A DNA stretch of 64,000 bases from an uncultured Bacteroidales bacterium (lineage in GTDB: Bacteria; Bacteroidota; Bacteroidia; Bacteroidales; FEN-979): contig CAIVAT010000145.1 of NCBI GenBank assembly GCA_903903985.1, forward strand, positions 1 to 64,000, read 5' to 3'. Shown here one piece after another: positions 1 through 64,000 of the stretch. Position 1 is the stretch's first letter. The number at the start of each line of letters is the position of its first letter. The position numbers and the translations under genes were made by a program. A model generated the notes under the pieces. That model did no database searches, was not told where the DNA came from, and worked only from the letters and a program-made list of their open reading frames with translations.

Positions 1-202
1 AATTGGCAGTTTCCCGTAAACGTGTGTTGACCTCGCTATAGTCCTTCGCCGGTTTTGCTTTCTGGGCCTGCTGGTCCCAATCGTTTTTGGGAACATGCAG
101 TCCGGTTGAAAGTCTTAAGCGCGCATGATTAAAAGTAAATGAAAGAAGTAAAAGAGATTTTTCATTCTTTTCCTTGTCTGGATAGAAGGTTATTGAAGCC
201 AT
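1..202 (-). CDS. Tyrosine-type site-specific integrase, N-terminal part (truncated by window edge)
   Basis: Reading the minus strand from an ATG at 202 gives 67 uninterrupted residues to the window edge, starting MASITFYPDKEKNEK and containing RLSTGLHVPKNDWD and then SEVNTRLRE. This is the pattern of the arm-type DNA-binding domain found at the N-terminus of Bacteroidota tyrosine recombinases (RxSTG, then a K..W stretch, then a helix with N.RL). The core-binding and catalytic domains (R-H-R-Y) would lie upstream of base 1, so the catalytic residues cannot be checked. Such integrases move conjugative transposons, prophages or islands, so a mobile element probably lies to the left of the window. 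A Bacteroidota promoter and a dyad operator sit directly upstream (220-270). The family call is firm from the domain pattern; the type of element is unknown. Confidence 0.82.
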   Translation of the reverse strand, partial: MASITFYPDKEKNEKSLLLLSFTFNHARLRLSTGLHVPKNDWDQQAQKAKPAKDYSEVNTRLRETAN

Positions 203-219
203 ATCTGAGTGTGATTAAT

Positions 220-270
220 TTGTCAGTACAAAGATACGGAACTGTCAATATAACTGACAAACTTGTCAGT
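220..270. promoter_or_regulatory. Operator-like dyad over the integrase promoter
   Basis: A perfect dyad ACTGACAA-AC-TTGTCAGT lies at 253-270, covering the -33 TTG of the integrase promoter. A third copy of TTGTCAGT lies at 220-227, at the expected transcription start, and a near copy (ACTGTCAA) starts at 241. Repressor half-sites on both sides of a promoter suggest autoregulation or control by an element-encoded regulator; recombinase arm sites are the alternative. Downstream, 271-563 holds no gene I can support, only AT-rich sequence and two G/C-rich repeats. Confidence 0.55.
229..260 (-). promoter_or_regulatory. Promoter of the integrase gene
   Basis: On the minus strand a TATCTTTG box (229-236) matches the Bacteroidota -7 consensus TAnnTTTG, and a TTG lies 21 bases upstream (258-260). 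Transcription would start near 222, about 20 bases before the ATG at 202. Inferred from consensus only. Confidence 0.6.
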
Positions 271-374
271 AAAAGTTATAAACATGCTGTAACGCCATGT
301 AACAATGATGAACAATTATTCACTGTTTACGGGCTTTTCAGAGATATGTGCTTGATAATCAAAAGTAGCTTCCT

Positions 375-523
375 TACCCTTGAAGGGGAGGGAGACGTTT
401 GGGGCTTCAATCAGCCTTGATATATCAATTATATTAAATTAATTAAATGGTTAACAGATAATTTTGGAGTTTGATTTGGCAGGACATCCCTCTCCCCTCC
501 AAGGGGAGGGCCGGGGAGAGGTA
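375..523. repeat. G/C-rich palindromic repeats, two copies
   Basis: A partial copy at 375-393 reads CCCTTGAAGGGGAGGG. A fuller copy at 487-523 folds as CCTCTCCCC ... GGGGAGAGG around an inner CCCCTCCAAGGGG. Related elements occur at 3279, 7428, 12984, 50331 and 56810. No coding sequence here is convincing; an open frame across 139-420 overlaps the integrase start and runs into the repeat. Confidence 0.6.
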
Positions 524-563
524 ACGATAAATCAGGAATTTAATAAAAATTTAAACAGTCACT

Positions 564-598
564 AAATCCAAAATCTAAAATCGATAATCGAAAATGCG
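564..598. repeat. Word-repeat tract ending on the ccmC start codon
   Basis: The run is made of near-repeats (AAATCCAAAATCTAAAATCG, then ATAATCGAAAATGCG). The ccmC ATG at 594 is part of the last unit. It belongs to the family of boundary tracts also seen at 1270, 6375, 14891, 16435, 18821, 46594, 48645, 51963 and 60416. Confidence 0.5.
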
Positions 599-1232
599 AA
601 GAGATTGGTGGAAATATTTATCCGGGGTTTTACTGCTATATGCAGTTATTGCCGGATTCCTGGTACAAATCCCTGAGACTACGAATGAAGAAACGGCGCG
701 AAACCTGTTTTATCATGTTGGTATGTGGTTTGGGATGTTCTCTATGCTGACAACCGGGTTCATTTTTAGTCTGCGTTATCTTAGGAAATTCAATGAAAAC
801 GAGGATCTGATTGCAGTGGAGGCCGTGAATGTCGGTCTTGTTTTCGGTTTGCTGGGCTTTCTTACCGGCATGATATGGGGCAAATATACCTGGTCAAAAC
901 CCCTGGACCTGGATCCCAAGCTGATTGGCGCAGCAGTCGGGATCATTATTTATATGGCCTACCTGATTCTCCGTGGCTCACTCGATGATGTTCATAAAAG
1001 GGCAAAGGTGAGTGCGGTGTACAATATTTTCGCCTTCTTCATGTGGATTGTCTTCGTGTTGATACGTCCGCGTCTGGGGGCGGAGGGTATTCACCCAAAA
1101 AACGTAGAGGGGTTGAGCACCCCCATGCGGCTTGTGTTCTTTCCCGCCATGATTGGCTGGACATTACTCGCTTTCTGGATGATGAGCCTGCGCGTTAGAA
1201 TACGGAAATTACGGCTAAAAAATGAAATTTAA
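594..1232 (+). CDS. ccmC: Heme exporter / cytochrome c assembly protein CcmC
   Basis: This 212-residue integral membrane protein has six hydrophobic segments. The family's tryptophan-rich region is recognisable at about residues 99-110 (WGKYTWSKPLDLDP, compare WG.WW.WD.R in CcmC), and histidines lie near the membrane faces. CcmC delivers heme on the outer face of the cytoplasmic membrane and loads it onto CcmE during System I cytochrome c maturation. The gene heads a short run ccmC-ccmD-like-ccmE, with ccmD and ccmE overlapping by four bases. The start at 594 gives the expected N-terminal helix and lies at the edge of a word-repeat tract. The heme lyase gene ccmF, often the next gene in such clusters, is not present downstream here, and ccmA/ccmB are not in the window. 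Confidence 0.88.
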   Translation: MRRDWWKYLSGVLLLYAVIAGFLVQIPETTNEETARNLFYHVGMWFGMFSMLTTGFIFSLRYLRKFNENEDLIAVEAVNVGLVFGLLGFLTGMIWGKYTWSKPLDLDPKLIGAAVGIIIYMAYLILRGSLDDVHKRAKVSAVYNIFAFFMWIVFVLIRPRLGAEGIHPKNVEGLSTPMRLVFFPAMIGWTLLAFWMMSLRVRIRKLRLKNEI

Positions 1233-1269
1233 AGCTTTTTTACTTGAGCTCCCTTTGAATTGTGGTTTT

Positions 1270-1301
1270 GACTTTTGCATTTTGCATTTTAACATTTCAC
1301 C
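1270..1301. repeat. Word-repeat tract before ccmD
   Basis: Reiterated TTTTGCATTTTGCATTTTAA fills most of the gap between ccmC and the ccmD-like gene and ends one base before that gene's ATG. Confidence 0.5.
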
Positions 1302-1448
1302 ATGGAATCATACGGAAAAATATTTGTAGTTGTCGCAGTACTGGCAGTCATTCTTGTGGGTATTTTTATTTATTTATTCAGCATCGACCGGAAAGTCAGG
1401 AAACTGGAGAAGGAAATCGAAGAAAAACTCACGCATAAAGAAAAATGA
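1302..1448 (+). CDS. CcmD-like small membrane protein (48 aa)
   Basis: A 48-residue frame starts MESYGKIFVVVAVLAVILVG, has one membrane helix (about residues 6-26) and ends in a charged, coiled-coil-like tail rich in K and E. Size, topology and position between ccmC and ccmE match CcmD, the small subunit that helps release holo-CcmE from the CcmABC complex. Its stop overlaps the ccmE start (ATGA at 1445-1448), a strong sign of translational coupling. CcmD proteins are too short and variable for a motif match, so the call rests on topology and context. Many automatic annotations would miss it because of its length. Confidence 0.75.
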   Translation: MESYGKIFVVVAVLAVILVGIFIYLFSIDRKVRKLEKEIEEKLTHKEK

Positions 1449-1852
1449 AAACCATTCATATCGTCATCATTCTGATCCTGGTCGTTGCGGTCGCTGTGGT
1501 TATTTCCACCATGACCGATTCGAGCACCTATTCTGATTTCACCGAGGCATCCCTTAAGCCGGGAAAGGAATTGCATATTATCGGAAAACTGAACCGGACA
1601 AAACCACTGGAATATGATGCACAGAAAAACGCCAACCAGTTTTCATTTTACCTGATCGATGAAAAGGGCATTGAAAAAAAGGTGACTTACAACAATGCCA
1701 AACCCCAGGATTTTGAGAAATCAGAGAAGGTTGTCATCATTGGATCAATGCAGGGAGATCAGTTCTATGCAAAAAGCCTCCTGCTGAAATGCCCTTCTAA
1801 ATACAATGATAAAAAACCCTCCAAATTCGGAAGCAAAAAGTTTGGTGGTTAA
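1445..1852 (+). CDS. ccmE: Cytochrome c maturation heme chaperone CcmE, CXXXY type
   Basis: The 135-residue protein has an N-terminal membrane anchor (about residues 5-21) and an OB-fold periplasmic domain (about 40-118). CcmE carries heme from CcmC to apocytochrome c. In classical CcmE a histidine in a HXXXY motif binds heme covalently. Here the motif is CPSKY, with Cys116 and Tyr120, so it is the CXXXY form known from archaea, Desulfovibrio and some other bacteria. The tail after Tyr120 is short and lysine/glycine-rich. The start overlaps the ccmD-like stop by four bases. Family identity is clear; heme attachment through Cys116 is inferred from the known CXXXY class. Confidence 0.87.
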   Translation: MKTIHIVIILILVVAVAVVISTMTDSSTYSDFTEASLKPGKELHIIGKLNRTKPLEYDAQKNANQFSFYLIDEKGIEKKVTYNNAKPQDFEKSEKVVIIGSMQGDQFYAKSLLLKCPSKYNDKKPSKFGSKKFGG

Positions 1853-1905
1853 CTGATTGCCTTTTCATCAAACCCGTTTAATCGTTAATCTTAACTGCCC
1901 TTTCC

Positions 1906-3903
1906 ATGGCATATAAATCCTTGTCGCATTTTGTTCAGTTCCTTGAGGAAAACCAGGAATTGGTTCGGATCAGGGAATTTGTTTCTCCAAAACTTGAGAT
2001 ATCAGAAGTTGCCGACCGAATGGTGAAAAACGGTGGGAAAGCCCTGCTGTTTGAGAATACAGGTACGCAATTCCCATTGCTCATCAATGCCTTTGCCTCC
2101 GACCGCAGAATTTGTATGGCCCTGGGGATCAGCAACCTGGCAGATGTTGAAGCGGACCTTTCACGGTTAATGAAAGAGTTTCTCGGTCCGAAGTCAGGTT
2201 TCATGGATAAGATGAAGATGCTGCCACGGTTGAAGGAGATCGCTTCATGGATGCCGAAATCAATAGGTGGTCGTGGTGCCTGCCAGGAGGTGGTGATGGA
2301 AAAACCTGATCTCACGAAAATTCCGGTGCTAACCTGCTGGCCCGCCGATGGTGGCCCATTCATTACCCTGCCGGCAGTACATACGATGGATCCTGCCAGC
2401 GGAACCAGGAACCTGGGAATGTATCGCATGCAAGTGTTTTCACCCGACATGACCGGGATGCACTGGCACCTTCACAAAGGTTCTGCCCGCCATTTTCATC
2501 AGTACCGCGAGATGGGCAAACGAATGCCGGTCACCGTAACCCTTGGCGGCGACCCTGCCTATACCTATGCGGCAACCGCGCCGTTGCCGGAAAACCTTGA
2601 TGAATACCTGCTTGCAGGATTTCTGCGAAAGAAAAAAGTTGAGCTGGTAAAATGCCTGACCAACACGCTGGAAGTACCGGCCGACGTTGATTTTGTTATT
2701 GAGGGCTATATCGATCCGGCGGAAGAACTGATCCTTGAAGGCCCTTTTGGCGATCACACCGGGTTTTATTCCCTTGCCGATTATTTCCCGCGATTTCATG
2801 TTACCTGTATCACCCATCGCAAAAATGCCATTTACCCGACTACCATTGTTGGCATTCCACCCCAGGAAGATGGCTGGATTGGCAAAGCCACAGAGCGCAT
2901 TTTCCTGATGCCGATCCGAATGACAGTGGCTCCCGAAGTAACCGATATGCATATGCCGGTGGAAGGGGTGTTCCATAATCTCACGCTGGTCAGCATCAAA
3001 AAAGAATACCCCGGCCAGGCCCCCAAGATCATGAGTGCATTGTGGGGTGCGGGCCAGATGATGTTCAACAAAATCATGGTGGTTGCAGATCATGAAGTAA
3101 AACTGACCGATTACGTTACCCTCGCCAGGACCATTTCGGAATGTGTTGATCCACTGACAGATATTCATTTTCTCAGGGGACCGGTTGATATTCTTGACCA
3201 CTCCAGCAGCCATTATGCGTATGGAAGTAAAATGGGAATCGATGCTACCCGAAAGTTGCAACAAGAGATTGATAGCATCCCGCCCCCCGCCCCTGCAAGG
3301 GGAGGGGCCGGGGGTGGGGTCCTGCTGCCTGGGGCCGGGGATGAGGTCCATTCGCCAGTGGCCGGGGGTGTGGCACGTTCGCATGGAACGCTCCGGGATG
3401 CCTCAATCCGGGAATTATTTCCTGAGATCAAAGAAATCAGGTCTGACCTCTTGTCGCAAGGAATATCATTGGTAATTATCGCCGTTATGAAGACCCAAAA
3501 GCAGCAGATCCGAGCCATTGCCTCGGAACTCCTGCAGAAAGGACATATCGTTGATGTGAAGTTTGTCCTGTTCGTCGATGACCGGATAGACCTCTCTTCT
3601 TTGTCTCAAGTTGTCTGGATTTCTGCAAACAACATCGACCCTGTTCGCGATTGTTTTCATGTTGACCATGAACCAGGGGTGAAATATCCTGCGCTATGCC
3701 TGGATGCAACACGAAAAAGCAGGGAGGTTGATGATTTTCACAGGGATTGGCCCAATGTAACGGTAATGGATGAAGGGACCATTCATTCAGTGGATGAAAA
3801 ATGGCCCCGTCTTGAACTCGGACCACTTGTTTTGTCTCCATCTTTGGGATATAAAGCATTGAATATCAATGATGGAGCTGTTTCGAAAGAAGGTTTTTTG
3901 TAG
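1906..3903 (+). CDS. UbiD-family decarboxylase (menaquinone-type)
   Basis: This 665-residue protein matches UbiD (de)carboxylases, which use prenylated FMN made by UbiX. The conserved core includes CWPADGGPF near residues 144-152 and EGPFGDHTGFYSLADYFP near 280-297, the signature that carries the acidic active-site residues. In Bacteroidota a UbiD paralogue of about 610 residues is annotated as a menaquinone-biosynthesis decarboxylase, which is the likely role; other aromatic acids remain possible. The protein is longer than that because residues about 459-500 are a Pro/Gly/Ala-rich stretch encoded by a G/C-rich repeat inserted in frame (3279-3319 and following bases). Sequence resembling the UbiD C-terminus resumes after it. 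ATG at 1906 is chosen because SLSHFVQFLEENQELVRI is the usual N-terminus. Confidence 0.88.
   Translation: MAYKSLSHFVQFLEENQELVRIREFVSPKLEISEVADRMVKNGGKALLFENTGTQFPLLINAFASDRRICMALGISNLADVEADLSRLMKEFLGPKSGFMDKMKMLPRLKEIASWMPKSIGGRGACQEVVMEKPDLTKIPVLTCWPADGGPFITLPAVHTMDPASGTRNLGMYRMQVFSPDMTGMHWHLHKGSARHFHQYREMGKRMPVTVTLGGDPAYTYAATAPLPENLDEYLLAGFLRKKKVELVKCLTNTLEVPADVDFVIEGYIDPAEELILEGPFGDHTGFYSLADYFPRFHVTCITHRKNAIYPTTIVGIPPQEDGWIGKATERIFLMPIRMTVAPEVTDMHMPVEGVFHNLTLVSIKKEYPGQAPKIMSALWGAGQMMFNKIMVVADHEVKLTDYVTLARTISECVDPLTDIHFLRGPVDILDHSSSHYAYGSKMGIDATRKLQQEIDSIPPPAPARGGAGGGVLLPGAGDEVHSPVAGGVARSHGTLRDASIRELFPEIKEIRSDLLSQGISLVIIAVMKTQKQQIRAIASELLQKGHIVDVKFVLFVDDRIDLSSLSQVVWISANNIDPVRDCFHVDHEPGVKYPALCLDATRKSREVDDFHRDWPNVTVMDEGTIHSVDEKWPRLELGPLVLSPSLGYKALNINDGAVSKEGFL
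3279..3319. repeat. G/C-rich palindromic repeat inside the ubiD-like gene
   Basis: The core CCCCTGCAAGGGGAGGGG with a following CCGGGGGTGGGG matches the intergenic element at 487-523 (CCCCTCCAAGGGGAGGG, then CCGGGG). The G-rich character continues to about 3370. The reading frame is kept through it. Confidence 0.65.
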
Positions 3904-3930
3904 GATTTAACATTTTATTTTGTATTTTTG
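3898..3930 (+). promoter_or_regulatory. Promoter of the TonB-dependent receptor gene
   Basis: TTG at 3898-3900 and TATTTTTG at 3923-3930 (TAnnTTTG) are 22 bases apart. The -7 box contains a TTG that would open a longer reading frame, so translation should begin at the downstream ATG at 3949. Confidence 0.55.
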
Positions 3931-3948
3931 CATGTTAAATTCTTCTTG

Positions 3949-6366
3949 ATGAAACAAACGTTAACCATATTCATATACTTCATTTTCTTGTCATTTCTCC
4001 CGCTCATCACCATGGCACAATTGTCAGTGGTCAAAGGGAAGGTCGCCGACGAAAAAACCACAGATCCCCTTCCTTATGTTAATATCGGGGTAAAAGGCCA
4101 GTCAACGGGAACGTTTTCCGACAGCAATGGCGCTTACCGCCTTGAATTACCCAGGGGAGAGTATGATCTTATCATTTCATCTGTTGGTTATGAGAAAATG
4201 GAGAAACACCTCCGTCTCGACGGTAAGAAAACCTATCTTCTTGATTTCAACCTGGCCAGCATCTCTCAGGAACTGAGCACTGTTGTGGTTTCTGCTTCAA
4301 AGTATGACCAGAAAATCCAGGAATCCATCTCTTCGATAGAGGTCTTTAAAGCAAAGAGCATTGAAATTGGAAACCTGCCCAGTGCCGACAAAGTTGTCGA
4401 TAAAATGCCTGGAATTACCATTGTGAACAATGAACCGCAAATCCGTGCGGGCAGTGGCTTTAGTTCGGGACTGGGGTCCAGGGTCATGGTCATGGTGGAT
4501 GAGATACCTCTGTTGCGCGGCGATGCCGGCCGCCCCGACTGGGCCTTGCTCCCGATTGATGATGTCGACCAGATCGAAGTTGTCAAAGGCGCTTCCTCCG
4601 TTGTTTTCGGCTCATCGGCCATCAACGGGGCCATCAATGTACGAACGGCCTGGCCCAAGGATGAACCGGCAACCCGGCTGACTACTTTCCTGGGTGCCTA
4701 CAGCAAACCTGAACGAAAATATGCCACTCCATGGACCGGGATGAACCCGCTGGTTTACGGAATTTCACTTACACACTCGCAGAAGATTGATAACATTGAT
4801 TTAGCAGGCGGGATCAGCTATTACAAAGACCAGGGATACATTGGCGGAACGCCGGAAGAAAAGTTAAAGCCATCCGACACTTTTTATAATAATGGCCAGT
4901 TTAACAGCAGGGTGAAATTCTATTTTAACACCAGGGTGAGATCCAAAAAAGTTGAAGGGCTTTCGTATGGGCTGAATGGCAACTTCATGTTCCAGGAGTA
5001 TGCCGAAACCTATTTCTGGTACGACGGCGATACCAACATATACAGGTCATTCCCGGGATCATTGTCCAAGTTTAAAATATTTACCTTTTATGTTGATCCC
5101 TTCGTCAAATACTATGCAAAGAACGGCGATGTGCATTCGTTTAAAAACCGGGTTTATTATCTGAACAGCCAGGGACTTTATAACCAGAGTGCATTAAGCG
5201 TGACGGTTTTTGATGAATACCAGTATACCCATAAATTTAAAAAGGCAGGGGATCTGATGCTTGTAAGCGGGGTGATGAATATCTACTCTTATGCTTTCGG
5301 GAAAGTGTTCTCAGGTAAGCTTGCTTCTGATGGAACGACTACCCTGGGTGAAAATGGAACCTATACAGCCGAAAATTTTGCAGCATATCTCCAACTGGAG
5401 AAAAAGTTCTTTAAACGGTTGTCTGTCCTGGTTGGAGGACGTTATGAATACTACCATCTTACCGACCTGACTGAAAGCAAACCTATTTTCCGCGCAGGGT
5501 TAAATCTTCAGGCAGCCAGGTCTACCTACGTTCGACTTTCTGTCGGCCAGGGTTATCGCGTACCAAGTATCGGAGAGCGTTATATCACGACCACTTCGGG
5601 CAATTTTGGATTTTACCCGAATCCCGGACTGGCACCCGAAGCAAGTCTTTCCTATGAATTAGGTTTCAAACAGCTTTTCAAGGTTGGAAAATTTGCCGGA
5701 ATGTTTGACATTGCCGGCTTCTACGAAAATTATGACAATTATGTTGAATTCAATTTCGGCTATTGGGGGATGAATCCAAACCCGACCAAAGATGTCGGAT
5801 TCAAATTCTTCAACACCGGCCCGGCACGTATTTATGGCATTGATGCCTCGATTGCGGGGGAAGGCGCACTTGCCCGGAACCTGAACCTGTCAGTTCTGGT
5901 CGGCTACACTTACTCCATTCCTGAAGCGCTCGACCCGAATTATGTTTTCTACGTTAACCCGAACAATCCGAAAAATTCGCTGACCTATCTCACCACCTCT
6001 TCCGACACTTCCGGACATATTTTGAAATACCGTGTGCAGAGCCTGCTGAAAGCCGATGTTCAGCTTACATGGAAACGATTCTCTACGGGATTCGGCGGCC
6101 GCTACTATGGATATATGAAAAATATCGACAAATTTTTCTATGAAATCCTTGACGGGCAAATGTTCGGGGTTAAAACGGGGATTAAAAAATATCGCGAAGA
6201 ACACAATACCGGTACCTTCATTTTGGACTACCGCGTAAGTTATGCCATGAAGAGCTTTAAATTTTCCGTTATCGTCAACAACCTGATGAATACCGAGTTT
6301 TCGTTGAGGCCACTCACCGTGGAACCACCGAGAATGACGCAGTTGCAGGTGATTTATAAAATTTGA
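3949..6366 (+). CDS. TonB-dependent receptor with carboxypeptidase-regulatory-like domain
   Basis: From the ATG at 3949 the protein has 805 residues and a signal peptide ending near TMAQ. It then has a carboxypeptidase-D-regulatory-like beta-sandwich (about residues 25-110, VVKGKVADEKTTDPLPYVNI), a plug domain (about 120-225, with VMVDEIPL and IEVVKGASSVVFGSSAINGAIN) and a 22-strand barrel to the C-terminus. Such proteins import siderophores, cobalamin, metals or oligosaccharides across the outer membrane, powered by TonB-ExbBD. No SusD gene lies beside it, so this is not a typical polysaccharide-uptake pair. The substrate cannot be read from the sequence. An earlier TTG at 3928 lies in the promoter and is rejected. 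Confidence 0.88.
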   Translation: MKQTLTIFIYFIFLSFLPLITMAQLSVVKGKVADEKTTDPLPYVNIGVKGQSTGTFSDSNGAYRLELPRGEYDLIISSVGYEKMEKHLRLDGKKTYLLDFNLASISQELSTVVVSASKYDQKIQESISSIEVFKAKSIEIGNLPSADKVVDKMPGITIVNNEPQIRAGSGFSSGLGSRVMVMVDEIPLLRGDAGRPDWALLPIDDVDQIEVVKGASSVVFGSSAINGAINVRTAWPKDEPATRLTTFLGAYSKPERKYATPWTGMNPLVYGISLTHSQKIDNIDLAGGISYYKDQGYIGGTPEEKLKPSDTFYNNGQFNSRVKFYFNTRVRSKKVEGLSYGLNGNFMFQEYAETYFWYDGDTNIYRSFPGSLSKFKIFTFYVDPFVKYYAKNGDVHSFKNRVYYLNSQGLYNQSALSVTVFDEYQYTHKFKKAGDLMLVSGVMNIYSYAFGKVFSGKLASDGTTTLGENGTYTAENFAAYLQLEKKFFKRLSVLVGGRYEYYHLTDLTESKPIFRAGLNLQAARSTYVRLSVGQGYRVPSIGERYITTTSGNFGFYPNPGLAPEASLSYELGFKQLFKVGKFAGMFDIAGFYENYDNYVEFNFGYWGMNPNPTKDVGFKFFNTGPARIYGIDASIAGEGALARNLNLSVLVGYTYSIPEALDPNYVFYVNPNNPKNSLTYLTTSSDTSGHILKYRVQSLLKADVQLTWKRFSTGFGGRYYGYMKNIDKFFYEILDGQMFGVKTGIKKYREEHNTGTFILDYRVSYAMKSFKFSVIVNNLMNTEFSLRPLTVEPPRMTQLQVIYKI

Positions 6367-6374
6367 TAGAAACC

Positions 6375-6402
6375 ATGACGTGTGACACGTGTCGCGTGAC
6401 AA
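6375..6402. repeat. Word-repeat tract after the receptor gene
   Basis: Reiterated GTGACACGTGTCGCGTGACA begins within nine bases of the receptor stop. The same words recur at 14891, 16470 and 60800. Confidence 0.55.
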
Positions 6403-6449
6403 GGTATAAAATAAACCAAACCATTACACTAATTTAAATCTTTCTGATT

Positions 6450-7424
6450 ATGAAACACCTGATCACCCTTGTATTACTTATTTTAGCAATAAATTCTGCC
6501 TATTCCCAGTCAAATATCTCCAACGGTGATTTTGAAAACTGGCATAATGTCGTGGTGAGCGCGACAGTTAGCTACGAAGATATCGGGACAGGCCCTGCCG
6601 ATAACTGGACCGCCACCCTGAATTCGCTGGCAGCTGTTCCTCCGACTGCCGGAGGACCCGGCCCGGTCACCGTATTCAAAACAGACGATAAATATTCAGG
6701 TACATATGCAGCCAAAGCCGTCTCGGCAAATTTTCCTTTAGGCCCTGCCACTATCTTCATTCCTGGGATGGTTGGCACTGCAATCATGGATAATGCCAAT
6801 GTAAGAGCGTTGCTTGGCAAACCCTGTCCTAATTGCAAACCCTTGCGGTTCAAAGGGTATTACAAGTTTGAACCTGTCAACGGAGATTCATGTACTGCAC
6901 TGATTTTGTTGTCAAAATGGAATTCAACCACAAAAAAACGTGACACCATCGGTTATGGCAAAATGGTTCAGCGCAGCCCGGTTACACATTATACCCAATT
7001 TGATATTCCCATAAACTATACCGGATCGGGTGCAGTGGATACCATGACCCTGCTGGTTGTCTCCAGCGCAGGGTTCAATGTGGTCAACTTCCTGGGAAGT
7101 GTCGGTCAGCCCGGTAACACCATGTATATCGATGCACTTTCCCTCGATTATCCTGACGGAATCCAGCAGGTTCTTATGCCTGAGATTTATGTGAGGGCTT
7201 ACCCGAATCCAGCTTCAGAAATCCTGCATATTGATTTAAGCAAGGAGTTAAAGAACGGTTACCTGGAAGTATACAATTCTGCAGGGAAACTGGCTGGTTC
7301 ATATGGTTTGTCGGGCCGTAACAATATCGTTCCGGTTTCCGGCATGGTAAATGGCACATACTATTTCCGGTTAATTTCCGGCAAGGAGCTGGTGAATACC
7401 GGCTCGTTCGTGGTTAAAAAATAG
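6450..7424 (+). CDS. Secreted protein with T9SS type A sorting domain
   Basis: This 324-residue protein has a signal peptide (about residues 1-19, ending AYSQ). The N-terminal domain opens ISNGDFENWHN and has a beta-rich, carbohydrate-binding-like character reminiscent of the PCMD fold. A C-terminal T9SS type A domain (about 248-324) carries the hallmark AYPNPASEILHIDL and ends SGSFVVKK-like. It should be exported by Sec, passed through the type IX secretion system and anchored to the cell surface or released. A CPNC pair near residues 126-129 could form a disulphide or bind metal. The function of the body domain is unknown. Confidence 0.8.
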   Translation: MKHLITLVLLILAINSAYSQSNISNGDFENWHNVVVSATVSYEDIGTGPADNWTATLNSLAAVPPTAGGPGPVTVFKTDDKYSGTYAAKAVSANFPLGPATIFIPGMVGTAIMDNANVRALLGKPCPNCKPLRFKGYYKFEPVNGDSCTALILLSKWNSTTKKRDTIGYGKMVQRSPVTHYTQFDIPINYTGSGAVDTMTLLVVSSAGFNVVNFLGSVGQPGNTMYIDALSLDYPDGIQQVLMPEIYVRAYPNPASEILHIDLSKELKNGYLEVYNSAGKLAGSYGLSGRNNIVPVSGMVNGTYYFRLISGKELVNTGSFVVKK

Positions 7425-7427
7425 ATA

Positions 7428-7528
7428 CCTCATCCCCCCGGCCGCCTTCTCCTCAAGGAGAAGGGGGAGAAAGTCCCTCCCTTGTTGAGGAGGGATTTAG
7501 CGTGGGGTTTAAAAATTATGGGTGAGGT
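7428..7528. repeat. G/C-rich palindromic repeat, intergenic
   Basis: It contains CTTCTCCTCAAGGAGAAG and then CCCTCCCTTGTTGAGGAGGG, two nested hairpins, with GTGGGGTTTAAAA after them. The second half closely matches the element at 12984-13070 (AAGTCCCCCCTTGTTGGGGA and a following GGTTGGGTTTAAAA). Placed between convergent-free plus-strand genes, it could act as a terminator or mRNA stabiliser. Confidence 0.6.
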
Positions 7529-7569
7529 AACCAGCACTATAACATTATACTTATCAAAAACATACTCTT

Positions 7570-8793
7570 ATGACTGAAGTAAAAACCTCGCAGAACGCGA
7601 TTGATCTTGAAGACAAATATGGAGCACACAACTACCATCCATTACCTGTTGTTCTTGCCAAAGGAAAAGGCGTTTTCATGTGGGATGTGGAAGGCAAGCG
7701 TTACTATGATTTCTTATCCGCTTATTCCGCGGTAAACCAGGGCCATTGCCACCCAAAGATCGTGGGCGCACTCATCGAACAGGCGCAAACCCTGGAGCTT
7801 ACATCCCGGGCATTTTACAACAATGTACTTGGTGTATATGAGAAGTTCATTACGGAATATTTCGGTTATGAGCGGGTTCTGCCAATGAATTCAGGTGCCG
7901 AAGGCGATGAAACCGCGTTGAAACTGACACGGAAATGGGGTTATAAAGTGAAAGGCATTCCTGAAAACCAGGCCAGGATCATTTGCTGCCGTGATAATTT
8001 CCATGGAAGGACGATCACGGTAATCTCCATGTCGAATGATCCGGATGCACGAAAAGACTTCGGGCCATTTACCCCCGGTTTTGAATCGATTCCATACAAC
8101 GATCTCAACGCCCTGGCAAAGGCACTGGAAGATCCGAATGTGGCCGGTTTTCTTGTTGAACCAATCCTGGGGGAAGCGGGCGTATTTGTGCCTGATGAAG
8201 GCTATCTGAAAAAAGCCTATGACCTGTGCAAGGCAAAGAATGTCCTGTTTATTGCCGATGAAGTTCAAACGGGGATTGCCCGTACAGGCCGTTTGCTGGC
8301 CTGCGACTGGGAAGGTGTAAGGCCGGATGTTCTTATCCTCGGGAAAGCGCTATCGGGTGGGGTTTATCCCATTTCTGCCGTACTGGCCGATGACCACATC
8401 ATGCTGTGCATCCATCCGGGTGAGCACGGATCGACGTTTGGCGGCAATCCTGTTGCTGCAAAAGTTGCCATGGCTGCACTGGAGGTTGTTCGTGATGAAA
8501 AACTGGCAGAAAATGCGGAAAAACTGGGGGAGATTTTCCGTAGCGAACTCCGCAAAATAAACTCTCCTTATATAGAACTGGTTCGGGGCAAGGGATTGCT
8601 GAACGCCATCGTCATCAAGCCATTTAATAATAAAACGGCCTGGGATGTTTGCCTGAAGATGCGCGACAACGGCCTATTGGCCAAACCGACCCACGATCAC
8701 ATCATTCGCTTTGCGCCTCCTTTGGTGATCACTGAAGAGCAGATACATGAAGCAGTTGAGATCATTCGCAAATCAATCAAGGAACTGGAATAA
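7570..8793 (+). CDS. rocD: Ornithine--oxo-acid transaminase
   Basis: This class III PLP aminotransferase of 407 residues matches ornithine aminotransferases along its whole length ([19 protein letters not shown] at the start; [19 protein letters not shown]). The PLP lysine is Lys259 in [10 protein letters not shown], and Asp230 in FIADEVQTG pairs with the pyridine nitrogen. It converts ornithine and 2-oxoglutarate to glutamate-5-semialdehyde and glutamate. The arginine deiminase gene follows 35 bases later, so the two probably form one transcript for arginine/ornithine catabolism. The start ATG at 7570 gives the standard N-terminus. Confidence 0.93.
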
Positions 8794-8828
8794 TTGCCGG
8801 CACTGATCGCTCCACGTCCTTAAATTTT

Positions 8829-10082
8829 ATGACAGACAAATTAACTGTAGATATCCGTTCCGAGATCGGCGAGCTGGAATCGGTGATCATTCATACACCG
8901 GGAGCCGAAGTTGAAAACATGACCCCGGAAAATGCAGAACGGGCTCTCTACAGCGACATTCTGAATCTCAACATCGGCCTGTCTGAATACAGCCAGTTGC
9001 ATGGTGTTCTCTCAAAGGTTACCCAGACATTCGAGGTCAGAGACCTCCTGCAGCAGGTCCTTGAACTTCCGGAAGCCCGGGAAGAACTGGTCTGTAACAT
9101 TTGCCGGAACGAAAATACCGACAATATTCACGACCGGTTATTTGACCTTTCCCCGTTAGCGCTTTCAACGGTTCTGATTGAAGGGGTGTTGATGGAAAAA
9201 GACAACCTGACTAAGTTCCTCAATAAAGGCAGGTACGAACTGATCCCCCTGCATAATTTCTTCTTTATGCGCGATTCGGCCGTGTGCCTGTCGCACAAAG
9301 TACTCATTTCCAAGATGGCCAGTGTCGTACGTGAAAGGGAATCAATCATCATGGAAAGTGTTTTCAAGCATCATCCTCAGTTCGGAATTGAAACCATCAA
9401 CCCCGCTCATTGGCCCCAGGTAGCCGGCGTTACCATCGAAGGCGGCGATGTGATCGTGGCCCGGGAGGATGTTCTGCTGGTCGGAACCGGATCACGGACC
9501 ACCTCCCAGGGGATCGACTTTCTGCTGGACTGGTATAAACAGGAACAACTCTCAAAACATATCCTGGTTCAGGAACTCCCGTTAAAACCTGAATCCTTCA
9601 TCCATCTCGACATGGTCTTTACACTCCTCGACCACGACAAATGCATGGTGTATGAACCTGTCATCCTGAAGCCCAATAAATTGCAAACAGTGCATATTAT
9701 TGTCGAATACGGCAAAGTCATTTCGATTTTCAATGAAGATAACCTCCTTGTTGCACTGAACAAACTTGGATTTGAACTCGAACCGGTGATCTGTGGGGGA
9801 ACTGCCGATCCTTGGACCCAACAGCGCGAACAATGGCACTCCGGAGCAAACTTTTTCGCCGTTGCGCCCGGCAAAGTGATCGGCTATGCACGAAACACTT
9901 ATACCCTTGACGAATTGTCAAAACATGGATTTGAGGTCATCAAAGCCAAATCAATCATCAAGGGCAATACAAGCATTAGCGATTTCAAGAGGTGTGTCAT
10001 TGCCATCGAAGGCAGCGAACTTGCACGCGGAGGTGGCGGAGCAAGATGCATGACCATGCCGGTAAAAAGACGACCGGTTTGA
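8829..10082 (+). CDS. arcA: Arginine deiminase
   Basis: The protein has 417 residues. Arginine deiminase hydrolyses arginine to citrulline and ammonia. Visible active-site features of the guanidino-group-modifying fold are FFFMRD near residues 144-149, EGGD at 204-207, His259 in HLDMVF, and the nucleophile Cys407 in GGGGARCMTMP close to the C-terminus. Length agrees with the bacterial family. It follows rocD by 35 bases. No ornithine carbamoyltransferase or carbamate kinase gene lies nearby, so the usual ATP-yielding arc operon is not assembled here; those genes may be elsewhere, or citrulline may have another fate. Confidence 0.9.
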   Translation: MTDKLTVDIRSEIGELESVIIHTPGAEVENMTPENAERALYSDILNLNIGLSEYSQLHGVLSKVTQTFEVRDLLQQVLELPEAREELVCNICRNENTDNIHDRLFDLSPLALSTVLIEGVLMEKDNLTKFLNKGRYELIPLHNFFFMRDSAVCLSHKVLISKMASVVRERESIIMESVFKHHPQFGIETINPAHWPQVAGVTIEGGDVIVAREDVLLVGTGSRTTSQGIDFLLDWYKQEQLSKHILVQELPLKPESFIHLDMVFTLLDHDKCMVYEPVILKPNKLQTVHIIVEYGKVISIFNEDNLLVALNKLGFELEPVICGGTADPWTQQREQWHSGANFFAVAPGKVIGYARNTYTLDELSKHGFEVIKAKSIIKGNTSISDFKRCVIAIEGSELARGGGGARCMTMPVKRRPV

Positions 10083-10112
10083 CCATTCCCTGAATTTTTC
10101 CAAAACAGAAAA

Positions 10113-11852
10113 ATGAACCGACTCCAATCACTCCTGATTTTCTTCCTGGTATTTTCTTCAGCCGTTTCGAAAACGGAAGCCTGCACCAACCTTATTATTA
10201 CCAAAGGAGCCAGTAAAGATGGTTCTGTAATGATCACCTATGCCGCCGATTCGCATACCCGGTATGGAGCCGTCGCCTTTTATCCGGCCGCCGATCATAA
10301 ACCCGGAGATGCATGTGAGCTATACCATTATGAAAGTGGAAAGTTCCTGGGGACCATTCCGGAGGCTGCCCATACCTATTCGGTGATCCAGTTCATGAAT
10401 GAAAACCAGGTGGCCATAGGTGAAACGACCTTTGGTGGCCTCGATTCACTGGCCAGCCAGCCAGGGGCTTTTCTGGACTATGGTTCGCTGATGAAAATCG
10501 GGTTGCAGCGTTCAAAAACCGCCAGGGAGATGATCAGGGTCATCACTGAACTTGTCGGACAATATGGCTATGCTTCAGGTGGAGAATCCTTTTCTATTTC
10601 TGACGCAAACGAGGCCTGGATCATGGAGATTATCGGAAAAGGAAAATATGAATTAGGTGCGGTTTGGGTCGCCCGGCTGATTCCTGATGGTTATATTTGC
10701 GGACATGCAAACCAGGCCAGGATTACCACTTTCCCTTTTCAGAAATCCAATGACTGGAATGACCCTGAACAAACTGTGTATCATTCCCCGGATGTGATCA
10801 GCTTTGCAAAGACCCATGGCTTTTATAAGGGAAATGACCTGGATTTCAGTTTTTCTGATGTTTACAATCCCTTGAATTTTGGCAGTGCCCGTTTCTGCGA
10901 TGCACGTGTTTGGTCGTTTTTCAGGAAAGTGAGCAAGGCAGTACGTGAAAACGAAGATTATACACGGTATGCAATGGGACAATTTTCTTATCAATCACGC
11001 ATGATGAATGGTAGCCCGAACCAGAATGGTTATATTTCCAATCGGCTGCCCTTGTGGGTGAAACCCGATTCACCGGTAGAAATCCGGCAGGTAATGGCGG
11101 CCATGCGCGATCACTATGAGGATACGCCTCTCGATATGCGTTACGATCTTGGAGCCGGCCCTTTTCATCTGCCATACCGCTGGCGACCGATGGAATTTAC
11201 GGTCGACAGTGTCATGTACCTGAACGAAAGGGCCATAGCCACACAGCAAACCGGTTACAGTTTTATTGCTCAATCGAGAAGCTGGATGGCCGATCCGATC
11301 GGGGGTATTTATTGGTTTGGTGTTGATGACGCCGATGGTTGTGTATATGTCCCATTGTATTGCGGAATAAGGAAAATCCCTCAAAGTTATGCCACCGGCA
11401 ACGGCTCAATGATCGCATGGTCTGAGAATTCGGCTTTCTGGACATTCAACCAGGTGAATAACTGGTCGTACACCCGTTATGATCTTATTCATCCCGAAGT
11501 GGAAAAATACCAGGCTGAACTGGAGAAGCGCCTGCTCGTGGAAACATCGATCGTTGATGCCAGGGCGACGCTGCTTTTCAGGGAAAATCCTTTATCAGGG
11601 ATTGATTATATCACTGATTATTCAGCATATACCGGAAACCTGCTCGTAACCAAATGGAAGGACTTTTACCATTACCTTTTTATGAAATTTATCGACGGCA
11701 ATGTGAAGCAGGCGAATGGCTTCCAGTTACTCGACAATGGATATGGCAAAGGCGTGCCAAAGAAACCCTCGCAACCGGGTTATGGTCCGGAATGGGAGCG
11801 AAGGATGGTTGATGGGACAGGTGACCGGTTCAAAGTCCCTGTAGCCAAATAA
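10113..11852 (+). CDS. Peptidase family C69 dipeptidase (Ntn hydrolase), secreted
   Basis: This 579-residue protein has a signal peptide whose cleavage would expose Cys24 (SKTEA|CTNLIITKGASKDGS). In family C69 the new N-terminal cysteine is the nucleophile, and CTN(L/F)I is its signature. These enzymes hydrolyse dipeptides in the periplasm or outside the cell. The rest follows the Ntn fold, with GGESFSISDANEAWIMEI near residues 151-168. The gene starts 30 bases after arcA and could supply amino acids, including arginine, to that pathway; this link is inferred from position only. Confidence 0.87.
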   Translation: MNRLQSLLIFFLVFSSAVSKTEACTNLIITKGASKDGSVMITYAADSHTRYGAVAFYPAADHKPGDACELYHYESGKFLGTIPEAAHTYSVIQFMNENQVAIGETTFGGLDSLASQPGAFLDYGSLMKIGLQRSKTAREMIRVITELVGQYGYASGGESFSISDANEAWIMEIIGKGKYELGAVWVARLIPDGYICGHANQARITTFPFQKSNDWNDPEQTVYHSPDVISFAKTHGFYKGNDLDFSFSDVYNPLNFGSARFCDARVWSFFRKVSKAVRENEDYTRYAMGQFSYQSRMMNGSPNQNGYISNRLPLWVKPDSPVEIRQVMAAMRDHYEDTPLDMRYDLGAGPFHLPYRWRPMEFTVDSVMYLNERAIATQQTGYSFIAQSRSWMADPIGGIYWFGVDDADGCVYVPLYCGIRKIPQSYATGNGSMIAWSENSAFWTFNQVNNWSYTRYDLIHPEVEKYQAELEKRLLVETSIVDARATLLFRENPLSGIDYITDYSAYTGNLLVTKWKDFYHYLFMKFIDGNVKQANGFQLLDNGYGKGVPKKPSQPGYGPEWERRMVDGTGDRFKVPVAK

Positions 11853-11856
11853 TTGC

Positions 11857-11864
11857 TAACTTTG
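11857..11864 (+). promoter_or_regulatory. Candidate -7 promoter box for mnmA
   Basis: TAACTTTG fits TAnnTTTG, 34 bases before the mnmA start. No convincing -33 TTG is seen at the right spacing, so this is tentative. Confidence 0.35.
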
Positions 11865-11897
11865 CATCCGTTTTAAACCGGAATAAAAAATCGAATT

Positions 11898-12980
11898 TTG
11901 ACAAAGAAACCAACCGTAATCGTGGGTTTGAGTGGTGGTGTTGATTCTTCGGTAGCGGCATATCTGCTCAGGGAGCAGGGCTATGAAGTAATCGGGGTCA
12001 CCATGGCAATCTGGGACGGTCAGTATAAATCAACCGGTAAACATGCCTGCTACGGTTCAGATGAGGAGGAGGAGATCCGTGAAGCCCGCGCCGTAGCTGA
12101 AAAACTGGATATTCCGTATCATGTTTTTAATTGTTCCGCAGAATACAAACAAGCCGTTCTTGATTATTTTAAATCGGAATATCTTGCCGGCAGAACCCCT
12201 AATCCGTGCATTCAATGCAACCAGCTGATCAAGTTCGGCATGTTGCCTTCCATGGCCAGGAAAAGCGGCATTGATTTCGATTTCTTCGCGACAGGACATT
12301 ATGCAGGCGTTGAATTCAGTGAAAAATACCAGCGTTATGTGTTGAAGAAAGCTGCCGATCTGAAAAAAGACCAGACCTATTTTATCCACCGGCTTACACA
12401 GGACCAATTAGCGCAGGCATTGCTTCCGATCGGACAGTATAAAAAACCACAGATTAAAGAACTGGCACGCAAAGTCGGTATCACCATTGAAGATTTGGAA
12501 GAGAGCCAGGATTTCTACAGCGGCGATTATAAAGACCTGTTGGAAGTTGAAGATCATCCTGGAGATATCGTTGACACAAACGGTATAGTTCTTGGCCATC
12601 ATCAGGGGATCTGGAACTATACCATCGGCCAGAGAAAAGGCCTGGGGATTGCCTTTTCGGAACCACTTTATGTGATCGGCCTGAACAAAGAGTCAAACAT
12701 GGTCATCGTTGGTGTCCGTGAAGAGACTTACAATGGTTCTTTTATCGTATCTGATCTGAACTGGGTAGCACTTTCCGGACTGACAGAACCCCGTGATTGT
12801 ACGGCCAAGATCCGTTCGGGGCAAACAGAAAGGGAGGCACGGATCGAACCGGTGGAAAGCGGCGGGGTGAAAGTGACATTCTTTCATCCGAATGATGCAA
12901 TCACTCCCGGACAGTCTGCAGTTTTTTATGAAGGTGACATTGTTTTGGGCGGGGGGATTATCAAATCGCTGGCAGACTGA
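11898..12980 (+). CDS. mnmA: tRNA 2-thiouridine(34) synthase MnmA, cysteine-pattern variant
   Basis: The 360-residue protein has the N-type ATP-PPase P-loop VGLSGGVDSSVAAYLL (residues 9-24) and the family's C-terminal barrels (YTIGQRKGLGI near 246-256). MnmA adenylates and thiolates U34 of tRNAs for Glu, Gln and Lys. The start is TTG at 11898; no upstream ATG exists, and the next ATG (12003) falls after the P-loop. Key cysteines differ from the E. coli pattern. The usual NPDxxCN is NPCIQCN (Cys104 and Cys107), and the second cysteine, expected in the SQ...CF segment near residue 200, is replaced by SQDFYSGDY with Tyr207. The sulphur-relay or Fe-S ligands must therefore be arranged differently. 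Confidence 0.9.
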   Translation: MTKKPTVIVGLSGGVDSSVAAYLLREQGYEVIGVTMAIWDGQYKSTGKHACYGSDEEEEIREARAVAEKLDIPYHVFNCSAEYKQAVLDYFKSEYLAGRTPNPCIQCNQLIKFGMLPSMARKSGIDFDFFATGHYAGVEFSEKYQRYVLKKAADLKKDQTYFIHRLTQDQLAQALLPIGQYKKPQIKELARKVGITIEDLEESQDFYSGDYKDLLEVEDHPGDIVDTNGIVLGHHQGIWNYTIGQRKGLGIAFSEPLYVIGLNKESNMVIVGVREETYNGSFIVSDLNWVALSGLTEPRDCTAKIRSGQTEREARIEPVESGGVKVTFFHPNDAITPGQSAVFYEGDIVLGGGIIKSLAD

Positions 12981-12983
12981 CCA

Positions 12984-13070
12984 TCTCACCCCTTCCCCCT
13001 GACCCCTTCCACAACCAGGGAAGGGGAGCGAAGTCCCCCCTTGTTGGGGAGGAATTTAAGGTTGGGTTTA
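12984..13070. repeat. G/C-rich palindromic repeat, intergenic
   Basis: It is a second well-preserved copy of the element at 7428-7528. CCCCCCTTGTTGGGGAGGAA is followed by GGTTGGGTTTAAAA, preceded by a C-rich arm (CCCTTCCCCCTGACCCCTTC) and its partner AGGGAAGGGGAG. Confidence 0.6.
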
Positions 13071-13109
13071 AAATTTTATTCGTTATAAATATCATTATTA
13101 CAAATTGTC

Positions 13110-14888
13110 ATGAAAAAACCAATCGCATTCATCTTCGTCCTTTTTATCTCCACTATTCTATTCGCCCAAAAAGGGCAGATAACCGCGAAGGATTTACACG
13201 AATATGTGCAATTCCTCGCATCTGATTCACTCAAGGGGCGTAAACCCGGCACCCCGGAGATCAATGTGGCTGCCACCTTTATCCGCGACCATTTCATTGC
13301 TGCCGGCCTGAAGCCCATGGGGGAAAAAGGTTTTCAATGGTTTGACATTGTGACAGACGTAAAGCTTGGAGATAAAAACGGGCTTTCCTTTGATGGATTC
13401 GAAGGAATGATCAAAAAGGATTTTATCCCGCTTTCATTCAGCAGCAGTGCAACGATTAAGGCCCCTGTTTTATTTGCAGGATATGGGTTTGATATTGATG
13501 CTGACAGTCTGAAATGGAGCGATTACAAAGGCATGGATGCGAAGGATAAGTGGGTCATGATCTTCCGGTCCGATCCCGATCTCGACAATTCCGACAGCAA
13601 ATTCATCCCTTTCAGCGATATCAGGAGCAAGGTCCTCACGGCCAAGGACAAGGGCGCCGCCGGTGTTTTGCTGGTGACACCGAAAGGAGTGGAAAAAGAG
13701 GATAAGCTGATGCCCCTGGTTGTTGAAAACAATGAAGTTACAGCCGGAATTCCCATCCTGAATATAACCCGCGAACTTGCAACCAGGATTCTGAAGTCAA
13801 CAGGTATTTCCATTGACAGCATCGACCGTAAAATCATTACATTAAAGGCACCTGACAGTTTTCTTACTGGAGTGACCCTCAACGGAACCTCTGATATTGT
13901 TCAGAATCGTGAAAAAACCGCCAACGTCGTCGGCTTGCTCGAGGGAAGTGACCCTTTGCTGAAGAACGAGTACCTGGTTATTGGCGGCCATTACGATCAT
14001 CTTGGCTTTGGCGGTCAGGGCTCGGGGTCGAGGATGCCTGATACGAATGCCGTTCACAACGGGGCAGATGATAATGCATCCGGCACGGCCATGGTCATGT
14101 CTCTTGCTAAAAGACTTGGACCGGGAAAAAGCACCATCAGGCGGAGCATCATTTTTGTTGCCTTTAGTGCCGAAGAGATCGGGCTGCTGGGTTCCAAATA
14201 TTTCATGGACCATCCTCCGGTTGATGTAAAAAAGATAAAGGCAATGTTCAACTTTGACATGGTTGGCCGGTATGATAAAGAAAAAAAATCGATCTCCCTC
14301 AGTGGTACCGGCACTTCGGCTGAAGCAGATTCCATCCTGGCCCCGTTGGAAAAAAATCTGCCGTTTGCCGTTGTTCATTCCCCCGATGGTTATGGACCGT
14401 CAGATCATGCTTCATTTTATTCCTCCAACATTCCTGTTTTCTATTTCAACACAGGGGTCCATACCGATTATCATACGCCTTTCGATGATACAGAAAAACT
14501 TGATTTTGATGCTGAAAAAGAAATCGGAGACTATGCCACCAACATCATACTGGCCGTGGATAACCTTCCGAAGGCATTGACATTCAAAGAGTCGGGGAAA
14601 AAGGAGCAACCCGTTCGTACCGGACGCCGCTTCAAAGTGACGCTTGGCATCCTGCCCGATTTTGCCGGAACTGAAAAGAAGGGTTTGCGCATCGATGGGG
14701 TAACCAAAGATGGCCCTGCGGATAAAGGTGGCATGAAAAAAGGGGATATCATAACCGGAATCAATGGCATGTCCGTTGGAAATATTTATGAGTACATGAC
14801 ACGCCTCCAAAAACTCAAACATGGGATGACGGTGAATGTGGAAGTAATACGTGATGGGAAGAATGAGGTGTTGGTCATTCAACTTTAA
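13110..14888 (+). CDS. M28 family metallopeptidase with PA and PDZ domains
   Basis: This exported 592-residue peptidase has a signal peptide (1-19, ending LFAQ), a PA domain inserted at about 115-240 and an M28 zinc aminopeptidase core. Two-zinc ligands are visible: His294 in GGHYDHLG, Asp320 in HNGADDNASG, Glu355/Glu356 in FSAEEIGLLGS, Asp383 in FNFDMVGR and His455 in HTDYHTPFD. A PDZ domain occupies about 505-592 (GLRIDGVTKDGPADKGGMKKGDIITGINGM). It should release N-terminal amino acids from peptides in the periplasm. No T9SS tail is present, so surface export is not indicated. It stands alone between repeat elements. Confidence 0.9.
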   Translation: MKKPIAFIFVLFISTILFAQKGQITAKDLHEYVQFLASDSLKGRKPGTPEINVAATFIRDHFIAAGLKPMGEKGFQWFDIVTDVKLGDKNGLSFDGFEGMIKKDFIPLSFSSSATIKAPVLFAGYGFDIDADSLKWSDYKGMDAKDKWVMIFRSDPDLDNSDSKFIPFSDIRSKVLTAKDKGAAGVLLVTPKGVEKEDKLMPLVVENNEVTAGIPILNITRELATRILKSTGISIDSIDRKIITLKAPDSFLTGVTLNGTSDIVQNREKTANVVGLLEGSDPLLKNEYLVIGGHYDHLGFGGQGSGSRMPDTNAVHNGADDNASGTAMVMSLAKRLGPGKSTIRRSIIFVAFSAEEIGLLGSKYFMDHPPVDVKKIKAMFNFDMVGRYDKEKKSISLSGTGTSAEADSILAPLEKNLPFAVVHSPDGYGPSDHASFYSSNIPVFYFNTGVHTDYHTPFDDTEKLDFDAEKEIGDYATNIILAVDNLPKALTFKESGKKEQPVRTGRRFKVTLGILPDFAGTEKKGLRIDGVTKDGPADKGGMKKGDIITGINGMSVGNIYEYMTRLQKLKHGMTVNVEVIRDGKNEVLVIQL

Positions 14889-14890
14889 AT

Positions 14891-14905
14891 CGTGACACGT
14901 GACAA
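14891..14905. repeat. Short word-repeat tract
   Basis: CGTGACACGTGACAA begins two bases after the M28 peptidase stop and matches the words at 6375-6402. Confidence 0.45.
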
Positions 14906-14928
14906 TTTTTAAGCAAATTTAATTCCCG

Positions 14929-15336
14929 ATGTTTATGCTCTTGCAGTCTTTTTTTACTGAAGCGTTTTTTCTTAAATTCATCAAATTTTCACTGGTTGGT
15001 TTTTCCGGGGTATTTGTCGACTTTGGAACGACATTTATATGCAAGGAGATCCTGAAAATACAAAAGTATGTGGCCAATACCTGTGGATTCGCCCTGGCAG
15101 CAACAACCAATTATTTCATGAACAGGGTATGGACTTTTCACAGTGTCAATCCGAATATCGTCCTTGAATTTTCCAGGTTTTTTATCATAGCACTGATAGG
15201 CCTGTGTATCAACCTGTTGATTATCTGGGCTATGACCGGTAAATTCAAGGTTAACTTCTATGTGTCGAAATTAGTGGCCACGATTTTGGTCACACTTTGG
15301 AATTTTCTGATCAATGCCTATTATACTTTCGCATAA
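14929..15336 (+). CDS. GtrA-family membrane protein
   Basis: This 135-residue protein has four predicted membrane helices (about residues 15-35, 44-62, 78-98, 105-125). The family pattern is FLKFSLVGFSGVFVDFG and ALAATTNYFMNRVWTF. GtrA proteins act with glycosyltransferases in moving lipid-linked sugars across the membrane, but no glycosyltransferase lies beside this copy. Two in-frame ATGs (14929 and 14935) are possible starts. The family call is good; the substrate is unknown. Confidence 0.85.
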   Translation: MFMLLQSFFTEAFFLKFIKFSLVGFSGVFVDFGTTFICKEILKIQKYVANTCGFALAATTNYFMNRVWTFHSVNPNIVLEFSRFFIIALIGLCINLLIIWAMTGKFKVNFYVSKLVATILVTLWNFLINAYYTFA

Positions 15337-15395
15337 AGGGAAGGCAGCCACCCGAACATCTCAAGGAACCTGCAGGAAACAAAATCAGGCTGGAA

Positions 15396-16424
15396 TCAAT
15401 CATCATCTTCGTCTGAATCCCCATCGTCATTCGAACTGCTCCTTGCTGTAGTATCCGATTTGGTCCGGATCTCCTTGGGCTTGTCCCCTTGTTTTAATGA
15501 CGATGGAAGCATCATCATCACCGAAGGATCGGGAGACTGCGTCTTGGTCATGGAGGAAGGGATCATGAGAATGAAATCAGCTTTTGCGGCATCCTGTTTT
15601 GAGATAGTGTCAATATTTTCCTGTTCAAGGCATGTGATGGTCAGTATTTTAAGTTCAAAACTGGTTTTGCGGATCGCCTGATTGACGTACCAGACGATGC
15701 CCTGGTGGTTATCGCTGTGGTAAGAGCCATTAAAATGAAGGATGGTCTTCCCGTCAAAAGCACCACTTTTCATGATAAAATGAGCCATGGTAGCATCTTT
15801 GATCGCTTGTGCCTTGCCCAGGTTCGCCGTAAGGTGGGCCGGCATGCCATCACCGATATTTTTCATAATGCTTGCATAACATTCCAGGGTATCGGGGTAT
15901 TTGATGGGAAGAGGGGCGATCATTCCGCGCTCCATCGCATTGATGCTGTCAAGCCCTTCAAAACCCCTGATATTTACAAGGGCGGCATAACGTCGTGGAA
16001 TATTGGTCGCCTTGATTTTGATCCCGTTTTCGACTGCAAAGTCAATGATCGGTGCATAATCTGTTTTGTAATTAGGCCACAGTTTCGCTTCAGCCTCAAA
16101 ATCTTTCTTACGGATCATTTTCGACATATACTCATTGATCAGCAACTGGTTGTCGACTTCAAACATTTCAGCGCCAAGAACCAGCTTACCCCCCTTTTCA
16201 GCGTACAGGTCTTTTGTCAGTTCCAACTCCAGCCAGTGAACGATGGGGTTGTTGTGCAACTCACCAAAGAAAATGATGTCTGAATTTTTTGCCGCTTTGA
16301 GAATGTCTTCATAATCGGCTGCGTGACCTTTGGCATTGAATACTTTGTAAGCCGGCTTGTCGCTTTTCAATGCTAAAAAAGGGAAAAGGAACAGGAACAG
16401 AAAAATTGAATAATGGATTTTCAT
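15396..16424 (-). CDS. ChaN-family putative heme/iron-regulated protein
   Basis: This 342-residue exported protein has a signal peptide (about 1-20). Its core matches ChaN/Haem_bd_uptk: IIFFGELHNNPIVHWLELEL near residues 50-69, LGAEMFE near 83-89 and HFNGSYHSDNHQGI near 229-242. The GE.H...H and H...H positions fit the EreA/ChaN-like fold, in which ChaN binds heme pairs and related proteins are metal-dependent hydrolases. The C-terminal 35 residues are a low-complexity Ser/Asp tail ending GDSDEDDD. The cysteine of a classical lipobox is not seen, so it may be periplasmic rather than lipid-anchored. The biochemical role is open. Confidence 0.8.
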   Translation of the reverse strand: MKIHYSIFLFLFLFPFLALKSDKPAYKVFNAKGHAADYEDILKAAKNSDIIFFGELHNNPIVHWLELELTKDLYAEKGGKLVLGAEMFEVDNQLLINEYMSKMIRKKDFEAEAKLWPNYKTDYAPIIDFAVENGIKIKATNIPRRYAALVNIRGFEGLDSINAMERGMIAPLPIKYPDTLECYASIMKNIGDGMPAHLTANLGKAQAIKDATMAHFIMKSGAFDGKTILHFNGSYHSDNHQGIVWYVNQAIRKTSFELKILTITCLEQENIDTISKQDAAKADFILMIPSSMTKTQSPDPSVMMMLPSSLKQGDKPKEIRTKSDTTARSSSNDDGDSDEDDD

Positions 16425-16434
16425 AGAAAAGTAT

Positions 16435-16491
16435 ACAATTTACAAATTACGAATTACGATTTACGATTACCTGTCACGCGACACATGTCAC
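16435..16491. repeat. Composite word-repeat tract between ChaN gene and cdd
   Basis: It holds ACAATTTACAAATTACGAAT and then TACGATTTACGATTA, followed directly by CTGTCACGCGACACATGTCA. Both word classes of the window occur together here. It ends at the base before the cdd stop codon (16492-16494). Confidence 0.6.
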
Positions 16492-16980
16492 CTATTTCGC
16501 CAGCCCTTTTTCAACAAACGCCAGGGGTAGCAGGCTGCCCATCCCATCAAAAACGAATATTTTGCCGGATCGGCCACCAAGAATAATGCGGATTTTATTG
16601 TCGAATTTCATTTCATATTCCACGATGGCCTGGCGGCACATTCCACAGGGGGGAACCGGTTCGGAAACCTCAAAATCGTCGGAGATGGCACTGATCGCAA
16701 TGGCTGCGACCGGAATATCGGGGAAATTGCTTGCCGCTGCAAACACGGCAACCCTTTCTGCACACAATCCTGCCGGGAATGACATGTTTTCCTGGTTACT
16801 TCCGGTGATTACATTCCCGTTTGCAAGTTTCACTGCGGCTCCAACATGATAATGGGAATAAGGAGCATAGGAACCTGCAATGGCGGATTTGGCTTTTTCG
16901 AACAATTCCCGGTCAGCCGAAGGCAATTCGGACGCGGAATCAAAACTCTGGTAATCAAACGAGTGGGTAATTTGTTTCAT
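16492..16980 (-). CDS. cdd: Cytidine deaminase
   Basis: This 162-residue homotetrameric-type cytidine deaminase has the zinc and catalytic motif CAER at Cys73-Ala74-Glu75 and the second ligand pair PCGMCRQ at Cys112 and Cys115. It converts cytidine and deoxycytidine to uridine forms in pyrimidine salvage. The ATG at 16980 is chosen because it lies 10 bases after the stop of the S41 protease gene and gives a normal-length protein. The frame is open further upstream, but that would overlap the protease gene and add 50 unlikely residues. It is the last gene of the minus-strand operon. Confidence 0.92.
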   Translation of the reverse strand: MKQITHSFDYQSFDSASELPSADRELFEKAKSAIAGSYAPYSHYHVGAAVKLANGNVITGSNQENMSFPAGLCAERVAVFAAASNFPDIPVAAIAISAISDDFEVSEPVPPCGMCRQAIVEYEMKFDNKIRIILGGRSGKIFVFDGMGSLLPLAFVEKGLAK

Positions 16981-16990
16981 GGGTTGGGGT

Positions 16991-18712
16991 TTATTCAACG
17001 GGGTTTTCGTCGTCATCTTCGCTCTTGACCGGAATTTCCGGTTTGGGTTGTACAAATTTTCCAGCCAGGATGCCATCGTATTTCTCAGTATCTTTAATGG
17101 TGGCGAGGGCATCAAGTAGTTCGGGATCATTTTTCAGTGCGGCGATGATTTTGCCTTTCTGATAATAATATCGTGTGACGATTTCCATTTTCAATAACTC
17201 TTTCACCTGATCGTTGTACTTGGTCAGATCTTCTTTCTTGTCCTTTTCCATGCGTATTTTAAGCAGATCGTATTCTTCCTTGATGGCATCGAAGTAGTTT
17301 TCTTTCAAAGCAACGTTTTTCAGGTCTTCAAGGGACCTTTCACTTTTGGTTTTATAGGAATAGTCCTTCCCTTGAATGTAACTGACAAAGCCATTGTAAA
17401 TGGAATCACTGATCTCAAAACTATCTGCACTGGGAATGGAAGGATGTTCGCGTGCAAATTTTGTGGCATAATCAAAAACCAGGTACTTGCCATAGAGTGC
17501 CAGTGCCAGGTTGCTGAACTGCCTGGATTTGGTAATTACATCAGGGTTGATGCCACCGCCATCATAGACCGTACGGCCATTTTTTGTTTTAAATGCCCGG
17601 ATCAGGGAGTCGGGAATCTTTCCAAAAGAACCGTCTTTCTTTTTATGTTCATAATCAATCGCCTGGATGCACCGGCCGCTTGGGATGTAATATTTGGCAA
17701 CGGTGATTTTCATTTGTGCGTTGTATGACAATGGAACTACATTTTGAACGAGCCCTTTCCCGAAGGTACGCTGACCGATAACGACGCCACGGTCGAGGTC
17801 TTGCAGGGAACCTGCCAGAATTTCACTGGCTGAAGCGCTCGACCGGTCAACAAGAATGACTACCGGAATGGTCAAATCAACCGGGGGGTTCATGGTCAGG
17901 TGAGCCCTGTTTTTATCAGCCATCTTTCCTTTTGTGCTCACAATTTCCTGCCCGCGTTCAACGAAAAGGTTGGCAATTTCAACGGCTTCATTCAATAGCC
18001 CGCCACCATTGCCGCGCAAATCGATGATAATTCCCTTGAGTTCGTTGCCCTCTTTCATCTTCAGGTAGGCTTGTTTCAATTCTTTGGCAGCATTCTGGGT
18101 GAATCCGGTCAGTTTGATATAACCGATATTCTTGTCAACCATACCGTAGTAAGGAATGTTATCGATTTTGATGTTTTCCCGGGTTATTGTTTTTTCAAAT
18201 GGCTTGCTTTCCCCTTCGCGCTGGATCAACACGGTTACGGCTGTCCCTGCCTGGCCCTTTAAAATGGCGCTGACATCTTCATACGACTTGCCTTTGGCTT
18301 GTTTCCCATTGACTTCCAGGATGATATCCCCGGCTTTCAGGCCTGATTTGTCGGCTGGTGAGCCTTCATAGGGTTCGGAGATCACAATATATTCTCCCTG
18401 CTGGTGAATGAGTGCACCAATTCCACCATACTGTCCTGTTGTGATAAACTTATAATCTTCGACCTGTGATTCAGGAATGAAATTCGTATAGGGATCCAGA
18501 GATTCCAGCATGGCTTCGATGCCCGTTTGCGTTAATTCCCCGGGATTGATCTCATCAACATAATCCTGGTTTAATTCTTTGATCAGGTTGGAATAAATAT
18601 CAAGGTTTTTCATGATCTCAAACCCTTGCTGATTCGGTGCCTGCGCCAGGGTCGCCTGTATTGCCAACACACTGAGGAAAATCAAAAATATATATTTTGC
18701 AATTCGTTTCAT
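16991..18712 (-). CDS. S41 C-terminal processing peptidase (Prc/CtpA type)
   Basis: The protein has 573 residues from ATG 18712, with a signal peptide ending TLAQ (residue 24). It has an N-terminal helical region, a PDZ domain (about 88-170, GGIGALI then SPADKSGLKAGDIILEVNG) and the S41 core. The catalytic pair is inferred as Ser294 in SASASEI and Lys319 in TFGKG, 25 residues apart as in Prc. The last 160 residues are a charged helical extension typical of Bacteroidota members. It degrades or trims periplasmic proteins from their C-termini. It follows yidD in the operon. An upstream ATG at 18748 would place extra residues before the signal peptide and is rejected. Confidence 0.9.
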   Translation of the reverse strand: MKRIAKYIFLIFLSVLAIQATLAQAPNQQGFEIMKNLDIYSNLIKELNQDYVDEINPGELTQTGIEAMLESLDPYTNFIPESQVEDYKFITTGQYGGIGALIHQQGEYIVISEPYEGSPADKSGLKAGDIILEVNGKQAKGKSYEDVSAILKGQAGTAVTVLIQREGESKPFEKTITRENIKIDNIPYYGMVDKNIGYIKLTGFTQNAAKELKQAYLKMKEGNELKGIIIDLRGNGGGLLNEAVEIANLFVERGQEIVSTKGKMADKNRAHLTMNPPVDLTIPVVILVDRSSASASEILAGSLQDLDRGVVIGQRTFGKGLVQNVVPLSYNAQMKITVAKYYIPSGRCIQAIDYEHKKKDGSFGKIPDSLIRAFKTKNGRTVYDGGGINPDVITKSRQFSNLALALYGKYLVFDYATKFAREHPSIPSADSFEISDSIYNGFVSYIQGKDYSYKTKSERSLEDLKNVALKENYFDAIKEEYDLLKIRMEKDKKEDLTKYNDQVKELLKMEIVTRYYYQKGKIIAALKNDPELLDALATIKDTEKYDGILAGKFVQPKPEIPVKSEDDDENPVE

Positions 18713-18820
18713 TCTGTAATGATTTTTTAAAATTTTATTGTTCCGCACCAGCGCCGCTGCCAGTATCCAACTCCTGTGCAGTCTATTGATTCCATTATTC
18801 AGCCATTTTCCGATTCTATC

Positions 18821-18854
18821 ATTTTATGTTTTACATTTTGCCTTTTGCCTTTTT
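18821..18854. repeat. Word-repeat tract abutting the yidD stop
   Basis: ATTTTATGTTTTACATTTTG followed by CCTTTTGCCTTTTT reaches the base before the yidD stop codon on the minus strand. It resembles the TTTTGCATTTTGC tract at 1270. Confidence 0.45.
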
Positions 18855-19076
18855 TCAGGGTACCGGGTCAAACCCGCTTCCTCCCCAGGGATGGCATCTG
18901 CCAATCCGCTTCAAAGTCAGCCAGCCGCCACGAAAAGGTCCGTGTTTGACGATGGCGTCGATTCCATATGCAGAACAACTGGGCGAAAAACGGCATGATG
19001 ACATCAGGTAGGGTGATATGGCTCCCTGGTAAAACCGTATCAGTAAAATGAAAAAACTACCCAGTAACTTTTTCAT
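18855..19076 (-). CDS. yidD: Membrane protein insertion efficiency factor YidD
   Basis: This 73-residue protein has the family signature [22 protein letters not shown] and [15 protein letters not shown]. YidD is a small membrane-associated protein encoded beside rnpA in most bacteria and helps YidC-dependent membrane insertion. It overlaps the 3' end of rnpA by 20 bases, indicating coupled translation. The gene ends directly at a word-repeat tract. Confidence 0.93.
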
Positions 19077-19449
19077 TTTCTTCAGTTAAACGCTGTAAAA
19101 GTATAATTATTTTTGCTTGGATGAGGTCGTAAGTCACTATTTCTTTAACAGTATAGGTAATGCACAGTATCAAATGATGCCCTGTTCCCGAAAGTTGGCT
19201 GTAAAGGATGGGTTTATTCAAACGGTATGCTTCCTTCACCCTGCGGCGGATCAGGTTTCTGTCAACAGCCCTGTGAAAATTATATTTCGGCACACTGATC
19301 ATAACCTGCACCGGTGATGGAGGTGCCTCCGGCGGCCTCATCCAGGTGACGTGAAATGGTTTCACATGAAAGCGATGTCCCTTTGAAAATAACATGCTTA
19401 TCAGCCGGTGGCTGCATAGACGCTCTTCTTTGGAAAAGGATTGTTTCAT
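19057..19449 (-). CDS. rnpA: Ribonuclease P protein component
   Basis: This basic protein of 130 residues has the RnpA signature [15 protein letters not shown] (about residues 70-84) and an N-terminal [18 protein letters not shown]. It binds the RNase P RNA and helps mature tRNA 5' ends. rpmH, its neighbour in many bacteria, is not upstream; hemD is, an arrangement common in Bacteroidota. It overlaps yidD by 20 bases. Confidence 0.93.
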
Positions 19450-19478
19450 TATTTACAGTGAAACCCTTGAACAGGTCA

Positions 19479-20231
19479 TCACTTCTTTTTTGCTTCGCTC
19501 AGCAGAAACTGTTCGATCGCCGTGGTCATGGAGGGTGCTGCCTGCGTGGGGGCTTCCACATGAAGGGTGAGCCCGGCATCCCTGACAGCTTTGTGAGTGG
19601 TTGGCCCAAAGGCGCCGATGGCGATCTCCCCCTGAACAAAAGTGGGAAAATTTTTAAAAAGGGATTTTATACCGGAAGGACTGAAAAAAACCAGCATGTC
19701 ATAGTTTTGTATTTCAATGTCAGAAAGATCACTGGCCAGGGTCCGGTATATAATGGCTTTTTTGTACTGGATCTTATTTTCTTCAAGCATTCTTGGAATC
19801 TCCTGCTTGTGAATATCCGAGCAGGGGAGAAGGAATTTTTCGGTTTTATGCTTTTTAATCAGTTCAATGAGGTTGGCATAATTTTCCTTACTGTGGAAAA
19901 TTTTCCGTTTTCTGAACTGAACATATTTCTGCAGGTAATAGGCGGTTGATTCTGAAATGCTGAAGTACTTCATTGTTTCTGGCACTTCCACCCGCATCTC
20001 CTTGCACATTCTGAAATAATGGTCGACCGCGTTGCGGGAAGTGAAGATCACCGCGGTATAATCCAACAGGTTAACTTTATCCTTGCGGAAGTCCTTGGCC
20101 GGAATGCCATCAATTTTAAAAAATTTACGGAAAGTGATATTGACATTGAATTTTCGTGCTATCTCACCATAGGGTGATTTCTCAAAATCGATAGGCTGAG
20201 GCTGGGAAACAAGGATATTTTTTATTTTCAA
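19479..20231 (-). CDS. hemD: Uroporphyrinogen-III synthase
   Basis: This 250-residue protein is of the divergent HemD family. It has FTSRNAVDHYF near residues 63-73 and FFSPSGIKSLF near 177-187 followed by GAFGPTTHKAV near 201-211, the two pseudo-symmetric half-domains of the fold. HemD cyclises hydroxymethylbilane to uroporphyrinogen III for heme and corrin synthesis. HemD proteins are poorly conserved, but the order DUF4271-hemD-rnpA-yidD supports the call. Confidence 0.87.
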   Translation of the reverse strand: MKIKNILVSQPQPIDFEKSPYGEIARKFNVNITFRKFFKIDGIPAKDFRKDKVNLLDYTAVIFTSRNAVDHYFRMCKEMRVEVPETMKYFSISESTAYYLQKYVQFRKRKIFHSKENYANLIELIKKHKTEKFLLPCSDIHKQEIPRMLEENKIQYKKAIIYRTLASDLSDIEIQNYDMLVFFSPSGIKSLFKNFPTFVQGEIAIGAFGPTTHKAVRDAGLTLHVEAPTQAAPSMTTAIEQFLLSEAKKK

Positions 20232-20267
20232 GGTCGTAGTGTGTTAGCGTTGACACGCTCGAAATAC

Positions 20268-21062
20268 TTACGCTCCCGTGGTGTGTGTGATATTTAACAG
20301 GATTTTTATGAGAACCAGGAGAGGTAAAATTTCGAGGCTGCAAAGATACACAAATAAAAATAAATACGAAAACTTAGTCAGGGCCATTCCTATAAAAAAA
20401 CCTCTCAGGAACCTGAATGCAAGAAGGATAATAAAAATTACCAGGCAAATATGAATGGCGATGACCGATTTCATGTAGACAATGAAAATGAGGGATGCCA
20501 GCAGCACCGGTCCTGAAAGCAAGGCAAATATCAGCAAGTTGAGAAGATAGTTTCCGGTGGTTTCCCTGGTTTTAAAAATGGCACCCAGCAATTGTACCAA
20601 TGCCACTTTGGCAGCCAGCATGGCCACTACCACGATGGATATTACTCCGAACAGGGCCACACCGGTAATTCCCTGAAAAGAAAATCCAAGGATTTGGTCA
20701 TTGGCTTCATATAAAAAAAGGCTGAAAGTCAACAGATAAACCAACCCCATTGCGATGGTGATGCGTTCACTGAACAGGTTTCCATCCCTGGTGAGCTGAT
20801 TGATGAAACGCTTTGAAAACGGTGCACGAAAAACCTGCTGAATTCGTTTCGGGTAAAATACCTGGGTCCAGGCTATCAGGATGAAAGAAATGACAAGGAT
20901 TGCCAGTACCCAGTCTGGCTGTGCTTTTGGGACTGAATTTATCCGGAAATCGTTTGTATGCAGCTGATGAGATTGAAAAATCGATCTGACAAAAACCGGC
21001 TGTGGGAGTGCGGTACTTTGCAGTGTGAAGGTTGTGTCGTGTGATGATAGGATCCTGCTCAT
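20268..21062 (-). CDS. DUF4271 membrane protein
   Basis: This 264-residue protein has about seven hydrophobic segments after a polar N-terminal 50 residues. It is recognisable as the Bacteroidota-specific DUF4271 family by its position next to hemD and by the segment IQQVFRAPFSKRFINQLTRD. Function is unknown; the constant linkage to hemD suggests a role near heme or the envelope, which is speculation. Its start overlaps the rluA-like stop by four bases. Confidence 0.78.
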   Translation of the reverse strand: MSRILSSHDTTFTLQSTALPQPVFVRSIFQSHQLHTNDFRINSVPKAQPDWVLAILVISFILIAWTQVFYPKRIQQVFRAPFSKRFINQLTRDGNLFSERITIAMGLVYLLTFSLFLYEANDQILGFSFQGITGVALFGVISIVVVAMLAAKVALVQLLGAIFKTRETTGNYLLNLLIFALLSGPVLLASLIFIVYMKSVIAIHICLVIFIILLAFRFLRGFFIGMALTKFSYLFLFVYLCSLEILPLLVLIKILLNITHTTGA

Positions 21063-21775
21063 GTTGAAATGGCTTCAGGAGGAGAATTCGTGGTAAAAAA
21101 ATCCCACAGCTTGTCGGAAGGAGGTGCAGCAATTATTTTTATCATCTCCTTTTTAACCGGGTGAAGGAATTCAATTGCACGGGCATGAAGATGAATAAAT
21201 CCTCCCGGGTTTGATCTTGGGTACCCATATTTCAGATCGCCTTTGACAGGGCATCCCATGGCTGCAAGCTGGGCCCTTATTTGATGATGACGGCCAGTTA
21301 AAAGGTTGATTTCCAGTAAATAATAACCATCGCTTTTATCGATCACCCTGTAAATCAACTCTGCTTTCTGAGAACCGGGAACAGGCCTGTCTGACACGTA
21401 AGATTTGTTCTTTTCAGGATTCCTGGTCAGGTATTGAACGAGCGTTTGTGATGGCTGAGGCGGTTTGTTTTTAACAACGGCCCAATAGGTTTTATGGATC
21501 TCACCATCCCGGAGCATGATATTGAGCCGCGAAAGCGCCTTGGACGTCCTTGCAAAAATCAGTGCCCCGCTCACGGGCCGGTCAAGCCGGTGAACCACGC
21601 CGAGGAAAACTTCCCCGGGCTTATTGTATTTAAGTTTGATGTATTTTTTCAGGAATTCACTCAGGGGTTCATCACCGGTTTTATCTCCCTGAACAATATC
21701 CGAGGGTCGCTTGTTCAGGATGATCAGGTGGTTGTCTTCGTATAAAATGTCCTGATCAATATTGCTCTTTTTCAT
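21059..21775 (-). CDS. RluA-family pseudouridine synthase
   Basis: This 238-residue protein has the catalytic motif [15 protein letters not shown] with Asp65, then [17 protein letters not shown] near residues 157-173. It isomerises uridines in rRNA or tRNA. It lacks an N-terminal S4 domain, as RluA/TruC-like members do, so the exact target (23S rRNA, tRNA) is not assigned. It overlaps panB by 20 bases at its start and DUF4271 by four at its end. Confidence 0.9.
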
Positions 21776-22580
21776 TTGGAAAATCGAGCGTTTTCACATC
21801 CTGGATGTAAGTATTTACTGCACCGCGCACCTCTTCCGACAGGTTGGCATACCGCCGCAGGAACCTGGGCGAAAAGTCCATGGTAATGCCAAGCATGTCG
21901 TGTAAAACAAGAACCTGACCGTCAACCCCCTGGCCTGCACCTATGCCGATAATGGGTATCTTCACCGCCTGGGTTACTTTGGCTCCCAAGGCCGCTGGAA
22001 TTTTTTCAAGAACAATGGCGAAACAACCTGCTTTTTCGAGCAAATGAGCATCATCAAGCAACTTCGCAGCCTCTTCTTCATTGGTTGCCCGTACCACATA
22101 GGTGCCGAATTTATGGATCGATTGAGGGGTGAGCCCAAGGTGCCCCATCACCGGGATCCCGGCAGAAAGAATCCGGTCGACCGATTCGAGGATCTCTTTC
22201 CCGCCTTCCAGTTTGACAGCATCTGCACCTGCTTCTTTCATGATACGGATGGCCGAATTCAGCGCCTCCTTCGAATTTCCCTGGTAGGTCCCAAATGGAA
22301 GGTCGACCACCACCAGGGCCCGTTTAACTGCCCTCACCACCGATACCCCATGGTAGATCATCTCGTTCAGGGTGATCGGCAGGGTCGAGGAGTGCCCGGC
22401 CATGACATTGGAAGCGGAGTCGCCAACCAGGATCACATCGATCCCGGTACTGTCGAGAATCTTGGCAAAGGAGTAATCATAAGCGGTCAGCATGGCGATT
22501 TTCTCGCCTTTAAGCTTCATTTCCTGCAGGATATGCGTGGTGACCTTGGTCACATTCCGGAAAGATATGGCTATCGACAT
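21756..22580 (-). CDS. panB: 3-methyl-2-oxobutanoate hydroxymethyltransferase
   Basis: This 274-residue TIM-barrel enzyme transfers a hydroxymethyl group from methylene-tetrahydrofolate to 2-oxoisovalerate, giving ketopantoate for pantothenate and CoA. Family motifs are [13 protein letters not shown] near the start, [19 protein letters not shown] near residues 52-70 and VKLEGG near 121-126. The start fits the promoter at 22597-22629, which would leave a leader of about 10 bases. It is the first gene of the eight-gene minus-strand operon running to cdd. Confidence 0.94.
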
Positions 22581-22589
22581 ATTATCAAT

Positions 22590-22629
22590 TTGAAAGCAAA
22601 ACTACAATATTTTTATGTACTTTTGCCAA
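22590..22629. promoter_or_regulatory. Overlapping divergent promoters (panB operon / lipoprotein)
   Basis: On the minus strand TAGTTTTG (22597-22604) and TTG (22627-22629), 22 bases apart, fit a promoter for panB. On the plus strand TACTTTTG (22618-22625), with a TTG at 22590-22592 (25 bases, rather long), fits a promoter for the lipoprotein gene. Each promoter's -33 element lies at the other's start region, so they should compete. Confidence 0.5.
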
Positions 22630-22647
22630 ATACTAAAATTCAAATGC

Positions 22648-23652
22648 ATGCGCCTGCTTCGATTCATGCTTCCGCTTTTAATGATTCTTGTTCTTGGCGT
22701 TTCCTGTAATAAAACGCTGAAAGTCAATGCCGACTGGAAAGATGTGACCGTGGTTTATTGCCTGTTGGACCAGACGGAGGACACTACTTTTGTTAAAATC
22801 ACCAAGGCTTTCCTGGGAGAAGGAGATGCCATGCAGTTTGCGAAAATTCCTGATTCCAGCAACTATCCTGACAAACTGGAGGTGCGGATTGACGAATACG
22901 CTGTTACCGCTGCAAACGACACCACTTTTTTACAATCCTACCCATGCGATACGGTAACGATTCATAACAAGCAGGCCGGGGATTCTATTTTTTATTTTCC
23001 CGATCAGCTGATGTATTTTACCACCGCGAAGCTGAATACAAACAATGTTTATAAATTGTATATCAAAAACAAAAAAACAGGGAAAGAGATTACCGCAAAA
23101 ACAGGGCTGCTGCACGATTTTGATGTGGACCGGCCCCAGGTCACAGCCAGTTTTCCTGCCGGCCAATCGTTTGAAGTCAAGTGGAAACCCTCAAAAAACG
23201 GTAAACGGTATCAGCTGGTGATCCGGTTCTATTATCTTGAGACCCTGAAATCTGATCCGGCAAACATCCATGTGAAATCACTGGATTGGCTGCTCTTCAA
23301 CAACATCAGGCCGATTGATGTCAACAGTACGCAACCTTTCGACCTTTATTTTCCCGGCGATCCGTTTTATTCAGTCGTAGCATCTAAAATTGAAGTAAAC
23401 CCGCTGGTTACCCGTGTCGCCCACCACTGTGATTTTATCTTTACCGTTGCTGCCCCCGAACTCAATACGTATATGGAGGTCACCGAACCCTCCTTGTCGC
23501 TCGTGCAGGAGCGACCCGCCTATACCAACATCATCAACGGCATCGGTTTGTTCTCTGCCAGGTTCATGAAAACAGTTGACTCCCTGGGCATCAGTCAACT
23601 TACCAAGGATGAACTTAAAGTCAATCCCCTTACCAAAGATCTGGGATTCTGA
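22648..23652 (+). CDS. DUF4249-like lipoprotein
   Basis: Starting at ATG 22648 the protein has 334 residues and a lipoprotein signal MRLLRFMLPLLMILVLGVSC, with the lipid cysteine at residue 20. An earlier ATG at 22615 lies within the promoter and is rejected. The body is beta-rich; the C-terminal NIINGIGLFSARF resembles the GGIGxFSA-type end of DUF4249 proteins, and the N-terminal half (VVYCLLDQTEDTTFVKITKAFLG) fits that family as well. Such lipoproteins often accompany TonB receptors, but none lies here. Function is unknown. Confidence 0.6.
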   Translation: MRLLRFMLPLLMILVLGVSCNKTLKVNADWKDVTVVYCLLDQTEDTTFVKITKAFLGEGDAMQFAKIPDSSNYPDKLEVRIDEYAVTAANDTTFLQSYPCDTVTIHNKQAGDSIFYFPDQLMYFTTAKLNTNNVYKLYIKNKKTGKEITAKTGLLHDFDVDRPQVTASFPAGQSFEVKWKPSKNGKRYQLVIRFYYLETLKSDPANIHVKSLDWLLFNNIRPIDVNSTQPFDLYFPGDPFYSVVASKIEVNPLVTRVAHHCDFIFTVAAPELNTYMEVTEPSLSLVQERPAYTNIINGIGLFSARFMKTVDSLGISQLTKDELKVNPLTKDLGF

Positions 23653-23667
23653 AGTATTACAGGATTT

Positions 23668-23697
23668 CGCAGGGACAAGGCATGCACTGACCCTGCG
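23668..23697 (+). terminator. Hairpin after the lipoprotein gene
   Basis: CGCAGGG (23668) pairs with CCCTGCG (ending 23697) 16 bases after the stop codon. No strong T-run follows, so it may be a weak or factor-dependent terminator. Confidence 0.4.
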
Positions 23698-23845
23698 TTA
23701 TGTTTATACGCTATTTTGCTATTTCACCATTTTCCTTTCCTGTCTTTTTGTCACCTCCCTGACACTAAATCAATTTTGGTACAATGATTGACATTTCCGA
23801 ATCAAACTCAGAAGATTTTTTTTTTTAATAATAAGGAGATTTAAA

Positions 23846-25765
23846 ATGGCAAAAATTATTGGTATTGATCTTGGAACCACCAACTCCTGTGTGGCTGTGA
23901 TGGAAGGAAACGAACCTGTTGTTATTCCAAACAGCGAAGGGAGGCGTACAACCCCGTCTGTTGTCGGATTTACCGAAAACGGCGAACGTAAAGTCGGAGA
24001 CCCGGCAAAACGGCAAGCGATCACCAATCCTAAAAATACTGTTTTTTCCATCAAACGTTTTATGGGTGAAACATGGGACCAGGTGCAAAAAGAGATTAAA
24101 CGTGTACCTTACATGGTGGCAAAGGGTGAAAATAACACACCCCGCGTCGACATTTCAGGGAAATTATATACCCCTCAGGAAATCAGTGCGATGGTCCTTC
24201 AGAAAATGAAGAAAACCGCAGAAGATTATCTCGGGCAAGAGGTTAAAGAAGCGGTGATCACCGTTCCTGCCTATTTCAGCGATTCTCAACGCCAGGCAAC
24301 CAAAGAGGCAGGAGAAATCGCGGGACTTACCGTCAAACGCATCATCAATGAGCCTACTGCTGCAGCCCTTGCGTACGGGCTGGATAAAAAGCATAAAGAT
24401 ATTAAAGTTGCCGTTTTCGATCTTGGTGGCGGAACATTCGACATTTCAATCCTGGAATTGGGAGAAGGCGTTTTTGAAGTCAAATCGACCAACGGAAACA
24501 CCCATCTTGGAGGTGACGATTTTGATCACGTGATCATTGACTGGCTGGCTGATGAATTCCAGAAAGACGAAGGCCTTGATTTACGCAAGGACCCTATGGC
24601 CCTGCAGCGTTTGAAAGAATCTGCCGAGAAAGCTAAAATTGAACTTTCAAGTTCCATGGAAACTGAAATCAACCTGCCATACATCATGCCGGTTGACGGA
24701 GTGCCAAAGCACCTTGTGAAAAAACTTACCCGTGCGAAATTCGAACAACTCATCGACAGCCTGATGCAGTCAACCATTCCTCCTTGCCAGAAGGCATTGC
24801 AGGATGCAGGATTAAAAGCAGCAGACATCAATGAGGTGATCCTGGTTGGAGGTTCCACCCGTATTCCTGCAGTGCAAAAACTGGTGCGCGATTTCTTTGG
24901 AAAGGAACCCTCCAAGGGTGTAAATCCGGATGAAGTGGTTGCCATTGGTGCAGCCATCCAGGGAGGTGTGCTTACAGGTGAAGTGAAAGATGTGTTGCTC
25001 CTCGATGTGACGCCGCTGTCGCTCGGTATCGAAACCCTTGGCAGTGTTATGACCAGGCTCATCGAATCGAACACCACAATCCCTACCAGGAAATCGGAAG
25101 TCTTTTCGACTGCAGCCGACAGCCAGACTTCAGTGGAAATTCATATTCTGCAGGGTGAACGGCCCATGGCCAACCAGAATAAAAGCATCGGACGTTTTCA
25201 CCTTGATGGGATCCCTCCCGCACAACGCGGTATCCCGCAAATCGAAGTGACCTTCGATATCGATGCAAATGGTATCCTGCATGTTACCGCCAAGGACAAA
25301 GCTACCGGTAAATCACAGCAAATCAGGATTGAAGCTTCCTCAGGCTTATCCGATGAAGACATCCGCCGGATGCGTGAAGAAGCCCAGGCCAATGCCGATG
25401 CGGATAAAAAAACCAAAGAAGAGGTCGATAAACTGAACCAGGCCGACAGCCTTGTATTCCAGACTGAAAAACAGCTGAAGGAATTTGGAGATAAACTTCC
25501 TGCCGATAAAAAGGCCTCCATTGAGAAAGCTGCTGAAGAGCTGAGGAATGCTCATAAGAACCGCGATTTTGCTGCAATCGATGCTGCAATAGCAAACCTG
25601 AACGCCATCTGGCAAACCGCCAGCGAGGAAATGTATAAAAATTCAGCTCAAAATGAACCTCAGGGAAGGCCGCAACAGGATCCAGGGCAAAGCCAGCAAG
25701 GACCGAAAGGATCTGGTAATGATGAAGTTACGGATGTTGACTTTGAAGAGGTGAAAGACAAATAA
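23846..25765 (+). CDS. dnaK: Chaperone DnaK (Hsp70)
   Basis: This 639-residue Hsp70 has the ATPase phosphate loop [15 protein letters not shown] at residues 5-19, [12 protein letters not shown] near 192-203, a substrate-binding beta domain (about 390-505), a helical lid, and the C-terminal motif [13 protein letters not shown] for DnaJ/GrpE functions. It refolds and protects unfolded proteins using ATP. A good Shine-Dalgarno AAGGAG at 23833-23838 sits seven bases before the ATG, unusually strong for this genome and consistent with high expression. grpE and dnaJ are not adjacent. The gene is followed by a hairpin terminator. Confidence 0.97.
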
Positions 25766-25787
25766 ATCAACCATCCGGATGATTTAT

Positions 25788-25827
25788 CAAGGGCTGATCC
25801 GCTATGTGGACCAGCCCTTGTTATTTG
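25788..25827 (+). terminator. Rho-independent terminator of dnaK
   Basis: CAAGGGCTGATCC pairs with GGACCAGCCCTTG (one mismatch), loop about seven bases, followed by TTATTTGTT, 22 bases after the dnaK stop. Confidence 0.75.
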
Positions 25828-25965
25828 TTAATAAATATCCTGAGGCAAATTGAAAAAAATGTACGATCTTTGTATATTCTTTCCTTTGGTTGTAAAGGGA
25901 TTAAACATCGCATCAATTTCCCATGAAACTCATTATTCAATAATCACCAATTAACTTAAACGTGT

Positions 25966-27576
25966 ATGAAAAAATTGTTACTCTTTACAGCCGTTTTTAT
26001 AACGGCCAGTCTCTTTGCCATCGGACAGGGCAATGAAAATTTCACAAATTATCCCGAAACGGCAAACGCCTATCACAGCGGTACCTTTACAGGAATGGAT
26101 GGATCTACCTGGACCTATTCCAGTAGTCGCGGCGATTCTGTGATCGTTGCCCCATCGCCTACTTTGGGGAAAGCCCGAAACCCAACTGCAATGGTACTTT
26201 CCGGTACCATCCACAATGGTTGCGGAACGATTAAATTTGACTACAAACAACCATTTACTACGAAAGTTAACCTGAATCTTTTTATCAACGGAACCATGGT
26301 GAAAAATGTTGTTTCCACTACCCAGGGCGTTGTTGTAAATTCAGGGCTGGTCGTTGTTAATATTCCGGGTGATTTTACCATCATGATTAAACAGGCCGAC
26401 AGTCTGAATTCAGGCCAGGCGACCATTGATAACATCATCTGGACCTCCTACAGCGGAGGCGCCATTCCCGAGCCCACCAATTATCCGACTGCTTTCACTG
26501 CAACGCCATTGCCCTTTGCCATCGGGACCAGTTGGATTGATGCAACAGGCGCCCAGGTACCTGCTGCATATCTCCTTCTTGCGAGCGATCAGAATAACAT
26601 CACTGCACCAGTTGATGGAACACCGGTGGCGGACGATGCCATCCTTGCCGATGGACACGCGGCGCTTAACATCCTCCAGGGAGTTCAGTCTGCCACTTTT
26701 GCAAATTTGCCAGGGAATAAGCATTACTATTTTAAAATTTACCCGTATACCAATTCCGGTGCGCTCATCGACTACAAAACAGACGGGACTGTTCCATCTG
26801 CATCAGCCTTGACACCCAATACGGTGATCATCGACAGCATCAATTTCAATAATAAAACGTTTGGAGACTGGTTGGTAAGAAACGTTATCGGCGACCAGGT
26901 TTGGTTGATCGATTCCATTCATGGCATCAATGGAGGCCCCTGCGGCAAGATGAGTGGTTTCGCAGGATCTGCACTTGTTAACGAAGACTGGTTGATATCC
27001 CCCTTAATGAATTTTAACAATTATACCAATGAAGCACTGACATTCCTGACTGCAAAAAATTACACTGGTCCGGATTTGGAACCACTGATCTCCAATGATT
27101 ATGACGGCGGAGCTACCCCCGGCAATTTTACATGGACACCCTTAACGGCAACCTTGTCTCCCGGTGGTTGGGCATGGACCCCATCGGGTGTTGTGAATGT
27201 AAGCGGAACCGCTGGAGAGAATGTTCATATCGGTTTCAGGTTCACTTCAACGGCAGCAGCATCAGCAACCTGGGAACTGGATGATGTCATCATCACGGGA
27301 GACCTCATCATCGGCATGGATGAAAAAACCGCCAATGATGGTGGATTTTCTGTAAATCCAAATCCTGCTTCCGGAAAATGTAATCTGAAGTTCTTCAACG
27401 ACGGGAAAAAGGAAATCCGTGTAATTTCCGTGATCGGAAATACCGTAATGGAATCCTCCACCGATCAGATGAATTATTCACTGAACCTGAATTTCCTTTC
27501 TTCCGGAATTTATTTTATACAGGTCAATTCTCCAACCTCCAAAGCAACGCAGGTTAGAAAACTGATTGTTCAGTAA
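25966..27576 (+). CDS. Secreted choice-of-anchor-J-type protein with T9SS type A sorting domain
   Basis: This 536-residue protein has a signal peptide (about 1-20, ending AIGQ). It has an N-terminal beta-sandwich (about 25-160), a fibronectin-like middle part (about 168-285), and a choice-of-anchor-J-like domain (about 290-445) recognised by NEDWLISPLMNF and a closing WELDDVIITG. The C-terminal type A sorting domain (about 458-536) has FSVNPNPASGKCNLKF and ends VRKLIVQ. It should be a surface-attached or released T9SS cargo, perhaps binding glycans or protein. No catalytic motif is visible. Confidence 0.82.
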   Translation: MKKLLLFTAVFITASLFAIGQGNENFTNYPETANAYHSGTFTGMDGSTWTYSSSRGDSVIVAPSPTLGKARNPTAMVLSGTIHNGCGTIKFDYKQPFTTKVNLNLFINGTMVKNVVSTTQGVVVNSGLVVVNIPGDFTIMIKQADSLNSGQATIDNIIWTSYSGGAIPEPTNYPTAFTATPLPFAIGTSWIDATGAQVPAAYLLLASDQNNITAPVDGTPVADDAILADGHAALNILQGVQSATFANLPGNKHYYFKIYPYTNSGALIDYKTDGTVPSASALTPNTVIIDSINFNNKTFGDWLVRNVIGDQVWLIDSIHGINGGPCGKMSGFAGSALVNEDWLISPLMNFNNYTNEALTFLTAKNYTGPDLEPLISNDYDGGATPGNFTWTPLTATLSPGGWAWTPSGVVNVSGTAGENVHIGFRFTSTAAASATWELDDVIITGDLIIGMDEKTANDGGFSVNPNPASGKCNLKFFNDGKKEIRVISVIGNTVMESSTDQMNYSLNLNFLSSGIYFIQVNSPTSKATQVRKLIVQ

Positions 27577-27597
27577 ATTATTTTGAACTTTGAAGAG

Positions 27598-27630
27598 AAG
27601 GTTGTCTCATGCGGGACAACCTTTTTTTTT
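27598..27630 (+). terminator. Rho-independent terminator
   Basis: AAGGTTGTC pairs perfectly with GACAACCTT around an eight-base loop and runs into a T-tract to 27630, 22 bases after the preceding stop. Confidence 0.85.
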
Positions 27631-27633
27631 ACT

Positions 27634-27641
27634 TACTTTTG
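27634..27641 (+). promoter_or_regulatory. Candidate -7 promoter box
   Basis: TACTTTTG fits TAnnTTTG, just after the terminator and 21 bases before the ATG at 27662. The -33 element would lie inside the terminator arm and is not clear. Confidence 0.4.
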
Positions 27642-27661
27642 TATCCCAGATGTGATCTTTC

Positions 27662-29233
27662 ATGCGACGAATCTATTTTATCATTCTTTTTCTTTCCGGG
27701 TTCATTGAATTATCAGCAAAAGCACAGCAGGCGGCAAGCAGCGCTTATACAGATCATCCCCTGCGCATAGAGATTCCCGTCAGGTCGGCCAATGAAACAT
27801 ATCGGGTCATTCCCTGTGGAAAAAACGGACTCATCATGTTTTTCAGGAGCCTGGAAATTGAAGACGGTGCACGGACAAACTGGTATTTCACTTTGTATGA
27901 TACCAATTTCCGGCAAATATGGGTGAAAAGCGTTCCACTGCTTAATGATCAGATTTTCCAGGCACATCAAAACGGGAAGGATACCCTGGTTCTGCTGTTT
28001 GTCAATGGCGGGAAATCAAAAAAAACTGAAAATTCATACGGAATTCTGCAGGTGGTGATGCAAACCGGGACCATGATCCTGAATAACGGGATCCTCGACC
28101 CGGGTGCTGCAGTGGATGGTTTTGGTGTGCAGAAAGGCCGTGCCTGGCTGGGGGCAAACATCAGGGGCCAGGCAGGAAAAATTGTCCAGGTCGGGTTGAA
28201 ACAGGGCATCCACCGGTCGTTCCCACTTGGAACCGGAACTCAGATCGCTGTTCTATGGATGGAGCCTGACACAAGCTCCCTTTTTGCTTCAGCCATCGTG
28301 GGCAGGCAGATTTCCAAAAAAATTTCGGAGTACTACCTGGTGCGATATGACACCAATGGCCGTATTATCCGTGAGGTATTGATCGGAACTCAATCCGGTG
28401 AACGTACCTTTACCCAGGCCAGGGTGGCGACGTCAAACGAAGGAACAGAGCTGCTTGCAGGCAGTTATGGACAGAATTCGGCGGGCTCAGGCGATAAAAA
28501 CAGGTTTGCTGATGAGTCGACAGGATTGTTCGCAAGCCCTGTCAGAAACGGGACGCAGGCATCGATCAGTTTTTATAATTTTCTTGAGTTGCAGAATGCA
28601 GCCTCCATTGTCGGAGAAAATGATATTATGAACCTGAAGAAAAAGGCGCTGAAGAAAAACAAATCGCTCTCTGAATATTCACTGGACTATTCAGTGCTAT
28701 TGCATGACATCAGGGTTATAAAAAACCAGTTTTTGCTGACTGCCGAATTTTTTTCACCACAATACCATACCGAAAGTTTTACCGATTTTGATTTCTACGG
28801 CCGGCCTTATACAAACAGTTATTCTGTGTTTGACGGGTACCGTTTTTTCAATGCAGTTGTAGCAGGATTTGACCAGGATGGGAAACTTTTATGGGATAAC
28901 AATATTGAGATCAGGAACCTGGTATCGTTTGAATTATCGCCGAAAGTGGTTACGTTCCCCACAGGCAACGACCTGGTTTTGTGTTATGTGAGCGATGGAA
29001 AGATCGGTTCAAAGATCATCAGGGAAAACAATGTCGTTGAAAAACTTGATTTTTCTGCCATTGACTTGTTGCATCCGGATGATAAACTGCTCAACGAGAC
29101 GAGGGGTTTACTGATGCCCTGGTACGGGGATTATTTTCTTAGCTGCGGTTACCAGGAAATTAAAAACATTGCCCTGGAAACCAATAACAAGCGGCTTGTG
29201 TATTATGTTAGTAAAATCAGGTTTGAAAATTAA
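27662..29233 (+). CDS. Exported protein of unknown function
   Basis: This 523-residue protein has a signal peptide (about 1-22, ending AKAQ). I do not recognise the family. It is beta-rich with recurring segments such as WYFTLYDTNFRQIWVKSVPL, YYLVRYDTNGRIIREVLIG and AVVAGFDQDGKLLWDNNIEI. Each is a strand pair with Y/F-D-x-x-G/F turns, which suggests a beta-propeller or similar repeat. There is no T9SS tail and no lipobox, so it is probably periplasmic or outer-membrane associated. It has its own promoter-like box and is followed on the opposite strand by a small lipoprotein gene. Confidence 0.7.
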   Translation: MRRIYFIILFLSGFIELSAKAQQAASSAYTDHPLRIEIPVRSANETYRVIPCGKNGLIMFFRSLEIEDGARTNWYFTLYDTNFRQIWVKSVPLLNDQIFQAHQNGKDTLVLLFVNGGKSKKTENSYGILQVVMQTGTMILNNGILDPGAAVDGFGVQKGRAWLGANIRGQAGKIVQVGLKQGIHRSFPLGTGTQIAVLWMEPDTSSLFASAIVGRQISKKISEYYLVRYDTNGRIIREVLIGTQSGERTFTQARVATSNEGTELLAGSYGQNSAGSGDKNRFADESTGLFASPVRNGTQASISFYNFLELQNAASIVGENDIMNLKKKALKKNKSLSEYSLDYSVLLHDIRVIKNQFLLTAEFFSPQYHTESFTDFDFYGRPYTNSYSVFDGYRFFNAVVAGFDQDGKLLWDNNIEIRNLVSFELSPKVVTFPTGNDLVLCYVSDGKIGSKIIRENNVVEKLDFSAIDLLHPDDKLLNETRGLLMPWYGDYFLSCGYQEIKNIALETNNKRLVYYVSKIRFEN

Positions 29234-29238
29234 CTGGA

Positions 29239-29556
29239 TTACTTCTTTACGATATACAATTTATTATCACAGAAAAGAATCATTATCGTGGTATCCTTAT
29301 GATACGATGGGCCATAGATGGAAATGGTGTAGGGCTGGTTACCTGCCATGGTTACCGGAAGGGTATAATCTTTTAAAATGCTCATGGTATTGTGTGTCTC
29401 CGTGATCTTGACAGAAATGGTCGAATCCAATTTGTTCTCTATGTTGAGTGTCCCTTTGCCGTCGCAAGGATCAGTTGTCGACGATTTTTTACAGGCTGAC
29501 ATGCCAAGGATGGCGACAAGAAAAATGATGGCAATGACACTGGCTGATTTTTTCAT
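29239..29556 (-). CDS. Small lipoprotein of unknown function
   Basis: This 105-residue protein has a lipoprotein signal (about 1-21, ILGMSAC, then KKSSTTDPC). The mature part is a small beta-domain (GTLNIENKLDSTISVKIT ... LYIVKK). It converges with the preceding gene, five bases between the stops. No family is recognised. Upstream, 29557-29966 (410 bases) holds no gene: it has an inverted repeat (29698-29726) and the promoter of the giant surface-protein gene. Confidence 0.7.
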   Translation of the reverse strand: MKKSASVIAIIFLVAILGMSACKKSSTTDPCDGKGTLNIENKLDSTISVKITETHNTMSILKDYTLPVTMAGNQPYTISIYGPSYHKDTTIMILFCDNKLYIVKK

Positions 29557-29697
29557 GGGATAGGGATTGATAAATGCAAAATTACGAGGATTCGTAAATA
29601 TAAATCACTCAATATGAAAATATTTCATTATTTAGACCGGTTTTAAAAAATGAAGAACTGGAGGAATAAATCCGGCATATTTTCTTCTCCTTCCATT

Positions 29698-29726
29698 AAG
29701 ATTCAGTAAATAAATTCCTGAATCTT
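29698..29726. repeat. Perfect inverted repeat in a 410-base intergenic region
   Basis: AAGATTCAG (29698-29706) and CTGAATCTT (29718-29726) form a nine-pair stem with an 11-base loop. It lies between divergent genes, 104 bases before the -33 element of the next gene, and could be an operator. No T-run marks it as a terminator. Confidence 0.4.
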
Positions 29727-29807
29727 AATTGGTAAAGGTGCAAGATACAATTCTTCCCGTCCTTTATTTATTGAGAGAATAAATTATGTTATGGTTGGAT
29801 TCATATG

Positions 29808-29837
29808 TTGCAAATTGCTAATAATGTGTTAACTTTG
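29808..29837 (+). promoter_or_regulatory. Promoter of the PKD-repeat surface-protein gene
   Basis: TTG (29808-29810), 19 bases, then TAACTTTG (29830-29837): a close fit to the Bacteroidota consensus. It implies a 5' leader of about 120 bases before the ATG at 29967. Confidence 0.6.
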
Positions 29838-29966
29838 TTAATTCAGAGATTTTGTGATTTTTTCATCACAGGATTTCAACCTTACAAACGATATTTTTAT
29901 TGAAACTTTTATCCTGCAATCAAGTATAATGCAACAGAGGCAAGAACTCCCATAAACTCCAATTCT

Positions 29967-32900
29967 ATGTTCCATCGATTTCTCCGCCGTATCATTTTGA
30001 CTTCCATGCTGATGGCATCGATGCAAGGGATATGGGCGCAGCAGTGTCTTGATACGTATCCTGTCATTACCGGTCCTGATGTGGTAGGAGTAAACGTTAC
30101 TACTTCGGTTTCATATACCACCCCGTCTATCCCTGGGCATACTTACACATGGGTTGTAAAACAATTGCCCGGTTTGAATGTCGTTGGAGGCTCATCATCA
30201 AACATACTCAGCCAGACCTGGGCGACACCCGGCGATTACCGTATTGAACTTAGTGAAGGCATTGCAGGCAGCAGCTGCACAGAGGTACCTGCCTCTCCGA
30301 TGGTTGTTTTAGCAAAGCCCATGCTGGCTGCCTATTTTTATTACGAATTCGATGCCGCTCATGGTTGTTTCTATAATGAAGTTACCTTTACAGCTACCGG
30401 CAACGGCGTGTTCCCCCCGGCAGATCCATCAATTTCATATACCTGGTACTGGGGTGAATACATCAATCCCTCCACCCCGGTAACATGGAAGACAACAAAT
30501 ATAACTTCAATCGGTCCCAATAGCTCTATAGTAAAAATTCTCTTTCCATCCACCTCTGGAAAGACATACGCAACCAAGCTGGTTGTTTCAAAAACAATTT
30601 CAGGAAGAGCCTGGAGCGATGAAATTACCGATTTTGTTTTTGTTGATCCAGATAAGTATAAACCGGTCGCCGTCGTGGCTAATCCGGCCAACCCGAGCTG
30701 TCTTTACCAACCCTACAACTTCAGTGCTTTTGGAAGTCTGCCAACATCCATGGCCACCAGTGAAACGTTCCTTTATGTGGATTGGGATTTTGGCGATGGC
30801 ACCACCCAGCATTTTGCCAAAACTGGAAGTACACCGCCTCCCCTTACAACAACACATACTTATGCTACACCAGGCCTGAGGACTGTTACCCTTACGCTGA
30901 CAAATACCATTCATTGTTCTGTTACAAAGACTTTTACAGTCGATGTTCCCTCGACCCTTCCTGTTGCCCTGTACACGCACACCTCACCCATTTGTCTGAG
31001 CAACCCGGTGACTTTCACCAACAACTCCACGGTCCCTGCCGGACTGAATATCGTGAAATGGGAATGGACTTTTGGGGATGGAACTCCACCGGTTGTTATC
31101 AGTGCCCCGAGTTCTCCGAATACTGTTCACGTCTTTCCCGGCATGGGCCCCTATATTGCACAGTTAAAAGTGACCACCCTCAGCGGGTGCCAGGATTCCA
31201 TCAGGCAAAATATAAAAATTGACCCCTCTCCTTTGTCTGATTTCACTTTCCTTACGACATGCCTTGGCGATGAAGTCCCTTTCACTGACCTTTCACTCCC
31301 AAACGATGGACCGCCTATTTCAGCCTGGAGCTGGAATTTCGGTGATCCTACCTCTCCCGACAACACCTCTACCGAACGTCATCCCCACCACGTTTTCACC
31401 AGTACCGGGTCCTTCATTGTTACTTTGATTACTACCAACACCAGCGGTTGCGTGGGCAGTACCAAAACAAGAACGGTAACCGTTTACCCGAAGCCACCCG
31501 TTCAATTTACGCAGCATGTTGGTTCTCAGAACAATGAAGTATATTTCCAGGTGGATACATCGGTTACCCCGATCGGGATGATCGGCAACATGTTGCTCTG
31601 GAATTTTGGTGATGGCACTTTTGGTAATGGCGGGCTTACCCAATCGCATATTTATGCAGCCGGAGGAACCTATATTGTAACGCTGACTGTTACAGATACT
31701 ATTGGCTGTTCCAACTCATATTCCGATGCAAATGTTGTTGTTCCGAATCTGCCGGAAGCTCGCTTTTCCAGCAACTCACCCGTTTGTTTTGGCCAGGAAT
31801 TGTGCGTTAAAGATCTTTCGGTTGTCCCGACCCCTCCGTTTGGGTATATCACCACATGGATATGGAACTGGGGAGATATCAGCCCAAATGATACGGTGTT
31901 TTTTCCAAACAACCCAAATCTCTGCCATCTCTATGCCACGGCGGACACCTTTGCGATTACACTTAAAGTCATTGATGATAAAGGATATATAGACAATGTA
32001 ATAACAAATATTATTGTCCTTCCCAACCCAAAGGCTAATTTTTTCTATTCAACAGCATGCCAGGACAAGGTCATCCAGTTTACGGATATGTCCAGCCCCA
32101 ATGGCAGTGGGAACATCATATCATGGATCTGGAATTTTGCGGATCCCGGAAGCGCTATCAACAATAACTCCACGCTTACTGATCCTACTCACATATTTTC
32201 TCACGGAGATTCTACTTACATGGTGCGGTTAATTGTGAAGAACTTCAACAATTGCATTGACACGATTGTAAAACCGGTGTATGTCTTTCCGGCACCACCT
32301 GTTGCTTTTACCCACGATACCGCCTGTTTAAACGAATTGGTACATTTCCTTGCCGATACAGCGGTAACCCATCTTGATTCCATTGTGCACTGGTCGTGGG
32401 ATTTTGGAGACGGAACACCACCCGTAACTGATCCCGGGAGTACTGCCCATCCTTATTCCGTTGCGGGAATCCACCTCGTCACCCTCACGGTGATTGATCA
32501 TCATGGTTGTTCCAATACCGTGCAGGATTCGATCATGATCAACCCGCTCCCGGTATCCAATTTTTCGTGGGGAACACCTGTATGCCAGGGCACACAGATA
32601 CAGTTCACTGATCATTCTTTTGTCCCACCGGGCTTTGCAGGTTATATTGCCAAATGGCAATGGGATTTCGGGGATGGGACGTCACAAACGATCATCTTTC
32701 CGAATCCCCAGAATGTTTCCCATACCTATGCAGGTACCGGGCCGAATTACACGGTACGCCTTACAGTGTGGACAAACGACAGTTGTACTGCATTTATTAA
32801 AAAAACACTCATCCTGATCCCTGCTCCGGTTGCCAATTTTGAATTCCCGGCCACACGGTGTGAGGACCAGCAGGTACAGTTTACCGACATCTCCCAGCCA

Positions 32901-35756
32901 AACGGGGGCGGGGATCTTGTTCAATGGTCATGGAATTTTGGCGATCCGCTTTCCGGATCAAACAATACATCCCTTTTACCGAGCCCGGTGCATATATTTT
33001 CAACAGCCGGGAACGATACGGTTAGATTGATTGTTGCCAATGCCAATGGCTGCCGCGATACCACTTACAAAGTCGTTTCGATCAGCGCTGCTCCGTTTGC
33101 ATTTTTTGCCGCTGACACAGCCTGCGTTGCCAGTCTTACCTATTTCAGCGATTCATCAACGACTCCAACCCCCGGTACGATCACTTCATGGGCATGGAGT
33201 TTTGGAGATCCTGCCAGTGGCACCAACAATACATCCACGCTTCAGAATCCTGTTCATACCTTCAATTCCCCAGGAACCTATCCGGTATCACTGCATGTTA
33301 CAAACAGCCACCAGTGCCCGAAAGATACGGTCATCCAGGTTGTTGTGAACCCGAAACCGACCGCGATGTTCCAGTACAGTTCGGTATGCGTGAATGATTC
33401 AACCCAGTTTACCGATCTCACCATTTCTCCGGGCAGCCAGATACGATCATGGCTTTGGGATTTTGGCTGCGGCAACGCCACCTGTATTTCCACAAAACAA
33501 AATCCAAAATACCTGTATGCAAATCCGGGGAATTACAGTGTGAAGCTTGTAGTCACCAATCAATCCGGGTGTTCCGATTCGGTTACCATCCAGGTGGTTG
33601 CACGGTCTATCCCCCGGGCCAAATTCAGTTACCTGAGTTTCTTTTGTCCGGCAGGGAAGGTGAATTTCCAGGATTTGTCAACCGCAACTGCTTCATCCAT
33701 TGCCCAACGCGAGTGGATCTTTGAACCGGGATCTACTTCCAGCCTGCCAAATCCATCTTACATCTATCCGGTGACGACTGCCATGACCTCCTATCCTGTT
33801 ACCCTCATCGTGACAGATACGTATGGTTGCCGCGACACGGTCCTGGACAGCCTGGTGTATGTGAAACCGGGATTCACTTTTTCATTCAGGAACGACAGCG
33901 TTTGCCAGGGATATACTACTCATTTTGATACCATCCATGTAACCCCCGGGGATCATCTTTATAATGTTTCCTGGAATTTTGGCGATCCTTCGTCCGTTCC
34001 AAACAACACTTCAACCCTTATGAGCCCATCCCATCAGTTTACCGGACCAGGCGTATATGTTGTTAAATTGAAAGCGATCAATTCCGATAATTGTGTTGAC
34101 AGTGTTTACCGTGAAGTGCCGATATACGAAGCGCCGAAGCCCAATTATGGATTTGTTTCAAATCCATGTGACAGCGTAGTGTATTTCAGCGATTTGACTG
34201 CAAATACCGGCAACGGGTCAATCGTGAGCTGGAAATGGATCTGGGGCGATGGCGGCGATACGACGATTCTTGCGCCGGGTCCTGGCAACAAATCGCATTT
34301 ATATGTTAACGCTGGAGTATACCAGGTAACCCTGATTATTACGAACATCAACGGGTGCGTCGACAGCATCACACAAAGCGTGCAGCGTTTCCCCTGTATA
34401 AAAGCAGGATTTACTTACAAGGATACATTATGCGCCAGGTATAAAATTGCCTTCGCTGACAGTTCCCTGCCGGTATCACGCATCAATCAATGGCATTGGA
34501 CATGGGGCGACGGTACAGATACAACCTATACCGTGCATAATTCACCCATCATGCACACATTTGCCAGCGGAGGAACCTTCAATGTGAACCTGGAGGTTCA
34601 GGCCCTGTTAAATGGAACAACCATTTCGGAGAATATGATGAGTGCTGTAGTGATTCATCCGACGCCGATGCCCTATTTCTCCAACCCCCCGGTTTGCCTG
34701 AAACAGGTGACTTTATTCACAGATACTTCGAAAACATACGGTGAACAGACCGTGAATTGGAACTGGACCTTCAGCCAGTTCCCAACCGATACCTCCACGT
34801 TCAGGAATCCAACCCATTTGTACGATTCATCAGGCACCTATAATGTCAAACTGATCGTGATGAATAAGTATGGCTGCAAAGATTCATTGATCAAACCGAC
34901 AAGGGTTTATGGCTTGCCTGTTGCAGGCTTTGAAAACACTGCGGCATGTGCCGGAGAACCAACCTTGTTTTTCGACAGATCAATCAAAGCGGATACGGCC
35001 GTCGGTTTCTGGCGCTGGACTTTCGGAGACCCGGCTACAATTAAAGACACATCGCAACTTAAGGATCCGACCTACCGGTATCTCAGTGCTGGGGATTTTT
35101 CTGTCAGGATGATCGTAAAGGACAATTTTGGTTGTATTGATACTCTTGATTCAACGGTAAAGGTCAACATCACACCGATGAGTTCATTTACCATTGTCGA
35201 TGCTTATAATGGAAGGCCGGGGCAGGTGAAACTCAATAACATCTCAACGGGTGCTACCTTGTATAACTGGGACTTCGGCAACGGCAAAACCTCCGAGGAA
35301 ACCTCTCCGGTTGTGACCTATGAGTATAGTCTTGACAGCCTGGGCAGACAAAATTATATCATCAAACTCATTTCGCTGAACCAGTATGATTGTTCCGACA
35401 CCACTTTTTACAGATATAGTTTATTATTCAAAGGATTGTATGTTCCAAATGCTTTTGCGCCATCCAACAATAATTTAGGGGTCAGGCTCTTCAAGCCTAC
35501 CGGGATAAACCTGAAGCAGTACCATGTGACGGTATTTGATATGTGGGGGCATTTGATGTGGGAATCTACCAAACTTGATGAATTCGGTACACCTACTGAA
35601 GGCTGGGATGGAACCTTTGAAGGGGCCACGATGCCGCAAGGTAATTACATGTGGAGGATCAGTGCCTTGTTTATTGACGGGGCTCCCTGGGAGGGTTCAG
35701 ATATAGGTTCGGGGGCTTCAGCAAAAACAATGGGGACAGTCTCTTTAATCCAATAA
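29967..35756 (+). CDS. Giant PKD-repeat surface protein with T9SS type B (gliding-motility-like) C-terminal domain
   Basis: The protein has 1929 residues. After a signal peptide (about 1-25, IWAQ) come roughly 18 PKD-type repeats of 85-100 residues, each with a W-x-(W/F)-x-F-G-D motif (for example WDFGDGT, WSWNFGDP) and an ending (T/V)xx(Y/F)...V(T/K)L.V.....GC. Cysteines recur at the ends of most repeats, which would allow disulphides. The last 110 residues (about 1815-1929: GLYVPNAFAPSNNN, then VTVFDMWGHLMWES and EGWDGTF) are the CHU_C / T9SS type B sorting domain. Such proteins are exported by the type IX system and act as adhesins or gliding filaments, as SprB does. A PorP/SprF gene follows 18 bases later, the usual partner. 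Confidence 0.9.
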   Translation: MFHRFLRRIILTSMLMASMQGIWAQQCLDTYPVITGPDVVGVNVTTSVSYTTPSIPGHTYTWVVKQLPGLNVVGGSSSNILSQTWATPGDYRIELSEGIAGSSCTEVPASPMVVLAKPMLAAYFYYEFDAAHGCFYNEVTFTATGNGVFPPADPSISYTWYWGEYINPSTPVTWKTTNITSIGPNSSIVKILFPSTSGKTYATKLVVSKTISGRAWSDEITDFVFVDPDKYKPVAVVANPANPSCLYQPYNFSAFGSLPTSMATSETFLYVDWDFGDGTTQHFAKTGSTPPPLTTTHTYATPGLRTVTLTLTNTIHCSVTKTFTVDVPSTLPVALYTHTSPICLSNPVTFTNNSTVPAGLNIVKWEWTFGDGTPPVVISAPSSPNTVHVFPGMGPYIAQLKVTTLSGCQDSIRQNIKIDPSPLSDFTFLTTCLGDEVPFTDLSLPNDGPPISAWSWNFGDPTSPDNTSTERHPHHVFTSTGSFIVTLITTNTSGCVGSTKTRTVTVYPKPPVQFTQHVGSQNNEVYFQVDTSVTPIGMIGNMLLWNFGDGTFGNGGLTQSHIYAAGGTYIVTLTVTDTIGCSNSYSDANVVVPNLPEARFSSNSPVCFGQELCVKDLSVVPTPPFGYITTWIWNWGDISPNDTVFFPNNPNLCHLYATADTFAITLKVIDDKGYIDNVITNIIVLPNPKANFFYSTACQDKVIQFTDMSSPNGSGNIISWIWNFADPGSAINNNSTLTDPTHIFSHGDSTYMVRLIVKNFNNCIDTIVKPVYVFPAPPVAFTHDTACLNELVHFLADTAVTHLDSIVHWSWDFGDGTPPVTDPGSTAHPYSVAGIHLVTLTVIDHHGCSNTVQDSIMINPLPVSNFSWGTPVCQGTQIQFTDHSFVPPGFAGYIAKWQWDFGDGTSQTIIFPNPQNVSHTYAGTGPNYTVRLTVWTNDSCTAFIKKTLILIPAPVANFEFPATRCEDQQVQFTDISQPNGGGDLVQWSWNFGDPLSGSNNTSLLPSPVHIFSTAGNDTVRLIVANANGCRDTTYKVVSISAAPFAFFAADTACVASLTYFSDSSTTPTPGTITSWAWSFGDPASGTNNTSTLQNPVHTFNSPGTYPVSLHVTNSHQCPKDTVIQVVVNPKPTAMFQYSSVCVNDSTQFTDLTISPGSQIRSWLWDFGCGNATCISTKQNPKYLYANPGNYSVKLVVTNQSGCSDSVTIQVVARSIPRAKFSYLSFFCPAGKVNFQDLSTATASSIAQREWIFEPGSTSSLPNPSYIYPVTTAMTSYPVTLIVTDTYGCRDTVLDSLVYVKPGFTFSFRNDSVCQGYTTHFDTIHVTPGDHLYNVSWNFGDPSSVPNNTSTLMSPSHQFTGPGVYVVKLKAINSDNCVDSVYREVPIYEAPKPNYGFVSNPCDSVVYFSDLTANTGNGSIVSWKWIWGDGGDTTILAPGPGNKSHLYVNAGVYQVTLIITNINGCVDSITQSVQRFPCIKAGFTYKDTLCARYKIAFADSSLPVSRINQWHWTWGDGTDTTYTVHNSPIMHTFASGGTFNVNLEVQALLNGTTISENMMSAVVIHPTPMPYFSNPPVCLKQVTLFTDTSKTYGEQTVNWNWTFSQFPTDTSTFRNPTHLYDSSGTYNVKLIVMNKYGCKDSLIKPTRVYGLPVAGFENTAACAGEPTLFFDRSIKADTAVGFWRWTFGDPATIKDTSQLKDPTYRYLSAGDFSVRMIVKDNFGCIDTLDSTVKVNITPMSSFTIVDAYNGRPGQVKLNNISTGATLYNWDFGNGKTSEETSPVVTYEYSLDSLGRQNYIIKLISLNQYDCSDTTFYRYSLLFKGLYVPNAFAPSNNNLGVRLFKPTGINLKQYHVTVFDMWGHLMWESTKLDEFGTPTEGWDGTFEGATMPQGNYMWRISALFIDGAPWEGSDIGSGASAKTMGTVSLIQ

Positions 35757-35773
35757 TCGTTAACAACTTCTCA

Positions 35774-36874
35774 ATGAAAAACCGATATATATACCCGATT
35801 CTTTTGGTTCTGAGTTTGCTTGGGATTGTTGCGAACGTGCGTAGTCAGGACATGAATTACACGCAGTATTTCAGTACGCCGGTCTATTATAATCCTGCAT
35901 ATACCGGCATCAACTCAGGCATCAGGGCACGATTCCTCTATCGCAACCAATGGCCGAGTCTGCCAGTTTCATATAAGTCCTATTATTTTGCCGCTGACCT
36001 GGGCGACAGGAGTCTCCCGGGTTCCGGCGGCATCGGGCTCATGATCAACCAGGATACGCCGGGTGCCGGGCTGATCAATAATTTCGGGGCTGCCCTGACA
36101 ATTGGCGTGCGCATCCCCATCACAAGTTATATGATCAGCCAGATAGGGATCAAAGCCGGTATCATGCAGCGCAAGGTAAATTGGGATGATTTTGTATTTG
36201 CCGACCAGTTGAGTGCCCAGTATGGAAATATTTACCAAACAGCCTTCATTCCATCAGATGCCAGCAAAAGGGTTGTTCCGGATTTTGGAGCAGGCGGTGT
36301 GTTGCAATTCGTTAATCCTGATGGAAATATCAGTGGCAACATCGGCTTTGCTGTTGACCATATTTTCAGACCGGATGTAAGCTTCCTGAATACCGGCTCT
36401 TCCCCATATCCGCGCAAATGGGTTGGCCAGTTTGATATGATTTTTGTTGTCGGACAGGGTGGATCTTCCATGGTTACCCGTGGCAGTGATGATCCTTTGA
36501 AGATAAATATCGGAGGTATTTATCAGAATCAGGCAAATCTGAATTCGTTACAGGTAGGGCTCAATCTACTCAAGTTTAATATCTATCTGGGCGGTTGGTT
36601 TAAAACAACCATGACCGGGATTGTCAACAGCTCCCTTGCTTTGGTTGCAGGCTACAAGTATACTTTTTATGATGATATGAACATCAAGTTCATGTATAGT
36701 TACGACCTGCAGATTTCGGGGGCACTCCAGGGAACCGGAGGTGCACACGAAATTACGTTGATCCTTGAATTCGACAAGATTTCCCTCTTTGGCAGTGGCG
36801 GCGGCGGATTCGTTCCAGGTGGCAGCGGACGCAGGGGCGGTGGCGGTCCAATGGAAAGCCCTACGTTCTATTAA
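35774..36874 (+). CDS. PorP/SprF-family type IX secretion-associated outer membrane protein
   Basis: This 366-residue protein has a signal peptide (about 1-24, VRSQ) followed by the family start DMNYTQYFSTPVYYNPAYTGI and RFLYRNQWPSLPVSYKSYYFAAD, and a 14-strand-like barrel. The C-terminus carries a Gly-rich extension (GSGGGGFVPGGSGRRGGGG). In Flavobacterium SprF is needed for secretion of the type B cargo SprB, and PorP/SprF genes commonly sit beside a type B substrate gene. Here the gene directly follows the PKD giant, so the two are very likely a cargo-partner pair in one transcript. Confidence 0.9.
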   Translation: MKNRYIYPILLVLSLLGIVANVRSQDMNYTQYFSTPVYYNPAYTGINSGIRARFLYRNQWPSLPVSYKSYYFAADLGDRSLPGSGGIGLMINQDTPGAGLINNFGAALTIGVRIPITSYMISQIGIKAGIMQRKVNWDDFVFADQLSAQYGNIYQTAFIPSDASKRVVPDFGAGGVLQFVNPDGNISGNIGFAVDHIFRPDVSFLNTGSSPYPRKWVGQFDMIFVVGQGGSSMVTRGSDDPLKINIGGIYQNQANLNSLQVGLNLLKFNIYLGGWFKTTMTGIVNSSLALVAGYKYTFYDDMNIKFMYSYDLQISGALQGTGGAHEITLILEFDKISLFGSGGGGFVPGGSGRRGGGGPMESPTFY

Positions 36875-36897
36875 CGACCCATTTTTTACAGGGACGA

Positions 36898-38163
36898 TTA
36901 CATATTCGCAATAATTTCGGTGCCGAATTCAGAACATTTTAATTTCGTGGCACCTTCCATCAACCGTTCAAAATCGTATGTTACCCGTTTGTTCCTGATA
37001 GCGCCTTCCAACCCTTTTACGATCATGTTTGCAGCCTCGGTCCAGCCCATGTATTCCAGCATCATAACCCCGGAAAGGATGACTGAGCCTGGGTTTACCT
37101 GGTCTTTCCCGGCATATTTCGGGGCCGTTCCATGGGTAGCCTCAAAAACGGCATGCCCGGTAACATAATTAATATTTGCTCCCGGAGCAATTCCAATACC
37201 TCCTACGATTGCTGCCAGTGCATCTGAGATATAGTCGCCATTCAAATTCAGGGTTGCAATGACAGAATATTCCGCGGGCCGCGTCAGGATCTGCTGCAGG
37301 AATGCATCTGCAATGACATCCTTGATAATGATTTTCCCGTTTGAAAGGGCTGAATTCTGAGCAGCCTCTGCGGCAACATCACCATCATTGGCTTTGATTT
37401 TATCATAGGTCATCCAGGTAAAGACCTTGTCGCCAAACTCCCGCTCAGCGAGTTCGTATCCCCACTGTTTGAATTGTCCTTCCGTGAATTTCATGATATT
37501 CCCCTTGTGTACGATGGTAACCGAAGGTTTTTTATGGCTGATGGCATAGAGTATCGCAGCCCTGACCAGCCGTTCGGTGCCCTCTTTCGAAACGGGTTTT
37601 ATCCCGATGGAGGAGCTTTCCGGGAAACGGATCTTTTTAACCCCCATCTCCCCGATAAGGAACCTGATCACCTTCTCCACTTCCGGGGTTCCCTGCATCC
37701 ATTCGATCCCGGCATAAATATCTTCCGAGTTTTCACGGAAAATCACCATATCGGTGGTCTCAGGATGTTTAACCGGGGATGGAACCCCTGTGAAATACCG
37801 TACCGGACGTACACAAGTGTAGAGGTCGAGGATCTGGCGCAAGGCGACATTGAGTGACCTGATTCCACCGCCCACCGGGGTCGTCAAAGGCCCTTTGATG
37901 GCAACCAGGTACTCCCTGATCACATCCAGGGTTTCCTGAGGCAGCCATTCACCTGTTTGTTTAAAGGCTTTTTCACCTGCAAGCACTTCCCTCCAGGCAA
38001 TTTTCCGGGTACCGGCATAGGCCTTCTCAACAGCTGCATCCAAAACCCGCACACTGGCACTCCAGATATCCGGCCCCGTTCCATCCCCTTCGATAAATGG
38101 GATGACAGGATTGTTCGGGACGGTAAGTTTCCCATTCATCAGGGTTATTTTTTCTCCGTTCAT
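36898..38163 (-). CDS. icd: NADP-dependent isocitrate dehydrogenase
   Basis: This 421-residue enzyme is of the E. coli Icd type. Substrate-binding residues lie in [26 protein letters not shown] (about residues 98-123), whose serine corresponds to the phosphorylatable Ser113 of E. coli. REN.EDIY.GIEW follows near 143-155. NADP preference is indicated by [17 protein letters not shown] near 339-355, with the Lys-Tyr that contacts the 2'-phosphate. It oxidises isocitrate to 2-oxoglutarate in the TCA cycle. It is encoded on the same strand as, and downstream of, the synthetase-GNAT fusion, with 106 bases between them; acn and gltA lie on the other side. Confidence 0.95.
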
Positions 38164-38269
38164 AAAATCAAGATTATTTTGTAAAATTTAAAGCTAAAAT
38201 GTAAAGACTAAAACCACTTGCATACTATCCAATGTCACATCTTATGTCTTACGGGTTGCAAAAGTACAA

Positions 38270-41200
38270 TTATTTTAGCTTTTTGATCAGCGCCCCCCAT
38301 TGCTTATCAACCTCAAAGAAATGTTTAAGATAATAATTCCCAAAGAGGAAGTGGGCTTTGATCACTTCGATGCCCCTGGCTGCCATGCTTGCAAAGAAAT
38401 TTTCAATCATGCCTGAGGCGATGCCTTTCCCCTGAAGGGAGGAAGTAACCACGATGCCATCGAGCAGGATGTTATGGTCTTCAATATAGCGGAAGGTGAT
38501 ACCGCCGACTATTTTATCATTTTCATCCGTCAAAACATACTGATGGTCGCTATCTGTGATCTCTTTGGGGTAATTTTCCCGGAAGAACAGTTGATATAAC
38601 TGGCCGATTTCACGCGCAGCTACCGGTTCTCTCAGAATGTAACGTATTCCCGATTTATCCTGGAATGAAAAGCGAACAACCACATGTTCCTGCTGATTTT
38701 CTCCCACCTTCATAAAATCAAACCCCTGTTCACCCTGAAGGCGCGGGAAAACCATCCGGCTGAAAACGTTTTTATCTTCGGGATTGCTTAATCCCGATTG
38801 AAGATCTGACAGTTCGGTTAACTGGATCGCCAGTCCATCGGGCTGTCCGGCCATCCGTTTTAAAAGCCTGTCGAAAGCAGATTGCAGTTCGTCATGGGCA
38901 TCTGAAAAATAGGTGTGACGGTACAGGAAATAACGCACGAGTTCAGCATACTGATGTAATTTGTAAAGTTCAAGTAACTCGATGCAGGTTTGTTCCCTGG
39001 CAACAAATGTCGTAAGCGGGTTCATTTTATACCAGTCCTGGTATTGATCGATCGCACTGAACAGTGCGACAGGCATATAATACCGGTTGATGGAGCTTTC
39101 AAGGTACTGGTCAAGATGATCCCTGAATTCAGTAGCGTCAAAACACATGATTGATTTTGATCTCAGATCATGCCTGAGTTTCATAAGAAATTGCCTGGCT
39201 TCTGTTTTGCCAAGTGCCTCGATACATGCATCAAATATCCAGGTCACTTCAAGTTGATTCTGACACCAGGGGTAGATGGAAGCGGTTTTACAGTAGTAAT
39301 CCTGTAGCATGGGTTCAACCAGGGACAGTGCATTTTTATATGGAGACCATCCGGCCAGTGATAAGATTACCGCACTTTCACGGAAATCCATCTCGGGTAT
39401 AGCGACATTGGATGGAGAAATAGCACCCGGAACGATCTGGTTGCCACTATGATGCCATGCCTTGAAGATCACTGCAAAGGATTTGATGAATATTTTTTTC
39501 CATGCATTGCCCCGTACAAAACCCGAAGAACGGTGAATCTCAGATAACTCACGGATTTTGTCCCATGCGGTCAACCCTCCGATATACTGCGTGGTCAAAA
39601 CTCCAAGGTTTGGCCTGCTGCTGCCAAGCATGGGGGCTACTGCCGGTCCGTATGGGAATCCCGCCAGCGATGCCAGCCAGTAAAATGTTTCCGGCCGGGG
39701 TCTGAAATCAGGGTTTTCACTCATCACCATGTGCAGGTCAAAGTGCTTCCCGTCAATGGTATTGATAGAGAGCCGGTAGTGTTTAAATTCTTTAAATGCC
39801 AGCAACCGTAAAATCCAGATTCCTTTGTCGGGAACTATATCAAGGTCAAAATCACGTTCATTAAAAGTAAGGATGATACTCTCCTTCAGAAAAGTTGTAG
39901 ATTGGAAAATGTTTGCAACACGCTGTTTTTCAGTATCGGTAATACCGTGTTCAAAAACAAGTTTTGATTTCCACTTCGAAATACCATGGCGGATGGACTC
40001 CTTTTCAACTTTTTTCTCAAAAACTTCAGCCAGGGAATAGAAATAGGTCTCAGCTTTTTTTGAAAGAAACAGATCCTGTTTATGGAGGATCCACCGTGAA
40101 AGCTCAGCCCTTACCGGAACATAATATTCCAGGTGCAGTACCGCGAAATTGTAAAGCATTCCAAGTACATCCCCGAATGCGTTCTGGTGCTTTTTCGACG
40201 CAGGCCAGTTCAGATTTGTCCTATACCAGTATAGCCTTTGTTTAAGGGCATCAAGACGGTGTTTCCCGAAATTGCTAGATGCAATTTCCCTGATCGAAGT
40301 TTCATTGAGGAAGGAGAGACCGGATTCGATGAACGAAGGCATGTTTTGAATGTCTTCCGGATTCGGAGCTTTCAAAAGGATCAACCGGTAAGCCATGCAC
40401 CGGATCTCTTCTTCCGGGTGATAGGCAAGTGCTTCCAGGCGATACCTGATGACCACCGCAAGTCGTGGTTCTGCCTGGATCAGTATTTTCCCAAGCTCCT
40501 CGGTAGCTTTATATGCTTCAGCAAGTCCGCGGAAAAAAACACTAAAAAGCAGGTAGTTCACTTCGATCAGTTGCTGATCACGAATTGATTTGATAACCGG
40601 GAAATTCTTTACATCATATTGCTTAAATCCAGGGAGATACGCGCTGGCCGAGATAAAATGCATGGGGAGATCCCAACCCTCCTTGACAGGACAGAAATTG
40701 ATGATCGCCGGGTTTCCAATCCAGATCTTTGGCTGACGAGTAATCATTCCAATATCGATATTGCTGGATTCAATATGGTATTTTAAATGGCCGATCTGAA
40801 TCCACTTGCCTTTCATTTTCCTGATGTAAAGTGTAGATCCGTCGCGCCGGTTGATCAACCGGTGGCGATCGTACCGAATATCAGTTTCCAGGATTCCAAG
40901 ATCACGGTAAAACCATTTTGGGATGGTGACCGTAAGATCACCCGTATCGATTTTTACAAACGTACTTTGATATAATGATTCAATTGCTTCTTTGAAATTC
41001 GCTTCGATTGCTTTACGGTTAAAAGAGTCTTTTGGCGTGAGTTCTCCTTTTTCACTGCTGAATTCCCGGTCAAGAATTGTAAAATTAATTACCCGCTCAT
41101 AAGGTGCCACTCCCGTATTTGCCGCCATGACGATTTGGTGAAAGTATTCAGCCTCATTATCCCCACCAAGTGAATCAAAAATGGCGTCGGATTTGTCAGG

Positions 41201-42859
41201 AACAATCAGCAGTACATTGTAGGGGCGGTTGTCGCCAACCAGGAAAACACTTTTAATTCCCGGTACTTTGTAAAATTTCTTTTCAATAACCTGGGGGGCC
41301 ACCGTCTGACCGCGGTTATTTTTATAGATGTCTTTCACCCGGTCAATGATCTGGTAATAGCCATCCCTGGAAATTTTAAAGACATCGCCGGTTGAAAGCC
41401 ACAGGTCTGCTTCTTCAGAAACAGGATACGGGATCCTGTCACCAGGCCCCGCTGCCTCAAGGTACCGTCCAATGTAATGTCCACTGAGTTCAAGTTCAGA
41501 CCCGCTTTTAAGCCTGGTCCGAACGCCCGGCAATGGGATTCCAACACTGAATTCCTTGTATTTTCCAGGCGGGGTCATGGTAATCCCCCCGGTGGCTTCT
41601 GTCATGCCAAAACCACTGTTCAGGCAAATGCCGTACTGATTGAAAAATTTAAAAACTTCAGGGTCAAGATAGCCGGCAGCCGATAATCCCCAGTGAAGGT
41701 TGATTCCAACCACATCCCGTACAGCCTGTTCACGAAGTTCGGGATTGTCAACATTGCTGATCTTTTCCAGGCATCGTTCAAAAAGCTCCTGCCACCGGAG
41801 CGGGATGCTGATAAAGCCGGATGGGTTCATTTTCGGAAACAGGGAAAGCAGAGTTTCAGAGGATGTATTCCCGGCGAAAATATACGTCCCGTTCCAGAAG
41901 ATGGCACCCGTCATTTCGAGGTACCGGCCGAAAGTATGGAAGAGTGGCAGATAGCACAGGAATACTTCATCACCAACCCGGGGTAACGCTGCCGCCCGGG
42001 CAAACCTTTTCGAAACGATGTTGTATATGGAGAAAGAAACACCTTTCGGAAGGCCGGTGCTGCCTGATGTGAACATGGTCGTAGCTACCTCGTTGTTGGC
42101 TTTCCTGGGCTGGCGCCCAAGAATGGTATCCATGTCCCAGTGCGATATTTTTTTACATTCCTCAACCAGGTAAGGAATGTGGCGGGTTTTAGAGGTGACA
42201 GGCTGCAAGGAAAAAATCGTGAATTTGATCTCCGCCTTTTCATGGATCTTTTGAAGTACCTGCAACCGCTCCTCCGTGTCAGCCAGGGCAATGGTAATCT
42301 TTAATTCGTTAAAAATGGGCAGAAGGACGTCGATTTTGAAATGCGGACTGAGCGGGGTATCGTAAATGCCGAACATCAGGCAAGCGAGGTCGGTACAGGC
42401 CCCCTCCAGGCAATTCTCGGTATACACTGCAACCCTGGGAGAAACGGGATCGGTTTGATAAAACACACTGGCTATTTCACGCAGGTGGCGGAAGATTTGT
42501 TCATAGGTCCAGTCCAATGGCATGGAAGAGGTCATGTCTTTGAACAATATATGGTTCGGGTGTTCAGCAACCCGTTGTTCCATCATATCGCGGAGATCGT
42601 AATTCGTATGCTGGATGATGCGGAAAACGATTTCAGCCCACCTTTTCCGGTGATCATCCGTCTCCATGGCCAATAGAAAAACCGATTTTTTGGTAACGTC
42701 CAGGAAATCGAACCAGAAGGAATGTTGAAATAACTTCTCCTGATGTCTGGTAAAAATACGCTCTGATTCCTCCACAATGCCGATGGAGGTAGAATGGACA
42801 TTCACCCCGGAAACATGCATGTTTTTCCATTGTTCCAGCAGCGATTCTAATTCCAACAT
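38270..42859 (-). CDS. Acyl-CoA synthetase / kinase-like / GNAT acetyltransferase fusion protein
   Basis: This single 1529-residue protein has an AMP-forming acyl-CoA synthetase domain at about 90-640: TSGSTGLPKG at 264-273, GFGMTEATGG at 416-425, STGDVF at 489-494, DRVKDIYKNNRGQ at 506-518 and a TPKDSFNRK segment at 608-616 for the C-terminal lysine. Residues 640-950 are mostly helical with no family I recognise. Residues about 960-1165 look like a degenerate kinase fold: a hinge-like GVLTTQYIGGLT, then IVPGAISPSNVAI (1142-1154) where a kinase would have HGDxxxxN, so the catalytic Asp is Ala. Residues about 1395-1529 are a GNAT domain with acetyl-CoA loop SLQGKGIASGMI (1474-1485). It lies between icd and acn-gltA. 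Role unknown; protein acylation or lipid activation are guesses. Confidence 0.8.
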   Translation of the reverse strand: MLELESLLEQWKNMHVSGVNVHSTSIGIVEESERIFTRHQEKLFQHSFWFDFLDVTKKSVFLLAMETDDHRKRWAEIVFRIIQHTNYDLRDMMEQRVAEHPNHILFKDMTSSMPLDWTYEQIFRHLREIASVFYQTDPVSPRVAVYTENCLEGACTDLACLMFGIYDTPLSPHFKIDVLLPIFNELKITIALADTEERLQVLQKIHEKAEIKFTIFSLQPVTSKTRHIPYLVEECKKISHWDMDTILGRQPRKANNEVATTMFTSGSTGLPKGVSFSIYNIVSKRFARAAALPRVGDEVFLCYLPLFHTFGRYLEMTGAIFWNGTYIFAGNTSSETLLSLFPKMNPSGFISIPLRWQELFERCLEKISNVDNPELREQAVRDVVGINLHWGLSAAGYLDPEVFKFFNQYGICLNSGFGMTEATGGITMTPPGKYKEFSVGIPLPGVRTRLKSGSELELSGHYIGRYLEAAGPGDRIPYPVSEEADLWLSTGDVFKISRDGYYQIIDRVKDIYKNNRGQTVAPQVIEKKFYKVPGIKSVFLVGDNRPYNVLLIVPDKSDAIFDSLGGDNEAEYFHQIVMAANTGVAPYERVINFTILDREFSSEKGELTPKDSFNRKAIEANFKEAIESLYQSTFVKIDTGDLTVTIPKWFYRDLGILETDIRYDRHRLINRRDGSTLYIRKMKGKWIQIGHLKYHIESSNIDIGMITRQPKIWIGNPAIINFCPVKEGWDLPMHFISASAYLPGFKQYDVKNFPVIKSIRDQQLIEVNYLLFSVFFRGLAEAYKATEELGKILIQAEPRLAVVIRYRLEALAYHPEEEIRCMAYRLILLKAPNPEDIQNMPSFIESGLSFLNETSIREIASSNFGKHRLDALKQRLYWYRTNLNWPASKKHQNAFGDVLGMLYNFAVLHLEYYVPVRAELSRWILHKQDLFLSKKAETYFYSLAEVFEKKVEKESIRHGISKWKSKLVFEHGITDTEKQRVANIFQSTTFLKESIILTFNERDFDLDIVPDKGIWILRLLAFKEFKHYRLSINTIDGKHFDLHMVMSENPDFRPRPETFYWLASLAGFPYGPAVAPMLGSSRPNLGVLTTQYIGGLTAWDKIRELSEIHRSSGFVRGNAWKKIFIKSFAVIFKAWHHSGNQIVPGAISPSNVAIPEMDFRESAVILSLAGWSPYKNALSLVEPMLQDYYCKTASIYPWCQNQLEVTWIFDACIEALGKTEARQFLMKLRHDLRSKSIMCFDATEFRDHLDQYLESSINRYYMPVALFSAIDQYQDWYKMNPLTTFVAREQTCIELLELYKLHQYAELVRYFLYRHTYFSDAHDELQSAFDRLLKRMAGQPDGLAIQLTELSDLQSGLSNPEDKNVFSRMVFPRLQGEQGFDFMKVGENQQEHVVVRFSFQDKSGIRYILREPVAAREIGQLYQLFFRENYPKEITDSDHQYVLTDENDKIVGGITFRYIEDHNILLDGIVVTSSLQGKGIASGMIENFFASMAARGIEVIKAHFLFGNYYLKHFFEVDKQWGALIKKLK

Positions 42860-42976
42860 GTGATAAATGGTTTGAGGATGAAAATTTTTATAAATTTATG
42901 ACGTTATTTTTAATAAAAACTATTACATTTAAACTTCTAAATATATCATTTAGTTTACATATCAAATAATTTATTT

Positions 42977-45235
42977 ATGTTTCTGAATACTAAGTTAATA
43001 CAAGACACATACGAAAAGATTTCAAAAGGGGTTGTACACGCAAAACTGTTGCTTGATAAACCATTGACGCTGACTGAGAAGATACTATATGGTCATTTAT
43101 TCGATTTGAATCCGGCCGTTCCGCTCCATCGTGGAGTGGATTATGTCAATTTCTCACCCGACCGGGTGGCCATGCAGGATGCCACTGCTCAAATGGCGCT
43201 GCTGCAATTCATGACTGCCGGCCGGGATGTCACTGCGGTTCCTTCGACGGTGCATTGCGATCATCTGATCCAGGCACAACTCGGGGTTAAAACCGACCTG
43301 GCGACAGCCATGGTGCAAAACAAGGAGGTTTATGATTTTCTTGAAACAGTGTCGGCCAAGTACGGTATCGGGTTTTGGAAACCCGGCGCAGGGATCATCC
43401 ACCAGGTCATTTTTGAAAATTATGCATTCCCCGGCGGAATGATGATCGGAACAGATTCACATACCCCAAATGCCGGAGGACTGGGCATGGTTGCCATCGG
43501 GGTTGGCGGGGCCGATGCCGTCGATGTGATGTCGGGAATGCCTCTTGAGCTGAAAATGCCAAAAATACTGGGAATCGAACTCACAGGGGAATTGAGTGGA
43601 TGGGCTTCAGCCAAGGATGTTATCCTTAAATTAGCCGGGATCCTTACTGTGAAAGGCGGAACTGGCTATATTGTTGAATATTTTGGCGAAGGAGCTGAGA
43701 CGCTCTCCTGTACCGGTAAAGGAACGATCTGCAACATGGGCGCCGAGATCGGAGCCACCTGTTCGTTATTTTCGTATGACCCAAAGATGAAGGCTTACCT
43801 GGTTTCGACCGGACGAACGGAAGTGGCGGCACTTGCAGATAACTATGCAGGTTACCTGGCTCCGGATGCCGAGGTACGGGCAAACCCCGAATTGTACTAC
43901 GACCAGTATATCAGGTTGAACCTGTCGGAGGTCGAACCATACATCAACGGGCCGTTCTCTCCTGATGTGGCGCACCCGATCTCTGAATTTAAGGCGTTTG
44001 TTCAGGCAAATAATTATCCGGAAACACTGGAAGTCGGGCTGATCGGTTCATGCACGAACTCCTCTTATGAAGATATCTCACGTGCCGCTTCAGTGGCCAA
44101 GCAGGCCAGCGAGAAAAATTTAAAAGTGAAATCGGAGTTTGTCGTTACACCCGGATCGGAGCAGATACGTTATACTTGCGAACGCGATGGTTTACTGGAG
44201 GTGTTCAACAACATCGGCGGTGTGATCATGGCCAATGCCTGTGGCCCCTGCATCGGGCAATGGTCGCGTAAAATGGATAATCCCGAACGCAGGAACTCCA
44301 TTTTAAACTCGTTCAACCGGAACTTCGCTAAAAGGAATGATGGCAATGCAGGAACACACAGTTTTATTGCTTCTCCCGAAATCGTAACCGCCCTGACCCT
44401 GGCAGGCAGCCTTACTTTTAACCCCCTTCAGGATTCTCTCATCAATGAATCAGGCCTGCAGGTGAAACTTGATGAACCTCATGGAGAGGAACTTCCGTTG
44501 AACGGTTTTGAAGTGAAGGATCCGGGTTACCTTGCCCCGCCTGCGAATGCAGCATCATTGACCGTGCGCGTAAGCCCGGATTCCGAAAGGCTGCAACTCC
44601 TTGAACCTTTTACGCCCTGGGATGGAAAAGACCTCCAGGGGATGCGGCTGCTGATCAAGGCAAAGGGGAAATGTACTACCGATCATATTTCGATGGCCGG
44701 CCCCTGGCTGAAATTTCGCGGGCACCTCGATAACATCTCCAATAACCTGCTCATGGGGGCAGTCAACTTTTTCAATGACAAAACCAATGCAGTTAAAAAG
44801 CCTGAAACCGGTGATTACGGGGAGGTTTCAAAAACAGCACGCTATTATAAGGCCAAAGGGGTACCGACGATCATTGTGGGTGATGAGAACTACGGTGAAG
44901 GATCCTCCCGCGAACATGCCGCCATGGAACCACGCCACCTTGGCGTTCGGGCCGTACTGGTTAAATCATTTGCCCGGATACACGAAACCAACCTGAAAAA
45001 GCAGGGCATGCTGGCGCTCACCTTTGCCAGCCCGGAAGACTACAACAAAATCAGGGAAGACGATACATTCGACCTTTCAGGGCTGGAAAGTTTTGCCCCC
45101 GGGAAACCCCTGTCCCTTACAATCCGGCATGCTGACAATACAGTTGAAAAGATTTTATTGACACATAGTTACAGTGACCTGCAAATACACTGGTTCAAAG
45201 CAGGCAGCGCCCTTAATTACATGAAAACCCTTTAA
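42977..45235 (+). CDS. acnA: Aconitate hydratase
   Basis: This 752-residue aconitase carries the three cysteine ligands of the [4Fe-4S] cluster: Cys359 in [10 protein letters not shown] and Cys422/Cys425 in [11 protein letters not shown]. The swivel domain follows (about 565-752) with [14 protein letters not shown], which holds catalytic residues. It isomerises citrate to isocitrate. The citrate synthase gene begins 11 bases after its stop. The 116-base AT-rich gap upstream separates it from the divergent fusion gene and must hold both promoters, though neither matches the consensus cleanly. The symbol follows the family; the length and motifs resemble mitochondrial-type aconitase. Confidence 0.94.
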
Positions 45236-45246
45236 AACAAAAACCT

Positions 45247-46593
45247 ATGATAATTGATGATTTCCTTCAGGATCTGGCTAAACTGACCGTAGAATCCTGT
45301 ACCATAGAAGAAAGCTTATTCAAACAATTCGATGTGAAACGCGGCTTGCGGAATGCCGATCATACCGGTGTGCTTGTCGGGCTAACACGTGTTGGCAGTG
45401 TGGTAGGCTATGAAAAGATAGATGGAAAGCTTGAAGCCATTGATGGCAAGCTGATCTATCGTGGAATCGATATCCGGGACCTGGTACATGGCTGCCAGGA
45501 AGCAAAACGCCCCGGATTTGATGAAACCGTTTTCCTGCTGCTTTTTGGCAAGCTGCCATTAAAGGAAGAACTTGATAAGTTCTCCGAAGGACTTGCCGTG
45601 TTGCGTTCATTGCCTGAAAATTTCAACCGCGACATGATCCTGACCATGAAAGGCAAGGATATCATGAACATGCTGGCACGATCAATCCTGGCACTCTATA
45701 CCCTTGACGAAAAAGCTGACGACACCTCCATTGAGAACATCCTGAGGCAATCGATCAGCCTCATTGCGAAGATCTCCACCATCGCAGTCTATTCCTATCA
45801 TTCCATGCGCCACCTGATCTATTATGATACGCTTACAGTAAGGTACCCTGATAAAAAATTGAGTACGGCTGCAAATTTCCTGTACATGCTCAAGGGCAAT
45901 GATTACACGGCACTCGAGGCAGAACTGCTTGATCTTTCGCTGGTGCTGCATGCAGAACACAGCGGCGGAAACAACTCCACTTTTACAACACGCGTGGTTA
46001 GTTCAAGCGGTACAGATACCTATTCAGCCATCGTGGCAGCCATTGGTTCGCTCAAAGGACCATTGCATGGCGGGGCCAACCTGCAGGTGATCGAAATGAT
46101 GGAAAACATCAAGGCAAACGTGAAAAACTGGGCCAACGATGATGAGGTTGCCGAATACCTGCGTAAAATTACCAGGAAAGAGGTCCACGATAAATCGGGA
46201 AAAATATACGGATTCGGCCATGCCGTTTATACTGTTTCTGATCCAAGGGCCATCCTTCTAAAAGAAAAAGCCCGCTTGCTGTCCATCGAAAAAGGCAGGG
46301 AGGATGAAATGGCGCTCTATGAAGCCATCGAACGGATCGGTCCGGAAATATTCTATGAATTCAAAGGAACACAGGATAAACTTATTTCTCCCAATGTCGA
46401 TTTTTATTCCGGATTTGTATATGAATGCCTGAAGATCCCTAAAGAACTTTATACCCCGTTGTTCGCCATCTCCCGCATCAGCGGATGGTGCGCACACCGG
46501 CTGGAAGAGATGATCAGCGGACGCAGGATCATTCGCCCGGCCTATAAAACGGTGGAACCCCCGAGGAACTATGTTCCATTGGAAGACAGGTAG
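45247..46593 (+). CDS. gltA: Citrate synthase
   Basis: This 448-residue citrate synthase has a long N-terminal extension before the conserved core. Catalytic regions are HAEHSGGNNSTFTTRVVSS near residues 237-255, GPLHGGANLQVIEMM near 272-286 and FGHAVYTVSDPRA near 322-334, with the His and Asp used in condensation of acetyl-CoA and oxaloacetate. It forms an operon with acnA (11-base gap). It could accept propionyl-CoA as 2-methylcitrate synthase, but coupling to acnA and proximity of icd favour citrate synthase. The stop is followed immediately by a word-repeat tract. Confidence 0.93.
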   Translation: MIIDDFLQDLAKLTVESCTIEESLFKQFDVKRGLRNADHTGVLVGLTRVGSVVGYEKIDGKLEAIDGKLIYRGIDIRDLVHGCQEAKRPGFDETVFLLLFGKLPLKEELDKFSEGLAVLRSLPENFNRDMILTMKGKDIMNMLARSILALYTLDEKADDTSIENILRQSISLIAKISTIAVYSYHSMRHLIYYDTLTVRYPDKKLSTAANFLYMLKGNDYTALEAELLDLSLVLHAEHSGGNNSTFTTRVVSSSGTDTYSAIVAAIGSLKGPLHGGANLQVIEMMENIKANVKNWANDDEVAEYLRKITRKEVHDKSGKIYGFGHAVYTVSDPRAILLKEKARLLSIEKGREDEMALYEAIERIGPEIFYEFKGTQDKLISPNVDFYSGFVYECLKIPKELYTPLFAISRISGWCAHRLEEMISGRRIIRPAYKTVEPPRNYVPLEDR

Positions 46594-46632
46594 ACGAATC
46601 GATATTTACGATTTACGATTTGTCATTTGTGA
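46594..46632. repeat. Word-repeat tract between convergent gltA and SDR genes
   Basis: ACGAATCGATATTTACGATT, then TACGATTTGTCATTTGTGA. It begins at the base after the gltA stop and contains the SDR gene's stop codon (46606-46608) and its last eight codons. Confidence 0.6.
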
Positions 46633-47427
46633 ACCATACATTTTTTGCATGGCATTGTTTACCAGGCGGTTCGCGATCCTCCGTGGCATTAAATTTAATA
46701 AAAAATAATACTGCAACCGGTTTGTCAATCCGGGGATGCAAATTGTTTTTTTTCCAAGCTTTCTGAGGGCATAGGCCGCAACTTCTTCAGGCTGCATGAC
46801 AGGTGGTTTCATCTTGCCCAGGTCTGGGTTGCTGCTCCGGTATTTTGGTGTGGAAACAGTCCCTGCACAGCAAACGGAAATGTCGATGCCCTGGTCTTTC
46901 AATTCTTCATGGAGCGCTTCCGTCAGCCGGATGCTGAATGCTTTTGTTGCGGCATAGGTTGCTACATATTGCGGGCCGATCAGTCCGGCCAGGGATGAAA
47001 CCAGTATTATTCCGCCGGTTTTCCGTTCTGAAATCAACCGGTTTGAAAAACCATTGACCAGGTGAAGAAGGGTGCGGGTATTAACTGCCAGGAACCCATC
47101 GAGTTCTGAAGGGCCAAGATCAGTAAACCGGCATACCCTGCTGGTTGCCGCCACATAAACCATCAACCGGCAATCTGCCGAAATGGCTGCTTTCATGCAT
47201 TGATCAGCAGCATCTGCAACAGCAAGGTCAAGGTGGATTTCACGTGTTTCCACGGGAAATTCCTTCCCGATCTTCAAGGCAAGGTTATGCATAGCCGTGA
47301 CCTGGCAGTCCACCAGGATGATGTTGAACCCATTCGATGCGAGCACCCTGCAAAATCCTTCCCCAATGCCCTCTGCGGCACCGGCTACCAATGCCCAATT
47401 TCCATAACGCGACCCGGATGAAACCAT
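46606..47427 (-). CDS. SDR-family oxidoreductase
   Basis: From ATG 47427 the protein has 273 residues. The Rossmann motif is GAAEGIGEGFCRVLASNG (about residues 14-31), the catalytic Tyr-Lys pair lies in YAATKAFS (YxxxK) and the Ser in VSSLAGLIG. It resembles short-chain dehydrogenases acting on lipids or 3-oxoacyl substrates. A longer frame runs to 47514 but would cross the divergent gene's start, so the shorter start is chosen. The last eight residues (SQMTNRKS) and the stop are encoded by the word-repeat tract. It is divergent from the DUF1214 gene, 49 bases apart. Confidence 0.82.
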   Translation of the reverse strand: MVSSGSRYGNWALVAGAAEGIGEGFCRVLASNGFNIILVDCQVTAMHNLALKIGKEFPVETREIHLDLAVADAADQCMKAAISADCRLMVYVAATSRVCRFTDLGPSELDGFLAVNTRTLLHLVNGFSNRLISERKTGGIILVSSLAGLIGPQYVATYAATKAFSIRLTEALHEELKDQGIDISVCCAGTVSTPKYRSSNPDLGKMKPPVMQPEEVAAYALRKLGKKTICIPGLTNRLQYYFLLNLMPRRIANRLVNNAMQKMYGSQMTNRKS

Positions 47428-47435
47428 GATTTTTC

Positions 47436-47443
47436 TATCTTTG
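47436..47443 (+). promoter_or_regulatory. Candidate -7 box for the DUF1214-sulfotransferase-SDR operon
   Basis: TATCTTTG fits TAnnTTTG, 33 bases before the ATG at 47477, in the short gap between divergent genes. No clear TTG at -33. Confidence 0.4.
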
Positions 47444-47476
47444 CCGATGCTGCAATAATAGCTAATTATTTTCAAC

Positions 47477-48646
47477 ATGAGTAAACTGTTGTTTCTCTTT
47501 TTACGATTGCTCAAGCTCTTTCACCGCATTGGTTTGAAAATGAGGGGGAAAACAGAGGCTGATTTTCATGCTGAACGGGTGATCTCCGGCAAGGCGTGGG
47601 AGGAATTCTGTAACAACCTTAAATTGGCAGGCGCTTCGCTGATGTACCCCGGCACCCCCCGTGATGCTTTCAACCAGGCAGAAGGACTCCGTTATTTGTC
47701 GCGGCTTACCCGCGGCGGCCTCGAGGCTTTTGTTGAATACTGCGATCCTGCATTTCCGGTATTGCACCGGATGGCTCATGAAACCGTAAAACTTGGGGCG
47801 GACAATCCGGATAATTATTATTTCAATGCCCAGATCAGCGGGAACTATTCTTATCGGATCACAGGGAAGAGGAATTCAGTACATTATATCGGTTTTTTTA
47901 CCCAGAACGGAAATTATGGAACCACGGGCGGACTGGCTCCCTGCGGGGCGCTTGAAGACAATGCGCTGAAACTGGAAGATGATGGCAGCTTTGAGATCAA
48001 CCTGAGCAAAACTCCTTCCGGGAAAAACTGGCTTAAAATTGAAGCGGAAACGACCATGATCATGGTGCGCCAGACTTTTTTAAATCGTTTTGAAGAGGTG
48101 GCGGCAGAAGTATCCATTGTTAACCTTGATGGGAGAACCGCCCCGGATCCTGTTACCCCTGCCATGATCGATGAGGGGCTCCAAACAGCCTCCATGTTTG
48201 TTGCAGGAGCCTCGATGATGTTTGCAAAATGGGCCAATGGATTTAAAAAGCACACCAATAAACTCCCGCTTTTCGATCCTGTCGTATCAAATGCTGCAGG
48301 GGGCGATGCGAGCATCATATATTATCATAGCCACTGGAAACTGGAAGAGGATGAATCCCTGGTGATCGAAGTAAAACCCCCCGATTGTGATTCCTGGAAT
48401 TTCCAGCTCAACAATTATTGGATGGAGTCGCTTGACTACCGGTATTTCACCATCTGCATCAACAAGGGAACCGCGCATTACGAGCCAGATGGGACAGTAC
48501 GCGTGACCGTTGCCTCCAGGAACCCGGGAAAACCAAACTGGATCAATACGTGCGGGCATCATGAAGGAACGATGTTGTGGCGATGGTACCGGTTGGCCGA
48601 AGGGGCAGCGGCGGTGGAACCATTATGCAGGGTAGCTGGGATTTAA
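47477..48646 (+). CDS. DUF1214 domain protein
   Basis: This 389-residue protein has a C-terminal DUF1214-type region (about 280-375: YYHSHWKLEEDESLVIEVKPP, DSWNFQLNNYWMESLDYR, GTVRVTVASRNPGKPNWINTCGHHEGTMLWRW). The N-terminal 20 residues are hydrophobic and basic. DUF1214 proteins are common in actinobacteria and sphingomonads, often beside sulfotransferases, SDR enzymes and lipid or steroid catabolism genes. No catalytic mechanism is established to my knowledge. It heads a plus-strand run with the sulfotransferase and a second SDR. Its stop codon (48644-48646) lies at the edge of a word-repeat tract. Confidence 0.8.
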   Translation: MSKLLFLFLRLLKLFHRIGLKMRGKTEADFHAERVISGKAWEEFCNNLKLAGASLMYPGTPRDAFNQAEGLRYLSRLTRGGLEAFVEYCDPAFPVLHRMAHETVKLGADNPDNYYFNAQISGNYSYRITGKRNSVHYIGFFTQNGNYGTTGGLAPCGALEDNALKLEDDGSFEINLSKTPSGKNWLKIEAETTMIMVRQTFLNRFEEVAAEVSIVNLDGRTAPDPVTPAMIDEGLQTASMFVAGASMMFAKWANGFKKHTNKLPLFDPVVSNAAGGDASIIYYHSHWKLEEDESLVIEVKPPDCDSWNFQLNNYWMESLDYRYFTICINKGTAHYEPDGTVRVTVASRNPGKPNWINTCGHHEGTMLWRWYRLAEGAAAVEPLCRVAGI

Positions 48647-48686
48647 TTTACGATTTACGAATGACGATTTACGAATGACGAATAAT
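48645..48686. repeat. Word-repeat tract supplying the sulfotransferase start codon
   Basis: AATTTACGATTTACGAATGA followed by CGATTTACGAATGACGAAT: four near-copies of TTTACGA/AATGACGA. It starts within the DUF1214 stop codon and includes the ATG at 48675 and the next codons of the sulfotransferase gene. Confidence 0.65.
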
Positions 48687-50021
48687 TTCCGGCAAAGCCC
48701 GTTCTGGTTCAGGGCATTAAACACAGGTTGGAGGGAAACCTATTTCCTTGGAACGAAGATACGCCTTGATAAGGATGACCTCATCCGGTCGGCCAGGAAA
48801 ACGACCGGTTTGCAGGATTTCGGCAGGGATTTCAATGATGAACCATTGGCAAGGTTGCTGCTGGATGTAAATGAAGAGGCAGATCTCCATCCGATCGGGC
48901 GTTTTATCACACGTGAACGTTTTATAAGCTTGCTGAGCATCCGCCTGCGGGCTGAATATTACTTTAAGCAACAACCGCAGATACTCGAGCAGGAACTCTA
49001 TCCCGCCTGGATCATTGTCGGGTTGCAACGAACCGGTACCACGAAGTTACAACGCCTCCTTGCCGAAGATCCTGACCATCGCGTTGTTCCCAGCTGGGAG
49101 GTGATCAATCCTGTCCCTGTTGACCTGGAATTGTATGATCTTAACGAACGGCATCGGGTTACCGGGTTGCAGGGTCACAAAGCTACCGAGTCACATAGTT
49201 ACCGGTTTTCCCATGGACCCATTTACCCTGACTCCAGAGACAAACGCATCGCCATAGCACAAACATCAGTCAAGGCACTAAAGCTCATGTCGCCGGGGTT
49301 TTTTGCCATACATCCGATTGATGCTATGCAGCCGGAGGAGGATATTTTACTGCTCGATGTGAGTTTCATGAGCACCACGCCGGAGGCGATGATGCATGTG
49401 CCATCCTATGCTGCATGGCTTGAGAAAACCGATCAGTCGCCGGCTTATGCCTATGCGGTAAAGTTGTTGAAACTCATGCAATGGATCAAACCCGCACAAC
49501 GTTGGGTGCTGAAAACCCCGCATCATCTTGAATTTCCGGGATTGATCGAAAAGCATTTTGGTGAAGTCCATTTCCTTTGGCCTCACCGGAATCTCCATGA
49601 ATCCGTACCGTCATTTTTAAGCATGGTTACCTATAACAGGATGATCTTCAGCAACAGGGTCGATGAACGCCTGGTCGCTGATCATTGGGTACGTAAGATA
49701 GGGTACATGCTGGGAAATGCTATTGATTACAGGCTTAAACCGGGGAATGACAAAAAATTCACAGACATCCGTTACGATCATTTTATCAAGGATTCTGCAG
49801 GGGAACTTGCGAAAATTTATAGCCTGAACGGCGGGCTTACCCCGGAACTCCTTGAACGGTTCAGGAGGCATGAGTCGGAAAATCCCCACCGCAAACATGG
49901 GGTGCATGAGTATTCACTGGCAGATTTCGGCCTGACTGCGGAGATGATTGATGCAAATACGGAATCATACAGGAAATTTATCGGGAATTTAAATGGAAGA
50001 GAGCAGACAGAAAAAATATAA
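48675..50021 (+). CDS. Sulfotransferase-family protein
   Basis: This 448-residue protein is of the sulfotransferase_3-like family. The PAPS 5'-phosphosulphate loop is WIIVGLQRTGTTKLQRLLAEDPDHR (about residues 115-139). Further conserved parts are TPHHLEFPGLIEKHFGEVHFLWPHRN near 277-302 and YDHFIKD near 367-373. It would transfer a sulphate group from PAPS to an alcohol or amine; related genes in actinobacteria act on lipids or remain unassigned. The start codon lies within a word-repeat tract, so the first residues (MTNN) are repeat-derived. It overlaps the next SDR gene by 29 bases, pointing to coupled expression. Confidence 0.82.
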   Translation: MTNNFRQSPFWFRALNTGWRETYFLGTKIRLDKDDLIRSARKTTGLQDFGRDFNDEPLARLLLDVNEEADLHPIGRFITRERFISLLSIRLRAEYYFKQQPQILEQELYPAWIIVGLQRTGTTKLQRLLAEDPDHRVVPSWEVINPVPVDLELYDLNERHRVTGLQGHKATESHSYRFSHGPIYPDSRDKRIAIAQTSVKALKLMSPGFFAIHPIDAMQPEEDILLLDVSFMSTTPEAMMHVPSYAAWLEKTDQSPAYAYAVKLLKLMQWIKPAQRWVLKTPHHLEFPGLIEKHFGEVHFLWPHRNLHESVPSFLSMVTYNRMIFSNRVDERLVADHWVRKIGYMLGNAIDYRLKPGNDKKFTDIRYDHFIKDSAGELAKIYSLNGGLTPELLERFRRHESENPHRKHGVHEYSLADFGLTAEMIDANTESYRKFIGNLNGREQTEKI

Positions 50022-51063
50022 CAACCCGTTCACCGCTACACTGACAGGAATCCGTGATCTTTTCCGGAAACAGACTCCTGCGGGGGAATTAAAACCGACA
50101 GACCGCCTGGACGGTTTGACGGTACTGGTTGACGGGGCAAGTTCCGGGCTTGGATTTGCCATCGCCGTCGATGTGGCCCGAAGGGGTGCAAGGGTGATCA
50201 TGGCGTGCCGGAGCGGTATCCCGGGAAAAGGGGAGCGGGTGAAAAAGCTTTCCGGCAACCAGGAGATATATATGCTCCAGGTTGATTTTTCAGAGATCAA
50301 CTCGATCAAGGCACTTGTTGAGAAACTCAGCTCCCCCTCCCTATTTGGAGATGGGGCAGGAGGTGGGCCCAGCAAGGGGATCATCGACATATTCATCTGC
50401 AATGCCGGCATCGTACCGAAACAAAGCCGGAAAACCGCACAAGGACTCGAAGAGATGTTTATGGTCAACTACTTCTCCAAATTCATTTTTGTGAACCTGC
50501 TGCTACAAAACCAATGCTTTTCAAGTCCTGAACACAACGAAATTTCTGATCGGAAATCAAAAATTCCGCGGATCATCTTCATCGCCTCCGAGAGCCACCG
50601 CAACCCTGAAAAATTTGACTGGGACGAATTCGGCATTTACCATGATTATAAAATCGGAAAATCTATCGAGTTATACGGATACTATAAGTTATTATTGACC
50701 ACTTTTTCTGTCGAGCTTTCCAGGAGGCTGAATCCCAATGGCGAAACAAACTTCTCGGTTTTTTCCATGTGCCCCGGACCGGTCAACTCCAATATTGCCA
50801 GGGAAGCGCCCAAAGTGTTCATCCCGCTGCTGAAAATTGTCTTTGGTGTCTTTTTCAAATCACCTGCCAAAGCGGCCATCCCGGTGGTTTACCTGTCAGC
50901 CTCCAGCGATGTTGCAGCAAAGCCATTTGATTACCTGTTCCTGATGAGCCGGAAGGAAGTGGATATAAAAGCGTCCGACCCCGGGAATGGGAAACGGTTG
51001 TGGAAATTGTCAGAAGAGTTATGGCAGAGGGTTTGTGGGAACCATCCGCGGAAATCTGCGTGA
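49993..51063 (+). CDS. SDR-family oxidoreductase, protochlorophyllide-reductase/retinol-dehydrogenase-like
   Basis: This 356-residue protein has LVDGASSGLGFAIAVDVARRGARVIMACR (about residues 46-74) as NADP-binding fold, ICNAGIVP near 133-140 and FIASESHRNP near 196-205. A YYKLL near 234-238 gives the Tyr-Lys pair. The long form resembles retinol-dehydrogenase-like SDRs acting on hydrophobic alcohols. Residues about 113-126 (SSPSLFGDGAGGGP) come from a G/C-rich repeat in frame. It overlaps the sulfotransferase gene by 29 bases. Substrate unknown; context suggests a sterol- or lipid-like compound. Confidence 0.82.
   Translation: MEESRQKKYNNPFTATLTGIRDLFRKQTPAGELKPTDRLDGLTVLVDGASSGLGFAIAVDVARRGARVIMACRSGIPGKGERVKKLSGNQEIYMLQVDFSEINSIKALVEKLSSPSLFGDGAGGGPSKGIIDIFICNAGIVPKQSRKTAQGLEEMFMVNYFSKFIFVNLLLQNQCFSSPEHNEISDRKSKIPRIIFIASESHRNPEKFDWDEFGIYHDYKIGKSIELYGYYKLLLTTFSVELSRRLNPNGETNFSVFSMCPGPVNSNIAREAPKVFIPLLKIVFGVFFKSPAKAAIPVVYLSASSDVAAKPFDYLFLMSRKEVDIKASDPGNGKRLWKLSEELWQRVCGNHPRKSA
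50331..50367. repeat. G/C-rich palindromic repeat inside an SDR gene
   Basis: CTCCCCCTCCCTATTTGGAG and then ATGGGGCAGGAGGTGGG resemble the intergenic element, with the frame retained between the NADP-binding half and the ICNAG motif. Confidence 0.5.
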
Positions 51064-51091
51064 AATAAAAACTTATCGTGACTATTGCCCC

Positions 51092-51928
51092 TCAAAAAGA
51101 GTACAATAGTTTAATCTCTTCTTGCCAGATCGACTCATCCGGTGTTTCAAGGATCAGGGGCATTTCATCGAACCGCGGGTCATGGATGAGCCATTTGAAG
51201 ACCTCAATCCCGAGGGTGCCTTTGCCAAGGCTGTCATGGCGGTCGACCCTGCTGCCTAGCCCTTTTTTCGAATCGTTGATGTGCATCCCTTTCAGATATT
51301 TAAACCCGATCACCTCATCGAAATTCAGGAAAGTTGCATTGAAACCGGCTTCGGTCGAAAGGTCATAACCGGCTGCAAAGGTGTGGCAGGTATCGATGCA
51401 AATGCCCACACGGCTTTTATCCTCCACATGGTCGATGATGAACCGCAGTTGCTCAAATTTAAACCCGAGATTGCTTCCCTGGCCGGCGGTATTTTCAATG
51501 ACGGCGGTAACCCCTTTGGTTTTATCAAGAGTTATATTTATCGATTCAGCAATGCGCATGAGGCACTCCTCATCACTGATTTTCTGCAGCGATCCTCCAG
51601 GGTGGAAATTAAGCCTGTCGAGGCCGAGTTGCTCGCAACGCTGCATTTCGTCCAGGAAAGCTTCACGCGATTTGTCCAGTCCTTCCTGTTCCGGATGACC
51701 CAGGTTGATCAGGTAACTGTCGTGCGGTAGAATCTGAAATGGCTGATAATCAAGTTTTTCGCAATTTTCGCGAAACAGCCGGATGTTATCCTTTGTGAGG
51801 GGCGACGACTTCCACTGGCGCTGGTTTTTGGTGAAGAGTGCAAACGCTTTCGCCCCGATCTGCGAAGCATTGATGGGTGCGTTTTCCACGCCGCCCGAGG
51901 CGCTCACGTGGGCTCCGATGTATTTCAT
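51092..51928 (-). CDS. nfo: Deoxyribonuclease IV (AP endonuclease)
   Basis: This 278-residue TIM-barrel endonuclease IV has the family start [14 protein letters not shown]. Zinc ligands are seen in LNFHPGG near residues 107-113, [13 protein letters not shown] near 143-155, [15 protein letters not shown] near 175-189 and [22 protein letters not shown] near 216-237. It cleaves DNA 5' to abasic sites in base-excision repair. It converges with the SDR gene (29 bases between stops) and stands alone. Confidence 0.95.
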
Positions 51929-51962
51929 GTGGGGGGGGTTAGTGATTTGTTAATAGATTTTC

Positions 51963-51997
51963 GGGTGACAGGGTAACAGGGTAACAGGGTGACAGGG
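51963..51997. repeat. Tandem octamer repeat
   Basis: Four direct units GGGTGACA, GGGTAACA, GGGTAACA, GGGTGACA plus GGG, upstream of nfo on its 5' side. The words echo those of the other boundary tracts (GTGACA). Confidence 0.75.
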
Positions 51998-52119
51998 AAC
52001 GAAATAGTTGATGCATAAATTTTATTTTCAAAAGTAAGGAAAAATATTTGATCTGATTTTTCGTTGATAGAATGTCCTGTAATACAACTCCCGTCTTCTT
52101 TTTTAACGAATTCACCATT

Positions 52120-52653
52120 ATGAAGCGACTTTTTCTGACTATGATGTTATCTCTGGCTATTTTCTCTGGCGGATTTGCCGGTGTTGCTCCTGGTTTTTCT
52201 GATTTCCCGTCACCTGGTTATTTTTGCTTCGATTCCGGTGATTCAATCCCGGCACTGAATCAAAAAATTCTTGAGATGGTTACCCAACAGATCGATAAAA
52301 CCGTCGGCCGTGGTGAATGCTGGGACCTGGCTGCGTTGGTTTTGAACCAGAATGGCGCGAAATGGGACAAAAAATATGTATTTGGCAGGAAGGTTGATCC
52401 TGTAAAGGATTGCATCTATCCGGGTGACATTATCCAGTTTGAAGGGGTAAAGATCAAATATACAATCGGCCATGCTGTTCATACCGAAACCATGCCGCAT
52501 CACACCGCTATAATATATGAAGTGAAGGGAAAAGGCGTATTTGTCCTGGCCCATCAGAATACAGGCACTTCCGGCAGGAAGGTTGGCTTAAGCGGGCTCG
52601 ACCTGAAAACCATTGTCAATGGCAAATATCAGATATACCGGCCGGAGGAATAG
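52120..52653 (+). CDS. Secreted cysteine-hydrolase-fold (CHAP/NlpC-like) protein
   Basis: From ATG 52120 the protein has 177 residues with a signal peptide (about 1-20). The core has GRGECWDLAALVLNQNGAKW (Cys67) and then PGDIIQFEGV (101-110), HHTAIIYEV (127-135) and FVLAHQN (141-147). A Cys-His pair with the 'PGDIIQF' strand is typical of NlpC/P60-superfamily hydrolases. GECWDLA also resembles the cysteine-proteinase-fold domain at the end of fungal Bbc1/AIM3. It might cut cell-wall peptides, but no activity is shown. An upstream start at 52072 would precede the signal peptide by 16 residues and is rejected. Confidence 0.65.
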   Translation: MKRLFLTMMLSLAIFSGGFAGVAPGFSDFPSPGYFCFDSGDSIPALNQKILEMVTQQIDKTVGRGECWDLAALVLNQNGAKWDKKYVFGRKVDPVKDCIYPGDIIQFEGVKIKYTIGHAVHTETMPHHTAIIYEVKGKGVFVLAHQNTGTSGRKVGLSGLDLKTIVNGKYQIYRPEE

Positions 52654-52723
52654 CAGGAAATCATTGCCAGAAAGCAGGATGTTGTTAAATTCATTCACAC
52701 CTTAATTTCAGAAGAAAATTGTG

Positions 52724-52731
52724 TATATTTG
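52724..52731 (+). promoter_or_regulatory. -7 box of the tRNA-Pro gene
   Basis: TATATTTG fits TAnnTTTG and lies 34 bases before the tRNA. No good -33 TTG is seen. Confidence 0.45.
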
Positions 52732-52764
52732 CACCCTCAAACCGGAAATCGATCCGGTACAGTT

Positions 52765-52838
52765 CGGGGTGTGGCGCAGTTGGCTAGCGTACTTGCATGG
52801 GGTGCAAGGGGTCGGAAGTTCGAGTCTTCTCACCCCGA
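52765..52838 (+). tRNA. tRNA-Pro (anticodon GGG)
   Basis: Seventy-four bases fold into a full cloverleaf. The acceptor stem is CGGGGTG/CACCCCG, the D stem GCGC/GCGT with a GG-containing loop, the anticodon stem CTTGC/GCAAG with loop ATGGGGT (anticodon GGG at 52799-52801, G at position 37), and the T stem GGAAG/CTTCT with loop TTCGAGT. The C1-G72 pair is typical of bacterial tRNA-Pro. CCA is not encoded. It would read CCC and CCU codons. Confidence 0.96.
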
Positions 52839-52848
52839 CTTGAAAATC

Positions 52849-52890
52849 AACCACTTACAGACTTGTTTTGTAGGTGGTTTTTTCTTTTTT
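52849..52890 (+). terminator. Terminator of the tRNA-Pro gene
   Basis: AACCACTTAC pairs with GTAGGTGGTT (one wobble), followed by a T-rich run, 10 bases after the tRNA. Confidence 0.75.
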
Positions 52891-52959
52891 ATTAAACAAT
52901 TATACAACAATTTCAATAATTTGAGGATAAAAAATGTCAAAATTTTCCTTTAAATAATG

Positions 52960-52992
52960 GTTCCCGAAATGAAATTAATCCATTCCGGGAAC
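52960..52992. repeat. Inverted repeat downstream of the tRNA
   Basis: GTTCCCGAAATG and CATTCCGGGAAC form an 11-of-12 stem with a nine-base loop. No T-run follows. The gap 52891-53066 holds nothing else I can support. Confidence 0.4.
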
Positions 52993-53066
52993 TATAGATT
53001 AACTTAACACGACTTCACAAGGTCAGTCTATACTAAGGTCATCCACATGAAAAAGACGTCCTATAA

Positions 53067-53162
53067 CTACTGCTTGATGATCTTCGCAGTTTCAGCCTTG
53101 TCACCAGTGATTACATGGATAAAATAGATTCCAGTTGGTCTACCCGATAAAGAAAACTCATT
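53067..53162 (-). pseudogene. Orphan remnant of a T9SS type A C-terminal sorting domain
   Basis: On the minus strand the frame ends FSLSGRPTGIYFIHVITG, then DKAETAKIIKQ and a stop. This is the last third of a T9SS type A sorting domain (G-I-Y-F-(I/V)-x-V...KxIxx). The frame upstream, to about 53249, has no recognisable PNP motif, body domain or signal peptide, so only the tail survives. It is probably a relic of a deleted cargo gene. A short standalone peptide is possible but unlikely without a signal sequence. Confidence 0.65.
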
Positions 53163-53273
53163 CTTGCGCTCTCCGGTTATTCCACCCGGGCAAGCGTTTG
53201 ATTTATATAATAAAGACGATCTGGTGAATGCGAAAAGACAATTGTACAAGGCCTGTGCAAAGATTGAGTTAAT

Positions 53274-54479
53274 CTATTTCGAAACCCCAGGTTTCATGAT
53301 GGTGCCCATGAAGAGTATGCTGCCGGTCAAATTGTCTTTGATCAGGAAAACAAATGGATGATCAGCGTTGAAAACTTTTGGTTGGGAGGTTTGTGGTGCC
53401 ATTGCCAAATCCATTACTACTGCTGTGGCAGCTGCCGCTTCGGTTCCCGTTTCATCAACTTTTATGAACGCCTGGTGAATGACCTTGCTGATGAACAGGT
53501 CTCGTTTACCGGTCATCCCTGAAAAATCGGCACCATCCGGGGAAAAAGCCAGCGGCATCCCCATCTGCGACAGGGTGCTCCCTAATTCGAGATGGAAGTC
53601 TATTTTAAACTTTGGCAGAGACAAACGGACTTCATCAAATTGCAGTGATTCAATCATATCCTGATAATATTGGTAATCAAATGATTTTCCAAACTCGGAA
53701 ATCCCTTTTACAGTAAGTGGCAACAAGATAACCAGTGATGCTTTGTTGTCCTGGTAGGGTATCTCAATTGCCTGAATCTTTCCGTCTTCGAAGTAATTAT
53801 ACCGACCCTGCCGGTTCATAAATGGCACCCTGTCTTTTGTTCCTTCCACCAAAGAAAACCCCTTGGCCTTTGTCAGTTCCTTTTTAAATGGCGTTGCCCA
53901 ATCACCATGAAAATATATGGCATTGACCAGTACCAGCCGTGTCAGTGCAGTCAGATCGCCCTGCTTAATGATGTTTTTTATTTTGTCATTGGTTTTGCGT
54001 TCCACCCAGGCATTGATATCCATTCGGCTTGTTTCTCTTGCTGTATTATTAGTAAAATCAACGTTTTTCAACTCCGAATTGTATTTGGATCTGACAACAT
54101 CAAAGTAAGTATCCAGGACTTTAAACTCCTTCTGAACCCATATGCCATTTGCAATGTTCAATTTAATCTTCCCATCAGCACCTTCAGGCAACTTATCCAG
54201 CAGGTGTTTGTACTCAGCATGAAAATGATCATTTGGCTGGAAATTCATTGCATGGCTCATCTGGAGCGCTGTTTCATTCCTTGCGCCGGCATATACCATC
54301 GCCAATGCCGTTGAAATGCTGAATGGAGAATAAAATTGGTTTTCAGATTTTGTGCTGCCCTGCACCTGATTAAACAGCTTGAAGGCAAACCTGGTATTGC
54401 CATCTGCTATTCCCTGCGGATTATTTGCACTGCTCATAAAAGGGAGAAGGCAGGCTATGAAAGGAAGGAATGGTTTCAT
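53274..54479 (-). CDS. Serpin-family protease inhibitor, secreted
   Basis: From ATG 54479 the protein has 401 residues with a signal peptide (about 1-18). The serpin fold is evident: NQFYSPFSISTALAMVYAGARNET, NAIYFHGDWATPF near residues 180-192, and the reactive-loop hinge DETGTEAAAATAVVM near 348-362 with small side chains as required for loop insertion. The C-terminal HPFVFLIKDNLTGSILFMGTIMKP is the family signature. The loop runs on through DLAMAPQTSQ, so the cleavage residue is probably Ala or Met, hinting at elastase-like targets; the exact P1 is uncertain because of about three extra residues. Bacterial serpins protect against host or neighbour proteases. It is likely periplasmic or released. 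Confidence 0.9.
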   Translation of the reverse strand: MKPFLPFIACLLPFMSSANNPQGIADGNTRFAFKLFNQVQGSTKSENQFYSPFSISTALAMVYAGARNETALQMSHAMNFQPNDHFHAEYKHLLDKLPEGADGKIKLNIANGIWVQKEFKVLDTYFDVVRSKYNSELKNVDFTNNTARETSRMDINAWVERKTNDKIKNIIKQGDLTALTRLVLVNAIYFHGDWATPFKKELTKAKGFSLVEGTKDRVPFMNRQGRYNYFEDGKIQAIEIPYQDNKASLVILLPLTVKGISEFGKSFDYQYYQDMIESLQFDEVRLSLPKFKIDFHLELGSTLSQMGMPLAFSPDGADFSGMTGKRDLFISKVIHQAFIKVDETGTEAAAATAVVMDLAMAPQTSQPKVFNADHPFVFLIKDNLTGSILFMGTIMKPGVSK

Positions 54480-54634
54480 CGGGAAGAAATTATGACGCTT
54501 GAAATTAGCCAATATCATGCCAAAAGTGCCGGATGCTCAAAGATTGATTCTTTGATCACTGAACATGCCGTCAATCGCTACAGAACCAAAGCGTTAGAAC
54601 AGAACATGATTGAAATTTTATTTTGGGAAAAAGT

Positions 54635-55477
54635 TCAGGAATTCGCCTCGGTTAACCAAAAGTCAAATACGGGGACCTTATCTTTTTTACCAATTACTAC
54701 CTGGGAAGGCCTGAATGGCGGATACAGGTAAAGTATTTTTTTTGCCATCATCTTCATGGCGGTCAACAGGTTTTTTTCAGCAACTGCTTTTTCAATGTAA
54801 TAATATTTTTTTACCGGATTAAATCCCATTTTCCTGATCATTTGCAAAGTTTCCGGCAAGGTATATTCCCTCCAATGCAACCCTACAACCATGTTGATAT
54901 TCCGATTCAATTGTTTAAAGTATTCTTCAATGGGATTGTGAATAGACCTCCCTAAAGCCAGCTTTAAACGGTTGCCGATATTCGATTGATTTGGCATGCC
55001 GATATATATATAACCATCGCTTTTCAGTACCCTGCTGATTTCTGATATAACCGGAAGGGGATTGAAATTGAGATGTTCAAGGACTTCGCACATTATTACA
55101 ATGTCAAAGGAATTTGACTCATAAGGTAATTTGGCGTGCTTTAAATTCAATCCATTAAAATGAATTCCATTTGATTCATATAAATTTCTTAATGAAGGAG
55201 AACTGTAAAACTCCGGGATATCACAGGATGAAACAGCATATCCGATTTTTTTTAACGAAATGCTGACAGTCCCCAGGAAGGAACCAATCTCCAGGACATG
55301 CCTGCTGCTTGCGTCATTGTTAAACAAGGCATCAACATCCCGAACGGTTCTGATGTATGAATCCTGGTGCGATTTCAGGTAGGTGTATTCGCTTGTCATG
55401 TCACCAATTCCAAGCATGTCAATGGGCGACACGCTGTGTTGCTCTATTTCATCTGAAACGATCTGATCGTATCGCAT
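54635..55477 (-). CDS. Class I SAM-dependent methyltransferase
   Basis: From ATG 55477 the protein has 280 residues. SAM-binding motif I is HVLEIGSFLGTVSISLKKIG (about residues 60-79), and FDIVIMCEVLEHLNFNPLPVISEISRVLKSDGYIYIGMPNQ (about 125-165) is the methyltransferase_11/23 pattern. The C-terminal half (GLHWREYTLPETLQMIRKMGF) resembles methyltransferases of polysaccharide or lipid loci, but no glycan cluster surrounds it. A TTG at 55510 would add 11 residues and is not preferred. Substrate unknown. Confidence 0.8.
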   Translation of the reverse strand: MRYDQIVSDEIEQHSVSPIDMLGIGDMTSEYTYLKSHQDSYIRTVRDVDALFNNDASSRHVLEIGSFLGTVSISLKKIGYAVSSCDIPEFYSSPSLRNLYESNGIHFNGLNLKHAKLPYESNSFDIVIMCEVLEHLNFNPLPVISEISRVLKSDGYIYIGMPNQSNIGNRLKLALGRSIHNPIEEYFKQLNRNINMVVGLHWREYTLPETLQMIRKMGFNPVKKYYYIEKAVAEKNLLTAMKMMAKKILYLYPPFRPSQVVIGKKDKVPVFDFWLTEANS

Positions 55478-55615
55478 ATCTCTGTTTCTTTGATTTTGAT
55501 CCTGTCGCAAAATGAAATCCGGTTTTTAAAAGGGCATGTAAAAGCAGAAAAGTAAATTCGATTGAAGTTTAAAGATATGGAAAATTTAAGTCCCGGCTCC
55601 CTGGCTACGGGTATT

Positions 55616-56755
55616 TCATCTTTTTCTGGCTCTTCCCATGGCATCGGCAGCGATCATTGCATTCATGATTTTATCGGGATTGACATGCATGGCTTCGTGA
55701 TGTATGCCTTCTGCAGGAGCGCAGGCTTTCTGGGCCACCTCCATCAATTTGACCCGGCTGATGTCTCCGATGCCAATATCGGAGAATTGTGTTGGCAGCC
55801 CTATTTGCTCGCAGAATGAGTATACGGTCTCCATTTCCGCAGGCAAAGCATCTGTGAGATGAAGGCCTGTTAAAACTCCGAAAGCAACTTTTTCTCCATG
55901 GAAAAACGAATGGGTTTCATTCAGTGCGCTTAGCCCGTTATGAACGGAGTGGGCCGTTGCAAGTCCTGAACTCTCAAACCCGATACCGCTTAAAAGGATA
56001 TTAGCCTCTATAATGTGATCCAGGGCAGGTGTTACAATATCATGTTCACATGCCAGTTTAGCAGCCGGACCATAGCATAAAAGTGTGTCGTAACAAAGCT
56101 TTGCCAGATGAATCCCCGTCATTGTACTATATCCGCCACACTCGTTTACCGATTGGGATTGTTCACAGGATCGTGCCTCGAACCAGGTAGACAACGCATC
56201 ACCCATCCCGGCAACAAGGAACCGGGTAGGAGCTGCGGCAATCACATTCGTGTCTACCAGCACAACCTGCGGATTCATCTTCTGATAATATACTGAATCG
56301 AAAACACCCTGCTCTGTGTATATGACCGCACAACCGCTGCATGGCGCATCAGTAGCGGCGATGGTAGGAACAATGATCACCGCGATGCCAGCCCTGTCGG
56401 CAGCTATTTTTGCGGTGTCAATGGTCTTGCCGCCTCCCATTCCCACCATTATGTCTGCCTTATGGCTCCTGATGATTGCAGCCAGACGGTTGATTTCTTT
56501 TTCACTGCACTCTCCCTGAAATTCTTCGACTGAAATCCAATCTTCATGTGCTTGAATATTGTATTTCGGGAGTATTTGTTTTTTTATCGTAGGGGAGGCC
56601 AAAATAATCCCTTTTGTTCCCAACAATTTGACCAGGCCCGGAAGCTCAGCAAGTGCATTCGCTCCCTGGATATATTTTCCGGGGAATGCCGCTTTAAAAT
56701 TTCTGGCAGGCTGCAGGTTCCTTATTTCTTGATGATTGTCCATTAAACCATTCAT
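55616..56755 (-). CDS. Iron-containing alcohol dehydrogenase family, glycerol-dehydrogenase-like
   Basis: This protein of about 379 residues shows glycerol dehydrogenase features. It has MVGMGGGKTIDTAKIAAD (NAD-binding loop), VPTIAATDAPCSGCAVIY, GMGDALSTWFEARSC with an Asp metal ligand, and two histidine ligands in ATAHSVHNGL and SFFHGEKVAFGVL. It would oxidise glycerol to dihydroxyacetone or reduce related ketones with NAD(H) and a metal ion. Starts at 56755 or 56743 are both plausible; a frame to 56821 runs into the G/C-rich repeat and is rejected. Alone on its strand after the methyltransferase gene. Confidence 0.88.
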   Translation of the reverse strand: MNGLMDNHQEIRNLQPARNFKAAFPGKYIQGANALAELPGLVKLLGTKGIILASPTIKKQILPKYNIQAHEDWISVEEFQGECSEKEINRLAAIIRSHKADIMVGMGGGKTIDTAKIAADRAGIAVIIVPTIAATDAPCSGCAVIYTEQGVFDSVYYQKMNPQVVLVDTNVIAAAPTRFLVAGMGDALSTWFEARSCEQSQSVNECGGYSTMTGIHLAKLCYDTLLCYGPAAKLACEHDIVTPALDHIIEANILLSGIGFESSGLATAHSVHNGLSALNETHSFFHGEKVAFGVLTGLHLTDALPAEMETVYSFCEQIGLPTQFSDIGIGDISRVKLMEVAQKACAPAEGIHHEAMHVNPDKIMNAMIAADAMGRARKR

Positions 56756-56809
56756 ATAATGATGCTGTGTAATTGGTAAAAAACCGTTCATTAAGGGCTT
56801 TAATTGCCT

Positions 56810-56860
56810 CATCCCCTGCACCCCTTCTCCTTCAGGAGTATGGGACGGGGGTTGAGGTGG
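56810..56860. repeat. G/C-rich repeat, partial
   Basis: CATCCCCTGCACCCCTTCTC then CTTCAGGAGTATGGGACGGG, resembling the repeat at 7428. It marks the left end of a long gene-free stretch (56756-57529). Confidence 0.45.
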
Positions 56861-56868
56861 TTGGGTTA

Positions 56869-56966
56869 ATTCCCCGTCGGCTTGCGACGAGAAGAGAAAT
56901 ATTTTACAAATTTGATACCTCGCTGCTCTGCGGCGATGACGTTCATTTTTTTGTCAACCGGGGAAT
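56869..56966. repeat. Palindromic, nested-hairpin element
   Basis: ATTCCCCG (56869-56876) and CGGGGAAT (56959-56966) bound a 98-base segment. Inside are CGTCGGCTTGCGACG and CGCTGCTCTGCGGCG, each a hairpin. The form is like a small non-autonomous mobile repeat (MITE-like). No gene is supported. Confidence 0.45.
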
Positions 56967-57057
56967 CCGGTTCCTGTGATTATTTGTTTGTCATTTCAAG
57001 CAATCGGAAAAACGCTGGTAATAAGTACAAATTTAGTTAAAATTACCTGGCAACAAT

Positions 57058-57185
57058 GGCCTTGAAGGAGACGAAATTTGTATCACCAATGGTTTGCCAT
57101 GGCTTTAGTCCGGAAATCCGGGCGTGGGGGGTTAGGGGTTTAAGCCCTGATTTGCGTGTTTTCGCCTGATATAGTTTTCAAGGCC
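57058..57185. repeat. Segment bounded by inverted GGCCTTGAA repeats
   Basis: GGCCTTGAA (57058-57066) and TTCAAGGCC (57177-57185) enclose 110 bases with local hairpins such as GGGTTTAAGCCC. It may be another small repeat element or a structured RNA. The remainder, 57186-57529, holds no gene I can support. Confidence 0.35.
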
Positions 57186-57529
57186 GTGGTCATTGATTTA
57201 AATGCAGATATGGGTTCTTTCATTACAACATATTACGGGCATAAAAGAGGTCACTTTATTTTGGTTTTACCATGTACTTAGTGTAAAAGGATGAAGGTCA
57301 TTGGTTTTCGTTATCTTATTTATATCTGGACAGGTTATTAATAATCGAAAAATGAGACACTTGTGCTTAAATCATCATCTTTATATTATTTTTGTATGGA
57401 TAAAGGTCAGATTGTAAACATTTGATGACCATTATTCACAAAAAAATATGAATGCACAAACAGGAGGCGACATCCTGTACCAATAAAAAAAATGAACCAA
57501 CCAAACATTTAATCTTTAAAATTGATCGT

Positions 57530-58366
57530 ATGAAAAAAATTTCGTTTTTAGCCATTTTCATGGTTGTCCTGTTACTGGGATTTAACAGCATCAGCCTGGG
57601 ACAGGTATTGCTGAATGAGAACTTTGATTATCCTGCCGGCGACCTGATCACAGCTCATGGCTGGGCCGCCCATTCGGGTCCTGGTTCCCAAGCTATAACG
57701 GTAGGTACTCCTGGCCTTACTTTTCCGGGCTACATCGGTTCAGGGATCGGCAATTGCGCCCTGGCAGATAATACCGGGGAGGATGATAATAAAACATTCA
57801 CTACACAAACATCCGGCGTGGTCTATACCTCATTCATGGTAAAGGTTAACAGTGCCATTACCGCTGCCGGTTATTTTTATCATTTTAGTGTTAACCCGAT
57901 CAACACGACCTTCAGGGGAAAAGTATTTATTGATGCCACAAACCACTTCGGTGTCAGCGTTGGCAGCAATACCGGCACATATGCTGCTTCGACCTTTACC
58001 GTGGGAACAACCTACCTCATTGTGGTTAAATATGAAATTGTCGCCGGTACCAGCAACGATAAGGTAAGCCTTTTTGTTTTTAACGCTTCCGTCCCTGTAT
58101 CGGAGCCGGTAGCCACCATTGGCCCACTCACCGAGGCAACCTCAGACATCAACCCGGGTTCAGTTGCGATCAGGCAGTTTGTGAATACTGAAAATATTTC
58201 CATCGACGGCATCCGGGTTGCCACCACCTGGGCAGAACTGCTTCCAGTCGTCCCGCAACCCATTCCCACGATGTCGGAATGGGGCCTCATCTTTTTATTC
58301 ATAGCCCTGAGTGCTGTAGGCGCCGTTTACATCCTGAGGAGGAAAAATTCGGAAGTGTCCATTTAG
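57530..58366 (+). CDS. Exported protein with IPTM-CTERM (IPTL-CTERM-like) sorting tail
   Basis: From ATG 57530 the protein has 278 residues: signal peptide (about 1-25, SLGQ), a beta-sandwich body (about 30-235; FDYPAGDLITAHGWAAHSG at its start) like lectin-type or choice-of-anchor folds, and a C-terminal tail. The tail is IPTMSEWGLIFLFIALSAVG followed by a hydrophobic stretch and basic residues (ILRRKNSEVSI), which is the layout of the IPTL-CTERM sorting signal (motif, membrane helix, Arg cluster). It has no T9SS tail, unlike other cargo proteins here. An earlier start at 57452 adds 26 non-signal residues and is rejected. A strong terminator follows. Confidence 0.78.
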   Translation: MKKISFLAIFMVVLLLGFNSISLGQVLLNENFDYPAGDLITAHGWAAHSGPGSQAITVGTPGLTFPGYIGSGIGNCALADNTGEDDNKTFTTQTSGVVYTSFMVKVNSAITAAGYFYHFSVNPINTTFRGKVFIDATNHFGVSVGSNTGTYAASTFTVGTTYLIVVKYEIVAGTSNDKVSLFVFNASVPVSEPVATIGPLTEATSDINPGSVAIRQFVNTENISIDGIRVATTWAELLPVVPQPIPTMSEWGLIFLFIALSAVGAVYILRRKNSEVSI

Positions 58367-58391
58367 GGAACTTTCCATCACAAAATAATAA

Positions 58392-58430
58392 ACAGAGACT
58401 GTCTCGCATGGACGGTCTCTGTTTTTTTTT
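58392..58430 (+). terminator. Rho-independent terminator
   Basis: ACAGAGACTGTC pairs with GACGGTCTCTGT in 12 pairs around a seven-base loop, followed by nine T residues. It could serve both the CTERM gene and, on the other strand, the pseudogene. Confidence 0.88.
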
Positions 58431-58452
58431 GTAACATGCCCGATTTTTCTGA

Positions 58453-58761
58453 CTACCAGAACTTTTTTGAAACCCGGTTGCCTCCAAGAAATTCCCATCC
58501 GCTGCTGTCTATGATAAATCCGAAAGCATACCAGATCCCGTTGTTATTCTAGGCAGATACTGATACATCATCCCGCCACATCATCGCAATCAGATCGATG
58601 GGTGCCACGATGCCGTGCCATCAGCCACCCCAGAAGCTATAGGTATGACCTTTGAGGCATTCGCCGACGAGTTCATTGTTGGCGCACCCTGCAAATAACA
58701 GGAGACAAGCAGGCAGGATGCAGGCACTGACTTTTCTGCTGTTGCGAATTGACGTTTTGAT
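58453..58761 (-). pseudogene. Broken small lipoprotein gene (lost start, two in-frame stops)
   Basis: On the minus strand one continuous frame of 102 codons begins at an ATC (58759-58761) where ATG is expected. It reads KTSIRNSRKVSACILPACLL, then LFAGCANNELVGECLKGHTY SFWGG in sequence, giving a basic n-region, hydrophobic core and lipobox LFAGC. After GG comes an in-frame TGA (58621-58623), then WHGIVAPIDLIAMMWRDDVS and a TAG (58549-58551), then NNNGIWYAFGFIIDSSGWEF and a proper end at 58453-58455. The pattern WHGIVAPI ... NNNG.WYAFGF matches a family of small bacterial lipoproteins with G.WHG..AP and NNG.WY.FGF motifs. Three separate lesions in an otherwise intact frame make it a pseudogene. 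The rest of 58762-59041 holds nothing I can support. Confidence 0.72.
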
Positions 58762-59041
58762 TTCGAAGGAATAATAAGTGAACCTTGTAGAATCAACGTT
58801 GAAATTTAGAAAATTCTTTGATGTCCCGATAATAGAACCGGAATTAGTTTTCCACGAAAAAGAATGCAGATTTTGCCATTTTGATAATTAGACCTCTCGG
58901 GCTTTCCAATTTGGGAAATAAAAGTCTTGATTTTGGAAAATCATTTTATTTCCATGGAATTAACCAGTTTATTACCAGGTATTTGCTGTGTTTATTGGGC
59001 TTTGGAATGGTTTTTGCTAAAGGTATTTTTTGCCTCTGATT

Positions 59042-59434
59042 ATGGATACTCAAGAATTAAAGAGCCTAAAAGGCCTGCGCGTTTTGGTGGTGGACGACAA
59101 CGATATCATGCGTCGCATCATTAACAATACCCTTATGAACTGGCAGGTAGCTCCTTCTTTGGCATCGAATGGGAAGATGGCAATGGAAATGTTGTCAAAA
59201 AATGTTTATGATGTGGTGCTGATGGATATCATGATGCCAGGAATGGATGGATATGAAACCACCCGTGAAATCAGGGCACTTGATGGCGCTTACTTTCGAA
59301 ACCTTCCAATCTTCGCCTGCAGCGCAAGTCCGGATATTGGCCGGATCATGGAGTGCGGAATGAACGGGCAAATAGCCAAATCGCCCATCGACAGGCAGGA
59401 AATGCACATGAAGATTTCTCCTTATTTGAAATAG
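59042..59434 (+). CDS. Receiver-domain-only response regulator
   Basis: This 130-residue protein (ATG 59042) is a complete CheY-like receiver with no output domain. Acidic pocket Asp18/Asp19, phospho-acceptor Asp62 in VVLMDIMMPGMDG, the Ser94 switch in FACSAS and Lys113 in IAKSPID are all present. It resembles receivers detached from hybrid histidine kinases. No kinase gene is near. It may act by protein contact in a phosphorelay. A TTG four codons upstream is a less likely start. Confidence 0.85.
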   Translation: MDTQELKSLKGLRVLVVDDNDIMRRIINNTLMNWQVAPSLASNGKMAMEMLSKNVYDVVLMDIMMPGMDGYETTREIRALDGAYFRNLPIFACSASPDIGRIMECGMNGQIAKSPIDRQEMHMKISPYLK

Positions 59435-59479
59435 CTCTCCGACAAGTTTTTTCCTATTTTTGCAGTTCAAAACAATTTT

Positions 59480-60415
59480 ATGAACGAAAACGTGGAAAGT
59501 GTGCGCTGCCTGATCATCGGGTCAGGACCGGCAGGGTATACGGCTGCTATATATGCTGCCAGGGCAGATCTTAAACCTGTGATATATCAGGGGATGCAGC
59601 CTGGTGGACAACTGACCATTACAACCGAAGTTGATAATTTCCCAGGGTATCCGAAAGGGATCACCGGGCCCGGGATGATGGAAGAATTCAAACAGCAGGC
59701 CGAACGATTCGGTACTGAGATCAGGTTCGGGGTTGTGACGGAAGTCGATTTATCTGAAAGACCATTTATTGTGAAGGCCGATGATGGGAAAACGGTTTCT
59801 GCTGAAACCGTGATCATTGCAACCGGTGCTTCTGCGAAATGGCTGGGGATGGAATCGGAACGGAAATTCATGGGAATGGGTGTTTCGGGTTGTGCGACCT
59901 GCGACGGGTTCTTTTACCGCGGACAGGAGGTTGCCATCGTTGGCGGCGGTGATACAGCCGCCGAAGAAGCCACATACCTTGCAAAACTCTGCAAAAAAGT
60001 ATACATGATTCATCGCCGTGGCGAATTACGTGCTTCGAAAGCCATGCAACACAAAGTCCTCAACACTCCTAACATTGAAATGGTTTGGGACAGTGCACCT
60101 GAAGAGGTATTGGGCGACACAAGCGGGGTTACCGGAGTGCGCGTGCGCAATGTCAAAACCGGTGAACCCAGGGATATCCAGGTAATGGGATTCTTTGTTG
60201 CTATCGGGCACAAACCAAATACAGAATTATTCCAGGGACAATTGAAACTTGATGAAATGAGTTACATCGTTACCCACCCTGGAACCACACAAACCAGTGT
60301 CGATGGTGTATTTGCAGCAGGCGATGTTCAGGATCACCACTACCGCCAGGCCATTACTGCCGCCGGAACCGGATGCATGGCCGCCATTGAGGCAGAGCGG
60401 TTTCTGTCTTCATGA
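59480..60415 (+). CDS. trxB: Thioredoxin-disulfide reductase
   Basis: This 311-residue flavoenzyme has the FAD motif GSGPAGYTAAIYAAR (residues 14-28), the redox pair CATC (Cys138, Cys141), the NADPH motif GGGDTAAEEA near 155-164 and a C-terminal FAD motif GVFAAGDVQDHHYRQAITAAG. It reduces thioredoxin with NADPH. Length and motifs are standard. It lies 45 bases after the response-regulator gene. A word-repeat tract starts right after its stop. Confidence 0.95.
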   Translation: MNENVESVRCLIIGSGPAGYTAAIYAARADLKPVIYQGMQPGGQLTITTEVDNFPGYPKGITGPGMMEEFKQQAERFGTEIRFGVVTEVDLSERPFIVKADDGKTVSAETVIIATGASAKWLGMESERKFMGMGVSGCATCDGFFYRGQEVAIVGGGDTAAEEATYLAKLCKKVYMIHRRGELRASKAMQHKVLNTPNIEMVWDSAPEEVLGDTSGVTGVRVRNVKTGEPRDIQVMGFFVAIGHKPNTELFQGQLKLDEMSYIVTHPGTTQTSVDGVFAAGDVQDHHYRQAITAAGTGCMAAIEAERFLSS

Positions 60416-60448
60416 GTAGTGAAATGACGAAATAGCGAAATGGCAGGA
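60416..60448. repeat. Word-repeat tract after trxB
   Basis: GTAGTGAAATGACGAAATAG then CGAAATGGCAGG: near-copies of GAAATGAC/GAAATAGC, beginning at the base after the trxB stop codon. Confidence 0.5.
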
Positions 60449-60521
60449 TGCCAGTGTTCCGCAGGAACTCTATTCTGGCAGCCGTTATTGTCATGGGAAT
60501 GATGTTATCTAATAATCAGAC

Positions 60522-63500
60522 ATGGTTATATTTTATAAAAATTCCGAACATTATTATGCTGTTGATTGCCTGGAAAAACCTGGTGCCGATGACCTTGAAA
60601 AACTAAATTGGTTGTTCGGCGGTGCAGATTGTATCGCCGAACCTGTTTTAAAGGGTTCATTTATCGGTCCAAGGCGGGAAATGGTCACGCCATGGAGCAC
60701 CAATGCTGTGGAGATCACGCAGAATATGGGAATCAAGGGGATCAGGCGGATAGAGGAATTTAAGAGCTACGATTTACGATGCATGAATAACGGGTCAGCC
60801 GTCACACCTCACACGTCACGTGTCACCCCCTTTGACCCCATGCTCCAGCACTGCTACGAGGGACTCGACCAGGAAATCTTCCACATCAGCCATACCCCTG
60901 AACCCATCCTTTTTATAGATGACATATCGGCTTTTAACCAGCAACAGGGACTGTCGTTGAGCGACGAAGAGGTGGGGTATCTCACCGGGCTTAGTCGCAA
61001 GATGGGCCGAAGGTTAACGGACAGTGAGGTTTTTGGATTTTCACAGGTAAATTCCGAACACTGCAGGCATAAAATTTTCAATGGGACCTTTATCATTGAT
61101 GGCAAGGAGATGTCGGAATCGCTCTTTGACATGATCCGGGAAACGTCAAAAGCGCATCCAGGTAATCTCGTTTCTGCCTACAAGGATAATGTCGCATTTA
61201 TAATGGGACCTGAAATTGAGCAATTTGCCCCGGGGAAGCAAAATACAGCTGATTATTTCAGCATCAAAGACATTCATTCTGTCATTTCATTGAAGGCAGA
61301 AACCCATAATTTCCCAACCACGGTAGAGCCCTTCAACGGAGCAGCTACCGGGGCAGGTGGTGAGATCCGCGACCGGATGGCCGGCGGCAAGGGCAGCATC
61401 CCGTTGGCTGGCACCGCCGTATATATGACCTCTTATCCCCGGCTCGGACAAGGACGTTCCTGGGAGGCAACCCTCCAGGTCCGCAACTGGCTTTATCAAA
61501 CCCCGGAGGAGATTCTTATCAAAGCTTCAAACGGGGCCAGTGACTTTGGAAATAAATTCGGGCAGGCACTCATCTGCGGTTCCGTGCTCACTTTTGAACT
61601 CGCTTCGGACGAACGGACCTATGGATATGATAAAGTGATCATGCAGGCTGGAGGTGTCGGTTTTGCAAAGAAAGAGGACAGCCTGAAAGATGATCCCCGG
61701 GCCGATCAATATATCGTCGTCCTTGGAGGCGATAATTATCGCATTGGAATGGGTGGTGGGGCTGTTTCGTCGGTTGCTACCGGAGAATACGGCAATGCCA
61801 TCGAGCTCAATGCGGTGCAGCGCTCAAATCCTGAAATGCAAAAACGGGTGTTCAATACCATCCGGGCAATGACCGAAATGGATGTCAACCCGGTCGTTTC
61901 CATTCATGACCATGGTGCCGGCGGGCATCTCAACTCTTTGTCGGAACTTGTTGAAACCACCGGGGGGACAATCCAAATTGATAAACTTCCGGTCGGTGAC
62001 CCAACCCTGTCATTCAAAGAGATTGTAAGCAATGAATCGCAGGAGCGGATGGGATTGATTCTCGCAGAAAAGGATTTGGCCCTGATGCAGGAGATTGCCA
62101 AGAGGGAACGGGCCCCGATATACCTGGTGGGGCATACCACCGGGGATCATCAATTGATTTTTGAGGATAGCCGTGAAGGAATCCGCCCGATCGACCTGAA
62201 ACTCGCTGATTTTTTCGGTAAACCCCCGAAAACGGTCATGACCGATTCATCACGCGTCACATGCCACTCGCCACTTATTTACGATAAAACCGAACTGCAG
62301 AATTATCTGAATGACGTTTTACAGCTCGAAGCTGTCGCCTGCAAGGACTGGCTGACAAACAAAGTTGACCGAGCGGTAAGCGGAAAGATTGCCAAACAGC
62401 AGACCTGTGGCGCCATTCAACTCCCGCTGAACAATACAGGAGTCGTTGCGCTTGATTATCAGGGGAAAACCGGGATTGCCACTTCCCTGGGCCATGCACC
62501 TGTTGCTGCACTTATTGATCCGTCTGCCGGTTCTAGGCTTGCGATTGCCAAGGCCCTTACCAACCTGGTATGGGCACCGCTGACGCACGGGTTAAAAGGA
62601 GTGTCTCTCAGTGCCAACTGGATGTGGCCGTGTAAAAATGCAGGTGAAGATGCTCGTCTTTACGCTGCAGTTAAGGCCGTGAGCGATTTTGCCATTGAGC
62701 TGGGCATCAATATTCCAACCGGTAAGGATTCACTCTCGATGACCCAGAAGTACCCGGGTGGCAAGCTGGTATACTCTCCGGGAACCGTGATCATCTCTGC
62801 AGTAGGCGAGGTTTTAAATGTAAAAAAAGTAGTTAGTCCGAATTTAATCCCGGATATTGATTCACAATTGGTTTATATTCCCTTTTCCGATTGTGGGTTT
62901 GAACTGGGTGGGAGCAGCCTGGCTCAATCGCTGAACCAGTTGGGAGATCAAGTTCCGGATGTTAACGATGCTGCCTGCTTTTCTGTTACTTTTAGTACAC
63001 TTCAGGGTCTCGTTCGCAGCGATACGATCATGGCAGGGCACGATGTTGCAGCCGGAGGGCTCATCACGACCCTGCTGGAAATGGCGTTTCCGGTTGAGCA
63101 TATCGGACTTGATTTAAACCTGGACGAACTGGCCAGGACAGATATAAACCCCGACAGGGTGGGGGACCCTGTCAGGGTGATGTTTAGTGAAAAGCCGGGA
63201 GTGGTAATACAAGTTTCAAATTATGAACTACAAATTTCGAATTATGCACCATTAAAGGCCATCCCCATCGGGAAGATTACCCGCGAAAGATCCCTCAAAG
63301 TTAAGTTCAAGGATAAAACATATGACTTTGACATCGACAAACTTCGCGATACCTGGTTTAAAACCTCTTACCTGCTTGACCAGAAGCAATCGGGTGATAA
63401 ACTGGCCCTTGAGCGGTTTTTAAATTATAAAAAACAGCCGATTCAATTTAACTTTCATGAGTCTTTCACCGGATCATCTGCCCAGCTTGGAGTCGATGCA

Positions 63501-64000
63501 AAAAGGAGAAAACCCTCAGGAGCCAAAGCTGCCATTATCCGTGAAAAGGGTGTGAATCGCGATCGTGACATGGCGTGGGCGCTTTACCTCGCCGGTTTCG
63601 ATGTGAAGGATATCCATATGACCGACCTGATCACAGGCCGCGAAAACCTGGAAGATGTCAACATGATTGCCTTTGTTGGCGGATTTTCCAATTCAGATGT
63701 TCTTGGCTCTGCCAAAGGATGGGCAGGCGCATTCCTCTATAATGAACAGGCGAAACGTGCACTTGACAACTTTTTCAAACGCGATGATACCCTGAGCCTT
63801 GGTGTTTGCAATGGCTGCCAGTTGCTTGTGGAACTCGGCCTGATCTATCCGGAACATGAAAAACATCCCTGGATGTCGTGGAATGATTCGCATAAATACG
63901 AGTGTTCCTTCGTTGGGCTTGAAATTCTTGATAACCATGCCGTGATGCTAAAAAGCCTTTCCGGTTCAAAACTCGGCATATGGGTGGCACATGGCGAAGG
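60522..64000 (+). CDS. purL: Phosphoribosylformylglycinamidine synthase, large single-chain form (3' end outside window)
   Basis: From ATG 60522 the frame stays open to the window end (1159 codons; the full enzyme should be near 1230). FGAM synthase uses ATP and glutamine to convert FGAR to FGAM in purine synthesis. Visible are FSQVNSEHCRHKIFNG near residues 179-194, HNFPTTVEPFNGAATGAGGEIRDR near 263-286, SIHDHGAGG near 462-470, and the glutamine amidotransferase part with Cys1096 in LGVCNGCQLL. The catalytic His and Glu lie beyond the edge. Three segments look foreign but in frame: residues about 82-103 (60766-60828), 575-585 (62244-62274) and 898-908 (63214-63246), each coded by word-repeat sequence like that in intergenic tracts. 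Confidence 0.95.
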   Translation, partial: MVIFYKNSEHYYAVDCLEKPGADDLEKLNWLFGGADCIAEPVLKGSFIGPRREMVTPWSTNAVEITQNMGIKGIRRIEEFKSYDLRCMNNGSAVTPHTSRVTPFDPMLQHCYEGLDQEIFHISHTPEPILFIDDISAFNQQQGLSLSDEEVGYLTGLSRKMGRRLTDSEVFGFSQVNSEHCRHKIFNGTFIIDGKEMSESLFDMIRETSKAHPGNLVSAYKDNVAFIMGPEIEQFAPGKQNTADYFSIKDIHSVISLKAETHNFPTTVEPFNGAATGAGGEIRDRMAGGKGSIPLAGTAVYMTSYPRLGQGRSWEATLQVRNWLYQTPEEILIKASNGASDFGNKFGQALICGSVLTFELASDERTYGYDKVIMQAGGVGFAKKEDSLKDDPRADQYIVVLGGDNYRIGMGGGAVSSVATGEYGNAIELNAVQRSNPEMQKRVFNTIRAMTEMDVNPVVSIHDHGAGGHLNSLSELVETTGGTIQIDKLPVGDPTLSFKEIVSNESQERMGLILAEKDLALMQEIAKRERAPIYLVGHTTGDHQLIFEDSREGIRPIDLKLADFFGKPPKTVMTDSSRVTCHSPLIYDKTELQNYLNDVLQLEAVACKDWLTNKVDRAVSGKIAKQQTCGAIQLPLNNTGVVALDYQGKTGIATSLGHAPVAALIDPSAGSRLAIAKALTNLVWAPLTHGLKGVSLSANWMWPCKNAGEDARLYAAVKAVSDFAIELGINIPTGKDSLSMTQKYPGGKLVYSPGTVIISAVGEVLNVKKVVSPNLIPDIDSQLVYIPFSDCGFELGGSSLAQSLNQLGDQVPDVNDAACFSVTFSTLQGLVRSDTIMAGHDVAAGGLITTLLEMAFPVEHIGLDLNLDELARTDINPDRVGDPVRVMFSEKPGVVIQVSNYELQISNYAPLKAIPIGKITRERSLKVKFKDKTYDFDIDKLRDTWFKTSYLLDQKQSGDKLALERFLNYKKQPIQFNFHESFTGSSAQLGVDAKRRKPSGAKAAIIREKGVNRDRDMAWALYLAGFDVKDIHMTDLITGRENLEDVNMIAFVGGFSNSDVLGSAKGWAGAFLYNEQAKRALDNFFKRDDTLSLGVCNGCQLLVELGLIYPEHEKHPWMSWNDSHKYECSFVGLEILDNHAVMLKSLSGSKLGIWVAHGE
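60766..60828. repeat. Word-repeat tract inside purL (first)
   Basis: CTACGATTTACGATGCATGA, then later CACCTCACACGTCACGTGTC: both word classes seen together at 16435-16491 also occur here within the coding frame. Confidence 0.6.
62244..62274. repeat. Word-repeat tract inside purL (second)
   Basis: GATTCATCACGCGTCACATG then CCACTCGCCAC: the GTCAC word class in frame between the first and second synthase halves. Confidence 0.5.
63214..63246. repeat. Word-repeat tract inside purL (third)
   Basis: TTTCAAATTATGAACTACAA then ATTTCGAATTATG: two near-copies of TTTCRAATTATG, encoding VSNYELQISNY. Confidence 0.45.

Follow-up and report, generated by a model that had tools for sequence, protein, structure and literature searches.

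An apparently undescribed bacterial protein joining an AMP-forming synthetase-type domain, a kinase-like middle region and a GNAT domain, encoded in some lineages beside citrate-side TCA genes

Results

A three-part gene between icd and acn

The window, that is, the whole stretch of 64,000 nucleotides analysed here, from an uncultured Bacteroidales bacterium, contains on its minus strand an ORF that starts with ATG and encodes 1529 residues without internal stop (translation of 38270-42859). The original prediction placed this gene between icd and a divergent acn-gltA pair, and both the coordinates and the NCBIfam names of the three neighbours, all over cut-off, agree with that location. The features of the locus are as follows.

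36898-38163, minus strand: icd, NADP-dependent isocitrate dehydrogenase, downstream of the fusion gene on the same strand after a gap of 106 bp
38270-42859, minus strand: fusion gene, 1529 aa (ORF and translation; full-length orthologues)
38273-38647, minus strand: GNAT domain, residues 1405-1529 (PF00583; Foldseek)
38405-38440, minus strand: CoA-pyrophosphate loop of the GNAT domain, residues 1474-1485, Q/R-x-x-G-x-G/A/S (conservation in 71 orthologues)
39110-39907, minus strand: kinase-like domain, residues about 985-1250, borders approximate (hhalign, shuffles, residue counts)
39350-39436, minus strand: catalytic-loop-like and DFG-like segment, residues 1142-1170 (residue counts in the hhalign register)
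39935-40942, minus strand: beta-rich, then helical stretch, residues 640-975, of no known family (AlphaFold secondary structure, low confidence in part)
40964-42604, minus strand: ANL (AMP-forming acyl-CoA synthetase) domain, residues 86-632 (PF00501, PF23562; conservation of A3, A5, A7 and A8)
41012-41047, minus strand: altered A10 motif, residues 605-616, GELTPKDSFNRK (71 of 71 orthologues; unfused relatives; alignment to 6oz1)
42860-42976, no strand: divergent intergenic region of 117 bp between the fusion gene and acn, likely the promoter region (predicted)
42977-45235, plus strand: acn, aconitate hydratase (mitochondrial type), divergent, 117 bp away
45247-46593, plus strand: gltA, citrate synthase (PRK14032), after acn

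In the 1529-aa protein, Pfam recognises AMP-binding (PF00501) at residues 94-455 (E 3e-44), AMP-binding_C_3 (PF23562) at residues 516-632 (E 3e-11) and, over its cut-off, Acetyltransf_1 (PF00583) at residues 1432-1515 (E 1e-8), and gives no match for residues 640-1420. No NDP-forming domain was found by Pfam at E values up to 1, and no carrier-protein domain by Pfam. ORF, translation and Pfam therefore agree on what had been proposed: a single protein in which a GNAT domain is fused to a synthetase domain of the AMP-forming, not the ADP-forming, kind. The two strings quoted at the time are also present, IVPGAISPSN at residues 1142-1151 and SLQGKGIASGMI at residues 1474-1485.

Distribution and selection

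We assembled 71 full-length orthologues (1513-1632 aa), all of which carry synthetase, middle region and GNAT domain in one chain. Since full-length copies occur in many genomes, a chance ORF or an assembly join is excluded. The orthologues belong to the window's order and to a single further class of the same phylum; where the records of close relatives carry a name, it is that of uncultured Bacteroidales or Bacteroidetes. Between the two main lineages, homology of the middle regions is clear (hhalign, 100%).

The fusion is present in 17 of 19 genomes of the window's genus and, with 61 related genomes searched, in 29 of 37 genomes of its family, where one copy is fragmented and one is split over two contigs. 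Across the order, the middle region was found in 30 of 393 genomes. A class-wide sample of 395 genomes gave the fusion once, as the window's own copy. A phylum-wide sample, also of 395 genomes, gave it 21 times including the window, the other 20 copies belonging to families f196, f212 and f214. The class that holds these three families (that of genome G1049) carries the fusion in 16 of 149 genomes, which adds family f235. No relative was seen in a scan of viral contigs. The alignment behind the class-wide, phylum-wide and viral searches (A1), used also in the Pfam and PDB searches of the middle region described below, contained one neighbouring ORF, from locus L063, at 17% identity. Shorter copies, among those met in non-exhaustive searches, correspond to contig ends or interrupted genes.

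Some individual loci have features of their own. At L063, a 1547-aa ORF (6833-11473, minus strand) without a Pfam match at 1e-8 lies directly upstream of the fusion gene. Genome G120 contains the middle region twice, on separate contigs (C89, with loci L041 and L066, and C231), and its gene may be duplicated. At L182 (genome G036), the fusion gene and acn are both interrupted, which may reflect decay or an assembly error.

Because synonymous sites are near saturation, dN/dS values are rough: in the five pairs where they could be calculated, they are 0.02-0.11 outside the N-terminal 85 residues and 0.24-0.30 within them. The ANL domain gives 0.048-0.062 (four pairs) and the GNAT domain 0.020-0.036 (two pairs). 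For the kinase-like part, the same saturation makes the ratio incalculable; its dN (0.083-0.202) is similar to that of the ANL domain (0.093-0.195) in the same five pairs.

A displaced lysine in the synthetase domain

The synthetase had been described as having intact signature motifs, which proves correct for A3, A5, A7 and A8 but not for A10. Thr264, Ser265, Gly266 and Lys272 of A3, the FGMTE of A5 (Phe417-Glu421), the TGD of A7 (Thr490-Asp492), and Asp506, Arg507 and Lys509 of A8 are each kept in 71 of 71 orthologues. The A10 segment has the consensus E-x-T-x-K-x-[S/T]-x-x-R, with Glu606, Thr608, Lys610 and Arg615 again in all 71, but at position 612, where the canonical lysine belongs, 54 orthologues have Ser and 17 have Thr. 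The invariant Lys610 lies two residues upstream of this position.

No gap is needed in this register to align four further proteins encoded in the genome, each of which has Lys at 612, or the carboxylic acid reductase 6oz1, which keeps its A10 lysine. Ten unfused FadD-type proteins were also aligned: two from the same genome and eight plasmid-borne synthetases chosen among the matches listed (25 of 284 records). Nine of them could be read at A10 (L277 has no readable segment; two of the seven readable plasmid-borne proteins come from one species), and they have Lys at 612 in nine of nine cases and at 610 in none. Together with two further own-genome proteins, the normal A10 lysine is thus found in 11 of 11 readable unfused relatives. 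Just past the window, at 69.4-71.6 kb of its contig (C145 of genome G000), two close-set AMP-binding_C_3 synthetases are encoded, both with the normal lysine.

The A10 lysine is described as one of five invariant positions in 374 class I adenylate-forming sequences (PMC6122825). Since it is missing from its place here, the ANL domain of the fusion is a homologue of this class and not a canonical member. Among ligase models, the domain scores best against the long-chain and FadD11-type ones, all under their curated cut-offs.

The GNAT domain

The CoA-binding loop of the GNAT domain is conserved across the family, whereas a lack of conserved acetyl-CoA contacts would have spoken against the earlier proposal. 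Within the loop, Gly1479 is kept in 68 of 71 orthologues, position 1481 is Gly, Ala or Ser in 71 of 71, and position 1476 is Gln or Arg in 59. Residue 1467 is Asp or Glu in 68 orthologues and residue 1509 is Tyr or Phe in all 71; from GNATs in general, we take these two residues to be the base and the acid. A Foldseek search with a low-confidence AlphaFold model of residues 630-1529 (mean pLDDT 62.7) returned, among 50 of 813 matches, GNATs alone and no kinase, the best E value being 4e-3. Small-amine acetyltransferases come first in this list, which also contains Gcn5, RimI and Ard1, none of them with a significant E value.

The middle region

Part of the stretch between the synthetase and GNAT domains had been likened, from a motif, to a kinase in which the catalytic Asp is replaced. 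Pfam, applied to the middle region of 43 sequences, including the neighbouring ORF, found no family in more than two, and hmmsearch of a middle-region profile against PDB sequences gave a single match at chance level. A kinase signal appears in profile-profile comparison. With residues 975-1340 of 66 orthologues against 21 Ser/Thr kinases from relatives, hhalign gives a probability of 25.6% (E 7e-4, score 35.1, 130 columns) and aligns, in order, beta-3, the hinge (YIGGLTAW), the catalytic loop (IVPGAISPSN) and the DFG strand (AVILSL). None of 400 shuffled profiles reaches this score (the best of 200 column shuffles scores 23.6, the best of 200 block shuffles 31.3), and against the same kinases the reversed profile scores 11.9 and other regions of the protein 10.9-17.3. 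Half-size kinase profiles give 11-26%, and a profile from all 71 sequences gives 21.7%. The signal drops, however, when the lineages are split, to 1.5% (17 sequences) and 3.1% (49 sequences) against the 21 Ser/Thr kinases. Comparison with APH (29 sequences, 0.3%) and ABC1 (12 sequences, 0.7%) gives no signal. Among themselves, kinase families align at 43.7-94.9%.

Structural models add no kinase match and, at their low confidence, speak neither for nor against a kinase fold. The alignments behind them are shallow, since they hold 12 sequences for residues 630-1529 and 11 for residues 975-1345. The second model has a mean pLDDT of 59.5, mostly below 50 in its N-terminal half, and Foldseek retrieved nothing meaningful with it and no kinase (50 of 84 matches). 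The middle region resolves to no established domain.

Active kinases are marked by the HRD Asp, the DFG Asp and the beta-3 Lys. In the hhalign register, none of these is kept: the HRD position (1146) has Asp in only 6 of the 71 orthologues, the DFG position (1167) is Ser or Thr in all 71, and the beta-3 position (1043) is never Lys and mostly His. Asn1151 and Asp1158 are found in 68 and 64 of the 71, respectively. The idea of a degenerate kinase thus has modest support, in the hinge and catalytic-loop match that shuffling does not reproduce; if the fold is real, the loss of the catalytic residues would make it a pseudokinase.

Linkage to TCA genes

We looked for icd, acn and the window's gltA at the loci of the order, and in addition for a second type of gltA at those of the other class. 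In the window's family (f1), represented by 28 loci with flanks of up to 1.5 kb, icd adjoins the fusion in 24, acn in 23 and both in 21. At least one of the two adjoins it in 26 of the 28 loci, and neither in L006 and L015; the misses include contig ends. After acn, gltA follows in L086, L087, L088 and L090, and was not seen within the stretches covered of L089 and L091. Part of this linkage reflects shared ancestry, because the wider synteny (a PorP-family gene, genes past gltA) is also kept in several relatives of the window's family. That side of the locus includes, at 29967-35756 on the plus strand, an ORF of 1929 residues for which the matches in relatives overlap one another many times, as in a repeat protein. 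It directly precedes the PorP/SprF-family type IX secretion gene (35774-36874), and both are found beside icd in several relatives.

Families f196 and f214 of the other class have a citrate synthase gene on the strand of the fusion, at most 3 kb upstream of it, in 13 of 17 loci. In 10 of these the two genes are not separated by any ORF; of the four loci without the citrate synthase gene, one is at a contig edge. This citrate synthase is of the PRK09569 type and about 25% identical to the window's gltA (PRK14032). The fusion has therefore been observed in two separate placements beside citrate-side genes, which is suggestive. Family f212 has icd about 5 kb from the fusion in one of three loci.

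TCA linkage is thus neither absent nor general: it holds in the window's family and in f196/f214, but does not extend to the rest of the order, where none of 23 loci (15 of which have flanks of 1.5 kb or more on either side) has icd, acn or the window-type gltA next to the fusion, nor to f235 (none of five loci). Because it is absent from those 23 loci, gene linkage alone is not enough to assign the protein a role in the TCA cycle. In genus g4, of the same family as the window, all four genomes have acn and none has the fusion; three have acn and icd back to back, 98 bp apart, and the fourth has acn at a contig edge.

We also considered a strict dependence of the fusion on aconitase and rejected it. 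In the order, 20 of 30 fusion genomes have this aconitase, against 167 of 363 others, a weak association that ignores relatedness; the fusion is thus kept in genomes without it. Twenty-nine hand-picked neighbouring ORFs outside the two linked groups, one of them from L137, scanned with Pfam, revealed no shared theme and no shared biosynthetic neighbours. A SpoIIE-type phosphatase domain occurs near the fusion at two loci of this set.

Discussion

Possible modes of action

The question is what a protein of this composition could do. The reading that we tentatively prefer, from its domains and their conservation, is an acyltransferase acting on amines (perhaps protein lysines), either self-supplied or gated by a metabolite, with acyl activation and transfer in one polypeptide; we regard it as possible rather than probable. 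The ANL domain would bind ATP and a carboxylic acid and form an acyl-adenylate or acyl-CoA, with Lys610 standing in for the usual A10 lysine. The GNAT domain would transfer the acyl group so made to an amine, most likely on protein lysines, or might instead be controlled by the ANL domain and draw acetyl from the general CoA pool. The middle, with its kinase-like and helical parts, is the likely regulatory or docking module and may be a scaffold for nucleotide sensing or substrate docking. Because of the gene linkage, the TCA enzymes Icd, Acn and citrate synthase would be the first candidate targets. This last step is the weakest. Linkage is missing in the rest of the order and in f235, and genus g4 keeps acn without the fusion. 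As precedents, a GNAT is described to acetylate Icd and lower its activity (PMC5428333), and another to act physically on an AMP-forming synthetase (PMC11255334).

Against the preferred reading, by analogy, loss of the A10 lysine impairs adenylation in known ANL enzymes (PMC11255334, PMC6122825). The invariance of the nucleotide-binding residues and of Lys610 suggests that the domain remains chemically active, or binds nucleotide at the least, and feeds or gates the GNAT domain. A KGT-type A10 segment is a feature of some fungal NRPS-like reductases, for which our literature search found no paper; if so, enzymes with a displaced lysine can be active, and the signature would not be unique to the fusion family.

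Alternatively, the ANL domain could be catalytically dead, sensing acyl-CoA, an acyl acid or adenine nucleotides and gating the GNAT domain accordingly. The A10 lysine out of place in 71 of 71 orthologues would then parallel the type I/II GNATs, in which the NDP-forming synthetase domain is described as inactive, lacking its catalytic His, and is thought to sense acetyl-CoA (PMC8556138). However, that domain belongs to the NDP-forming type, for which Pfam gave no match here, and the other nucleotide-contact residues are invariant along with Lys610, more than a sensor seems to need. Complete conservation of A3, A5, A7 and A8 together with Lys610 and Arg615 would be hard to explain in a dead domain, and we consider this alternative rather unlikely.

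A product other than a modified protein may also be envisaged: the ANL domain would give an acyl-CoA with which the GNAT domain acylates a free amine, yielding an N-acylated small molecule such as an N-acyl amino acid or polyamine. The preference of the ANL domain for long-chain and FadD11-type ligase models, all below curated cut-offs, is consistent with this, as are the small-amine acetyltransferases that head the Foldseek matches, although protein acetyltransferases are among them too and no E value is significant. On the other hand, the neighbouring ORFs scanned share no biosynthetic theme, Pfam finds no carrier-protein domain, and it is hard to see what such a pathway would need the roughly 770 residues of the middle for, so that we judge a small-molecule product unlikely. 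That the synthetase is a working enzyme and the fused GNAT its built-in off switch, as if the AcuA-AcsA pair were joined in one chain, seems quite improbable: AcuA is described to acetylate AcsA at the A10 lysine and to form a complex with it (PMC11255334), but this target is out of place in 71 of 71 orthologues and Lys610 would have to serve instead.

Returning to the acyltransferase reading, a bolder form of it can be put forward, which we think doubtful. The fusion would define a new class of protein acyltransferase, which activates its own acid in cis and does not draw on the cellular acyl-CoA pool. Its relocated A10 lysine would perhaps be immune to Pat-type inactivation, its pseudokinase would act as a nucleotide-sensing gate, and the whole would tune citrate-side TCA flux.

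Comparison with known systems

The original prediction had recognised no known protein in this architecture, and our search of the open-licence full-text literature for a fusion of an AMP-forming synthetase with a GNAT found no title or abstract that describes one; the fusion is apparently an undescribed large bacterial protein. The nearest relatives found for its ANL domain are long-chain acyl-CoA synthetases of the FadD11/FadD15 type and the A domains of carboxylic acid reductases, with which it shares a C-terminal domain of the AMP-binding_C_3 kind. Those checked are far shorter than the fusion and, unlike it, keep the A10 lysine (11 of 11 readable; 6oz1).

Fusions of a synthetase-type domain with a GNAT are an established bacterial tie between protein acylation and metabolism, and those described in one review use an inactive NDP-forming domain (PMC8556138). 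Like these type I/II Pat GNATs, the present protein combines an acyl-CoA synthetase-type domain and a GNAT in one large chain, with a possible tie to central carbon metabolism. It differs from them, as they are described, in that its synthetase domain is AMP-forming (PF00501) and is followed by a kinase-like and helical middle; where they have lost the catalytic His (PMC8556138), it has a displaced A10 lysine instead. In the AcuA-AcsA system of Bacillus subtilis, a GNAT also works with an AMP-forming synthetase, but as described these are two proteins, and the A10 lysine that is acetylated in AcsA is out of place in the fusion (PMC11255334). The mycobacterial GNAT Rv2170 is a precedent for the control of isocitrate dehydrogenase (PMC5428333); it is placed among the type IV, GNAT-only enzymes (PMC6456759) and, unlike the fusion, has neither a synthetase nor a kinase-like part. 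By their descriptions, none of the type I/II GNATs, AcuA-AcsA and the Icd-acetylating mycobacterial GNAT shares the architecture of the fusion.

Since its gene adjoins citric acid cycle genes in many members of two distant bacterial groups, the fusion may modify proteins or small molecules in concert with central metabolism. With an AMP-forming domain at its base, occurrence in two classes of a single phylum and linkage to TCA genes in two lineages, the family would offer a new acylation system. The lysine that has changed throughout the family is one described as invariant, which would provide a natural case for the study of ANL chemistry with a displaced lysine.
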